Positions 1-64,000 of a stretch of 64,000 bases of DNA are shown here, in pieces (position 1 is the first letter of the stretch; each line of letters opens with the position of its first letter). The stretch comes from Allacma fusca (lineage: Eukaryota > Arthropoda > Collembola > Symphypleona > Sminthuridae), in the NCBI GenBank assembly GCA_947179485.1, contig OX359245.1, positions 77,115,067 to 77,179,066 of the forward strand, read 5' to 3'. The position numbers and the translations under genes are program-made. Below the pieces are notes generated by a model. The model was given only the letters and a program-made list of their open reading frames with translations, had not been told where the DNA came from and did not search any database.

Positions 1-277
1 TAAACCAAATACCCCGAAGCCACCAAGCCTCATGTAACCAATTAACCAAAAAACAATGGAAATATTCGTATTTTCTAGGGACAATGCTTCAAAGTCTTTA
101 ACCGTAATCTCGTTACGTAGTTGTTCTAGTGCTCGTTTGTGAAATCGGTTTTTAGAAATCTTGGCCAATTTAATCCACAACCCCAATATTCCAGAAACCT
201 CAAAGCGCTTATATCTATCTAACGGTCGGTTTTTGTAAACGCTTGACAAATAATCAAATTTTAAAAACAGCTGAACC
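1..277 (-). pseudogene. 3' fragment of an ionotropic receptor gene
   Basis: The minus strand encodes the end of an IR closely similar to the C-terminal part of the intact receptor at 679-2856: the FKNRPLxRFK/SGILGLW region, the basic FHKRAxEQLR stretch, KDFEALSLEN and the start of the last membrane segment (FWLIGY). Similarity stops near base 277, after the equivalent of KLFLKFD, and the sequence further upstream is unrelated, so the receptor's N-terminal 80 per cent is missing. The GLWDKW motif reads GLWIKL here. The window edge cuts the extreme C-terminus. It is a tandem duplicate fragment, not a functional gene. Bases 278-678 show no gene. Confidence 0.75.
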
Positions 278-678
278 ATGGAACAAAATCAGAGTTTCCC
301 TGCTGCGGATACAGCTGTGTATTGAACTGATGAGGGACTACGATAAAACATTTTCACTTGTATAAATGATTTTATATTCTTTTGATGAGTAAATACTCTG
401 GAGTTAATCAATTTATCGGGAATTTATTATTTAATAATGTGTAATGCCAATGTTAGGCGATGAGTCTATTCTAGCACGAATTGCGTTAATTTTTTATATT
501 TTATCATACGCACATAATTTAAGTTAACTATGATGTTTTATAATTCGATGCTTGAAACCGTTAATGCCCCGTACACGCGTTTTGTATTGCATTTTATCTA
601 AATGGAATACATGGATCTAAAAAGGAGCAAGGTGTTTCAGCATGTGCAATGTGCGCCGTATATGAGCACATATTATTA

Positions 679-2856
679 CTATGCTACAAGGTGTGCAAAA
701 AAAGTTCTTGTTATCTCTAAACCAAGTACCCCTATGCCACCCAACCACATGTAACCAATTAACCAAAAAACAATGGAAATATTCGAATTTTCAAGAGACA
801 ATGCTTCAAAGTCTTTAACAGTAATCTCACTACGCAGTTGTTCTTTTGCTCGTTTGTGAAATCGGTTATTAAAAATGTTGGCCCATTTATCCCACAATCC
901 CAATATTCCAGAAAATATAAGGGGCTTAAATCTCTCCAACGGCCGGTTTTTAAAAACGCCTGGTAATTCATCAAATTTCAAAAACAGCTGCTTACGAAGA
1001 AAACCATCGGAAACATGAAAGTTGTGATGGAAACGTTTGAAATTCGATAATTTGGATGCCCCAATGAAAAATTCCCAGTAGCCAATGAACTCGGATTCCT
1101 CAACAACAAGCGCTGTTTTGGGTTTTGAAAGTTGCGTGTTCAAGAACTCAAAACTCAGCCCATCTCCACAAATGTAATAGATTCTATTCAGCAAACCAAT
1201 AAGATATTTAGAATTGAGTTTATTTGTCATGGAAACTGATGGAATAGAATTGTAATTCGTAAAGAACTGATCCGCGATTTTGTCAATCAGAAGGCACCCA
1301 CTTTCAGTGCCGCAAACTATTTCGTTACGATCAAAAGTGCAATAGGATGTTCCAAGATGGGGATCAAATCCAGATTCTGACTTTTCTTGGTATATTTTTT
1401 CAAGTTCAATCCTGCTGTCCTGACAATTGCTTTCGTTTACAACAACGTAGAGGGTAAAGTTTTCCAGCTCTGTGAAATATTTCCATTTGGTTTCAAAAGG
1501 GTACCCAATAGCGTAATCCGATTTAGCCACGCCCTTGTAACAATTTGTCAACACGATCCCAGCAAACAACCAGCATGTACATATCATATAACAAAATTTC
1601 AGGAGCTGGAAGTTTTTCTTAGCCCTTCCTTTCAATGGTGTTTCACCATGACACTGTTCAAGTAAAACACCTACAAACCAAAGCGCATCGTATGACATTA
1701 CTGAAATCTTTGAAGGATTATTTCTGAACTCAAACAACAACAATACAACCCCAACGACCGCTACTAAAACGACTGTTGTTACGATTATAGCCCACCAGAC
1801 CTGTGGTTGAAAAGGTGCAAACAGCATGTATTTATTTTTTATACTGGCCACTGAATCGGATGTAATGAATTTGAAACCCTGTAAATATATATCCGTGTTT
1901 TCTAAATGGAAATAACCTTTGTATCCATGGCGTGCAAATACGTATTCTCCGATTATCGAATTTACTTTTGGTGTAATATACATTATTTCCTTGGATTTGA
2001 TGGACAAAGTGAAGTTTAAGCTTTGCCACAAATTCAAATATAATGCTTCCACAGCGCACATTAAATAGCCTAACTTAGGTGGGAAAGCATCCGTAACAAG
2101 AGATTTGCTGTGCAAGATTTTAAGGTCCATTGAATTCTCAAAAATATCAGCATATTCCAAAGACCAGTATATATTTTTACCATCTTCACTGGTATTAGGT
2201 ATTACTGTCTTTACAAGGTGTTTCCAAAACAGCGTGTCTGCCTCCATACTAATTGATTTGTACGGTTGCCATACTTTTGCTCGTTTTTTGGCACATAATT
2301 TGCATAGGAATGACCAATTTTCAATTGTATACATACGGTTCTGAATACTTGAAGTTGGTTTAGGATTTCCAAGGTTTATAAGGAATATTGGTGCAGAAAC
2401 ACGTGGGCCGATGTTCGGTTCAATCATGTGAATATTTGTAGTTGTTGTAATGATGAATGCAATTGAACCAGTATTGACAGAAATCATGCCTTCCAGTTTC
2501 GCCCCAACAGAAACAACCATCATAGCACATGATGCCTGAACCAATTTTGGCACGTTTTTGTGGATATTCGAACTCCCACCTGTATAAACTGGTTGTAGCT
2601 CCACTGCTATTCTAAGAGGATTATGTAATCGTACTGTGGGAGTGACTATGTCTATTAAATCATTTGTAAGTTCGAAGATTTCTATCACACAGAAAGGAAA
2701 ATTGGAAAGAATGGTCGTTAAATCAGCGATTCCGAAATTTGTATTTTCAATCCTTTGATATTTTGTGTAGATGTCGGATTGCAAAAACGTAAAACAGTTT
2801 CTTACTTGAACCTGTGTTGGAATTAGAAGAATGAGGTAACGCACGAAGAAGAACAT
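679..2856 (-). CDS. Divergent ionotropic receptor (intact, single exon)
   Basis: A 725-residue open frame without introns, starting at an ATG. It has a hydrophobic leader (residues 1-18), a long extracellular region, a first membrane segment (about 355-377, WWAIIVTTVVLVAVV), a re-entrant pore-like segment (about 386-402, ALWFVGVLLEQ), a second membrane segment (about 414-440, ending GIVLTNCYKG), a second extracellular lobe of about 250 residues, and a last membrane segment (about 693-717). This order (S1, M1, pore, M2, S2, M3) is that of arthropod chemosensory IRs, which are ligand-gated cation channels related to ionotropic glutamate receptors. The LTNxYKG motif at the end of M2 is where the family's gating motif lies. 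I see no conserved glutamate-binding signature, so the ligand is unknown. It is one of two fully intact IRs here. Family assignment is by architecture, not by database search. Confidence 0.85.
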   Translation of the reverse strand: MFFFVRYLILLIPTQVQVRNCFTFLQSDIYTKYQRIENTNFGIADLTTILSNFPFCVIEIFELTNDLIDIVTPTVRLHNPLRIAVELQPVYTGGSSNIHKNVPKLVQASCAMMVVSVGAKLEGMISVNTGSIAFIITTTTNIHMIEPNIGPRVSAPIFLINLGNPKPTSSIQNRMYTIENWSFLCKLCAKKRAKVWQPYKSISMEADTLFWKHLVKTVIPNTSEDGKNIYWSLEYADIFENSMDLKILHSKSLVTDAFPPKLGYLMCAVEALYLNLWQSLNFTLSIKSKEIMYITPKVNSIIGEYVFARHGYKGYFHLENTDIYLQGFKFITSDSVASIKNKYMLFAPFQPQVWWAIIVTTVVLVAVVGVVLLLFEFRNNPSKISVMSYDALWFVGVLLEQCHGETPLKGRAKKNFQLLKFCYMICTCWLFAGIVLTNCYKGVAKSDYAIGYPFETKWKYFTELENFTLYVVVNESNCQDSRIELEKIYQEKSESGFDPHLGTSYCTFDRNEIVCGTESGCLLIDKIADQFFTNYNSIPSVSMTNKLNSKYLIGLLNRIYYICGDGLSFEFLNTQLSKPKTALVVEESEFIGYWEFFIGASKLSNFKRFHHNFHVSDGFLRKQLFLKFDELPGVFKNRPLERFKPLIFSGILGLWDKWANIFNNRFHKRAKEQLRSEITVKDFEALSLENSNISIVFWLIGYMWLGGIGVLGLEITRTFFAHLVA

Positions 2857-3715
2857 GGTCCACGGTTACAAGTCAAAATTTGGCCACCACCAATATTTTT
2901 GAATAGAGGTTGTTAATTGTGAGTACAGTAAAACTGAAATAGGCAAAGTAGTTGAAGAAAACGATATGAAACTTGATCGAAACCAAGTGAGCAAGGGAAT
3001 ACACGCAATGATGACAAATCTAATACTATTGCACAATAGGTCTATTTCTGTGCCAAAATTGAAGGTTTAATGCACATGATGCATCTTTAATCGTTTTGAT
3101 GAAAGTATACAATCGTTTGGCTATTCTGTATATGGTTTAGAATATTTAAATTACTACGAATACAGTGTCTATGTTTATTTGGAGCGAAAAGGTTATCTTA
3201 TTTGGTGCAGAAACATGTTCAGTTTTCCTGGGGATAAGTATTTCTTCTGTAAATTGTCTATGCTTATACATTTACCAGCGGTTGCATTTGCTAAAATTGA
3301 ACAGTAATTAGCCCTGTGGTTATAACTTTACCCGCGGTAGCAAATGGGCAAATGTAAGCAAGTTTTGCTGCCCGTTTAGAGTCCTAAAAATGTGCGCTCT
3401 TTGAAAACTGGTTAAGAAAACATTTATTTGTATAGTGCATGGTTACATGTTTTAACGGGATGATTACTAAACATATAGAAATAACTTGCATACAACCATT
3501 TTATCTAACTGTTAATGTGTACTCGTTTTTATATTTTCCTGTTCGTTTTTCCTTCAAACAACTTAATTTTAGTGCTTTTCACTACCGACTAAGAGGTTTT
3601 GACACTTGGTAAGCGTGTTTCAGGATTATTATTGAATCAGATAATTGTATTCATAAAAGATTAAGCAGCTTTTCTTATGTCAACAGATAAAGCCCATTTG
3701 TCGAAATTCGCCAGG

Positions 3716-3844
3716 ATGTCATTCATGAAGCGGAAATTATACCCGTGGTTTTTGTTTTTCGTATTCTTTCCAAACATTTCCGTGAGTACTCGTCAGGCTC
3801 GTAGACGACTGACGTATGGTTGTGTCAAAGTTACAAGTATATAG
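3716..3844 (+). CDS. Tiny signal-peptide-like ORF, possibly a first exon
   Basis: A 42-codon frame starting ATG. It has two lysines and an arginine followed by a strongly hydrophobic run (YPWFLFFVFFPNIS), which resembles a signal peptide. A good splice donor consensus (TCC then GTGAGT) lies just after this run, so it could be the first exon of a small secreted-protein gene, but I could not find a matching second exon. It may equally be chance in AT-rich DNA. Confidence 0.15.
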   Translation: MSFMKRKLYPWFLFFVFFPNISVSTRQARRRLTYGCVKVTSI

Positions 3845-4717
3845 TAAAATAAATAAAACCATGCAGTAGAACGGATGCAAATTAAAAAATAAATAAATAA
3901 AATAACATTTATTTGCGTTTCATGTCAAATAACCCATTCCCGGTCACGGGATACAATGGACTTTCGATTCATTATATAAAGAAATTCTTCACGTGATTCT
4001 CAATGTCCACCATGTTTCCTCCGGCCCCTTTGTATCATCATTAACTGGAGACACACTTGTGTTGCAAAACTTTACGGGCGAACTTTTATCGTTCTAATCA
4101 AACTCCAACAAATTTTTAACGCATTTCGAGCTGCTGTTTAGTACGAGAAGCTGCCCAGTACTCCCAACACCACTAATGATACCCAACCATTTTGGTTCAG
4201 CTTAACGGGACCAATGTGCTGTAATCGCTAAAATTCAAGATTCTGTTCCGGTGAAAATTACATTCTGAGTTGTCTTTTCATTTCAAGAGTTTCTCGTCCA
4301 ATCGTTTGACAATTTTTGGAAACAGATACCGTGCTTTAGTTTTAAGATCTGGCACCGGTTCAAAGGATTTGGACGTGTCTATATAAGCTCAGGGGAAAAG
4401 GTACAAAATTTAAGTAGCAGTTACATACATCTGTTGCTACCGGACATTTCCAGATACAATATTTTGGTACCATGTGAGCACTAAGAAGAAGATGGATGTC
4501 ATTAACAAACAGCTGAAAACCTGCTAATTTATCGTTGAAATCTCTGTATAGCATAAATTATGTATAGTTGTAGAAACTCTAAAACATTTACAGTAAACTT
4601 ACATCTAAATGACACCATAATTGAATTAAATTGTGGTTCGTCATAGGTTTATGACATATGCACTGACTTTTATGGACATTACTTGTGTCAAAAGTAAGGC
4701 TGTGTTCGTGTTTGATT

Positions 4718-5060
4718 GAAATCGGCCGGATAGCTTTTAGAAAATATTCTGAAAATTTAGGTCGTTAAGTCAAATGACAGTTATCTCCAAAACTAATAAA
4801 TTTATTTCAATGAAATGTTTTGTGAATATTTGCTTATGTAAATAATAATTGTTACTACATGGGGTTGAAATTGGCCTGATAGTTTTTCCGAAAACCAATC
4901 TGAAAATTCGAACTTCAAGTCACATGACAGTTATCTCTAAAACTGCTAAATCGATTTCAATGGAATATTTTGCATAGGTACATAGTAATGGTTACTGTCT
5001 ATGTAGTTGAAATCGGCTGGATAGTTTTTTTGAAAAAAACTCAAAATTCATTTTACTTAT
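4718..5060. repeat. Three degenerate direct repeats of about 145 bases
   Basis: Copies start near 4718, 4867 and 5009, each with GAAATCGGCCGGATAG-like bases, then a run of T or A with TCTGAAAATT, then AAGTCA(A)ATGACAGTTATCTC, then AAAAC..AATCGATTTCAATG. Spacing is 149 and 142 bases. The last copy is incomplete and abuts the receptor pseudogene. Confidence 0.7.
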
Positions 5061-7302
5061 ACGGCGGTAGCTGACGCCGCCCTACGTGAAGCCTCAAATT
5101 ATCGCGTAGGAATGATGTTTTGACTTGAAAGGTTTAGTAAAACTTGAATAACTTGATTTTTGAGACAATAAATCCATACAATTATATTAAAAAGGAATCC
5201 GACAGTTGAAATCACAAAACTTAAGGCACCATGAAGCATGCATTTTTTCACGAAGAATGAAACATTATCCCGGGTAAACATGTCTCCGAAGAAACGTCTG
5301 CCAATCTCTAAACCAAACACCGCCAAACAACACAACCACCCATAAATAATCAATAAAAAGACACGGAAAATATTGGAATTCCCTAACGACAACGCTTGAA
5401 AGTCCTTTACATTAATGTCTTTATTTAGTTCTTCTTGTGCGTTTTTGTGAATTCGGTTGATGTGAATTCTGGCCCATTTATCCCACAATCCCAATATTCC
5501 AGAAAACACAAGGAGCTTAAATCTATCTAGCGGTCGGTTTTTAAAAATACCTGGTAATTCATCAAATTTTAAAAACAGTTGATTGGGAAGGAAACCATCG
5601 GAAACATGAAAGTTGTGATGGAAACGATTCAAATTTGGTAATTTGGCCGCCGCAATGAAATATTCCCAGTAACCAATGAACTCTGATTCCGCAACAACAA
5701 GCTCTGTTTTAGGTTTTGAAAGTTGCAAATTCAAGAACTCATAATTAAGTTCATTTCCACAAATGTATTAGATTCTATTCAATAAATCATTAAGACATTG
5801 TGAATCGAGTTGCTCTTTCTCGGAATTTGCAGAGAGACTCGCCAAGATATTTTCGTTGATTTTGTCAAACAGCTGACACCCACTATCAGGGCTGCAAACC
5901 ATTCTGTTACGTGCAAAATTGCAATAGCTTGCAATTAGGTGTGGATTGAATTTTTCCCCAAATTTCAAATTTTTTCGGGATATTTCTTCCAGTTCGGTCC
6001 TTCTGTTGTGGCAATTGCTATTGTTAACAATCAGATAGAGTGTAAAGTTGTTCAGCTCTGTAAAATATTTCCATTTCGTTTGAAAATGGTATCCAATCGA
6101 GTAATCCGATTTATTGACGCCTGTATACGAATTTGTCAACACGATACCCGCAAATAACCAACATGTACAAATAATATAACAAAATTGTAGGAGCTGAAAG
6201 TTTTTCTGGGCTTTCCCTCTCAATGGTGTTTCACTATCACACTGTTCAACTAAAACGCCTACAAACCAAAGTACATGATACGATATCTCTGAAGTCATTG
6301 GAGCATTGTTATTGTTGTGCATATAAGAGCCCACTCTAGAGAAGGTTGAAAGTCTGCTTATTTTCTTTGAATAGTCTACTTATTTTTGATACGGGTGACT
6401 GAATCCGCTGTAATAAATTTAAATCCACGGAAATATATGCCCGTGCTCTGTAAATCAAAATAACCGCCGTTACCAAAAGGTAAAATTGCATACTCGCCGT
6501 TTACGAAAGTTATACTTGGTACACTTGATTCCGGGACTGTTTCAACAGAGTGAAATTCAAACTTTGCAGCAAATTCAAATACAGCGCTTCTGCGGTGCAT
6601 ATTAAATAGTCGAATTTAGGCGGAAAGGCATCCGTAACAACGGATTTTCTTTGCCACTCTTTATCAAGCATTACTTTCTCGAAATAATCAGCATATTGCA
6701 AAAACCAGTAAATATTTTTACCGTCTTCACTAGTACTTTGTATTACAGTCATTAAAAGGAGGTTCCAAAAGCGGCTATCTGTCTCCATACTATATGTTTT
6801 ATACGGATGCCATACTTTGCTTGGCTGTATTGCACATGACACGCACAGGTATGCCCAATTTTCAATTGTGTATACTTTGTTTGAAGGATTTATTTGGGAG
6901 TTTATAACCGTGTTATAGTTTCCCAGGTTTATAAGAAATATTGGTGCGGAAAAGCGGAGGCCAACCTTATTATCAATTATTTCTGTTTCTTGATGGTGTA
7001 ACGCTAAATGCAATTTCGTTATTTACTGAGACTGGATCTTCAACGACCCAATCGATGATTTCCAGTTTGTCACCTACTGTAACAATATGGACGGCACAAG
7101 ATGTTTGAGCCAGTTTTAGTACAGTGTTGTGGAGGTTCCTCTCATCCATATAAGGAGGCTTAAATTGCGATGTTATCCGAACAGTATTTTATAATCGGAC
7201 TGTGGGGGTGACAACGTCAATGTGATCTTGTGTAAGATCGAAGAAATCTATTAAACAGGAAGGAAAATAAGATAGGATGGGCGTCAAATCACTGCTTCCA
7301 AA

Positions 7303-9250
7303 TAGTGCTGCGCTCGGGTCATGTATTTACAAAGATCCGACCACGAACTTGACTTGACCCCGACCTCTCAAGTACGTATTTCAAGATTACCCGAACTTGA
7401 CATTTTCAGTTCAAGTAATACTTGAATGAAACAAGTTCGGGTTTTCAAGTAATTCTCAGATTACTTGACCATGATTTTATACGCGCGTTTCGGCTTCAAC
7501 TTCAACTTGACCATGACCCGAACTTGACTATGAACTTGAACTTTTAAGTAATTACTTTCAAGTAATCCATTGGACGTCAAAATACTTAAATTTTAATGAA
7601 TTTATATTTATAATGAAAGCGAACCTGGGTTTCTAACAGTGCTGCCCGAGTCTAGTCAGACTTGACTTGAAAACTTGCGACTTGACTAGACTTGCAGGTA
7701 AAAATACCATTGCAGTAAAACTTGACTGGACTACATCCTGTTTGTGTAATTATGGGACTTGACTTGACTAGACTCCTTGCAGGGATAACAACTTAGTGAT
7801 TGACTTGACTCGACTAGCCGTTTTTGTTGGCATTTTCTAGTCATGACTAACGCCAGCACCCTCGAGCGGTCGATAAAATTCCAAAATCATGCAAATTATT
7901 ACGTTTGCAGGTTTTCATCTAGCTTCATCCACTACTGCGATTGGATAAATACTACTATGCCACATTCACAGAATCATAGGACGACTTTTCAAGCTGTAAC
8001 AACTCCAAAAATACAGCTGCTTGTCGTTTGCACTTGTTCTGATTGTTATTTTCAAGCCAATATTTTCAACTTGTGTATTTTGGTTAGCCACCGTTTATTA
8101 TACCAAAATTCTAGTTTTTTGTTATACAAAACCAGAAGGTTCTGAAAAATCTTCACGAAAAAATGTTGTGACTTATCATACATACTCAAATTTAAGCAAT
8201 GCATTGATGGAAGATAGCGTTGTTTCGAATAAATTCGAAGTGAACATTATTTGTAAACAGCGAGCAGAATTCAAAAGTGAGAAATTAGTAAAAATTCCCA
8301 GTGGGATTAGAAATGGAGTAATAAAACTTCGAATTCACTTTTTCATGCTTAAGTAGAAGGTAAGATTAAATATTTCTACTTGGTGGGAATATTTGCTTCA
8401 ACTGTAAGACTGGAAGACTTGACTTGACTAGGACTTGACTACACTTTCCTGCCCTATTTTGAGACTATGACTTGACTTGACTAGCTAGATGGAAAATCCA
8501 GGTGACTTGACTTGACTTGACTATGTCGAATGCATATAGTGGCTGACTAGACTAGACTTGACTTCGAAGGGCTGGCGGGCAGCACTGGTTTCTAACACAC
8601 TAGCTTTCACCCAGCATTTTGCGAGCAACCGCCTCTAAAAATAATAATTGTATTTATGGTTCCTTTCAATGAATGTAGAACGATGGTACACTGCAGATCT
8701 ACTCTGATTTCTTGTAGCGGGTGGGTCTGGTGACTCAGTTGACATTTTCGGTGAACACAGAACTCCTTTTAGGTTTTGTTGCCACATACTATTATAAACA
8801 TGGGTGCTAACATTTCCACGGAGCCATATGAATGTTGAGCTTTCTTTTGTATTGGCGTACACGGAACAAATTAACAAATGCCGCTTAAAGTGACGTATTA
8901 AATGCCGTTTTAAGTTTCATTTAGTACAGTGAATCGTAAGTGAATTGAAAACTCCCTCAACCATGAAGAATTGCACAAACAAAATTACTTGAACTTGTAC
9001 ACGAAAAACTCAAGTTCGTGGTCAAGTACTTCTTAATATTTACTTGAACATGATCAAGTACTATGGTTCAAGTAAAATAATTATACTTGACCACGAACTT
9101 GACTTGAGGTAAGAAATCATGGTCAAGTCCATGAAATACCTGAACACGACCCGAACCGTTCATGGTTGTAAATTTATTTACTTGACCACGACCCGAACGC
9201 GAACTTGACTTGAAATACTCGTGTACTACTTGTACTTGTACGCAGCTCTG
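7303..9250. mobile_element. hAT-like non-autonomous DNA transposon (outer of a nested pair)
   Basis: Inserted in the first coding part of the receptor pseudogene. The 8-base sequence CTTCCAAA occurs on both sides (7295-7302 and 9251-9258) and aligns with single-copy sequence in the uninterrupted paralogues, so it is a target-site duplication. The ends are imperfect inverted repeats: TAGTGCTGCG on the left and CAGAGCTGCG (reverse complement) on the right. Both subterminal regions are packed with ACTTGACTTGA and GACCACGAACTTG motifs in both orientations. An 8-base duplication and CAGNG-type ends are typical of the hAT superfamily. No transposase is visible. Without the inner element it would be about 1 kb. 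Confidence 0.8.
7637..8587. mobile_element. hAT-like non-autonomous DNA transposon (inner, nested)
   Basis: A 951-base element inserted into the outer element. The target duplication GTTTCTAA is perfect (7629-7636 and 8588-8595). The ends are the inverted repeats CAGTGCTGCCCG and CGGGCAGCACTG, interrupted on the right by a short GGCTGG spacer further in. Subterminal regions contain many ACTTGACTTGACTAG direct and inverted copies. Internal open frames near 7843-8356 resemble no transposase I know and are probably chance. The element is non-autonomous. Confidence 0.88.
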
Positions 9251-9378
9251 CTTCCAAAAATGTTACTTTCATTCGTTGGAAGTGTTTGGCTAATGTTGGA
9301 CCTCAAAAACGAAAAACAGTTCCGTGTTTGGAGATGTACTTGAATCAAAACAAACAAGTTCTAGATGGAAAAAATCAT

Positions 9379-10143
9379 GATTGGTGGTTAATTATAACTA
9401 TACTACACTTTTTCATTCTTTACATCACAGTGAAAATATATTTAAATAAAAAGGAGAAGATAAAACAAATTCCAAGGAAAAGTATACTCATGCAAGCAGA
9501 GAACGTCACAAATACAGTACATGGAATCTACATCCAGCAATTTCACAAGTACTTAATTTCCGGGGTAAAATACTGACGCTTTGTTTCTGCTTCTGGTGCA
9601 GCTCTGTTTCTTTGATGAATTACAATGCCTGAAGACTTGTGCAAATTGCTACGAATAGTAGCAATTTACAAAGCTTCCAAGCTAATCCTTTAATTCCTGT
9701 CCGTATGAAAATGTATACATGGGTGTTGAAAAACGTATTGAGTTGATTGGATATTTGTTGAGAGTATACGACCTTTATACGTAATAGACAATATCACTAA
9801 AACAATGGATCAACTATTTCATACAAGTGCCAAGAAACTACTCAAATTGGTCAATTATTAGTGTTTTATCAGTTTGGTAATATGAAGCGTCAATTGATTG
9901 TTGACGTTTTTTAATAATTTGTCTGTTTAGGTTTACCTCTTATGTCTATTGAATAATATTTTGTTTCAAAATCAATTACAGACGTAATGGCTCCTTCAAC
10001 TTTTCATATGCAAGAATATGCAGTAATATGCTTCCAACCGTGCTGTAGCTAGTAGAAGATTTTCATCCTATTGCATGACCTAAAGTATTTTCCAAAGTTT
10101 TGAATCCGTTTGGATTGCACAAAGAATTCACGCGATTTGGTCT
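9379..10143. other. Intergenic spacer
   Basis: AT-rich flank upstream of the split receptor pseudogene. I see no gene. An open frame on the plus strand at 9286-9576 is only the complement of receptor leader sequence plus flank, so I do not annotate it. Confidence 0.5.
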
Positions 10144-10926
10144 CAGTGCTCCGACTGGGCACAGAAACCGTGTACCCGTACCTGTACCAGATTACCGGGT
10201 GTTGTACCTATACCCGTACCCGTATAATCATTTGATAGCGTTGCGTTACGTTACAATATCGTTTTCTGTTTACATACGCTGGAACACTATAGTAATTCCG
10301 GAAATGTTTAGCACATCCTAGTTTCGTTACCGTTACGTTATTAAGTGCTCCAAATATAGACCGTTACGATAAAAAACGGCGTTATTGCGTTTTTCTTGGG
10401 TAAAAGTAATTTAACAGACGCATCACTGGCCCTTCACCCTGAAATTCTTTTTTGATGAGTTTCATTCTTTAAACAGATTATCAATTTGTTTATTAAATCT
10501 GAGGGGAATCATTAGAAGCGTTGATTACAACAACCACGTAATCATAAATGAAACGAAGCCACTGGCTATGTCACTAACGCAAGTGTCTGTGTACAAAGAA
10601 ACAAGCAACTCCACCGTTGGCAGTTCTTATTGTTAGCCGTAGTAATCCATCACAGCAGGAATTCTTGAAGTACCCAAACATACTGGGGTACAGCACCCAC
10701 GGGTACAGATATTTTACATAGTAATATCCGTATCTATTGGGTACTACCCGATTGCCATTGAGTAAGTACCCACACCCGTACCTGTACCCACTTTAATGTC
10801 TAAAATCCAGAGTACCCAGGTAGTACCCGCGTACTTGCGAGTACGTAACTTCTGTACCCCGGTAGTAACAATACCAGTACCCACACCCACTTACCCGAGT
10901 ATTATACGTAAACAGTCCGAGCACTG
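10144..10926. mobile_element. hAT-like element with GTACCCGTACC subterminal repeats
   Basis: A 783-base element with inverted ends CAGTGCTCCGACTG (left) and CAGTGCTCGGACTG (right, reverse complement). It is flanked by an imperfect 8-base duplication (TTTGGTCT and TTTGGCCC). Both subterminal regions are dense in TACCCGTACCTGTACC-like motifs and their complements. The interior carries no transposase. The diverged target duplication suggests an older insertion than the nested pair at 7.3-9.3 kb. Confidence 0.78.
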
Positions 10927-11500
10927 TTTGGCCCCCATATATCCTTATTGGAATTTTGACAATCTACGGGTCATATTCTGCAAGGATACCCGACTGTTAA
11001 AATCTTTGATACTTTGGATTGTTTGTTGTCACGAAAATGTGATGCACCAGAAAGATGTTGCATTGATTTCGGGTTAATATTTTATTAGAAGCATGCGATA
11101 TGAGTTTTGTTTCCCCACTACTCTAGAGATATGTATACATAATTTGTGTAAGACATTTAAAACACAATATAAATCCAGTAGTGCTAAGGATAAAGTCCTT
11201 GTAATTACCTTGTACGGACCGTCATAGCAGCATTTATTCTAATTTAAGTATACTAGGAATTTATAAATTCATACTGATAGTTTATGGTAACTAAATTAGT
11301 TAAATATATGTACCTACACAGATATAATAATTCCTGCAAACGCTAGAACGTTTCCACTGTAAACAATCCAGTGAAAATTAATTCCTAGTTCAATTAGAGC
11401 CCGAATTTTTTAACGGCTTCATTGTCGGAGAATCGAAATGACTACTGGATCCACTAACATAGGAACACACTTAAGTATAAAATTAATTCTATTCGTTGTT
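10927..11500. other. Intergenic spacer
   Basis: AT-rich sequence between a hAT-like element and a hAT transposase relic. I see no gene or clear repeat in it. Confidence 0.4.
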
Positions 11501-11727
11501 TATTACCAGTCGCTTCCAAGCAATATAATCTGAATCCGTGTGAGCGGGAAACGTTGCGAAAGGTTGGACGTCGATGAGTCATTACAAAACGATATTCCGT
11601 TGATAGAAGATCTGGGCCATAGTAGAAGGCTCGCTCTATATGTAATCCAGTTCCAGGGACAGCTAAAAAATGTCGGCTCATTCCAGCGAATGTTGGGTAA
11701 CTAGCCTCGTGTTCCTATATGGTGAAA
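11501..11727 (-). pseudogene. Relic of a hAT transposase dimerisation domain
   Basis: On the minus strand, about 70 codons read EASYPTFAGMSRHFLAVPGT, then a segment with IERAF, then a stretch equivalent to the end of the domain. This follows the C-terminal hAT dimerisation pattern (tyrosine-proline, then a leucine or methionine helix, then the alanine/proline strand, then the ER-F motif before the final arginine/leucine helix). The rest of a transposase (zinc finger, DDE catalytic core) is absent. A short inverted repeat TAGGAACAC / GTGTTCCTA brackets the segment (about 11459 and 11709). It shows that an autonomous hAT once inserted here or that a piece was captured. Confidence 0.6.
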
Positions 11728-11894
11728 TTAGTTTTAATGAGTGAACTTATACATTCAAATTTTAATGTAACATGTTTCACGGTCAACAATTCGGATGGGT
11801 TTTTAAAGCTCAACAACAGCATTACAGGCGTTACTTGGAAACCTGGAAGTACCAGAAAGTTCAGGAATTTTGCATTCAGGTTCAGGTATTTGCC

Positions 11895-12106
11895 CAGTGC
11901 TATCCATACCTGATGGGTTTGTACCCAAAAGATGTTTTTGTACCTGTTTCCATACCTGAACCTGAACCTAAATTTTTAGGTACCTAACGACTGAAGCTGA
12001 ACCTGTACCCAAATTGTATGAGTACAAAAATATGTACCTAATATGCACGTGTACCTATACCTGTACCCACATTCCCGGGTAAAACCTGTACCCATGAGGG
12101 GCACTG
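11895..12106. mobile_element. hAT-like element relic with ACCTGTACC motifs
   Basis: Right end GGGGCACTG at 12106 (reverse complement CAGTGCCCC) and possible left end CAGTGC at 11895, with repeated GTACCTGTACCC, CCTGAACCTGAACCT and GGTACC motifs between and just to the left. No target duplication is detectable, so the left limit is uncertain; similar motifs extend to about 11830. The base just after the right end matches the 3' flank conserved beside other receptor genes (AGCACAATATTG), which supports the right boundary. Confidence 0.5.
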
Positions 12107-12335
12107 AGCACAATATTGTAGATTGCCATTTATGTACAAAGATTGCTTAATGAACATGCTGGAATCACCAGTACTGTACAGTATTTTCTAACTCCACTAT
12201 TATTAAAAGTTAAACGCCGGATTTATTAGAATATAAATTTATAGGGTTCCATCAAGGATAAATCCTTCAACAGAAATCAGAAAACGAGAGGCAAGATCCA
12301 GCAGGACGTTTCCACCAAAAAGCACGAAAGTTTGC

Positions 12336-14543
12336 CTAAGTTACCAGATATCCAGTTTGCAGGAAATATCTGGCAATCTCTAGACCGAATACCGCCAGAG
12401 AACCCAACCACCCGTAAAGAATTAACAGACCCACAATGATAATATTCGAGTTGGTCAATGACAATGCTTCAAAGTCTTTCACGTTCCTGTCATGAATAAG
12501 TTGCTCTTGCGCTTTTTTGTGAAATCGGTTGCTGTGAATTCTGGCCCATTTATCCCACAACCCCAATATTCCAGAAAATAAAAGACGCTTCAATCTATCT
12601 AGTGGTCGATTTTTAAAAATGCTGCTTGGTACATCATCAAATTTCAAGAACTGTTGATAGCGAAGGAAATCGTCCGAAACATGAAAGTTATGATGGAACC
12701 GTTTCATATTTGGTAGTTTCGTTGCCCCAATAAACAATTCCCAGTAGCCAATGAATTCTGATTCCATAACAACAAGCGCTGTTTTGGGTTTCGAAAGTTG
12801 CGTATTCAAGAATTCATGGTTCAGTTCAACTTTACAAATGTAATAGATTCTATCCAGTAAAGCTAGAAGATAATGGGGATCGAATTGCTTTTCCTTCAAA
12901 TGAGAAGGCTTCTTCATAAAAAATCGTGAGGCGATTCCATCAATCAATTGACATCCTTCACCGGTGCCGCAGACTATTTCGTCACGTGCAAAGGTGCAGT
13001 AGCTTGTTCCGAGATGTGGATGAGAGTCCAAGGTTGATTGACGGTACATTTCCTCAAGTTTGGTCCTTCTATTGTGACAATCGCTGTCGCTTACAGCCAT
13101 GTACATAGTAAAGTTGTCCAGGTCGGTTAGATGTTTCCATTTTGTTTCAAATGGGTACCCGATTGAGTAATCCGATTTAGTGACACCTTTGTATGAGTTT
13201 GTCAACACGATACCCGCAAAGAGCCAACATGTGCAAATAATATAACAAAATTTTAACATCAAAAAGTTTTTCTGGGCGTTTCCTCGCAATGGTGTTTCAC
13301 TATCACACTGTTCAAGTAAAATACCTGCAAACCAAAGTACATGCTGTGACATCACAGAGGTCACTGAAGAATAATCATTTCTGGACTCCAACAACAGTGT
13401 CACCACTACGACGACCGCTATTAAACCCACGGTTGTTGAGATAAGGGCCCACCAGAGATGGGCTTGAAAGGGTGTGAGCAGCATATATTTATTTTTTATA
13501 CTGCTCACTGAATCGGCTGTAATGAATTTAAATCCTTGGAAATATATGCCTGTGTTTTCCAAATCAAAAGATCCACCCTGTCCAAGACGTAAAATGACGG
13601 ATTCTTCGATTACCGTAAATATACTTGGTACAATGCCAGGATCATTGCGGGACTTATCGGGCAGAGTGAAATTCAAGCTTTGCCACAAATTCATATACAA
13701 CGCTTCCGCAGTGCACATTAAATGTTTTGACTTAGGCGGAAAAGCATCCGTAACAAGGGATCGGCTTTGCCAGGCTTTATCAAGCATTACTTTCTCGAAA
13801 TAATCAGCATATTGCAAAAACCAATATATATTTCTGCCATTTTCACTAGTATTTTCTATTGCAGTCGTTAAAAGTTCATACAACAAAATTTTGTCTGCCC
13901 CCGTGTTAATGGTCTTATACTGGTGCCATACTTTCGTTGGCTGTTTTGCGCAAGGTTTACACAGAAATGACCAATTTTCAATTGCGTATGTACTGTTATG
14001 AAGACTTATTTGAGATTTGAAAATTGTGTTGGATTTCTTCAGGTATATAAGAAATATTGCTGCGGAAAAGCGTTTGTCAATCCTGTACTCGATCGTCTCA
14101 ATACTAGTGGATGGCGTTACGATGAACGCAATTGCGTTACTTAACGTTACTGCCTTTTTATCAACCCAATCAAATCCTTCCAGTTTGTGTCCAAGTGCAA
14201 CGACAATCGCAACGCACGAGATACTTAGCAATTTTGGTACAGTGGTATGAACATTCCACCTCTTACCTGTATAAACAGGTTTAAACGGCGTTGATATCCG
14301 AATAACATTATTTAATCGGACGGTGGGGGTGATAACGTCTATGAAATCATTTGTAAGCTCAAAGAAATTAATCAAACAGGAAGGGAAGTTCGCTAGAATT
14401 GGTGTCAAATCACAGCTTCCGAAAATTATATTTTCCTCCCATTGATTATTTCGGGGAATGTCTGACCTGGAAAACGCAAAGCAGCTCAGTACCTGAAGCT
14501 GTACTTGGGTCAGTACCGAAAAGTAACGGATGGAGAAAACCAT
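12336..14543 (-). CDS. Divergent ionotropic receptor (intact, single exon)
   Basis: A 735-residue intronless frame. I place the start at the ATG at 14541-14543 (MVFSIRYF), which aligns with the start of the receptor at 679-2856; the frame is open 15 bases further but without an upstream ATG. Leader about 1-20; first membrane segment about 364-386 (WWALISTTVGLIAVVVVV); pore-like segment about 398-413 (HVLWFAGILLEQCDS); second about 426-452 (FCYIICTCWLFAGIVLTNSY); last about 700-726. The central extracellular lobe keeps YSIGYPFETKWKHLTDLDNF and the GILGLWDKWARI block. As for its paralogues, the likely role is a ligand-gated ion channel in chemosensory membranes; the ligand cannot be told from sequence. 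It looks functional. Confidence 0.87.
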   Translation of the reverse strand: MVFSIRYFSVLTQVQLQVLSCFAFSRSDIPRNNQWEENIIFGSCDLTPILANFPSCLINFFELTNDFIDVITPTVRLNNVIRISTPFKPVYTGKRWNVHTTVPKLLSISCVAIVVALGHKLEGFDWVDKKAVTLSNAIAFIVTPSTSIETIEYRIDKRFSAAIFLIYLKKSNTIFKSQISLHNSTYAIENWSFLCKPCAKQPTKVWHQYKTINTGADKILLYELLTTAIENTSENGRNIYWFLQYADYFEKVMLDKAWQSRSLVTDAFPPKSKHLMCTAEALYMNLWQSLNFTLPDKSRNDPGIVPSIFTVIEESVILRLGQGGSFDLENTGIYFQGFKFITADSVSSIKNKYMLLTPFQAHLWWALISTTVGLIAVVVVVTLLLESRNDYSSVTSVMSQHVLWFAGILLEQCDSETPLRGNAQKNFLMLKFCYIICTCWLFAGIVLTNSYKGVTKSDYSIGYPFETKWKHLTDLDNFTMYMAVSDSDCHNRRTKLEEMYRQSTLDSHPHLGTSYCTFARDEIVCGTGEGCQLIDGIASRFFMKKPSHLKEKQFDPHYLLALLDRIYYICKVELNHEFLNTQLSKPKTALVVMESEFIGYWELFIGATKLPNMKRFHHNFHVSDDFLRYQQFLKFDDVPSSIFKNRPLDRLKRLLFSGILGLWDKWARIHSNRFHKKAQEQLIHDRNVKDFEALSLTNSNIIIVGLLILYGWLGSLAVFGLEIARYFLQTGYLVT

Positions 14544-15724
14544 GGTCAGTACTAGCAAATTAAAATTTTGTCGTTATGGCTGCTTGTTGCTTTGTTAAAT
14601 GAAAACGCGGTAGGTTTATGTATGTATGATTATTATGAATGGAATTTTAAATTTTGATTGAGGATTATTCTGGTTACAAGTATTTAAAGATTCATAGAGA
14701 ACAGCTGCTTAACATATGGAAATTTCTTCCAGCATTAAGATTTGTGACAGTTCTAATTTACGAAAAAATCGTAATGTTTTCAGCACAGTTACATTGTGTG
14801 TACAAACTGATGTCGTTATTGTATAAGATTATTGCTTACTATTGCTTTTTAAGCTGCCATGATTTGTTTGTGATTAAAGACTAAGTAGGAATAGTAGATA
14901 TGTAAGTCCAACAAAGCAGTCAAATATTTGTATGTTACAGGTGTATAAACAAAAGGTATTCCTATTTATAAACTGGAGAAGAAAACATTCGTACAGCAAA
15001 TGGTACCTTTTAAGATTAGATGCTTGATGCCGTGCATGTTTATCATATATTTTATTTAAAGACGAATTTTTCTCTATTTCACACCATTAAGTCCACAAAC
15101 ACAATTTCCAAGAATTTTAATACCCACTCAATTTAAGTGACTAATATTTGACTAAAATGCTTTTAGGTTAAAATTGATGATTTCCTAAAATTACTTTGAA
15201 CCAAATTTTCGGGTGCGTAAAACAATATTGGCTCGATGTAAATAGCTAAAAACTTCCATACTTTAGATTGCATTTCATTTATTTATAATTCTTTTTTGGT
15301 TTACCTTTTTAATTATTGACCAGCCTGTATCTATACATATATACCTATTGGTTTCTTGAAACTTTCAAATCAGAAATACGTTTCAAGCTAAATTTACTTT
15401 ATTGTATTTTCCCATTAACAATAGTACAATGTATTTGCATCTTTCAAGAGAACATCGCGTACACCTTATATAACATTACTCCTATATTTTCTCCACGCAG
15501 TTATACTAACGAAAAATATATGTTACAAGATTAATATTAACATTGCGCAAACAAACAAGCGATGTTATTTTCCCACTTGGATGAGAAGATTGGATGGAAA
15601 TTTATAAGATTGAAGATATTTGACACAATCTCCTAACACGTACAGAAGTTCACCTGGCTGTATTACGAACCCAAATTTGTGGCCAAGATTATATTTCGTA
15701 AGCACAGAGAGTCGTTTCCCCAGT
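14544..15724. other. 5' flank of receptor gene, homologous to other receptor flanks
   Basis: No gene seen. The first about 700 bases resemble the regions upstream of the receptors at 20.7-21.3 kb and 24.2-24.8 kb, sharing for example AAGAACAGCTGCTT-like, AACTGGAGAAGAAAAC and TTATTTAAA motifs. So receptor genes were duplicated together with their upstream flank. Shared blocks are candidates for receptor promoter elements. Confidence 0.55.
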
Positions 15725-16239
15725 TAGGGCTTCTGTGCGGGACGGGACGTCCCGAGGTTTTTGGGATGGGACTGGGATCAGGACAGTTTCGGGACAAAAT
15801 GTTTGTCCCACGTTATTTCGGGACTGAATCGGGACGATTTTTTTTGTCCCGAAGATTTCGGGACGGGACGGCACAATAGATCGGGACAGAAAAAAATACC
15901 TGTACAGTATACTATTGCTGTAAAAAATGAATATGTATGGGAATCGTTCCGTTCAAAGTTTGTTATTCTATATATAAACATTTTTTAAAGTAAAATTTCG
16001 CTATTATTTGAGGTATTCTTGTAGAAATAAAGGAATTCGGAGAATTTCATAAGACTGGGATTATAACCGGGACGTCCCGTCCCGGGGTTTTCAGGACGGG
16101 ACCGGGACAGTTTCGGGACAAATCTTTTGTCCCCATGTAATTTCGGGACTGAATCGGGACGTTTTTTTTTGTCCCGAGGATTTCGGGACGGGACAGAATT
16201 TTCACAGGGACAAAAATATTGTCCCAAGTAGAAACCCTA
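15725..16239. mobile_element. hAT-like element with CGGGAC subterminal repeats
   Basis: A 515-base element with inverted ends TAGGGCTTCT (left) and TAGGGTTTCT (right, reverse complement), flanked by a perfect 8-base duplication TCCCCAGT (15717-15724 and 16240-16247). Two blocks (about 15735-15870 and 16070-16200) are the same sequence in the same orientation, rich in CGGGACGGGAC, GTCCCG and TTTCGGGAC. The middle about 200 bases are AT-rich. The duplication and ends fit the hAT superfamily; there is no transposase. Overlapping open frames here are by-products of the repeats. Confidence 0.88.
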
Positions 16240-16247
16240 TCCCCAGT

Positions 16248-18531
16248 TTACTTAGAATTTGTGATGTAAAATCCCAAAACTGCCTGATTTCACGCGCACG
16301 ACATCGCAAGGTGACTAGAACGTTCGCACATGTGATAGGTTGAGATACATATCTACATTCACGCAGAATCTTATTCTGGTTATGAGCTGATAGGTCACGG
16401 TATTTTCTTTTAACTGCTGTTTTGTATGTTACTTTTGAGAGTTAAGGGTTATACTTCGATTCATACATTTCGGTCTGAAAAAGTTTTATTCGTCTCCTAT
16501 CTGAATCCTTCTTACTTCTTTTAATTTGGAGCTACAATGGTTCTAGTGGCTCTCCATATACATATATTGTCCGGTAAAATGAGTATGAAAGGAAATATTA
16601 AAACAGATGAAAAAATTATTTCAGCTCTTCGTAACTATTCGTTAAATTTATCTCACATTCCAAGGTCCAGAGACGCCAATGCTCGATTTAGGACTTTAAA
16701 ATTCGAATTAAATGGATCATCATGAAATGCACTCCGATCACTACATTTTGAAGTTTTGGCGATTTTTTTATGAAAAAAATTAATATTAGCGAATTCATCC
16801 ATTAAGTTTCCCCACATCTTTATCACTTTTGATCCTGAAGCTAAATTTCCTTAACCTCGTGGTCTGTTCCAGAGAATTTAGTTCACAAATCAAAACGTAG
16901 TGACTTATCCCCTAGCTCCCTAACATGCCCAGATATTTGCCAAAATATTTATGTTGAAATTAGCAACTTCTAATTAATATTAAAAATATCCCGACTATGG
17001 CCCATTTCCTTTGCACAACCCACAGGCTGGAGATATCTCTATTGCTGGCATTCCTTGGATTACTCCTGTTTTTGTTTTACATTCAGCGAGAGAACGTGTG
17101 TAAATTTAGTACAAATCTAACGGGTTGAACGATTTTTTTTAAAGGAATTGAAATTGAATTGGTGCGTTGCAGGTCATACAATTATTCGTTAAATATTGTC
17201 AGTTTGTTTTCAAAGTTTATAATAGAAGTAACTACAATAAATTATTTTCATTTTAAACACCTTAAGCATTTGGTATGTTAAATGTTACTGGATTTGTTTG
17301 AAAAAAGAATGGTTGTTTGGGGAATCGATATAAAACACCGCTGGAAACGCTTGGGCTACATTTGCGAGGACTCAAATTTATTCCCGACAAGAGACTTAGA
17401 TACTTTTTTAAAGATGATCAGAACCAGAACATTGGATTTGCACAACAGTGTTCAAAACGAAATGGCTTTCCTTCACACCTTTATAAGGCAGTTTTTAAAA
17501 AAAATTGCCTTCCTTCTTCCTACCAATGGGTGAAGCCTGAAATTACTTGCCTTCCATCAGCCCTCCTTAATTTTTTAATTATTAACCCTTCCTTCAACCT
17601 TCCTCCAAAAACAGCATCCTTCATTTAGAGCCTTCATTCATTAAACAATTATTATAGAAATTGTATCAAACCGTGAATGAATTTAAAACGAAGTCATTTT
17701 AATCAACAGTATCGTCACATCTGAATATGAGAAACGCATCTGAAAGAAAACACGTGGAAATATTCAAGAACGTTCAAACTACTGCCTTGTATTTTATGAA
17801 TCTGGCATCATTCGCATGAAGCCTTTTCTGCATCTTAAGGCTACTTCTAACCCGCCTTTTTTGCCTACCATTTTTGGTATATTTCATGATGCGTTCCCTT
17901 TTTCCCGAAAACAATGGTTCGGATTAAATTAAAGGGAGTCCACTAAGTCCCATATGTAAATAATGTGTTAAACATGATTTCAGAAAACCGCACCAAGAAA
18001 CTTTCTCGAAGTTCGTACGTGCAACCACAATCCCCAAATGCGCTCATTTTTGTTCATGGAGGTAAAGTTCGTCCTGTTTTTATTTGTGATTCCTACATTC
18101 CTGGAAGATATAAGCAGTGAAATATTTCTGATTCTCAAATGGGTTTTACAAAATGTACTACAATTAATAGTCTTCACAATAATATAAGAGTGCAAAATGT
18201 TAGCGAACGATTTTTGCTAACGTTGTTAATCTTGTAGTGATCCGTGTCACGTATGGGAATTATTTCCATACGTGACACGTATCATTACAATATTAAGCAT
18301 TTTCATTTAAGATCGAACAATGTTTTAGCGTAAAAATAAACGACATGGGATAACTACTACAGGATTTTCAAATTTTTGAATACAAAAGTGATTATTATAT
18401 CAATTTTAAATGCCTTATTTGTGTTAATATAAATGTGTAAGGTTCCTACAACAGAAATCAAAAAACTTAAGACAATATTAAACAAGACTTGTTCACGGGA
18501 AAACACGAGGGTTTGACCAACTTACCATGTG
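16248..18531. other. Intergenic spacer with pyrimidine-rich block
   Basis: No convincing gene in 2.3 kb. Bases about 17460-17640 have repeated CCTTCC/CCTTCATT motifs and may be an old transposon, but I found no ends or target duplication. A 57-base palindrome at 18233-18289 is listed separately. Sequence just before 18531 resembles the 3' flank of other receptor genes. Confidence 0.45.
18233..18289. repeat. Near-perfect 57-base palindrome
   Basis: Arms TGTAGTGATCCGTGTCACGT and its near reverse complement ACGTGACACGTATCATTACA surround a short AT centre (GGGAATTATTTCC). It would form a stable hairpin. It contains the repeated core ACGTGACACG. It could be a foldback relic or a binding site pair; nothing else supports either. 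Confidence 0.7.
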
Positions 18532-20661
18532 TCACAGGAAATGTCTAGCTTTCTCTACAAACAATACCGCCAGACAACCCAGCCACCCGTACAGAATTAA
18601 CCAAAAACCAATAATAATACTGGAGTTGGCCAATGACAATGCTTCAAAATCTTTTACGTTCACGTCATTATTTAATTGCTCTTGTGCTTTTTTGTGATGT
18701 CGGTTGTTATGAATTCTGCCCCATTTATCCCACAATCCTAATATTCCAGAAAATAAAAGGCGCTTGAATCTCTCTAAAGGTCGGTTTTTAAAAATGCTGC
18801 TTGGTATATCGTCAAATTTTAAGAACAGGTGATTGCGAAAGAAATCGTCCGAAATATGAAAGTTGTGATGGAACCGTTTCATGTTTGGTAATTTGGTTGC
18901 ACCAACAACAAATTCCCAGTATCCAATAAATTCTGATTCCATAACAACAAGCGCTGTTTTGTGTTTCGAAAGTTGCGTACTCAGGAACTCATGGTTTAGT
19001 CCAACTTTGCAAATGTAATAGATTCTACCCAGTAATTCTAGAAGATAATGGCGATCGAATTGCTTCTCCCTGGAATGTGAAGGTAACTTTACAAAACTTC
19101 GTTCAGCGATTCCCATTATCAGATGACATCCTCCGCCTGTACCGCACATTATTTCTTCACTGGCAGAGGTGCAGTAGGTTGTTCCAAGATATGACGTTGA
19201 AGTCAACGTTTCTTGATATGTTTCCTCAAATTCGATTCTTTTGGCGTCGCAATCGCTGTCTCTGACAACCATGTAAAGACTAAAATTGTCCAGCTCTGTT
19301 AAGTATTTCCATTTAGTTTCAAAAGGGTACCCAACTGAGTAATCAGATTTAATGACACCTTTGTACGAGTTTGTCAACACGATACCCGCAAAGAGCCAAC
19401 ACGTGCAAATAATGCAACAAAATTTTTGTAGCAGAAAGTTTTTCGGGGCTTCTCCTTTCGATGGTGTGTCACTATCGCACTGTTCAAGTAAAACACCAAC
19501 AAACCAAAATACATGGTATGAAATCACAGAAGTCACTGAACAACCATCCTTTTTGAAATCTAACAACAGCGGAACCGCTACGACGACTGCAATTAAACAT
19601 ATTGTTGTTGAGATAAGAACCCACCAGATGTTGGCTTGAAACGGTGAAAGCAATAAATTTACATTTTTAATACTGCTCACTGAATCGGTTGTAATGAATT
19701 TAAATCCCATGAAATATATGCCCGTGTTTTCTAATTGAAAGTATCCACCTTGTCCAAGAGGTATAATTGTGTATTCTCCGACTACCAAAGATATACTTGG
19801 TACAATATCAGCAAAGTTCCAGGATTTATCCGTTAGAGTAAAATTTAAACTTTGCCACAAATTCAAATACAACGCTTCCGCAGTGCACCTTAAAGAGTCT
19901 AACTTTGGCGGAAAGGCATCCGTCACAAAGGATTCGCTGTTGAAGGTTTTATCATTGATTATTTGCTCGAAATATTGAGCGTATTGCAAAAACCAGTAAA
20001 TATTTCTGCCATCTTCACTAGTAGTTTGTACTTCTGCCATTAAAAATTGATTCCATAAAAGTTTACCCGTCCCTGCTTTAGTTGATTTATACGGATACCA
20101 TACATTCATTGGCTGTTTTGCGCATGGTTTGCACAGAAAGTACCAACTTTCAATCGCATATGTACTGTTGCAAAGATTTAGTCGAGAGTTCAAATTTGTG
20201 TTCGATTTCCTCAGGTTAATAAGAAATATGGCTGCGGCAAAGCGGGGATTAATCGTATTCTCAATCGTCTCAATGCTAGTAGAAGATGTAACGATGAAAG
20301 CGATTGCGTTACTTAGTGTTACTGAGTTCTTACCGACCCATGACAATTCTTCCAGTTTGTCGTCAACAGCAACTACAATTGTAACACAAGAGATACTTAC
20401 AAATTTTGGTACAGTTATATGAACCTTCCATTTCGCATCTGTATACATAGGTTTAAACGGCGTTGTTATCCGAATAACGTTATTTAATCGGACAGCAGTA
20501 GTTACCACGTCTACGAAATCTTGCGAAAGCTCAAAGAAATCTATTGAACAGAATGGGAAATTCGAAAGAATGGGGTTCATATCAGCGGTTCCAAAAAATG
20601 TATTTTTACCGCATTGATGTTCTCGTTGAATCCCTGACCTCAAAAACGAAAAACAGTTCAA
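18532..20661 (-). pseudogene. Ionotropic receptor, near-complete but without a start codon
   Basis: A 709-codon frame with all receptor parts: first membrane segment about 346-368, pore-like segment about 380-395, second about 408-434, last about 682-706; motifs LTNSYKG, YSVGYPFETKWKYL and GILGLWDKW are intact. However, the frame opens at a TTG and the codons that align with the leader of the paralogues contain two stops (TTAATAA just upstream), and no ATG lies near the start. Either the leader exon lies elsewhere and is spliced in (an AG precedes the coding part), or the gene has recently lost its start. The 5' 1175 bases belong to the tandemly triplicated unit. Confidence 0.75.
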
Positions 20662-22070
20662 TACCTGGAGCTCTACTTATTAAGTACTTATTTGAAGACA
20701 ATTCCTGTTCCGAATCTTCACAGATTGATCAAGAACAGCTTCTTTAGGTTTTTAAATTACTTCAAAACTTTTGGGGACGAATCTAATTATGAAGGAATTG
20801 TAAAGGTTTTAGCGGAATTACATTTTGTACATAAACGTGTTGATTGTGTGGGATTAAGATTTAGGGGGTAGTAGATGTGATACATAGTTCAGCAAATTTA
20901 CCATTTCATTGTAAAGATGTCACAAATGTACAAATAAAAGTATACTCTTGTTTATCAACTGGATAAGAAGACAATCTATTTGTATAACAAATAGTACCTT
21001 TTAAAACCAGATGCTCGAATCCCCTACACAAATAGTTTATCATACATTTTATTTAAACACGAATTTTGAATTTGTGTATTTTGTGTGGATTGCTTTCAAA
21101 TTGAAAACATCTATCAACTTACATTTTGTCGCCTACGACGGCTCAAATATTACTACCCATAGTTTATCCATGCACTTAACACGTAAGGAAAATAAATATT
21201 GTAATGTTCTGAAAATTGTTCTACGTTTAACATATTACTTTGAAATAGAATAATTTTGCGATTGCGCCCAAGAATTTAATAATTACGTCATTAAAACACT
21301 GGTTTAAATGTTTTGTACAAGTTCAAAAATCCATTATTAGTTGTAGCTGATATAATCGCAATAGTTTCTGATAATCATGGGAATGTTCATTTTTATTTGA
21401 TACATAAAATTTTTCCGGTTACATAATGGAGCTACGTAATATTTGTCCACATCAGCGCGTTCAGACAGTATAGAGCAGCACAAAATAAGTACACACCCTC
21501 TGTAAATAAGCACAGCACTTAACCTCTATCGGCAAAAACGAACGTAAAACAATTTATGAGCTAACAAAATAAATCTGCAATATTCATTCCCAAATGGGCT
21601 CATTTTTGTTCATGAAGATAAAGTTTATGTTATTATTGGTGGTACCATCCCTAACGATGTAAGTTATGAGATAGCTCTGATTATGAGACTGGGGTTACCA
21701 AATGTATACCAATTAATAGGTTTCACAACGGTATAAGTGCCCAAAATTTTAGCCAAGGATTAAAACAACAGTGCTTTAAAATCTGAAGATATATTGAAGA
21801 TGAGGTATGTATATGCCTTGTCTGTAACTTCCAGATCTGAAACGAATCAGCACAATATTGAAGAGTGTCATTTATGCTCGGAAAATACTTAAACGTACAA
21901 ATAAACGCTTTTGGATGACCAATGGAGAATAAAACGGCTGACTAATCAGATTATAAGTGCATAGGGTTCAGTTGAGAAAAAATCATACAACGGAAATCAG
22001 AAAACATATTGAGAGATCAAGCAGGGCGTCTTCACGAAAATACACGAACGTTTTTCCAGGTTACAAGGTG
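20662..22070. other. Receptor 5' and 3' flanks (repeated in all unit copies)
   Basis: No gene. The first part is the upstream flank of the start-less receptor. Bases about 21340-21550 resemble 25870-26040. The last about 230 bases match the downstream flank of other receptors (ATAGGGTTCAG, AATCAGAAAAC, AAATACACGAACG). The same sequence recurs at 31624-33032 and 42586-43994. Confidence 0.6.
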
Positions 22071-24202
22071 TCAAAGGAAATATCCGGCAGTCTCTACAAC
22101 AAATACCACCATACAACCCAACCATCCGTAAAGAATTGACCAAAAAATAATGATAACACTGGAGTCAAAGTCTTTTACGTTCACGTCATTGTTTAATCGC
22201 TCTTGTGCTTTTTTGTGATGTCGGTTGTTGTGAATTCTGGCCCACTTGTCCCACAATCCCAATATGCCAGAAAATAACAGACGCTTAAACCTCTCTAACG
22301 GTCGGTTTTTGAAAACGCTGCTCGGAATATCGTCAAATTTCAAGAATTGCGGATAACGAAGGAAACCGTCCGTAACATGATAGTTGTGATGGAACCGTTT
22401 CATATTTGGTGGTTTCGTTGCCCCAATAAACAAATCCCAGTATCGAATGAATTCTGATTCCATAACAACAAGCGCTGTTTTGGGTTTCGAAAGTTGCGTT
22501 TTCAGGAATTCATGATTTAGCTCAAATTCACAAATGTAATCGATTCTGCGCAGTATATCAATAAGATAATTTGGATCGAATTGCATTTCCTTGGAATGAG
22601 AGTGTGCCTTCATAAAAAATTGTGAGGCGATTCCATCGATCAGCTGACATACATCACCAGTGCCGCAAACTATTTCGTCACGCGGAGTCGTGCAGTAGAA
22701 TGTATAAAGATTTGACCGACATTCTAACATTTCAGGTTCGGTCGTTTTATTGTCGCGATCGCTGTCTCTGACAACCATGTAAAGAGTAAAATTTTCCAGC
22801 TCGGTTAAGTATTTCCATTTTGTTTCAAAGGGGTACCCAACTGAGTAATCCGATTTAATGACACCTTTGTATGAGTTTGTCAACACTATCCCCCCAAAAA
22901 GCCCACATGTGCAAATAATATAACAGAATCTTAGTATTGGCAAGTCTCTCTGGGCTTTCTCTTTCCAAGGTGTTTCACTATGACACTGTTCCAGCAAAAT
23001 ACCTACAAACCAAAGCACATGTAGTGACATCATAGAAATCACTGAAGGACTGCTATTTCGGGACGAAAACCAAACAGATACCACTCCGACTGCCGTTATT
23101 AAGCCTGTTGTTGTTGATATTAAGGCCCACCAGACACGGTCTTTAAAGGGTGTAAGTAACACGTACTTATTTTTTATATTGCTCACTGAATCGGTTGTAA
23201 TGAATTTAAATCCCGTGAAATATATACCCGTGTATTCTAGATCAAAATATGTTCCATGTCTAAGATGTAAAATCGCGGATTCTCCGATGACTGAAGATAC
23301 ACTTGGTGCATAACTGACAAATTTCCTGGGTTTACCGGGCAGAGTGAAATTCAAGCTTTCCCACAGGTTCAAATACAGCGCCTTCGTAGTGGACATTAAT
23401 TAGTCTAACTTAGGAGAAAAGGCATCCGTAATAAGGGTTTTTCTGTGCCCGGCTTTATTGTGCATAACTTTCTCGAAATAAAGGGCATATTCTAAAAACC
23501 AATAAATATTTCTGCCATCTTCACTCATGCGTTCACAAAATGCTTGTCTGTCCCGTAATTTATTGATTTATACGGATGCCATACTTGTATTAGTTGTACT
23601 GCGCATTGTGTGCACACAAATAACCAATTTTTAATTGCGTATATGCGGTTTTGAAGACTTATTCGGGAGTTGGATAATATGCTCGATTTCCTCAGGTTTG
23701 CATGAGAAATATTGCTGCGGAGAAGCGTAAGTCAATCCTCCTTTCAATCGTCTCAATACTAGTAGATGGTGTTGCAATGAAAGCAATCGCGTTACTTATT
23801 GTAACTGTGTTTTTATTGACCCATCATAACGCTTCCAGCTTGTGTCCAACTACAACGACAATCGTAACACAGGAGATACTTACGAATTTCGTTACAGTGG
23901 TATGAATGTTCCACCTCTCAGCCGTATAAACAGGTTTAAACGGCGCTCTTATGCGAATAGCATTATTTAGCCGGACGATAGTGTTTTTTTTACACATCTA
24001 TGTAATCATGTGTAAGCTCAAAGAAATCTATCAAACAGGGTAGAAAATTCGATAGAATCGGTGTCAAATCACTTCTTCCAAAAATTAGTGTCTCATATCA
24101 TTGATACTTTCGGGGAATACCTGACCTCAAAAATGAAAAACTGTTCAGTACCTTGAGCTGCACTTGAACCAGAACAAAAATGTTGCGCATAGAGAAAATC
24201 GT
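22071..24202 (-). pseudogene. Ionotropic receptor pseudogene (unit copy 1)
   Basis: The 3' 441 codons (22071-23396) are open and cover the end of the first extracellular lobe, M1 (WWALISTTTGLITAVGVV), pore-like segment, M2 (RFCYIICTCGLFGGIVLTNS), second lobe and last membrane segment. Upstream to 24202 the receptor is recognisable but broken by stops and frameshifts, and the codon at the ancestral start is ACG (24200-24202). The GLFGG motif replaces WLFAG of the paralogues, and the KDFEALSL block is shortened by a deletion. An internal ATG at 23396 could only make a receptor without most of the first lobe, so I call it a pseudogene. Confidence 0.8.
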
Positions 24203-27200
24203 GGTCACAAATTGGTGTTTTTTGCTTCTTTTATGCTTGTTGCCGTTTCTTGGTTGAATGACTACGTAATGAGATTATGTACGAGTATTATGATTACGAT
24301 TATTTCAGCACAATTACATTTTGCACAAAAACATGTTTCGTTACTTTGTGGTATTAACGTTAAACATTTCATTCTAAATTTGGTTCATTTGTTTTTTACT
24401 AACTGGTGTTAGTAGATGTGCAAGGAGAGCAAATACAAGCGTCCGTTTTTGAAGACGTTACAAGTGTACAAATAAAGGTGCGCTTATTTATGCATAAACT
24501 GGAGAAGAAAACATAATATTAGTATAAAGAACTTTGTAAAACTAGATGCTTGAAACACCTGCTCAAATAGTTTATCGTACATTGTATTTAAACACGAATT
24601 TGGAATTTGTACATCTTTTTTAAACACAATGTCCAAGCTTTTAAACACCCACTAAATTTATCTGACTCTTAAATATCTTCTGACAAAAATGTTTGTGTTA
24701 ATAATTGATGTGTTTCTAAAGACACTTTGGATCAGACTGTCAGGAAACTCTCAGGTGTTAAAAAAATTTTTAGATCGATTTAAATCACAAGGAACTCCAT
24801 TCTTTATAATAAATTTCACAAATGCATTTATCTTGAAATGTTTACATACTTCATGTTTACAAGGATAGTTAAACCCGCCTCCCATTTTATAATAACTTAA
24901 ATGTGTATTTTTATGCAATGTTAATATTTTTTACGGTTCCATAAGTATCTAATGTATGTATATCTAATTGTGTATATCTAGGTGTGAAACGACAGGCTAT
25001 TGTTTGTGGAAAATTGTCTCCTCATATTTTTCATGCAGGGAGATGTATGTATTCGTCCCCTCCCTATTTTTATACGGTATTGAGGTCTTCCATTAAAACA
25101 CAAGTATAAAGTAATGTTATTAATATTAAACTATTTACGTGACAAAAGACCAGAAACAAACTGATTCTCCTAAAGAAATAAATGGTGTCTGAGGTTTGAT
25201 GTGTGGAAAAGGGATGATTACACCTCAATATCCACGGTGATCAATGGAGCAGGTATTTACAAAAATTGAATTTCAACTAGCTTGGATTGAGTTCCTATTA
25301 AAGTGAGAGTATTTTGCGCCTCACAGTACCAAACAGACCAGGTTACTGAATGAATTTGGTTAAGAATAATACGTATTTTTGGTTTGTGTTTTCTGACCAG
25401 AGCTTCCGGCAACAATATGTTTCAGTACTGTATTCGGGTTTTCAAACGAAATTATTGCAATCTGATATTAATGCACGAAAACAAAAAACCGCTGTGTATA
25501 TATAATACGATAATCCGTTTATAATATTTCTTCACTTTGCTCTGAAAAACTAGCAAACCAGCTTGAGCAATATTAATGGATTTCCTCAATTAAAACTGAT
25601 CATATTTGATGATAAGAACAGAAAGTGTTGTTCCCAAATATCATGATTCCTTTTTGGAACGCAAAGTACACTTAAACAGAATACTATAGTGCAAACAATC
25701 TAATGATTTCCGTGCAAAATCGAACACAAAAGCAAATTTTAATCCAGAAACAACTAAAATATTATTCCGGGAAATGACTACTTTCATGAGCATTCCTTTT
25801 GCGGTAACAGAACACTGGTTTAAAATTTTGGTACAAGTACAAAATCTATTGAAAAAAATTGAAGCTGACAATAATAATTTTTGATATACATAGAAATGTT
25901 TATTTTATTTGCTACATATACTTTTTACCACATAATATTTATCCCCGTCAGCGCGTTAACATAGTATGGAGGAGCACAAAATAAGTACAAGTCTTTTGTT
26001 AACAAGCACAGCACTTAACCTCTACAGGAAAAATTATAATCATCTAACGATTGGTCACAATTCACAAATGTCTGGGTATATATGCAAACAATTGTCTAGT
26101 CTGAATTCTGAACCAGACCAGTTTCATAAAACATGGATCAGACCAAACCTTTGACATCACTTTATTTGGACAATTAATTGTTTTAAAGGGAACAATAAGC
26201 CTTCGGAGAGTGCTGGGTGTAATTAAATACATCAGGGACCGGGTTCTAACCCTCCGTCAAACGATTCCATTTGATGGAGGGTTAGTTCATCATATCATCA
26301 AACCAAATATGTACTGACGTATAAATTCAAATTAAAACTTTCTCAACATCATTTGCTTCTTGAAATAATTCAATAATTGTTTCTGGAAAAGGGTTGGTTA
26401 TATCTTAATATTGATGGTGTTCAAAGGGACATAAAATTACAATAATTTAATTCTGACCAGCGAGGATTGAGTTCTTATAAATTTTAAATTATTGTTGCTC
26501 TCACAATATCAAACACGACTGGTTGCTGAACCCTCTTAAAAAACGTAATTGCAGAAGTTTTAATTCCCCTACAGGTAGGGATAGCAGGATACATTAAAGT
26601 TCGAAAAAAACTTTTACCGTGCCTATTTTGTTTCTGTTTTCATTGGCGTTGTCGTAAAACATATTTTGCGTTTTACTTCTCTTAAATGTAATACGTACTT
26701 TTGGTTTGTGTTTTCTGATCAAGCATCGGTGGAAGATATTTTCTCTCAATAATATTTTATCGCATCGGGTGTTCGGTTGAACAGTATTTATACATGAGCT
26801 CATAATCGCTGTGATGCATTAACCACTGCATACTATATCTCTTCTTCGCTCAGAAAAGTTGGCAAAAACCTATTGCAATCATACAGGATTACCAAATGAT
26901 AATATTATAAACATCATGATATGGGTTATTTTACTGTATAATCCAGTCAAATATCCGGATCTTTTATGTGTGAACTCAAACACAATCAAATTATAATCCA
27001 GAAACATTCCCAGAATATTATTCAGGGAAATGACAGCTTTCATAACCAAGCCTTGATCGGTAGACAAAATAAATTACTAGGAAACACCTTTCACATTTTG
27101 AAGGCACCTAACTTGTAAATTTACACTTGTTAATCCCCACTCCAAGAGTTTAATGAGAGGAACAACGTTGACTTCAAGATTAAACGGGAAAAGTAAAGTT

Positions 27201-27916
27201 CATCTAACCATTCAGGCGAATTCGACTAAGTAAGCACACAAACTGTAGGTTTCATTGCGCTTATATAACTTTTATGGATTTTATTTTTACTTAAAGCAAT
27301 AGAGGCTGATAATTGTTTTCAAAAATAGTATAATCAAAACAAAGCGATTAAAGTGGCTTCCTTTTTGCCGTTTAATGTCTGATATATTTTAATATAATTT
27401 AGTTAGAATAGCAATATACAAATTTTGATGTTATTTGTATTTGCAATTATCAGCTTCTAACTAGGAGTTACTTGATAATTGTGCCCCAATTGTATTATTT
27501 ATGTTTTTCGGTTTCAAGAACAGTAATTGTTTAATTGTTCAATGCAAAACTGTTTTATGGGTAACCATGGTCACTTCATAGGGTACGTCTTTACATCTTT
27601 GTTGGGACTTTACAGCAGCAACATTGTATATATTCCCGTATGTAGTAATCCGAATTCCAGCGAATTTATTACGCGGATCTGAATCTCCAAAGTTGGTGGT
27701 AGCAACAATTATATATACCTATATTGAATTTAAAACCAAAGAATGCTTTTGGTTTATAAAATTACATATGTTGTGCAAGGGTTATAAAAGGGGAAATCAC
27801 ATTAATGCATCACAATAACCAAAACAGAATAACACGCTTGATTTATAAGAATATAATTGCATAGATTTCAGTTAAGAAACATTCATAAAATTGAATTCAG
27901 AAAACGTTTGGCAAGA
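24203..27916. other. Long noncoding spacer with old internal duplication
   Basis: About 3.7 kb without a convincing gene. The left part (to about 24760) is receptor upstream flank. Two old diverged copies are visible: about 25190-25800 resembles 26370-27060 (shared GGATTGAGTTC, ACGTATTTTTGGTTTGTGTT, AATCCAGAAACA and GGGAAATGAC). The last about 80 bases are receptor 3' flank. Short open frames here have no recognisable motifs. Recurs in the second and third unit copies at 35165-38878 and 46127-49809. Confidence 0.55.
26246..26285. repeat. 16-base inverted repeat (hairpin)
   Basis: Arms CTAACCCTCCGTCAAA and TTTGATGGAGGGTTAG, one mismatch, with an 8-base loop. Present at the equivalent place in the other two unit copies (near 37208 and 48170). 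Confidence 0.65.
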
Positions 27917-28519
27917 TCAAGCAAAACGTCTCCACGAAAATACAAAGAAGTTTTCTCCGGTTACCATGAATCCCAGAAAATATCTGACAGACTGCAACAA
28001 AAAAACGAAACAACCCAACCATCCGTAAAGAATTAACCAAAAAACAATGATAATACTGGAGTTAGCCAATGACAACGCTTCAATGTCTTTTACGTTCCTG
28101 TCATTATTTAGTTGCTCTTGTGCGTTTTTGTAAATTCGGTTGCTGTGAATTCTGGCCCATTTATCCCACAGTCCCAATATGCCTGAGAATAAAAGGCGCT
28201 TAAATCTCTCTAAAGGACGGTTTCTAAAAATGGTGCTAAAATTGTCGACTTTTAAGAACTGCTTATAACGAAGGAAACTATCTGCAATATGAAAGTTGTG
28301 GTGGAACCCTTTCATATTTCGTGGTTTGGTTGCCCCAATAAACAATTCCCAATATCGAATGAATTCGGATTCCATAACCACCAGCGCTGTTTTGGGTTTC
28401 GAAAGTTGCGTATTCAGGAACTCATGATTCAGCTCAACTTCACAAATGTAATACATTCTATCCAGTAAATCATTAAGATAATCTGGATCGAATTGATTTC
28501 CTATGAAATGGGAAGGCAG
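27917..28519 (-). pseudogene. Ionotropic receptor 3' fragment (unit copy 1)
   Basis: An open frame of 179 codons (27917-28456) encodes only the last part of a receptor: YYICEVELNHEFLNTQLSKP, GILGLWDKWARI and the last membrane segment. Homology to the paralogues extends to about 28519, still in the second lobe, and then stops abruptly. M1, pore and M2 are missing, so it cannot form a channel. It has a longer C-terminal tail (GENFFVF) than its neighbours. Confidence 0.8.
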
Positions 28520-28806
28520 TAGTTGTAAAAGTCAGGCTTTAGGGAGATTCAAATTGTTTGGCGGGAACCAGTGCCGCTAAAAAAGGGCGCGCAATAAATT
28601 CAAATTTTTTTTGCGCAAACCACGCCCCCCCCTTAAGCCATTCATAAAAATAAAAGTTAATCAATTGAATTAATAACGCCCTGTATTAAAGTATTTCCTT
28701 GAAACTGTTTATTAATCTTTACATCATTTTATGTATCGTATTATAATTTATTTAATTTAATCGGAACACATTATTCAGCCTTTTTGAATATAATTTTTAA
28801 ATAGAA
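28520..28806. other. Spacer with short GC-rich block
   Basis: About 290 bases between a receptor fragment and the last exon of the membrane-protein gene copy. Near 28560-28635 it contains GGGCGCGC and CACGCCCCCCCC in otherwise AT-rich DNA. This may be a transposon relic; I could not define ends. Confidence 0.35.
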
Positions 28807-30430
28807 TCAGTCTTTGTAATTAATTTGTTTACGCGGTCGTAATATCATTGCTGCAGAACGTATGGTATTATTTTCCGAAATATGGCTGGCTGATGAATCG
28901 ACAGTTGGAACGTAAGTACTATCGTATTCATGTGTACTTCTGGTCGGCGTTACGGAATAGTTTGACCCAAATGAAGTGCTGTTGGATTCGTTACTTGCTT
29001 CTGAGTCTAAAATAAAAAACAACAGGTTAGTGTTTTAGCATAATTAGCCACCTGAATATATGGGGCAGAATATCCAACTTACATTGACTTACAGTATCAT
29101 AATGTACAACCTCTTCTAAGTCAATACTGCTTTCTCGAGGGATAGCCCTATTCCTATTGCAACACATTCGTAAACATTCTGGAACAACGTAATTCCTTCT
29201 TGCTTGATATCGTGTTTTGTGATAGTAACACTTGTACAATCGAAATCCCAGGAATGCGACGAATATACCAATTATGGGAATCGTTATCCATAAATAAACT
29301 AGAAAAATGCAAAACAATTTAAACATTATACATCGGAAAACCTTTTAAATGTTCTTTAGATTAGTCGGATTGTTAGATATTTGTAAGCATAACTTACGTT
29401 TGTACCCGAACAGCTCTAGTTCAATGAATTCCGTCCGATTCTCCAACCACTTCCCAATTTCTTTGGGCAAGAGGTCCTCAGGACACTTTTTTGAAAATTG
29501 TCGTCTTCGCAATCCATGTACAACCTCAGATGTTGCTACACAATTCCGAGATTTATTTGCAAATTCTACATAAATGCATCCATTAGTTATGCAGTCTGCA
29601 CAATCCAGTTGAGAGCTGCATCGTTTATCCCCTCTGTAAATTACCAATTAATAGGAAATCAAAATATTGTGATTTTTATCACTAACACAAAAAAATGTCA
29701 TATGACTAAAAAAGTAAAAATCCTTACTCCGCTTCAAACATTGGAACACTCAAATCCAATTTGGCTAGGAAAAGAATAATCAATCCTTTACAAATCGTCG
29801 CTGTCCAGGATCCCCTATGCCTATAGCGCCTTTCGGTGTCAGCTTTCCGAATCTTCCGTACGATTTTATCAATCTTGATTAAGGACGAAATTGCAAAATC
29901 TAATTTTTGCAGCGCCAATCCCGCCGCTAAATCATCAGGAAAATCTATGAAAGAAAAAAACCAAATAAATCTTCGCTGAAAAAAGCAAACAAATCTTTCG
30001 CTGCAAAAATATATACATAAAATCATACTTGCAGCTGTTTAGTTTATAAAGTGGTGAACTGAACGGAACTAGCCATTATTTGTATAGTTTTTCAAAGAAA
30101 ATTAATCACTCATTTTGTGAAAACCATGATTCAGTCAAAGTTCAAAGTCAGTTATAAAAATAAATCATCATCATCAATCATCATGTGTATTAATTAACGA
30201 AATTATTAACGAAAGTAGGTAGTGAATTGAACGGAACTACGACTGGTTTTGTGCAAAGGGAACTGAACTTAACTGAACGGCATGAAACATTTTTGGGTTG
30301 TGATTGAAACTGAATTTCAATTTTTGCCCTAAAACTACAAGTATGCATAAAACACAGAATCAATAAAAATCCCAGTATTATCTCACCCTCAATTAGGAAA
30401 GAAGTATCCTGCTTAGCCCTCTTGAAAACA
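28807..30430 (-). pseudogene. Truncated copy of the single-pass membrane protein gene (unit copy 1)
   Basis: Contains the last exons of the gene described at 50721-53422: about 28807-29006, 29083-29298, 29398-29633, 29728-29944 and 30387-30430, with the same GT-AG sites. The upstream exons are absent because the unit ends at 30447 and the next unit starts inside a receptor gene. It has no start or signal peptide of its own, so it can be expressed only as part of a chimera with the adjacent receptor fragment. Confidence 0.7.
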
Positions 30431-30447
30431 CTAGCTTTTTTACACAG

Positions 30448-31623
30448 AGTAAAACACCAACAAACCAAAATACATGGTATGAAATCACAGAAGTCACTGA
30501 ACAACCATCCTTTTTGAAATCTAACAACAGCGGAACCGCTACGACGACTGCAATTAAACATATTGTTGTTGAGATAAGAACCCACCAGATGTTGGCTTGA
30601 AACGGTGAAAGCAATAAATTTACATTTTTAATACTGCTCACTGAATCGGTTGTAATGAATTTAAATCCCATGAAATATATGCCCGTGTTTTCTAATTGAA
30701 AGTATCCACCTTGTCCAAGAGGTATAATTGTGTATTCTCCGACTACCAAAGATATACTTGGTACAATATCAGCAAAGTTCCAGGATTTATCCGTTAGAGT
30801 AAAATTTAAACTTTGCCACAAATTCTAAATACAACGCTTCCGCAGTGCACCTTAAAGAGTCTAACTTTGGCGGAAAGGCATCCGTCACAAAGGATTCGCT
30901 GTTGAAGGTTTTATCATTGATTATTTGCTCGAAATATTGAGCGTATTGCAAAAACCAGTAAATATTTCTGCCATCTTCACTAGTAGTTTGTACTTCTGCC
31001 ATTAAAAATTGATTCCATAAAAGTTTACCCGTCCCTGCTTTAGTTGATTTATACGGATACCATACATTCATTGGCTGTTTTGCGCATGGTTTGCACAGAA
31101 AGTACCAACTTTCAATCGCATATGTACTGTTGCAAAGATTTAGTCGAGAGTTCAAATTTGTGTTCGATTTCCTCAGGTTAATAAGAAATATGGCTGCGGC
31201 AAAGCGGGGATTAATCGTATTCTCAATCGTCTCAATGCTAGTAGAAGATGTAACGATGAAAGCGATTGCGTTACTTAGTGTTACTGAGTTCTTACCGACC
31301 CATGACAATTCTTCCAGTTTGTCGTCAACAGCAACTACAATTGTAACACAAGAGATACTTACAAATTTTGGTACAGTTATATGAACCTTCCATTTCGCAT
31401 CTGTATACATAGGTTTAAACGGCGTTGTTATCCGAATAACGTTATTTAATCGGACAGCAGTAGTTACCACGTCTACGAAATCTTGCGAAAGCTCAAAGAA
31501 ATCTATTGAACAGAATGGGAAATTCGAAAGAATGGGGTTCATATCAGCGGTTCCAAAAAATGTATTTTTACCGCATTGATGTTCTCGTTGAATCCCTGAC
31601 CTCAAAAACGAAAAACAGTTCAA
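30448..31623 (-). pseudogene. 5' part of ionotropic receptor, truncated and frameshifted (unit copy 2)
   Basis: Duplicate of the first about 392 codons of the receptor at 18532-20661. It ends at the unit junction right after the pore-like segment (FWFVGVLL), so M2, second lobe and last membrane segment are gone. An extra T at about 30826 shifts the frame. The frame then runs through the junction into about 17 codons of membrane-gene sequence read out of frame (ending at 30393). Confidence 0.88.
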
Positions 31624-33032
31624 TACCTGGAGCTCTACTTATTAAGTACTTATTTGAAGACAATTCCTGTTCCGAATCTTCACAGATTGATCAAGAACAG
31701 CTTCTTTAGGTTTTTAAATTACTTCAAAACTTTTGGGGACGAATCTAATTATGAAGGAATTGTAAAGGTTTTAGCGGAATTACATTTTGTACATAAACGT
31801 GTTGATTGTGTGGGATTAAGATTTAGGGGGTAGTAGATGTGATACATAGTTCAGCAAATTTACCATTTCATTGTAAAGATGTCACAAATGTACAAATAAA
31901 AGTATACTCTTGTTTATCAACTGGATAAGAAGACAATCTATTTGTATAACAAATAGTACCTTTTAAAACCAGATGCTCGAATCCCCTACACAAATAGTTT
32001 ATCATACATTTTATTTAAACACGAATTTTGAATTTGTGTATTTTGTGTGGATTGCTTTCAAATTGAAAACATCTATCAACTTACATTTTGTCGCCTACGA
32101 CGGCTCAAATATTACTACCCATAGTTTATCCATGCACTTAACACGTAAGGAAAATAAATATTGTAATGTTCTGAAAATTGTTCTACGTTTAACATATTAC
32201 TTTGAAATAGAATAATTTTGCGATTGCGCCCAAGAATTTAATAATTACGTCATTAAAACACTGGTTTAAATGTTTTGTACAAGTTCAAAAATCCATTATT
32301 AGTTGTAGCTGATATAATCGCAATAGTTTCTGATAATCATGGGAATGTTCATTTTTATTTGATACATAAAATTTTTCCGGTTACATAATGGAGCTACGTA
32401 ATATTTGTCCACATCAGCGCGTTCAGACAGTATAGAGCAGCACAAAATAAGTACACACCCTCTGTAAATAAGCACAGCACTTAACCTCTATCGGCAAAAA
32501 CGAACGTAAAACAATTTATGAGCTAACAAAATAAATCTGCAATATTCATTCCCAAATGGGCTCATTTTTGTTCATGAAGATAAAGTTTATGTTATTATTG
32601 GTGGTACCATCCCTAACGATGTAAGTTATGAGATAGCTCTGATTATGAGACTGGGGTTACCAAATGTATACCAATTAATAGGTTTCACAACGGTATAAGT
32701 GCCCAAAATTTTAGCCAAGGATTAAAACAACAGTGCTTTAAAATCTGAAGATATATTGAAGATGAGGTATGTATATGCCTTGTCTGTAACTTCCAGATCT
32801 GAAACGAATCAGCACAATATTGAAGAGTGTCATTTATGCTCGGAAAATACTTAAACGTACAAATAAACGCTTTTGGATGACCAATGGAGAATAAAACGGC
32901 TGACTAATCAGATTATAAGTGCATAGGGTTCAGTTGAGAAAAAATCATACAACGGAAATCAGAAAACATATTGAGAGATCAAGCAGGGCGTCTTCACGAA
33001 AATACACGAACGTTTTTCCAGGTTACAAGGTG
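31624..33032. other. Receptor flanks (unit copy 2)
   Basis: Duplicate of 20662-22070; no gene. Confidence 0.6.
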
Positions 33033-35164
33033 TCAAAGGAAATATCCGGCAGTCTCTACAACAAATACCACCATACAACCCAACCATCCGTAAAGAATTG
33101 ACCAAAAAATAATGATAACACTGGAGTCAAAGTCTTTTACGTTCACGTCATTGTTTAATCGCTCTTGTGCTTTTTTGTGATGTCGGTTGTTGTGAATTCT
33201 GGCCCACTTGTCCCACAATCCCAATATGCCAGAAAATAACAGACGCTTAAACCTCTCTAACGGTCGGTTTTTGAAAACGCTGCTCGGAATATCGTCAAAT
33301 TTCAAGAATTGCGGATAACGAAGGAAACCGTCCGTAACATGATAGTTGTGATGGAACCGTTTCATATTTGGTGGTTTCGTTGCCCCAATAAACAAATCCC
33401 AGTATCGAATGAATTCTGATTCCATAACAACAAGCGCTGTTTTGGGTTTCGAAAGTTGCGTTTTCAGGAATTCATGATTTAGCTCAAATTCACAAATGTA
33501 ATCGATTCTGCGCAGTATATCAATAAGATAATTTGGATCGAATTGCATTTCCTTGGAATGAGAGTGTGCCTTCATAAAAAATTGTGAGGCGATTCCATCG
33601 ATCAGCTGACATACATCACCAGTGCCGCAAACTATTTCGTCACGCGGAGTCGTGCAGTAGAATGTATAAAGATTTGACCGACATTCTAACATTTCAGGTT
33701 CGGTCGTTTTATTGTCGCGATCGCTGTCTCTGACAACCATGTAAAGAGTAAAATTTTCCAGCTCGGTTAAGTATTTCCATTTTGTTTCAAAGGGGTACCC
33801 AACTGAGTAATCCGATTTAATGACACCTTTGTATGAGTTTGTCAACACTATCCCCCCAAAAAGCCCACATGTGCAAATAATATAACAGAATCTTAGTATT
33901 GGCAAGTCTCTCTGGGCTTTCTCTTTCCAAGGTGTTTCACTATGACACTGTTCCAGCAAAATACCTACAAACCAAAGCACATGTAGTGACATCATAGAAA
34001 TCACTGAAGGACTGCTATTTCGGGACGAAAACCAAACAGATACCACTCCGACTGCCGTTATTAAGCCTGTTGTTGTTGATATTAAGGCCCACCAGACACG
34101 GTCTTTAAAGGGTGTAAGTAACACGTACTTATTTTTTATATTGCTCACTGAATCGGTTGTAATGAATTTAAATCCCGTGAAATATATACCCGTGTATTCT
34201 AGATCAAAATATGTTCCATGTCTAAGATGTAAAATCGCGGATTCTCCGACGACTGAAGATACACTTGGTGCATAACTGACAAATTTCCTGGGTTTACCGG
34301 GCAGAGTGAAATTCAAGCTTTCCCACAGGTTCAAATACAGCGCCTTCGTAGTGGACATTAATTAGTCTAACTTAGGAGAAAAGGCATCCGTAATAAGGGT
34401 TTTTCTGTGCCCGGCTTTATTGTGCATAACTTTCTCGAAATAAAGGGCATATTCTAAAAACCAATAAATATTTCTGCCATCTTCACTCATGCGTTCACAA
34501 AATGCTTGTCTGTCCCGTAATTTATTGATTTATACGGATGCCATACTTGTATTAGTTGTACTGCGCATTGTGTGCACACAAATAACCAATTTTTAATTGC
34601 GTATATGCGGTTTTGAAGACTTATTCGGGAGTTGGATAATATGCTCGATTTCCTCAGGTTTGCATGAGAAATATTGCTGCGGAGAAGCGTAAGTCAATCC
34701 TCCTTTCAATCGTCTCAATACTAGTAGATGGTGTTGCAATGAAAGCAATCGCGTTACTTATTGTAACTGTGTTTTTATTGACCCATCATAACGCTTCCAG
34801 CTTATGTCCAACTACAACGACAATCGTAACACAGGAGATACTTACGAATTTCGTTACAGTGGTATGAATGTTCCACCTCTCAGCCGTATAAACAGGTTTA
34901 AACGGCGCTCTTATGCGAATAGCATTATTTAGCCGGACGATAGTGTTTTTTTTACACATCTATGTAATCATGTGTAAGCTCAAAGAAATCTATCAAACAG
35001 GGTAGAAAATTCGATAGAATCGGTGTCAAATCACTTCTTCCAAAAATTAGTGTCTCATATCATTGATACTTTCGGGGAATACCTGACCTCAAAAATGAAA
35101 AACTGTTCAGTACCTTGAGCTGCACTTGAACCAGAACAAAAATGTTGCGCATAGAGAAAATCGT
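33033..35164 (-). pseudogene. Ionotropic receptor pseudogene (unit copy 2)
   Basis: Duplicate of 22071-24202 with the same breaks and the same ACG at the ancestral start. One amino acid differs in the open 441-codon part (SSVVGES against SSVIGES in copy 1), shared with copy 3. Another base differs near 34804 in the broken N-terminal part. Confidence 0.8.
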
Positions 35165-38100
35165 GGTCACAAATTGGTGTTTTTTGCTTCTTTTATGCTT
35201 GTTGCCGTTTCTTGGTTGAATGACTACGTAATGAGATTATGTACGAGTATTATGATTACGATTATTTCAGCACAATTACATTTTGCACAAAAACATGTTT
35301 CGTTACTTTGTGGTATTAACGTTAAACATTTCATTCTAAATTTGGTTCATTTGTTTTTTACTAACTGGTGTTAGTAGATGTGCAAGGAGAGCAAATACAA
35401 GCGTCCGTTTTTGAAGACGTTACAAGTGTACAAATAAAGGTGCGCTTATTTATGCATAAACTGGAGAAGAAAACATAATATTAGTATAAAGAACTTTGTA
35501 AAACTAGATGCTTGAAACACCTGCTCAAATAGTTTATCGTACATTGTATTTAAACACGAATTTGGAATTTGTACATCTTTTTTAAACACAATGTCCAAGC
35601 TTTTAAACACCCACTAAATTTATCTGACTCTTAAATATCTTCTGACAAAAATGTTTGTGTTAATAATTGATGTGTTTCTAAAGACACTTTGGATCAGACT
35701 GTCAGGAAACTCTCAGGTGTTAAAAAAATTTTTAGATCGATTTAAATCACAAGGAACTCCATTCTTTATAATAAATTTCACAAATGCATTTATCTTGAAA
35801 TGTTTACATACTTCATGTTTACAAGGATAGTTAAACCCGCCTCCCATTTTATAATAACTTAAATGTGTATTTTTATGCAATGTTAATATTTTTTACGGTT
35901 CCATAAGTATCTAATGTATGTATATCTAATTGTGTATATCTAGGTGTGAAACGACAGGCTATTGTTTGTGGAAAATTGTCTCCTCATATTTTTCATGCAG
36001 GGAGATGTATGTATTCGTCCCCTCCCTATTTTTATACGGTATTGAGGTCTTCCATTAAAACACAAGTATAAAGTAATGTTATTAATATTAAACTATTTAC
36101 GTGACAAAAGACCAGAAACAAACTGATTCTCCTAAAGAAATAAATGGTGTCTGAGGTTTGATGTGTGGAAAAGGGATGATTACACCTCAATATCCACGGT
36201 GATCAATGGAGCAGGTATTTACAAAAATTGAATTTCAACTAGCTTGGATTGAGTTCCTATTAAAGTGAGAGTATTTTGCGCCTCACAGTACCAAACAGAC
36301 CAGGTTACTGAATGAATTTGGTTAAGAATAATACGTATTTTTGGTTTGTGTTTTCTGACCAGAGCTTCCGGCAACAATATGTTTCAGTACTGTATTCGGG
36401 TTTTCAAACGAAATTATTGCAATCTGATATTAATGCACGAAAACAAAAAACCGCTGTGTATATATAATACGATAATCCGTTTATAATATTTCTTCACTTT
36501 GCTCTGAAAAACTAGCAAACCAGCTTGAGCAATATTAATGGATTTCCTCAATTAAAACTGATCATATTTGATGATAAGAACAGAAAGTGTTGTTCCCAAA
36601 TATCATGATTCCTTTTTGGAACGCAAAGTACACTTAAACAGAATACTATAGTGCAAACAATCTAATGATTTCCGTGCAAAATCGAACACAAAAGCAAATT
36701 TTAATCCAGAAACAACTAAAATATTATTCCGGGAAATGACTACTTTCATGAGCATTCCTTTTGCGGTAACAGAACACTGGTTTAAAATTTTGGTACAAGT
36801 ACAAAATCTATTGAAAAAAATTGAAGCTGACAATAATAATTTTTGATATACATAGAAATGTTTATTTTATTTGCTACATATACTTTTTACCACATAATAT
36901 TTATCCCCGTCAGCGCGTTAACATAGTATGGAGGAGCACAAAATAAGTACAAGTCTTTTGTTAACAAGCACAGCACTTAACCTCTACAGGAAAAATTATA
37001 ATCATCTAACGATTGGTCACAATTCACAAATGTCTGGGTATATATGCAAACAATTGTCTAGTCTGAATTCTGAACCAGACCAGTTTCATAAAACATGGAT
37101 CAGACCAAACCTTTGACATCACTTTATTTGGACAATTAATTGTTTTAAAGGGAACAATAAGCCTTCGGAGAGTGCTGGGTGTAATTAAATACATCAGGGA
37201 CCGGGTTCTAACCCTCCGTCAAACGATTCCATTTGATGGAGGGTTAGTTCATCATATCATCAAACCAAATATGTACTGACGTATAAATTCAAATTAAAAC
37301 TTTCTCAACATCATTTGCTTCTTGAAATAATTCAATAATTGTTTCTGGAAAAGGGTTGGTTATATCTTAATATTGATGGTGTTCAAAGGGACATAAAATT
37401 ACAATAATTTAATTCTGACCAGCGAGGATTGAGTTCTTATAAATTTTAAATTATTGTTGCTCTCACAATATCAAACACGACTGGTTGCTGAACCCTCTTA
37501 AAAAACGTAATTGCAGAAGTTTTAATTCCCCTACAGGTAGGGATAGCAGGATACATTAAAGTTCGAAAAAAACTTTTACCGTGCCTATTTTGTTTCTGTT
37601 TTCATTGGCGTTGTCGTAAAACATATTTTGCGTTTTACTTCTCTTAAATGTAATACGTACTTTTGGTTTGTGTTTTCTGATCAAGCATCGGTGGAAGATA
37701 TTTTCTCTCAATAATATTTTATCGCATCGGGTGTTCGGTTGAACAGTATTTATACATGAGCTCATAATCGCTGTGATGCATTAACCACTGCATACTATAT
37801 CTCTTCTTCGCTCAGAAAAGTTGGCAAAAACCTATTGCAATCATACAGGATTACCAAATGATAATATTATAAACATCATGATATGGGTTATTTTACTGTA
37901 TAATCCAGTCAAATATCCGGATCTTTTATGTGTGAACTCAAACACAATCAAATTATAATCCAGAAACATTCCCAGAATATTATTCAGGGAAATGACAGCT
38001 TTCATAACCAAGCCTTGATCGGTAGACAAAATAAATTACTAGGAAACACCTTTCACATTTTGAAGGCACCTAACTTGTAAATTTACACTTGTTAATCCCC

Positions 38101-38878
38101 ACTCCAAGAGTTTAATGAGAGGAACAACGTTGACTTCAAGATTAAACGGGAAAAGTAAAGTTCATCTAACCATTCAGGCGAATTCGACTAAGTAAGCACA
38201 CAAACTGTAGGTTTCATTGCGCTTATATAACTTTTATGGATTTTATTTTTACTTAAAGCAATAGAGGCTGATAATTGTTTTCAAAAATAGTATAATCAAA
38301 ACAAAGCGATTAAAGTGGCTTCCTTTTTGCCGTTTAATGTCTGATATATTTTAATATAATTTAGTTAGAATAGCAATATACAAATTTTGATGTTATTTGT
38401 ATTTGCAATTATCAGCTTCTAACTAGGAGTTACTTGATAATTGTGCCCCAATTGTATTATTTATGTTTTTCGGTTTCAAGAACAGTAATTGTTTAATTGT
38501 TCAATGCAAAACTGTTTTATGGGTAACCATGGTCACTTCATAGGGTACGTCTTTACATCTTTGTTGGGACTTTACAGCAGCAACATTGTATATATTCCCG
38601 TATGTAGTAATCCGAATTCCAGCGAATTTATTACGCGGATCTGAATCTCCAAAGTTGGTGGTAGCAACAATTATATATACCTATATTGAATTTAAAACCA
38701 AAGAATGCTTTTGGTTTATAAAATTACATATGTTGTGCAAGGGTTATAAAAGGGGAAATCACATTAATGCATCACAATAACCAAAACAGAATAACACGCT
38801 TGATTTATAAGAATATAATTGCATAGATTTCAGTTAAGAAACATTCATAAAATTGAATTCAGAAAACGTTTGGCAAGA
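35165..38878. other. Long noncoding spacer (unit copy 2)
   Basis: Duplicate of 24203-27916; no gene seen. Confidence 0.55.
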
Positions 38879-39481
38879 TCAAGCAAAACGTCTCCACGAA
38901 AATACAAAGAAGTTTTCTCCGGTTACCATGAATCCCAGAAAATATCTGACAGACTGCAACAAAAAAACGAAACAACCCAACCATCCGTAAAGAATTAACC
39001 AAAAAACAATGATAATACTGGAGTTAGCCAATGACAACGCTTCAATGTCTTTTACGTTCCTGTCATTATTTAGTTGCTCTTGTGCGTTTTTGTAAATTCG
39101 GTTGCTGTGAATTCTGGCCCATTTATCCCACAGTCCCAATATGCCTGAGAATAAAAGGCGCTTAAATCTCTCTAAAGGACGGTTTCTAAAAATGGTGCTA
39201 AAATTGTCGACTTTTAAGAACTGCTTATAACGAAGGAAACTATCTGCAATATGAAAGTTGTGGTGGAACCCTTTCATATTTCGTGGTTTGGTTGCCCCAA
39301 TAAACAATTCCCAATATCGAATGAATTCGGATTCCATAACCACCAGCGCTGTTTTGGGTTTCGAAAGTTGCGTATTCAGGAACTCATGATTCAGCTCAAC
39401 TTCACAAATGTAATACATTCTATCCAGTAAATCATTAAGATAATCTGGATCGAATTGATTTCCTATGAAATGGGAAGGCAG
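38879..39481 (-). pseudogene. Ionotropic receptor 3' fragment (unit copy 2)
   Basis: Duplicate of 27917-28519; same 179-codon open frame and same truncation. Confidence 0.8.
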
Positions 39482-39768
39482 TAGTTGTAAAAGTCAGGCT
39501 TTAGGGAGATTCAAATTGTTTGGCGGGAACCAGTGCCGCTAAAAAAGGGCGCGCAATAAATTCAAATTTTTTTTGCGCAAACCACGCCCCCCCCTTAAGC
39601 CATTCATAAAAATAAAAGTTAATCAATTGAATTAATAACGCCCTGTATTAAAGTATTTCCTTGAAACTGTTTATTAATCTTTACATCATTTTATGTATCG
39701 TATTATAATTTATTTAATTTAATCGGAACACATTATTCAGCCTTTTTGAATATAATTTTTAAATAGAA
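39482..39768. other. Spacer with short GC-rich block (unit copy 2)
   Basis: Duplicate of 28520-28806; no gene. Confidence 0.35.
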
Positions 39769-41392
39769 TCAGTCTTTGTAATTAATTTGTTTACGCGGTC
39801 GTAATATCATTGCTGCAGAACGTATGGTATTATTTTCCGAAATATGGCTGGCTGATGAATCGACAGTTGGAACGTAAGTACTATCGTATTCATGTGTACT
39901 TCTGGTCGGCGTTACGGAATAGTTTGACCCAAATGAAGTGCTGTTGGATTCGTTACTTGCTTCTGAGTCTAAAATAAAAAACAACAGGTTAGTGTTTTAG
40001 CATAATTAGCCACCTGAATATATGGGGCAGAATATCCAACTTACATTGACTTACAGTATCATAATGTACAACCTCTTCTAAGTCAATACTGCTTTCTCGA
40101 GGGATAGCCCTATTCCTATTGCAACACATTCGTAAACATTCTGGAACAACGTAATTCCTTCTTGCTTGATATCGTGTTTTGTGATAGTAACACTTGTACA
40201 ATCGAAATCCCAGGAATGCGACGAATATACCAATTATGGGAATCGTTATCCATAAATAAACTAGAAAAATGCAAAACAATTTAAACATTATACATCGGAA
40301 AACCTTTTAAATGTTCTTTAGATTAGTCGGATTGTTAGATATTTGTAAGCATAACTTACGTTTGTACCCGAACAGCTCTAGTTCAATGAATTCCGTCCGA
40401 TTCTCCAACCACTTCCCAATTTCTTTGGGCAAGAGGTCCTCAGGACACTTTTTTGAAAATTGTCGTCTTCGCAATCCATGTACAACCTCAGATGTTGCTA
40501 CACAATTCCGAGATTTATTTGCAAATTCTACATAAATGCATCCATTAGTTATGCAGTCTGCACAATCCAGTTGAGAGCTGCATCGTTTATCCCCTCTGTA
40601 AATTACCAATTAATAGGAAATCAAAATATTGTGATTTTTATCACTAACACAAAAAAATGTCATATGACTAAAAAAGTAAAAATCCTTACTCCGCTTCAAA
40701 CATTGGAACACTCAAATCCAATTTGGCTAGGAAAAGAATAATCAATCCTTTACAAATCGTCGCTGTCCAGGATCCCCTATGCCTATAGCGCCTTTCGGTG
40801 TCAGCTTTCCGAATCTTCCGTACGATTTTATCAATCTTGATTAAGGACGAAATTGCAAAATCTAATTTTTGCAGCGCCAATCCCGCCGCTAAATCATCAG
40901 GAAAATCTATGAAAGAAAAAAACCAAATAAATCTTCGCTGAAAAAAGCAAACAAATCTTTCGCTGCAAAAATATATACATAAAATCATACTTGCAGCTGT
41001 TTAGTTTATAAAGTGGTGAACTGAACGGAACTAGCCATTATTTGTATAGTTTTTCAAAGAAAATTAATCACTCATTTTGTGAAAACCATGATTCAGTCAA
41101 AGTTCAAAGTCAGTTATAAAAATAAATCATCATCATCAATCATCATGTGTATTAATTAACGAAATTATTAACGAAAGTAGGTAGTGAATTGAACGGAACT
41201 ACGACTGGTTTTGTGCAAAGGGAACTGAACTTAACTGAACGGCATGAAACATTTTTGGGTTGTGATTGAAACTGAATTTCAATTTTTGCCCTAAAACTAC
41301 AAGTATGCATAAAACACAGAATCAATAAAAATCCCAGTATTATCTCACCCTCAATTAGGAAAGAAGTATCCTGCTTAGCCCTCTTGAAAACA
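39769..41392 (-). pseudogene. Truncated copy of the single-pass membrane protein gene (unit copy 2)
   Basis: Same exons as in unit copy 1, shifted by 10,962 bases: about 39769-39968, 40045-40260, 40360-40595, 40690-40906 and 41349-41392. Cut off upstream at the junction at 41409/41410, where receptor sequence follows. Confidence 0.7.
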
Positions 41393-41409
41393 CTAGCTTT
41401 TTTACACAG

Positions 41410-42585
41410 AGTAAAACACCAACAAACCAAAATACATGGTATGAAATCACAGAAGTCACTGAACAACCATCCTTTTTGAAATCTAACAACAGCGGAACCG
41501 CTACGACGACTGCAATTAAACATATTGTTGTTGAGATAAGAACCCACCAGATGTTGGCTTGAAACGGTGAAAGCAATAAATTTACATTTTTAATACTGCT
41601 CACTGAATCGGTTGTAATGAATTTAAATCCCATGAAATATATGCCCGTGTTTTCTAATTGAAAGTATCCACCTTGTCCAAGAGGTATAATTGTGTATTCT
41701 CCGACTACCAAAGATATACTTGGTACAATATCAGCAAAGTTCCAGGATTTATCCGTTAGAGTAAAATTTAAACTTTGCCACAAATTCTAAATACAACGCT
41801 TCCGCAGTGCACCTTAAAGAGTCTAACTTTGGCGGAAAGGCATCCGTCACAAAGGATTCGCTGTTGAAGGTTTTATCATTGATTATTTGCTCGAAATATT
41901 GAGCGTATTGCAAAAACCAGTAAATATTTCTGCCATCTTCACTAGTAGTTTGTACTTCTGCCATTAAAAATTGATTCCATAAAAGTTTACCCGTCCCTGC
42001 TTTAGTTGATTTATACGGATACCATACATTCATTGGCTGTTTTGCGCATGGTTTGCACAGAAAGTACCAACTTTCAATCGCATATGTACTGTTGCAAAGA
42101 TTTAGTCGAGAGTTCAAATTTGTGTTCGATTTCCTCAGGTTAATAAGAAATATGGCTGCGGCAAAGCGGGGATTAATCGTATTCTCAATCGTCTCAATGC
42201 TAGTAGAAGATGTAACGATGAAAGCGATTGCGTTACTTAGTGTTACTGAGTTCTTACCGACCCATGACAATTCTTCCAGTTTGTCGTCAACAGCAACTAC
42301 AATTGTAACACAAGAGATACTTACAAATTTTGGTACAGTTATATGAACCTTCCATTTCGCATCTGTATACATAGGTTTAAACGGCGTTGTTATCCGAATA
42401 ACGTTATTTAATCGGACAGCAGTAGTTACCACGTCTACGAAATCTTGCGAAAGCTCAAAGAAATCTATTGAACAGAATGGGAAATTCGAAAGAATGGGGT
42501 TCATATCAGCGGTTCCAAAAAATGTATTTTTACCGCATTGATGTTCTCGTTGAATCCCTGACCTCAAAAACGAAAAACAGTTCAA
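41410..42585 (-). pseudogene. 5' part of ionotropic receptor, truncated and frameshifted (unit copy 3)
   Basis: Identical in layout to 30448-31623, with the same extra T (about 41788) and the same junction to membrane-gene sequence on its left. It lacks M2 and everything after it. Confidence 0.88.
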
Positions 42586-43994
42586 TACCTGGAGCTCTAC
42601 TTATTAAGTACTTATTTGAAGACAATTCCTGTTCCGAATCTTCACAGATTGATCAAGAACAGCTTCTTTAGGTTTTTAAATTACTTCAAAACTTTTGGGG
42701 ACGAATCTAATTATGAAGGAATTGTAAAGGTTTTAGCGGAATTACATTTTGTACATAAACGTGTTGATTGTGTGGGATTAAGATTTAGGGGGTAGTAGAT
42801 GTGATACATAGTTCAGCAAATTTACCATTTCATTGTAAAGATGTCACAAATGTACAAATAAAAGTATACTCTTGTTTATCAACTGGATAAGAAGACAATC
42901 TATTTGTATAACAAATAGTACCTTTTAAAACCAGATGCTCGAATCCCCTACACAAATAGTTTATCATACATTTTATTTAAACACGAATTTTGAATTTGTG
43001 TATTTTGTGTGGATTGCTTTCAAATTGAAAACATCTATCAACTTACATTTTGTCGCCTACGACGGCTCAAATATTACTACCCATAGTTTATCCATGCACT
43101 TAACACGTAAGGAAAATAAATATTGTAATGTTCTGAAAATTGTTCTACGTTTAACATATTACTTTGAAATAGAATAATTTTGCGATTGCGCCCAAGAATT
43201 TAATAATTACGTCATTAAAACACTGGTTTAAATGTTTTGTACAAGTTCAAAAATCCATTATTAGTTGTAGCTGATATAATCGCAATAGTTTCTGATAATC
43301 ATGGGAATGTTCATTTTTATTTGATACATAAAATTTTTCCGGTTACATAATGGAGCTACGTAATATTTGTCCACATCAGCGCGTTCAGACAGTATAGAGC
43401 AGCACAAAATAAGTACACACCCTCTGTAAATAAGCACAGCACTTAACCTCTATCGGCAAAAACGAACGTAAAACAATTTATGAGCTAACAAAATAAATCT
43501 GCAATATTCATTCCCAAATGGGCTCATTTTTGTTCATGAAGATAAAGTTTATGTTATTATTGGTGGTACCATCCCTAACGATGTAAGTTATGAGATAGCT
43601 CTGATTATGAGACTGGGGTTACCAAATGTATACCAATTAATAGGTTTCACAACGGTATAAGTGCCCAAAATTTTAGCCAAGGATTAAAACAACAGTGCTT
43701 TAAAATCTGAAGATATATTGAAGATGAGGTATGTATATGCCTTGTCTGTAACTTCCAGATCTGAAACGAATCAGCACAATATTGAAGAGTGTCATTTATG
43801 CTCGGAAAATACTTAAACGTACAAATAAACGCTTTTGGATGACCAATGGAGAATAAAACGGCTGACTAATCAGATTATAAGTGCATAGGGTTCAGTTGAG
43901 AAAAAATCATACAACGGAAATCAGAAAACATATTGAGAGATCAAGCAGGGCGTCTTCACGAAAATACACGAACGTTTTTCCAGGTTACAAGGTG
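42586..43994. other. Receptor flanks (unit copy 3)
   Basis: Duplicate of 20662-22070; no gene. Confidence 0.6.
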
Positions 43995-46126
43995 TCAAAG
44001 GAAATATCCGGCAGTCTCTACAACAAATACCACCATACAACCCAACCATCCGTAAAGAATTGACCAAAAAATAATGATAACACTGGAGTCAAAGTCTTTT
44101 ACGTTCACGTCATTGTTTAATCGCTCTTGTGCTTTTTTGTGATGTCGGTTGTTGTGAATTCTGGCCCACTTGTCCCACAATCCCAATATGCCAGAAAATA
44201 ACAGACGCTTAAACCTCTCTAACGGTCGGTTTTTGAAAACGCTGCTCGGAATATCGTCAAATTTCAAGAATTGCGGATAACGAAGGAAACCGTCCGTAAC
44301 ATGATAGTTGTGATGGAACCGTTTCATATTTGGTGGTTTCGTTGCCCCAATAAACAAATCCCAGTATCGAATGAATTCTGATTCCATAACAACAAGCGCT
44401 GTTTTGGGTTTCGAAAGTTGCGTTTTCAGGAATTCATGATTTAGCTCAAATTCACAAATGTAATCGATTCTGCGCAGTATATCAATAAGATAATTTGGAT
44501 CGAATTGCATTTCCTTGGAATGAGAGTGTGCCTTCATAAAAAATTGTGAGGCGATTCCATCGATCAGCTGACATACATCACCAGTGCCGCAAACTATTTC
44601 GTCACGCGGAGTCGTGCAGTAGAATGTATAAAGATTTGACCGACATTCTAACATTTCAGGTTCGGTCGTTTTATTGTCGCGATCGCTGTCTCTGACAACC
44701 ATGTAAAGAGTAAAATTTTCCAGCTCGGTTAAGTATTTCCATTTTGTTTCAAAGGGGTACCCAACTGAGTAATCCGATTTAATGACACCTTTGTATGAGT
44801 TTGTCAACACTATCCCCCCAAAAAGCCCACATGTGCAAATAATATAACAGAATCTTAGTATTGGCAAGTCTCTCTGGGCTTTCTCTTTCCAAGGTGTTTC
44901 ACTATGACACTGTTCCAGCAAAATACCTACAAACCAAAGCACATGTAGTGACATCATAGAAATCACTGAAGGACTGCTATTTCGGGACGAAAACCAAACA
45001 GATACCACTCCGACTGCCGTTATTAAGCCTGTTGTTGTTGATATTAAGGCCCACCAGACACGGTCTTTAAAGGGTGTAAGTAACACGTACTTATTTTTTA
45101 TATTGCTCACTGAATCGGTTGTAATGAATTTAAATCCCGTGAAATATATACCCGTGTATTCTAGATCAAAATATGTTCCATGTCTAAGATGTAAAATCGC
45201 GGATTCTCCGACGACTGAAGATACACTTGGTGCATAACTGACAAATTTCCTGGGTTTACCGGGCAGAGTGAAATTCAAGCTTTCCCACAGGTTCAAATAC
45301 AGCGCCTTCGTAGTGGACATTAATTAGTCTAACTTAGGAGAAAAGGCATCCGTAATAAGGGTTTTTCTGTGCCCGGCTTTATTGTGCATAACTTTCTCGA
45401 AATAAAGGGCATATTCTAAAAACCAATAAATATTTCTGCCATCTTCACTCATGCGTTCACAAAATGCTTGTCTGTCCCGTAATTTATTGATTTATACGGA
45501 TGCCATACTTGTATTAGTTGTACTGCGCATTGTGTGCACACAAATAACCAATTTTTAATTGCGTATATGCGGTTTTGAAGACTTATTCGGGAGTTGGATA
45601 ATATGCTCGATTTCCTCAGGTTTGCATGAGAAATATTGCTGCGGAGAAGCGTAAGTCAATCCTCCTTTCAATCGTCTCAATACTAGTAGATGGTGTTGCA
45701 ATGAAAGCAATCGCGTTACTTATTGTAACTGTGTTTTTATTGACCCATCATAACGCTTCCAGCTTGTGTCCAACTACAACGACAATCGTAACACAGGAGA
45801 TACTTACGAATTTCGTTACAGTGGTATGAATGTTCCACCTCTCAGCCGTATAAACAGGTTTAAACGGCGCTCTTATGCGAATAGCATTATTTAGCCGGAC
45901 GATAGTGTTTTTTTTACACATCTATGTAATCATGTGTAAGCTCAAAGAAATCTATCAAACAGGGTAGAAAATTCGATAGAATCGGTGTCAAATCACTTCT
46001 TCCAAAAATTAGTGTCTCATATCATTGATACTTTCGGGGAATACCTGACCTCAAAAATGAAAAACTGTTCAGTACCTTGAGCTGCACTTGAACCAGAACA
46101 AAAATGTTGCGCATAGAGAAAATCGT
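43995..46126 (-). pseudogene. Ionotropic receptor pseudogene (unit copy 3)
   Basis: Duplicate of 33033-35164; the open 441-codon part has the same protein as unit copy 2. Start codon replaced by ACG and N-terminal part broken, as in the other copies. Confidence 0.8.
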
Positions 46127-49100
46127 GGTCACAAATTGGTGTTTTTTGCTTCTTTTATGCTTGTTGCCGTTTCTTGGTTGAATGACTACGTAATGAGATT
46201 ATGTACGAGTATTATGATTACGATTATTTCAGCACAATTACATTTTGCACAAAAACATGTTTCGTTACTTTGTGGTATTAACGTTAAACATTTCATTCTA
46301 AATTTGGTTCATTTGTTTTTTACTAACTGGTGTTAGTAGATGTGCAAGGAGAGCAAATACAAGCGTCCGTTTTTGAAGACGTTACAAGTGTACAAATAAA
46401 GGTGCGCTTATTTATGCATAAACTGGAGAAGAAAACATAATATTAGTATAAAGAACTTTGTAAAACTAGATGCTTGAAACACCTGCTCAAATAGTTTATC
46501 GTACATTGTATTTAAACACGAATTTGGAATTTGTACATCTTTTTTAAACACAATGTCCAAGCTTTTAAACACCCACTAAATTTATCTGACTCTTAAATAT
46601 CTTCTGACAAAAATGTTTGTGTTAATAATTGATGTGTTTCTAAAGACACTTTGGATCAGACTGTCAGGAAACTCTCAGGTGTTAAAAAAATTTTTAGATC
46701 GATTTAAATCACAAGGAACTCCATTCTTTATAATAAATTTCACAAATGCATTTATCTTGAAATGTTTACATACTTCATGTTTACAAGGATAGTTAAACCC
46801 GCCTCCCATTTTATAATAACTTAAATGTGTATTTTTATGCAATGTTAATATTTTTTACGGTTCCATAAGTATCTAATGTATGTATATCTAATTGTGTATA
46901 TCTAGGTGTGAAACGACAGGCTATTGTTTGTGGAAAATTGTCTCCTCATATTTTTCATGCAGGGAGATGTATGTATTCGTCCCCTCCCTATTTTTATACG
47001 GTATTGAGGTCTTCCATTAAAACACAAGTATAAAGTAATGTTATTAATATTAAACTATTTACGTGACAAAAGACCAGAAACAAACTGATTCTCCTAAAGA
47101 AATAAATGGTGTCTGAGGTTTGATGTGTGGAAAAGGGATGATTACACCTCAATATCCACGGTGATCAATGGAGCAGGTATTTACAAAAATTGAATTTCAA
47201 CTAGCTTGGATTGAGTTCCTATTAAAGTGAGAGTATTTTGCGCCTCACAGTACCAAACAGACCAGGTTACTGAATGAATTTGGTTAAGAATAATACGTAT
47301 TTTTGGTTTGTGTTTTCTGACCAGAGCTTCCGGCAACAATATGTTTCAGTACTGTATTCGGGTTTTCAAACGAAATTATTGCAATCTGATATTAATGCAC
47401 GAAAACAAAAAACCGCTGTGTATATATAATACGATAATCCGTTTATAATATTTCTTCACTTTGCTCTGAAAAACTAGCAAACCAGCTTGAGCAATATTAA
47501 TGGATTTCCTCAATTAAAACTGATCATATTTGATGATAAGAACAGAAAGTGTTGTTCCCAAATATCATGATTCCTTTTTGGAACGCAAAGTACACTTAAA
47601 CAGAATACTATAGTGCAAACAATCTAATGATTTCCGTGCAAAATCGAACACAAAAGCAAATTTTAATCCAGAAACAACTAAAATATTATTCCGGGAAATG
47701 ACTACTTTCATGAGCATTCCTTTTGCGGTAACAGAACACTGGTTTAAAATTTTGGTACAAGTACAAAATCTATTGAAAAAAATTGAAGCTGACAATAATA
47801 ATTTTTGATATACATAGAAATGTTTATTTTATTTGCTACATATACTTTTTACCACATAATATTTATCCCCGTCAGCGCGTTAACATAGTATGGAGGAGCA
47901 CAAAATAAGTACAAGTCTTTTGTTAACAAGCACAGCACTTAACCTCTACAGGAAAAATTATAAGCATCTAACGATTGGTCACAATTCACAAATGTCTGGG
48001 TATATATGCAAACAATTGTCTAGTCTGAATTCTGAACCAGACCAGTTTCATAAAACATGGATCAGACCAAACCTTTGACATCACTTTATTTGGACAATTA
48101 ATTGTTTTAAAGGGAACAATAAGCCTTCGGAGAGTGCTGGGTGTAATTAAATACATCAGGGACCGGGTTCTAACCCTCCGTCAAACGATTCCATTTGATG
48201 GAGGGTTAGTTCATCATATCATCAAACCAAATATGTACTGACGTATAAATTCAAATTAAAACTTTCTCAACATCATTTGCTTCTTGAAATAATTCAATAA
48301 TTGTTTCTGGAAAAGGGTTGGTTATATCTTAATATTGATGGTGTTCAAAGGGACATAAAATTACAATAATTTAATTCTGACCAGCGAGGATTGAGTTCTT
48401 ATAAATTTTAAATTATTGTTGCTCTCACAATATCAAACACGACTGGTTGCTGAACCCTCTTAAAAAACGTAATTGCAGAAGTTTTAATTCCCCTACAGGT
48501 AGGGATAGCAGGATACATTAAAGTTCGAAAAAAACTTTTACCGTGCCTATTTTGTTTCTGTTTTCATTGGCGTTGTCGTAAAACATATTTTGCGTTTTAC
48601 TTCTCTTAAATGTAATACGTACTTTTGGTTTGTGTTTTCTGATCAAGCATCGGTGGAAGATATTTTCTCTCAATAATATTTTATCGCATCGGGTGTTCGG
48701 TTGAACAGTATTTATACATGAGCTCATAATCGCTGTGATGCATTAACCACTGCATACTATATCTCTTCTTCGCTCAGAAAAGTTGGCAAAAACCTATTGC
48801 AATCATACAGGATTACCAAATGATAATATTATAAACATCATGATATGGGTTATTTTACTGTATAATCCAGTCAAATATCCGGATCTTTTATGTGTGAACT
48901 CAAACACAATCAAATTATAATCCAGAAACATTCCCAGAATATTATTCAGGGAAATGACAGCTTTCATAACCAAGCCTTGATCGGTAGACAAAATAAATTA
49001 CTAGGAAACACCTTTCACATTTTGAAGGCACCTAACTTGTAAATTTACACTTGTTAATCCCCACTCCAAGAGTTTAATGAGAGGAACAACGTTGACTTCA

Positions 49101-49809
49101 AGATTAAACGGGAAAAGTAAAGTTCATCTAACCATTCAGGCGAATTCGACTAAGTAAGCACACAAACTGTAGGTTTCATTGCGCTTATATAACTTTTATG
49201 GATTTTATTTTTACTTAAAGCAAAAAGGCTTTCAAAAATAGTATAATCAAAACAAAGCGATTAAAGTGGCTTCCTTTTTGCCGTTTAATGTCTGATATAT
49301 TTTAATATAATTTAGTTAGAATAGCAATATACAAATTTTGATGTTATTTGTATTTGCAATTATCAGCTTCTAACTAGGAGTTACTTGATAATTGTGCCCC
49401 AATTGTATTATTTATGTTTTTCGGTTTCAAGAACAGTAATTGTTTAATTGTTCAATGCAAAACTGTTTTATGGGTAACCATGGTCACTTCATAGGGTACG
49501 TCTTTACATCTTTGTTGGGACTTTACAGCAGCAACATTGTATATATTCCCGTATGTAGTAATCCGAATTCCAGCGAATTTATTACGCGGATCTGAATCTC
49601 CAAAGTTGGTGGTAGCAACAATTATATATACCTATATTGAATTTAAAACCAAAGAATGCTTTTGGTTTATAAAATTACATATGTTGTGCAAGGGTTATAA
49701 AAGGGGAAATCACATTAATGCATCACAATAACCAAAACAGAATAACACGCTTGATTTATAAGAATATAATTGCATAGATTTCAGTTAAGAAACATTCATA
49801 AAATTGAAT
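46127..49809. other. Long noncoding spacer (unit copy 3)
   Basis: Duplicate of 24203-27916 with a G for T near 47964 and an 11-base net deletion near 49222-49232. No gene seen. Confidence 0.55.
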
Positions 49810-50433
49810 TCAGAAAACGTTTGGCAAGATCAAGCAAAACGTCTCCACGAAAATACAAAGAAGTTTTCTCCGGTTACCATGAATCCCAGAAAATATCTGA
49901 CAGACTGCAACAAAAAAAACGAAACAACCCAACCATCCGTAAAGAATTAACCAAAAAACAATGATAATACTGGAGTTAGCCAATGACAACGCTTCAATGT
50001 CTTTTACGTTCCTGTCATTATTTAGTTGCTCTTGTGCGTTTTTGTAAATTCGGTTGCTGTGAATTCTGGCCCATTTATCCCACAGTCCCAATATGCCTGA
50101 GAATAAAAGGCGCTTAAATCTCTCTAAAGGACGGTTTCTAAAAATGGTGCTAAAATTGTCGACTTTTAAGAACTGCTTATAACGAAGGAAACTATCTGCA
50201 ATATGAAAGTTGTGGTGGAACCCTTTCATATTTCGTGGTTTGGTTGCCCCAATAAACAATTCCCAATATCGAATGAATTCGGATTCCATAACCACCAGCG
50301 CTGTTTTGGGTTTCGAAAGTTGCGTATTCAGGAACTCATGATTCAGCTCAACTTCACAAATGTAATACATTCTATCCAGTAAATCATTAAGATAATCTGG
50401 ATCGAATTGATTTCCTATGAAATGGGAAGGCAG
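49810..50433 (-). pseudogene. Ionotropic receptor 3' fragment (unit copy 3)
   Basis: Duplicate of 27917-28519, but one extra A in the run at 49912-49919 changes the frame after the last membrane segment. The tail becomes FFVAVCQIFSGIHGN and so on, and the open frame is 186 codons. The N-terminal truncation is as in the other copies. Confidence 0.8.
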
Positions 50434-50720
50434 TAGTTGTAAAAGTCAGGCTTTAGGGAGATTCAAATTGTTTGGCGGGAACCAGTGCCGCTAAAAAAGG
50501 GCGCGCAATAAATTCAAATTTTTTTTGCGCAAACCACGCCCCCCCCTTAAGCCATTCATAAAAATAAAAGTTAATCAATTGAATTAATAACGCCCTGTAT
50601 TAAAGTATTTCCTTGAAACTGTTTATTAATCTTTACATCATTTTATGTATCGTATTATAATTTATTTAATTTAATCGGAACACATTATTCAGCCTTTTTG
50701 AATATAATTTTTAAATAGAA
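50434..50720. other. Spacer with short GC-rich block (unit copy 3)
   Basis: Duplicate of 28520-28806; no gene. Confidence 0.35.
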
Positions 50721-53422
50721 TCAGTCTTTGTAATTAATTTGTTTACGCGGTCGTAATATCATTGCTGCAGAACGTATGGTATTATTTTCCGAAATATGGC
50801 TGGCTGATGAATCGACAGTTGGAACGTAAGTACTATCGTATTCATGTGTACTTCTGGTCGGCGTTACGGAATAGTTTGACCCAAATGAAGTGCTGTTGGA
50901 TTCGTTACTTGCTTCTGAGTCTAAAATAAAAAACAACAGGTTAGTGTTTTAGCATAATTAGCCACCTGAATATATGGGGCAGAATATCCAACTTACATTG
51001 ACTTACAGTATCATAATGTACAACCTCTTCTAAGTCAATACTGCTTTCTCGAGGGATAGCCCTATTCCTATTGCAACACATTCGTAAACATTCTGGAACA
51101 ACGTAATTCCTTCTTGCTTGATATCGTGTTTTGTGATAGTAACACTTGTACAATCGAAATCCCAGGAATGCGACGAATATACCAATTATGGGAATCGTTA
51201 TCCATAAATAAACTAGAAAAATGCAAAACAATTTAAACATTATACATCGGAAAACCTTTTAAATGTTCTTTAGATTAGTCGGATTGTTAGATATTTGTAA
51301 GCATAACTTACGTTTGTACCCGAACAGCTCTAGTTCAATGAATTCCGTCCGATTCTCCAACCACTTCCCAATTTCTTTGGGCAAGAGGTCCTCAGGACAC
51401 TTTTTTGAAAATTGTCGTCTTCGCAATCCATGTACAACCTCAGATGTTGCTACACAATTCCGAGATTTATTTGCAAATTCTACATAAATGCATCCATTAG
51501 TTATGCAGTCTGCACAATCCAGTTGAGAGCTGCATCGTTTATCCCCTCTGTAAATTACCAATTAATAGGAAATCAAAATATTGTGATTTTTATCACTAAC
51601 ACAAAAAAATGTCATATGACTAAAAAAGTAAAAATCCTTACTCCGCTTCAAACATTGGAACACTCAAATCCAATTTGGCTAGGAAAAGAATAATCAATCC
51701 TTTACAAATCGTCGCTGTCCAGGATCCCCTATGCCTATAGCGCCTTTCGGTGTCAGCTTTCCGAATCTTCCGTACGATTTTATCAATCTTGATTAAGGAC
51801 GAAATTGCAAAATCTAATTTTTGCAGCGCCAATCCCGCCGCTAAATCATCAGGAAAATCTATGAAAGAAAAAAACCAAATAAATCTTCGCTGAAAAAAGC
51901 AAACAAATCTTTCGCTGCAAAAATATATACATAAAATCATACTTGCAGCTGTTTAGTTTATAAAGTGGTGAACTGAACGGAACTAGCCATTATTTGTATA
52001 GTTTTTCAAAGAAAATTAATCACTCATTTTGTGAAAACCATGATTCAGTCAAAGTTCAAAGTCAGTTATAAAAATAAATCATCATCATCAATCATCATGT
52101 GTATTAATTAACGAAATTATTAACGAAAGTAGGTAGTGAATTGAACGGAACTACGACTGGTTTTGTGCAAAGGGAACTGAACTTAACTGAACGGCATGAA
52201 ACATTTTTGGGTTGTGATTGAAACTGAATTTCAATTTTTGCCCTAAAACTACAAGTATGCATAAAACACAGAATCAATAAAAATCCCAGTATTATCTCAC
52301 CCTCAATTAGGAAAGAAGTATCCTGCTTAGCCCTCTTGAAAACACTAGCTTTTTTACACAGGGGCGTATAACCCAAATCCTATGTACAGAAAAAACACGG
52401 GAAAAAAGTTTTTTTACAATTAAAGGATCATAAGTTACTAATTACATTTAGTCCTTACAATTTTGACAGACAAGTTCGATGATTGTGCAATTGATCCTTC
52501 CGAAGTGACAATTCTTCAGAAAACAAAATATTTTCTCTCTGTTGTAGCTTCACCATATTCAATTGTTTCTGCATACAGTAGGCAGGCCATGATTCAAGAC
52601 TCTGACTTGTCACAGTTCCTTTATAGTTTGTAGAAAAACTCCAATCGTACCGTATTTCACCAGGAAGTGGTCCAACATTCATAATTCTGGATTTTACAAA
52701 TATTTTAAGGATAAAATTTTCCCATTCACACGCAATCGTTTACTTACAAAAAAACATAACAAAGAAACGTCCCTTTAAAAACTTACTGAGCTGGCTTCCA
52801 TTCGTCTGCGAAAGTCCCATGAACATATTCTGGTGAAATTAATTTGAGACCATCAAAGGCATTGGACTCAACAGTAAGATTGGATTCACCGAATGTCAAC
52901 AGGTGTACATTATCCGGGAAGATTAATTCCGGTTGATGAGTGATGCTAAGTTTCGAATTGTACCTAAAACACATATATACATCATAAATCCCAATCATCA
53001 ATTAAAAATCATTTTGATACTCTCGCTGTCAATGCACTCTAGTCCAGAATCAAACTGAATCCTGCTCACCTACAGACGTGACATACGTCAGGTTGACTTT
53101 TATTTTCTCCCCCCAACGAGCCATTCCCACTACAATTCGCTTGTAAGTCAGAAGATTCCACAATACATGAGTCCGTCAAGTCCTTATTTAAGTGGTAGCA
53201 GTAGCAGCTGGACGGTAAAATACTACTTTTGGTAATTGCTATAGGCCACCCTCCGAAATTGTAATATTGGTTGTTTCTAAATCTCCGTGTGACTTCCCCT
53301 TGACGATTGGCAACTACATCTTGGGTAGGACTTTGGCCTGTTGTCAGCTCCGTACTCATCTTTACCCCGTAATTCACTGAACCAAAGCAATATGCTCCTA
53401 ACACTCCAGAATTCTGTATACT
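50721..53422 (-). CDS. Single-pass membrane protein with Cys-rich ectodomain, multi-exon (function unknown)
   Basis: Exons in transcription order: about 53422-53070, 52963-52787, 52686-52459, an exon ending at 52301 (5' end 52379 or 52344), 51858-51642, 51547-51312, 51212-50997, 50920-50721. GT-AG sites fit, and phases agree for all joins I checked except within 52686-52459, where a one-base frameshift near 52511 seems needed. The ectodomain has many Cys and N-glycosylation motifs (NCS, NLT, NKS, NRT). Near the membrane is a compact Cys cluster (CSSQLDCADCITNGC...C) resembling a plexin-semaphorin-integrin (PSI) module. One membrane segment follows (YLWITIPIIGIFVAFLG), then a basic Cys-containing stretch and a Ser/Thr-rich tail. 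The first exon with a signal peptide is not resolved; a hydrophobic stretch near 53440-53490 is a candidate. I do not recognise the family. Confidence 0.55.
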
Positions 53423-53486
53423 CTAAAAATGACGATTTCGAATGACAATAAGATTTCCAAACACTACTGCCACAATCCACAGCCAC

Positions 53487-55670
53487 AGTACTAAGACAAT
53501 TGTGACTTAGTAATTTGCTGAATTAATACAGCTCAAATATGACTATAAAAGTACAGGAACTTTCGAATTAATTTTAAATTGAGAACTACACATGAATATA
53601 GACATGTACTGAACACTGAACTTCCTTGAGTTGAGTTGTGGAGTGTTTATTGGTTTTAGGACTATTTAGTGCTAAAAAATTAGTTGGCACTGAACGTGTG
53701 AGTGTGCATAGTAAGGTTTTATGTAGCACAACATCCTTCAGGTTTTGAATTGAAATACCCCCAAGCAAGGATGGATTCAATGTTGACGCTCCTTTTGTAT
53801 TCATATTCCTCCCAAAAATCCACTGCCTCGCTTGCATTTACAAAATTCGATAGTAATGTTATTTAGAGCTGGAGCATGTAAGAACATGAGTGCACCTTTT
53901 GATGTGTGAGATATAATCAAAACTTTATGCTTGAGTTCTATGTAAGGTCATAACTCTAGGAGAAATGCAATTCATTTTTACGGAGTACTCCGTATATGTG
54001 AGCTTTTAGTTTCACTGTATACATACATACATATATCTATACATAGGTATGAATGCTGCTACAACAACAGCTGTTCAGAGTCTCAGAGAGTATTAAGTAA
54101 TATACAGCCTTACTGAGCTTTGGTCTAGGTCTTGATGCATTTTTAGTAACTAGGTGTTACAGTCATTGTAGTCAGGGTCACATATAAGAAAAGCGGTTTT
54201 TCTCTAATTAGTGTTGTATTTGTTGATATTTCTCCCCACAATAGTCTGGATGCTGAGAATCCCTATTAAATTACATTAATGATCGTTGGCAGAATAAAAT
54301 CTGGAATTGCTAGCCGCAATAAAATTTCATCTTCATTCTCTCACAGTAATAGTCTTTTAAACGAAGGAATTATGACACGTGCTGGATGTGCCTAGCCAAG
54401 CAAATAACAGCGAGTGTAAAAATATATAAATTAAATTAGAACAAATACCAAAAAAGGAGTTGATTCATGTCAGTGTAAAAATTCTTAGTCCTATATCATT
54501 TACAAAAACGATTAGCGGATATTAAAAGAGGTAAATGCAAACTGAGTAGGATTACTAGGTTTTTAAGTTAACTAACTGGGTGGGATTTCTAAAAATTTTA
54601 CCTTAATTTTGTACCTAAAAAAATCACCTCATTGTTAGTACCGTGTATTCTTTCACTAAATCCAAATATTTGTGCATAGGCTGGAAATCCCTGAGAAATT
54701 TTGTCCTGATGGGGTATAGGAGTAGCAGCAGGAGTAGGAAGAGTATGAGCATGTACAGTAGTTCCATGGATGGCGTGAAATTGGAACCGTCTCCAAGTAT
54801 GTATATGTATATACACGATCGGGGGGATTTACTCCAGCAAGACATTTTCTACCTCAATTGAGGTAGTGCACCCTCACAAGCTATTCCACTGTATTTTTTG
54901 AATATGAGCCCAAACATATATGCACATATGCGACACATAGAAAACCATTGTGAGTGAAGCAAGTGACAAAATTCAACCAGATTAGTATTTGCTTTACACG
55001 TAATGTTAACTCCCTGGAATGTTTTTTTGATGGTGCTGCTCATTTATAAAGGATTGGATTTCATATACAGATAGGCTAATAAGTGTCGCTTTTTAACGAG
55101 AGTCAGTGTATTAAAAATCTGCAACTCAAGTATCTACAAATGATTTCATCAAATTCATGCATGCATTGTATGTATTAGCTATTGTACCCATTGAAATAGA
55201 TGATACAAAAAATACTACAAACATGTCAGGAACGAATCAACATATGAATAATGAGAATGTAATCAAACCTGTTTTCTGCAGACGCAGCGTCTAGTCGTCT
55301 GAATAATTAATTCTGACCGGAGGCAACACAGTTTTGCAATGTGTAAAGAGCAAAGCTTTTATTACCATCACATTTTACAAAAGAACAAAAAAATCACTAA
55401 AATAAAGGAAGCTTGATATGAATTATCGTCTCCTGATACAATTTTAAAAATTAAATCGAGATAAAATAAGATACCCAAATTTTTTTGAATTCTAAAATCT
55501 TCAAAAATGAAACAAAAATGTTTTTCCTTTCTGAGGAGATAATATAATAATTAAAAATAATTGAATTAAATATTTTATATGTAAATATATGAGAAAATTC
55601 TGCTAATAATTACTAATTTGTTGCTAGTACGTATAATTATATACCCCCCGCAACTGCAATAAAGTTATAT
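53487..55670. other. Intergenic spacer
   Basis: About 2.2 kb with no convincing gene. It has TACATACATATATCTATACATA-type simple sequence near 54020-54050 and a short palindrome ACGGAGTACTCCGT near 53979. Open frames at 53586-53837 and about 54600-54860 have no recognisable motifs; the latter overlap on both strands, which argues for chance. Confidence 0.45.
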
Positions 55671-56844
55671 TTAGGTGGAATGTTTCGCAATGAAACGCAA
55701 CCATTTGGTTAAGAATTTGCACTTTAGGGGTTTACCGGCTACAGGGCTGCCTTGATTCCATTTCATTAGAGACGGTCCATAGCATTTATTTCCGTGCTGC
55801 AGGATTTTCCCATACACCTGGCATGCTAAATAATACACGCTGTCCTCTGCCCTGAGTTTTGCTCGTATTTTAATCTTGGCACCTGAAAAAAGAATATATT
55901 AAAGATACTTGCACGCAAATAGTTTATGATCATGTCAGTACTTTATGCTTGAGTCAATCTGAATAAAAAATGCAATAATTTGCATACAAAATAGGATATA
56001 TGTAAATACCTTTAGTGTCTTTAAACGGGTTGTTGTCATTCCATTTCGTATACGTAAAGGGTCCAACTGATTCAATAAACCATTTCAATGTAGCGTGTAA
56101 ATTGGCGGACATTCGTTTGATTTGCTTACAGTTTTTTTCTTGAAATTGTGTAGTCGCGTGAACAGGCCTAGTTGTTACAGAGTCACTAATTATTATATCA
56201 GCAGATTTCACAGTAATTTCTGAATTCATTATGCTTGAAGTTAATGAGTCCAAAAAAACTACAGGGAGTTGTGTAGAACTTGATGTTGGTAACGTTGTTG
56301 GGAATTCTTTGGGGTTTGAGTCTTGAGGTATTGTTGTAATGGGCTGGTAAGTAACAATTTCAAAAAGAGGCGATTTTTGTGGCACTGGAGATGTATCGCT
56401 ACTTGACAAAGGATATTCAGTTGAAACCTGTGAGGATACTGCTGTTGTAATTTCTTCTTGCAATGAATCTTGAAAAATTGTTGTTGTGATACCATGGGGG
56501 GTTGTAACTTCAAAGATGGGTTTTATATGTGATTGTGTATAGACACTTTCAGTCTTTGAAAACAAGCCCATTATTTTTTCACTTGTAGTTGTTGCTGTTG
56601 ATTGCTCCTTTAAAAATTCTGTAGTTGTTGCTAGCCGATTCTTCAAACTTTTGTGAATCATTAGACAGGATCGTAAAGAGTCCGCGGATAAAAACCCAGA
56701 ACCAGATTTTTGACCACAAGTAAATTTTGAAAGAGACTGGTCAACTTCAAATATGTGGCCATTTTTTACGCAAATCCTACAGTCTTGAAATATAGCACTT
56801 GTAGTTGGAACAATAGACAGCACAATTAAGTAAATAACCAACAT
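55671..56844 (-). CDS. Secreted mucin-like protein, two exons
   Basis: Exon 1 is 56844-56010, intron 56009-55883 (GTATTT...TTTTTTCAG), exon 2 is 55882-55671; the join is in phase and gives 348 residues. Residues 1-17 are a signal peptide (MLVIYLIVLSIVPTTSA). A short Cys-bearing segment follows (CRICVKNG...CGQK), then about 160 residues rich in Thr, Ser and Pro with repeated ITTTI/TTIPQDS-like phrases, expected to be O-glycosylated. The C-terminal about 110 residues hold Cys and Trp (KWFIESVGPFTYTKW, LACQVYG, KCYGPSLMKW) and look like a folded domain that I do not recognise. Likely a secreted or surface glycoprotein. A TATAAG lies about 28 bases before TTCATTTC upstream, as in the four genes to the right, so it may belong to the same element. 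Confidence 0.65.
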
Positions 56845-57009
56845 TGTGAATGCTCGGATGATAAAACGGAAATGAATATGAGTTACATCGCAGTGCTTAT
56901 AATTTCAAAAACTGATGATGTTTCAAAAAATGTTAGAGAGTCAAATCATCGGCTTGAGCTAGATAGCTTTTTTCGGCAACACAATCTGGAACGTCCGATT
57001 GTGATTTAG
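56845..57009. promoter_or_regulatory. Putative core promoter of the mucin-like gene
   Basis: Reading the minus strand: TTATAAGC at 56902-56895, then TTCATTTC at about 56876-56869, then the ATG at 56844. The spacing of about 28 bases matches a TATA box and initiator. Weak alone; it gains weight because neighbouring genes have the same arrangement. Confidence 0.35.
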
Positions 57010-57699
57010 TCACACTTGCATATGTAGCTTTAATTGCCTCTGGTTGTAATGCGAAATCTGTAGTTTTTTTGGAATATGTCGTGAAGTTCCATGAGGGCAG
57101 TCACATTCATCGGATCGAGCTCTAGAATTATTTGAGGCATTAACATCTTTAACGACGAATTGCACTAAACGGATAGGGGCTTGATTTTCCTTTATGGATG
57201 AACCCCCATGAGGACAATCGCACTCATATTTGTAAGACATTCGCATTGCAACTCTTGGGTCGGGCTTTGAAATTCGTGGGTCTGTCATAGATCGGCCGGC
57301 CACACGGTCTGTTTGATCGTTTTCATCTATTTTACTACACGAGCATTTCATTACATCAGGCGAAATTTGATTACAATTATGTTTGCGTTTCGTTTTTACA
57401 CGATCCGTAAAACAGCGGTTACAAAGTCGATGAGATCGAAGGTGCTTGAATACATAAAAATATGTATTCACATAAGGCATTTTAAAAATCATTTCAGAGT
57501 ACAAAGTACCAGAAATTCTTTCTTGTATAGAAATTGGTACCTTGATTTCACACCAGTTAGCTAAATTTTCAAAATCTAAACATATTTCATTTTCATTGCA
57601 TGTTTCCACTTTGTCGCAATTTTCATTTACTTGTTTTTTGAAATTTCTGGTTCTAAGGGAGAACCTGTATCCGCATGAGCAACAATAGGTGGAAGTCAT
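57010..57699 (-). CDS. Cys-rich protein with paired CDCPHG motifs (unknown function)
   Basis: A 229-residue single-exon frame from ATG. Cys pairs at the N-terminus (YCCSCGYRF), in the middle (LCNRCF) and further on (MKCSCSK), plus two copies of ECDCPHG / CDCPHGT about 45 residues apart, suggest zinc binding. A conserved-looking stretch (residues about 45-90, WCEIKVPISIQERISGTLYS) lies between. There is no signal peptide or membrane segment; the basic C-terminus suggests a nuclear or nucleic-acid-binding role, but this is inference. It is divergently transcribed from the gene at 58378 across a repeat-built intergenic region. Confidence 0.6.
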   Translation of the reverse strand: MTSTYCCSCGYRFSLRTRNFKKQVNENCDKVETCNENEICLDFENLANWCEIKVPISIQERISGTLYSEMIFKMPYVNTYFYVFKHLRSHRLCNRCFTDRVKTKRKHNCNQISPDVMKCSCSKIDENDQTDRVAGRSMTDPRISKPDPRVAMRMSYKYECDCPHGGSSIKENQAPIRLVQFVVKDVNASNNSRARSDECDCPHGTSRHIPKKLQISHYNQRQLKLHMQV

Positions 57700-57705
57700 T
57701 TTTAG

Positions 57706-57743
57706 AAATGATGCTGTGTTTGATTTTAGGCTGCCTTTTTATA
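57706..57743 (-). promoter_or_regulatory. TATA box and initiator of the Cys-rich gene
   Basis: Minus strand TATAAAAAGG at 57743-57734 followed after about 30 bases by GCATCATTTC (57715-57706), a few bases before the ATG. Same layout as the other genes at this end. Confidence 0.55.
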
Positions 57744-57774
57744 CAAATTTTTCATATAAAAAAATGTGTTCAGA

Positions 57775-58300
57775 GTATTTGCATACTAGTATTTTATAAT
57801 ATCATTTGCATACTGGTATTTTATTAATATTTGAAAACGACATATTTTAAATCAACGTTTGCTTACCGATAGTTTTTATAATAACTACAAACGTTCGTTT
57901 TTTTGTGAACCAAATATGTATATACTTTAATTTATATGGTTCATGAAAACGTTTTATTGTTTCAGCAAATCGTTTGTGCAATAATTATCAACAAACCGGT
58001 TTGCAGTCAAGGTCATTGATTATATTTAAAGACGAGGAGTATTTGCATACTAGTATTTTATAATATCATTTGCATACTGGTAGTTTAGTAATATTTTAAA
58101 ACGACATATTTTAAATCAACGTTTGCTTACCGATAGTTTTTATAATAACTACAAACGTTCGTTTTTTGTGAATCAATTATGTATATACTTTAATTTATAT
58201 GGTTCATGAAAACGTTTTATTTTTTCAGCAAATCGTTTGTGCAGTAATTATCAACAAACCGGTTTGCATTCAAGGTCATTGATTATATTTAAAGAAGAGC
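57775..58300. repeat. Two tandem 264-base copies forming a divergent intergenic region
   Basis: Unit 1 is 57775-58038, unit 2 is 58039 to about 58300, with scattered base changes. Each starts ATTTGCATACTAGTATTTTA, has a second ATTTGCATACTGGTA 27 bases on, then CGACATATTTTAAATCAACG, GCTTACCGATAG, ACAAACGTTCG, and ends CCGGTTTGCA and GATTATATTTAAAG. The whole lies between two genes transcribed away from it, so it probably carries shared promoter or enhancer elements. Confidence 0.85.
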
Positions 58301-58309
58301 AATGGAGGG

Positions 58310-58339
58310 TATAAAAGGCAAACAATTGCCAATTCAGCT
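58310..58339 (+). promoter_or_regulatory. TATA box and initiator of the small acidic gene
   Basis: TATAAAAGG at 58310-58318 and TCAGCT at 58334-58339, about 40 bases before the ATG at 58378. A typical arthropod core promoter layout. Confidence 0.6.
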
Positions 58340-58377
58340 TAGTACCAATTTCTGTGAAACGATAGTAGCAGCTTAAA

Positions 58378-58929
58378 ATGGAGAGACACAATCAGTCCCC
58401 TTCTTCTCCAGTTAGTAATTCTAACTTGGAAGAATTGAATAATACAATAATGGAAGCTCTACCGATTCCGTTTTCTCCAATATCTCTACCCGAGGCATCT
58501 TATTCATCCGAAATAGACAAAATCCTGCAGTGGTTAGATTTGGAAGCCAAAATTCCTGGTATTACAGTTTTCAAGACCTTAAATAATTCAATTCTTAATT
58601 TCCATATTAATATTCATAATTATTTATTGTTTGCAGAAAACTCTATCGACGAACCAATGGATACAACATTTAACTTGGATCAAAAACCGGTGTGGGGACG
58701 TGAAATTGAATTAAAGAACAAATCCGACCCAGTGCCAGGAACGGATACCATGTCGATTAATCAAGAAGCGCTACGTATTTTGCAAAAAAGATGCGAAAAA
58801 CTTACAGATGAAATGGAACTAATGAAAAGCCAAATGTTATTTTTAATAACATCCTGGAATCATAATTTAATGTTAGCTGTAAACATAATGTATATGATGC
58901 ATAATCGAAAAGATGATACAATGAAATAA
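58378..58929 (+). CDS. Small protein with C-terminal coiled coil (unknown function)
   Basis: A 183-codon frame. Ser/Asn-rich N-terminus, then short hydrophobic-proline stretch (ALPIPFSPISLP), a helix (IDKILQWLDLE), and a C-terminal heptad-like segment (EALRILQKRCEKLTDEMELM) leading to a hydrophobic end rich in Met. An intron of 78 bases may lie at 58559-58636 (GTATTA...TTTGTTTGCAG after a pyrimidine-rich tract); it is a multiple of three and open, so both spliced (157 residues) and unspliced products keep the frame. The AT-rich, Asn/Ile-rich protein segment it encodes looks like intron, not protein. The family is not recognised. Divergent partner of the Cys-rich gene at 57010. Confidence 0.55.
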   Translation: MERHNQSPSSPVSNSNLEELNNTIMEALPIPFSPISLPEASYSSEIDKILQWLDLEAKIPGITVFKTLNNSILNFHINIHNYLLFAENSIDEPMDTTFNLDQKPVWGREIELKNKSDPVPGTDTMSINQEALRILQKRCEKLTDEMELMKSQMLFLITSWNHNLMLAVNIMYMMHNRKDDTMK

Positions 58930-59861
58930 AACAATTTAAAACCAAGCTTTTTGTTTACCCATGTTTTATTAACATATTATTTATAGAAACATTATAAAAT
59001 AACACCAATGCAAATATTAGGTTCGTTTGCAAATGTGTTCCATATAAAAATGTGAAGCGTAAAACACTCGTTTCAATGCAAGCAAACTTACACTTTAAGA
59101 CCATTAAAATCATTTTTGAAGATTTTCGTTATTTATTAAGTTTCATGCAAACGTCTATACTGTGAAAGATTTTGAGTTCATTGCGGAAATAAGACATTGA
59201 TCAAAATGGTTTGAAATAAATTTTATGTTTTTGAAATAAGTTTTCTGCTTGTCTTAGGCTTATGAGAACTTTTGGAAATCACATATATCTTTACCATGAT
59301 TGTTTAGAATATTTAATGCCTTAAAATAAATTATTTGTGTAATGACAATACACGATGATGCTAACACTTGGTTAGTATTATCGTTTTTAGATTTTAAAAA
59401 CATTTTTTAAATAATTGTATACTATTGTAACAATACATGTTTAATGTTTTTAAAATCGGTTTATTCATTTTTTTTCGTTGTTTGGTATTTTTAGATAAAT
59501 TGTTATATAAACGTTTAATCCATGAACGATATTTCTAAGTCGAATTTGTGTTATAATTATTTAAATTTTTCTGGCTGAGACAATAATATACTGTCCTTGT
59601 AAACTGATTCAATTGCACAAATGTATGTTTTTAAAGTCTCAAAGTTCATAGTTGGTTAGTATTGTCGTTTCAGATTTTAAAGATAACTGTTGAGATAAGT
59701 TTATACTAAATAATTAGTAAAGCGATACATATTTAATTTTTTTGAATTTTTTTATTCATTTTTTGGAGTTTTTAATGTTTTGCAGATTTTTTTATAAACG
59801 TTTAACCCATATACGATAATTCTAAGTCACAGTTGTTTTTCGTTAATTATAATTATTCAAA
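58930..59861. other. Spacer between convergent genes, with duplicated 3' region
   Basis: Very AT-rich. Bases about 59368-59650 are an older copy of 59652-59965 (spacing about 285-300 bases). The copy includes a decayed version of the last coding bases of the neighbouring gene (CTGGCTGAGACAATAATA and following). No other gene seen. Confidence 0.65.
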
Positions 59862-60716
59862 TTAGTTTTCTGGCTGAGACAATAATACACTGTCCACGTA
59901 AAATGACTCAATTGCAGAAATGAATGTTTTTAAAGTCCCCACGTTCATAGAAATTGAAGGTCCTTTCCACACACCATTTGTTCCAATATATTCTTGATCG
60001 CTTTTTCGTTCACGCAAAAACACTACGAAGTAATTGTATTCATTTGAAATTTCAGGCCGCACCTAAAATTTAGAGGGAAACATGAGTTTAATTTAATGAC
60101 AAACAGAAAGTAATTTAATAACCAAAACAATATTTTAAAAAACCTTGACTCTCTTGGAATTCGTTTGAAAACAAGTGTCATTGTTCCAAACGTTTTTGGA
60201 CTTCTTTGATAAGTGGGCCAAAGCTGGGAAATCTCGAAGAGATTTAATAATTTCTCCTTTTGGGCAAGCAAGAATTTCGGTCTTAATTTTTCTTAAATAA
60301 CGCAATAATGTAGGTGCATCCGTCACTGGGAAACTTATTCGAGACGCTGGATATCTTCGACCGTTATTTTTCATAAAATGTATGTAAAATCCAATATCCT
60401 CTGAGTAAGACATTCGAATTTTTATTTTGCCGAACGACTTTACGCCTGGAGATGTCCAGAAACCTTCCACTGTCGGGTCTTGTATGGGGTCAATCTTTTC
60501 AACATCTATGTTTTCTTTCGAAGCTACAGTTTTGTGCTTTAATACTTCTATAAATTTGGGGGGATAATTATTTTCAACCAAAATTTTTTCCATCTCTGTA
60601 GATAGTTCTAGCTCAGATTCCAATAATTTGCGCAAAATGTTGTTAATATCAGCTTTAATGCTGGACGTTTGTAAAACCTCTGAGACCTTATGTTCGTCAA
60701 TATTTGTTGGTTCCAT
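59862..60716 (-). CDS. Two-exon protein with two similar beta-rich modules (possible ssDNA-binding, unproven)
   Basis: Exon 1 60716-60144, intron 60143-60063 (81 bases), exon 2 60062-59862; the join is in phase, giving 257 residues. I start at ATG 60716 (MEPTNIDEHK) and not at the upstream in-frame ATG at 60794, because a TATA box and initiator lie between the two. The first about 90 residues are helical and charged. Then come two modules of similar shape: one with GKIKIRMSYSEDIGFYIHFM...RISFPVTDAPTLLRYLRKI, one in exon 2 with YNYFVVFLRERK...ISMNVGTLKTFISAIESF. Each is a set of beta strands ending in an amphipathic helix. This loosely resembles PC4-like or similar single-stranded-DNA-binding folds; that is speculation from pattern alone. 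It is divergent from the DNA polymerase gene, which would fit a replication role. Confidence 0.6.
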
Positions 60717-60724
60717 TTTAGCAA

Positions 60725-60759
60725 GTGATGACTCCAAAGTTTGGGAGGCTGATTTTATA
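60725..60759 (-). promoter_or_regulatory. TATA box and initiator of the two-module gene
   Basis: Minus strand TATAAAA at 60759-60753 and TCATCAC at 60731-60725, 28 bases apart, just before the ATG at 60716. This decides the choice of start: the open frame upstream would be untranscribed. Confidence 0.55.
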
Positions 60760-60867
60760 CAAAATTCGAAGGTTATTAGAATAAGAAAAAACATAGGTCA
60801 TATGTTTAGTTAAGCATTTGCATACTGGTTGTTCATGTAATAATTGGAAAACGCGCAATTTTTTTTT

Positions 60868-61200
60868 GCGAACAAAATATTTGCATACTCGTTTTTAATA
60901 TAGTAATCGAAAACGTTTTATTTTTTGCGAACAAAATATTTGCATACTCGTTTTTAATATAATCGACAACGTTTTTTTTTTGCGAACAAAACATTTGCAT
61001 ACTCGTTTTTAATATAATCGAAAACGTTTTATTTTTTGCGAACAAAATATTTGCATACTCGTTTTTAATATAATCGACAACGTTTTTTTTTGCGAACAAA
61101 ACATTTGCATACTCGTTTTTAATATAATCGAAAACGTTTTATTTTTTGCGAACAAAACATTTACATACTTGCTCTTTATATAACAAATAAAAAACGCATG
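60868..61200. repeat. Six tandem repeats of 54-59 bases between divergent genes
   Basis: Repeats start with GCGAACAAAA at 60868, 60927, 60982, 61038, 61092 and 61148. Each continues (T/C)ATTTGCATACTCGTTTTTAA, then TATAATCGAAAACGTTTTAT and a T run. The last copy has ATTTACATACTT. A further ATTTGCATACTGGTT lies at 60816. The block sits between the two-module gene and the polymerase gene. It is a likely bidirectional promoter/enhancer array. Open frames across it are repeat artefacts. Confidence 0.9.
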
Positions 61201-61298
61201 GTTTTTTATAAACGACAAAATCGTACAGAGATCGTATAACTGGGCGCGGTCCATTTCCATTGAATATATAATTTTTTGACCACACCTAAGAAACGCAG

Positions 61299-61334
61299 TA
61301 TATAAAGCCCCAGCGCTGGCATAGGATTCATCAC
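61299..61334 (+). promoter_or_regulatory. TATA box and initiator of the polymerase gene
   Basis: TATATAAA at 61299-61306 and TCATCAC at 61328-61334, 29 bases apart, followed by the ATG at 61344. Confidence 0.6.
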
Positions 61335-61343
61335 ATTCTCAGA

Positions 61344-64000
61344 ATGTCTTCTGAAGAGCAACCCAAGCTGGGTGCAGTAACTAGGAGTCGGGCCAGACGA
61401 AATATAATTCCATGTACAATGAATGATTGCAATATGATATTTGCTTCAAGAAAATTAATGGCAAAGCATGTAGATAATAAGCATTTTTGCGCAGATTGTG
61501 ATAGTATGTTTTCAGCTATTGAATTACATGAACGCGAAAAGAAAGGGCAGAAGGATTTTTCTGAAGGTCCTAAACCAAATGATATTAAGAACAAATTGTT
61601 TGTTCAATATTATTCTGGTCACCATGGTTGCATTACAATTTTTAGACATACTGCCAGCAAAACGTTTAGCCTGTTGGAATCATTTTTGGATTACATCTAC
61701 AATGATCTGATATATTTGCTTAAAGACCTGCTTGTAATTTATAAAGGATTTAAATGCATACTTAAGCTAAAATGTGAGAAGAAGATGATGAAGATTCTAA
61801 AACTCACGAAAAGTTTAACACATATTTCTCACACCCTTACGTTACGCTGGTTAACACCGAAAGCATTGAAACCTTTCCGTATTACGCAGGGGCACTAATA
61901 ATGGAAACCTTGTCTAAATTTTCTCAACGATCATCTGGCTATTTCCTCTCCACAGTGGTTTTTGCGGATATTATGATAGGAAAATATGAACCCTTAGCCG
62001 GCGGAGCAAAAGGGCATATAACATTACCAGATACTTTAAGGTATAAGCGAGGTTGCATTAACATAATAACAAATTCTAATCTTTGTTTTCTGTACAGCGT
62101 AGCATGCAGTCTTTACAACGAAGAAATAAAACGTGGTAAAAAGAATGCTGCTAATTAGGCTAAATACGTCAAACAATTTTATACTAGCATGCTAACATTT
62201 CCTGTCTCGATAGATCAAATTGAAGCTTTTGAATCCGCAAATTCAATTTCCGTTAGTGTATTTCAGCATGATGAAAGGTCGATTTCGCCATTAAAGCTAT
62301 CGTCTACCAATTTCAAAAACCATGCTCTGTTGTTATTAACACAATCCGAAGGTAACTCACACTTTATTGCTATTACTAATCTAGGGCAGTTAATTCGTGT
62401 TAAATCTACAAATTCAAGCATGGTTTGCCCGAAATGTTTTTTAAGGCTTAGAAACAAGACTTCTTTAAACGATCATTTATTAGTGCATCATTTCAGTTCT
62501 GATGCTATATATTCATATCCTAAGAACAATTTCTTTACATTTACTAACTATTCGCATTTACAAAAATGTCCATATGTAATATTTTTTGATACAGAGAGTC
62601 TTATTTTACCCTGCAGTACTGATGATTTTTTCGAGAATCAAAAATCTAGGCAACAAAATAGTTTGCATTTTAAAAACGTAAAACGCCGAAAACTTACTCC
62701 TGTTAACGCTAATCATACTGAGTTTAAAAGTAAGTTAGAAATTTGTGGATACTGCGTAATACTACTTGGTTTAAACAATAAGATTGTAAAACGAGAAACG
62801 TATTTTGGTCAAAACGCTGGGCCGAAATTAATTAGCTGTATTATTAATTTTGGTAATTATGCTTTAAGTCAAATGAAAGAAACAAATTAAAAGATAGACT
62901 GCCATCACATGTTTTGCAAGAAATGAAAAACAAGCGATTGTGCCATTTTTGTGAGAAGGTAATATCCGATGAGGATTTTAAATCATGCCATCAAGATCAT
63001 GACCACTACACTGGTCAAATCCGTGGGTACACACATTCAAAATGTAACATGTTAGGCTTGTACCTGTTCTGTCCCATTTTGGAAGTGGTCATGATTTCTC
63101 GCATATAATCAGAAATTTGGACACAACTCTTATCAAAAATATTAATGTTATTCCTAGAACTTCTGAGCAGTTTATTGGCTTCATTTTGAATGGCAAATTT
63201 AAATTTCTTGATACGTTTGCGTTTCTATCAGAAAGTCTTGATAAGTTAGTAAAAATTTGAAATCGGGGGTAAGCGGAAACCAACTAGATGATAGATTTAA
63301 GTTACTACAGGAATTTTACCCAACAATTAATTCGGAATGTTTGCAATTGTTACAACATAAAATGCCATACCCATATGAATTTGTAACATCAATGGACGTT
63401 TTTAAAAGTGATGTAACGCTACCAGGGATTTCGTATTTTAATAATTCCTTAAAAAATGAAAAATGTAGTTTGAGCGATTATGAAACTGCTATTAAAATTT
63501 TTCAAAAGTTTGGTTGTAACAACTTTATGGATTTTAGTAAGTTGTACTGCGAGGTGGATACATTGTTATTAGCTTGCTGTTTCTTGAAGTATCGAGATAA
63601 TATGATAGAATCGCATAGGTTGGATCCGCTTCATAGTTTCTCAACTGCAGGTTACAGTTGGAATGCAGCCTTGTATTCTCTCAAGGAAGGCGTCGAATAT
63701 TTAAAATGCCCCAAAATGATTCAACTATTTAGTTCATTAATTCGTGGGGGAATCTGCGCTGTAACTGGTAGATACCTGAAAACCAATCACGAAAGATGTG
63801 GAAATTATGATCCAAAAAAACCTAGAATTTATGCAGCATGTCTTGATGTAAATTCTTTGTACGCACACTGTCTGATGAATTTTTTACCCACTAGAGATTT
63901 TCGATTTCAAAACGAGCACGAAATTAAAGAAACTGCAAAATTGTTTTTGAAAGAAAATCTTAATAACTTTGATTATTCTGGTACACATGATAAAGGATAT
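61344..64000 (+). pseudogene. Type-B DNA polymerase of Polinton/Maverick/adintovirus type (broken, runs off the window)
   Basis: Starts with a C2H2 zinc finger (Cys-x4-Cys-x12-His-x4-His, about 61402-61480), then the usual N-terminal region of such polymerases (SGY-phe, LP-lRYKRGCINI, a CF-like NLCFL block). A second Cys/His finger is near 62420-62490, the exonuclease motif FDTES near 62580, and a His/Cys motif resembling endonuclease VII (HQDHDHYTGQIRG...KCN) near 62985-63040. RGG near 63745 and the polymerase motif A (LDVNSLY) near 63845 follow. This is the PF03175-like, protein-primed class. Breaks: frameshift near 61785, in-frame stop at 62156-62158, and frameshifts near 62867, 63055 and 63248. 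After 63248 the frame stays open to the end, where the remaining palm motifs would lie. So it is a decaying copy, or a low-quality stretch of sequence. Integrase, ATPase, protease and capsid genes of such elements are not seen in the window. Confidence 0.85.

Follow-up and report, generated by a model that had tools for sequence, protein, structure and literature searches.

The window analysed here, 64,000 nucleotides of contig OX359245.1 of the collembolan Allacma fusca, carries towards its right end two divergent gene pairs, each separated by tandem repeats, with a DNA polymerase gene as one of the members. What kind of element do these genes belong to, and what might the repeats do? We are highly confident that the locus is an integrated Polinton/Maverick, in which the repeat arrays are most likely bidirectional promoters and the left arm holds captured chromosomal DNA. 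The assignment to this group is made because terminal inverted repeats (TIRs), a 5-bp target duplication, and PolB and integrase genes in the expected layout are present, the element exists in several copies, and its core genes are under purifying selection.

Boundaries and core genes of the element

When the contig was extended to the right of the window (stretch L009), the element was found to run from window position 50,432 to 8,211 bases past the window's right end, i.e. over 21,780 bp, L009 1-8211 being its right 8.2 kb. An earlier note on this DNA had seen in the region from ~55.7 kb one end of a virus-like or Polinton-like element. The nature of the element was borne out by the TIRs, the duplication, PolB, the integrase and an empty site in a paralogue, but the left end lies 5 kb further left. 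The left TIR (50432..50543, plus strand) starts with AGTAGT and pairs with L009 8099-8211 (96.5% identity over 113 aligned bases, ends AGTAGT...ACTACT); its length is 113 bp in the window copy and ~600 bp in two deletion derivatives of the element, both on C8. It is bordered by the target duplication AAGGC (50427..50431, no strand assigned; right partner L009 8212-8216). Duplications in the Polinton/Maverick group are of 5-6 bp, and the five copies read at both ends all had 5 bp (AAGGC, CATAC, GGAAC, TGGAA and CCGTC); a copy at C10:7.34 Mb, of which only the left end was read, stands outside this count. The insertion splits one gene of a host family, and the host flanks on both sides continue in an uninterrupted paralogue at ~12905, in the same window and the same host gene array, which represents the empty site. 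Two extra copies of the left TIR (28518..28629 and 39480..39591, both plus strand) arose when the host array was duplicated in tandem, taking the leftmost ~1.9 kb of the element along. The members of this array are presumably ionotropic-receptor-like; the segment 679-2856 gave no Pfam match at E<=0.01.

The polymerase gene starts at 61344 on the plus strand, reaches the window's end at 64000 and continues in L009 1-1331. It is a PolB, the earlier note having named a protein-primed-type DNA polymerase as one pair member, and it is broken into separate frames within the window (61344-61898, 61901-62158, 62189-62890 and 63257-64000). The DNA_pol_B_2 profile (PF03175) matched the window piece just below its cut-off (E=1.2e-5, 24.9 against 25.8 bits) and the sister-copy PolB above it (28.4 bits), which places the element's polymerase in family B, viral/organellar type; Endonuclease_7 was seen in the sister copy. 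The remainder of PolB follows to the right of the window, as do an integrase, a dUTPase, ATPase-like and capsid-like genes and the second TIR. Of the genes that the earlier note proposed to look for there, integrase pieces and candidates for the ATPase and capsid genes were found; a cysteine protease was not recognised among the ORFs scanned (a subset of frames). The retroviral-like integrase of the window's element is in pieces within L009, and in the sister copy (L013:1320-2099) it matched Pfam rve (PF00665, E=3.1e-11). The ATPase-like gene (L009:1454-2140) has a Walker-type GPSQSGKS motif by eye, and its Pfam matches were weak and below cut-off (best AAA_14, E=0.0047). Two ORFs, major and minor, at the expected position are called capsid-like on the strength of that position and of one distant relative of the MCP-like protein, an unnamed metagenome sequence; neither had a Pfam match above cut-off, and the MCP-like protein had no PDB match. 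IMG/VR scans with a PolB piece and the MCP-like protein as queries returned no relatives.

The dN/dS values were 0.10 for the PolB C-terminus, 0.12 for the MCP-like, 0.13 for the ATPase-like gene, 0.19 for p219 and 0.21-0.37 for p183: the core genes are under purifying selection. By analogy with other members of the family, replication of the linear genome would be protein-primed and carried out by PolB, with the integrase inserting element copies at new sites.

Repeat arrays and the octamer motif

The divergent pairs are p229/p183 (57010..57699, minus strand; 58378..58929, plus strand) and p219/PolB (60135..60716, minus strand; 61344 onwards, plus strand). The Cys-rich p229 (dN/dS 0.67) is of no recognised family, its best match against PHROGs having E=0.069. 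The same holds for p219, which likely starts at its second Met (60716): its two-row profile found nothing credible in the PDB (best E=0.089), and its single-sequence structure model, with a mean pLDDT of 45.9, was set aside. Neither p183, which has matches at four loci of the same genome, nor p219 had a homologue at E<=1 among about 5.8 billion proteins.

Array A (57773..58299, plus strand) consists of two 263-bp units with inner 27-bp steps and holds four copies of ATTTGCATACT. Array B (60816..61183, plus strand) consists of about six copies of a ~56-bp unit (tandem-repeat call: x5.8 at 60862-61183) and holds six copies of ATTTGCATACT and one variant, ATTTACATACT, at 61159. The 10 exact copies and the variant that the earlier note had reported between the pairs were all found again (57777, 57804, 58041, 58068, 60816, 60879, 60938, 60993, 61049 and 61103 for the exact ones). 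Its statement that the two blocks otherwise differ holds only in part: they have a second word in common, GAAAACGTTTTATT (two copies in block A, three in block B), and are about 70.7% identical over 167 aligned bases. With at most one mismatch, ATTTGCATACT had 13 matches in the window, two of them outside the arrays (6484 and 55978), versus a shuffle mean of 2.9; none of 100 shuffles reached 13. The count of ATTTGCATACT is inflated through tandem duplication. Independent evidence for the motif is its retention in both arrays and in a diverged family at C1:4.48 Mb.

Judged by its letters, the core ATTTGCAT of the motif is the POU-domain octamer (ATGCAAAT/ATTTGCAT). Of the element's sequence inside the window, the two arrays hold 10 exact octamers and the rest two (55978, and 59008 on the minus strand), 12 in all; there are none in L009 1-8211, where the capsid-like, ATPase-like and integrase genes lie. 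All four genes flanking the arrays have a TATA box by eye: 57737..57743 (p229, minus strand), 58310..58316 (p183, plus), 60753..60759 (p219, minus) and 61299..61306 (PolB, plus). Since each array sits between a divergent pair whose genes have TATA boxes, arrays A and B would most likely act as bidirectional promoters for p229/p183 and p219/PolB, and the octamer common to both would most likely be bound by a host POU-domain factor. Because the right 8.2 kb is free of octamers, the arrays would probably mark the replication and accessory genes as a single early regulon.

Other copies in the genome bear on this reading. The exact 14-mer occurs 70 times genome-wide, and 51 of these occurrences fall in 11 clusters, so that the motif is clustered at copies of the element, as the earlier note anticipated, and not evenly spread. 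In ten clusters the match to the element family extends beyond the arrays; in the eleventh (C12:42.96 Mb, 601 bp examined) it is limited to the array. The family at C1:4.48 Mb, with a similarity of 69-81% across almost every matched block, has kept array and motif upstream of PolB, and an old copy at C10:138 kb is without array A. No exact 14-mer was found near the same-family PolB matches at C1:7.69 Mb (90%) and, for a short piece, at C5:52.85 Mb (98%), nor near the PolB matches of the 42-55% sister families, so that only some members of a single family may have the motif.

The arrays could instead serve chiefly in replication, packaging or recombination, or be drifting minisatellites, the octamer being present by chance and transcription being secondary. 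In keeping with this, the number of units differs among copies, the motif is altered in 7 of the 14 units of the 4.48-Mb array, and conservation across families covers much of a ~59-bp unit, beyond the octamer alone. The collinear copy at C1:41.03M, 98.2-98.8% identical by BLAST over most blocks, falls to 91-94% over window 58.0-63.8 kb, with dips close to the arrays, at 58.1-59.9 and at 61.4-62.6 kb, such as repeat recombination could give. On the other hand, this explanation does not lead one to expect arrays placed exactly between divergent genes, each with its TATA box, or an identical 11-mer kept in both. We regard it as possible though not likely, and retain the promoter reading.

The left arm and its host DNA

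Leftwards of p229, a secreted Thr/Ser-rich protein (mucin-like by eye; 55674..56844, minus strand; 296 aa plus a possible second exon) had a dN/dS of 0.59. Near the left end, an apparently intron-bearing membrane-protein gene (50724..51952, minus strand) is in four reading-frame pieces and shows by eye a Cys-rich domain, a TM helix and a tail. It is multi-copy, with 21 matches in the genome (99% to 40% aa identity), several near Polinton PolB matches. We had taken it to resemble PTTG1IP or a PSI-domain protein; this identity was dropped, as there was no Pfam match above cut-off and no PDB match (one exon tested).

Between these two genes lies a fragment of the host gene TIPRL/TIP41 (52432..53778, minus strand; PF04176, E=7.4e-11), made up of the 5' flank and exons 1-3 with their introns and ending just inside intron 3. 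A parent-type locus is at C12:24.024 Mb. The fragment is common to the window copy and the 41.03M copy, which occupy distant sites with separate target duplications and are about 99% identical there; its presence in both, introns included, shows that the element took it up and carried it along. In the copy at C1:1.22M the equivalent stretch contains cindr/CIN85 (CIN85 is called cindr in the fly) together with further host DNA, and a cindr-type gene is found elsewhere, at C12:34.632 Mb. For both genes, then, chromosomal fragments including introns coexist with parent-type loci, as in Pack-type capture at the DNA level. Movement with the element is established for TIPRL; for cindr, found in that one copy, movement and insertion after integration would both be possible. 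That the host fragments in general were inserted into resident copies and never moved is improbable: the single cindr copy would agree with it, the two distant TIPRL copies do not. The earlier note foresaw neither a left end as far out as 50432 nor the fragments of host genes, nor that the motif is an octamer, nor the deletion derivatives.

Could the TIPRL fragment be functional cargo? TIPRL inhibits PP2A-type phosphatases (PMC4973239), and the exons of the fragment are open, their splice junctions appearing intact on inspection. However, exon conservation (0.890, 0.836 and 0.877) is not above that of the flank (0.897) or intron 1 (0.896), though above that of intron 2 (0.697); host-window dN/dS values were 0.52 and 0.96; exon 3 of the window copy has a 7-bp deletion relative to the host; and the C-terminal half, to which PMC4973239 ties binding, is missing. 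Given the neutrality seen in the exon versus flank and intron values and in dN/dS, we judged a cargo protein acting on PP2A highly unlikely: the fragment looks like a neutral passenger, drifting. Its parent-type gene is still in the same genome, with a divergence of about 10% in flank and intron 1, so that one can measure here, at the DNA level, how a Maverick takes up and moves host sequence.

As a tentative and rather doubtful proposal, the replication genes may be under a host POU/octamer switch acting through the two bidirectional tandem-octamer promoters, replication would be limited to POU-active tissues (gut, immune or germline), and the left arm would serially sample host gene fragments.

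Comparison with known systems

To our knowledge, the expression of Polintons in animals, including its tissue, is poorly known; a dense, repeated host-factor site between divergent replication and accessory genes makes it directly testable. In the literature, no title or abstract opening among the top-ranked results linked octamer or POU to Polintons/Mavericks, a weak negative given that many papers matched, and none, on the same scope, joined TIPRL to Polintons.

As described in the parts of the sources used here, animal Polintons/Mavericks such as P1_DY of Drosophila yakuba (PMC6431247) and those of vertebrates (PMC8097293) have in common with this element PolB, an rve integrase, ATPase- and capsid-like genes, TIRs, (AGT)2//(ACT)2 ends and accessory regions; unlike them, it has octamer arrays, apparently intron-bearing accessory genes and no recognised protease. 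Its 21.8 kb is within the 12.7-24.6 kb of intact vertebrate Mavericks, whose target duplications are of 6 bp against 5 bp here (PMC8097293). The Drosophila-associated adintoviruses (PMC8363768), relatives of Polintons found with insects, encode a PolB, an integrase, a capsid and an FtsK-like ATPase, but measure 13-15 kb and have a virion-maturation protease; the portion of that paper at hand mentions neither an array nor a captured host gene. Octamer-site clusters near a promoter are found in the Drosophila CecA1 gene, bound by Nubbin/Oct (PMC5851638); that is a host immune gene with binding shown, whereas binding to the octamers here is predicted. Host-gene capture by Mavericks is already in print, in Widen's work on cargo-carrying nematode Mavericks as told in PMC10680173. 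There, host-type gene families spread between species; here, the cargo is a truncated, apparently neutral, intron-bearing fragment, and the same genome contains the donor-type gene. Capture of this kind is the first step towards cargo transfer as reported for nematodes (PMC10680173).

Extent, setting and gene content of the element

A 113-bp inverted repeat, 96.5% identical, pairs window 50432-50543 with 8099-8211 of L009, the 10 kb that follow the window. The termini of the element so bounded read AGTAGT...ACTACT, AAGGC flanks both sides, and the host sequence on either side runs on in a paralogue at window ~12905 that has no interruption and represents the empty site. This gives the element a length of 21,780 bp, of which 50432-64000 falls inside the window. 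The remaining part of PolB is located in L009 (in this copy PolB is broken into separate frames), together with an ATPase-like ORF at 1454-2140, a pair of capsid-like ORFs at 2687-4006 and 3996-5039, integrase pieces and a dUTPase (6648-7280; PF00692, E=1.2e-14) apparently split, as read by eye, by an intron. The earlier note had inferred an integrated Polinton-like element and had proposed to look to the right for integrase, packaging ATPase, protease and capsid genes and terminal inverted repeats. Integrase pieces, ATPase-like and capsid-like ORFs and the partner inverted repeat lie there, and no protease was recognised among the ORFs scanned. Given the ends, the AAGGC duplication, the empty site and the gene content, the inference holds: the element belongs to a small Polinton family.

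Around the element (window 1-50427 and L009 8217-9869), members of a multi-copy host gene family (products of up to ~740 aa) are arranged in tandem. By eye they are ionotropic-receptor-like; the one member that was scanned gave no Pfam match, and several of them are broken. At window 19487-52362, a ~10.96-kb unit of this array stands three times, almost unchanged. Every unit closes with the Polinton's left ~1.9 kb; the duplication therefore postdates the insertion, and its breakpoint lies within the element.

Motif arrays between the divergent genes

The window holds 10 exact copies of ATTTGCATACT, all within 57777-58078 and 60816-61113, and the variant ATTTACATACT at 61159, just as had been counted by eye. 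When one mismatch is allowed there are 13 matches, versus a shuffle mean of 2.9, and 13 was reached in none of 100 shuffles. The repeats are arranged as two tandem arrays, A (57773-58299) and B (60816-61183), lying between p229 and p183 and between p219 and PolB; gene orientations confirm the two divergent pairs, and the spaces are built of tandem repeats as proposed. The view that the two blocks otherwise differ stands only in part: the arrays share a second word, GAAAACGTTTTATT, and align over 167 bases at about 70.7% identity, which argues that they are probably related. Each of the four flanking genes has a TATA box ~37-68 bp ahead of its start (read by eye). The part of the element that lies inside the window has 12 exact octamers (ATTTGCAT), with 10 in the arrays and two elsewhere (55978, 59008); none is present in L009 1-8211.

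Across the genome (393 Mb, 91 contigs), ATTTGCATACTNGT has 70 occurrences, 47 on the forward strand and 23 on the reverse, against 13 for the reversed control pattern. Eleven clusters contain 51 of these sites, and 19 are single. Sequence was retrieved for all 11 clusters (for four, 601-701 bases only) and 10 match the element also outside the arrays, so that the motif gathers at element copies and is not evenly spread; at C12:42.96 Mb the match is confined to the array, hence circular as evidence for that cluster. At least one of the 19 single sites (C62:96418) adjoins a PolB fragment (C62:95764). The diverged C1:4.48-Mb family has a 14-unit array upstream of PolB (7 units ATTTGCATACT, 5 ATGTGCATACT and 2 ATTTCCATACT). 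Two observations speak against a general rule: array A is absent from the C10:138-kb copy, and no exact 14-mer was found near PolB matches of sister families or near two matches of the same family, one at C1:7.69 Mb (90%) and one, a short piece, at C5:52.85 Mb (98%).

Other copies, selection and accessory genes

The copy at C1:41.03 Mb is collinear with that of the window, at 98.2-98.8% identity in most blocks and 91-94% in those of 58.0-63.8 kb. In 300-base bins, identity falls to 89-95% at 58.1-59.9 kb and 94-96% at 61.4-62.6 kb, versus 97-100% in most other bins, a local drop which suggests recombination between lineages. The C1:1.22-Mb copy (L011) lacks window 51861-55255; its identity is 87-96% over the main blocks, 76% around array A and 83% at the extreme left. 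Nested in it are transposase pieces (L011 1151-2352), which we take to be of PIF/Harbinger type, with a DDE_Tnp_4 match at 1960-2352 (PF13359, E=1.2e-10). Two deletion derivatives, one at C8:4.70 Mb and one at C8:71.45 Mb, have common internal breakpoints and ~600-bp inverted repeats; a third, at C10:7.34 Mb, has in common with them the breakpoints at 58064 and 61564/65098, yet retains 55920-57443. Together they look like a non-autonomous subfamily. All three keep parts of both octamer arrays, and the last one (L038) contains nested transposase-like ORFs (2164-4371), hAT-like by eye, the long one without Pfam match. The C1:4.48-Mb and C10:~138-kb copies are older and diverged. In each of the five copies whose two ends were read, the target duplication is 5 bp long.

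In the comparison of the window copy with that at 1.22 Mb, dN/dS was 0.10 for the PolB C-terminus, 0.12 for the MCP-like and 0.13 for the ATPase-like core genes, 0.21 for the integrase piece (one row with a stop) and 0.35 for the minor capsid-like gene. It was 0.19 for p219, 0.37 for p183, 0.59 for p296 (a Thr/Ser-rich protein, 55674..56844(-)), 0.62 for the membrane-protein exon, 0.67 for p229 and 1.51, with few synonymous changes, for the dUTPase exon. The core genes were hence under selection until recently, and the accessory genes evolve faster.

The left membrane-protein exon has 21 genomic matches (99% to 40% identity), three being the triplicated host-array units. Five have a PolB match within ~5-13 kb, and in four cases that PolB is of a sister family, from which we infer an old accessory gene of the clade, not a recent capture. 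One search each found no outside homologue of p183 or p219. In the PolB survey, 150 of 515 first-look candidates were scored, giving 151 matches; among the matches listed, many other Polinton-type PolBs are 28-39% identical to that of the element. Dozens of these have an open frame some 1,300 aa long; the genome is thus well stocked with apparently intact polymerases from other Polinton families.

Captured host DNA and likeness to known systems

Window 52458-52739(-) matches TIP41 (PF04176, E=7.4e-11) and solved TIPRL (E=1.3e-7). The host TIPRL gene is at C12:24.024 Mb, and window 52432-53778 aligns with it over 1,431 bp (82% including gaps), stopping just inside intron 3, without the C-terminal half. 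Identity over aligned positions is 0.897 in the 5' flank, 0.890 in exon 1, 0.896 in intron 1, 0.836 in exon 2, 0.697 in the less conserved intron 2 and 0.877 in exon 3; between host and window sequences, dN/dS is 0.52 in exon 1 and 0.96 in part of exon 3. Because conservation of the exons does not exceed that of the 5' flank and intron 1, the fragment seems to be drifting. It is common to the window and 41.03-Mb copies and therefore moved with the element. In the corresponding region, the 1.22-Mb copy has instead a CIN85-type SH3-domain fragment, 92% identical over 578 bp, non-coding DNA included, to C12:34.632 Mb; as the match begins at the first base fetched there, it may extend further. At its junction it overlaps by ~8 bp with a 102-bp piece that matches C1:44.572 Mb at 88% identity. 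The arrangement was seen in one copy and may represent a later insertion.

Read on the opposite strand, ATTTGCAT is ATGCAAAT, to which Nubbin binds in Drosophila; there, six clustered Oct sites control CecA1 (PMC5851638). By analogy, a putative link ties the element's octamers to Nubbin-type binding. Two features are new here: a pair of intergenic regions with octamer arrays, and the capture, apparently neutral, of host DNA that includes introns. The ends of the element are of the same class, (AGT)2//(ACT)2, as that described for vertebrate Mavericks (PMC8097293).
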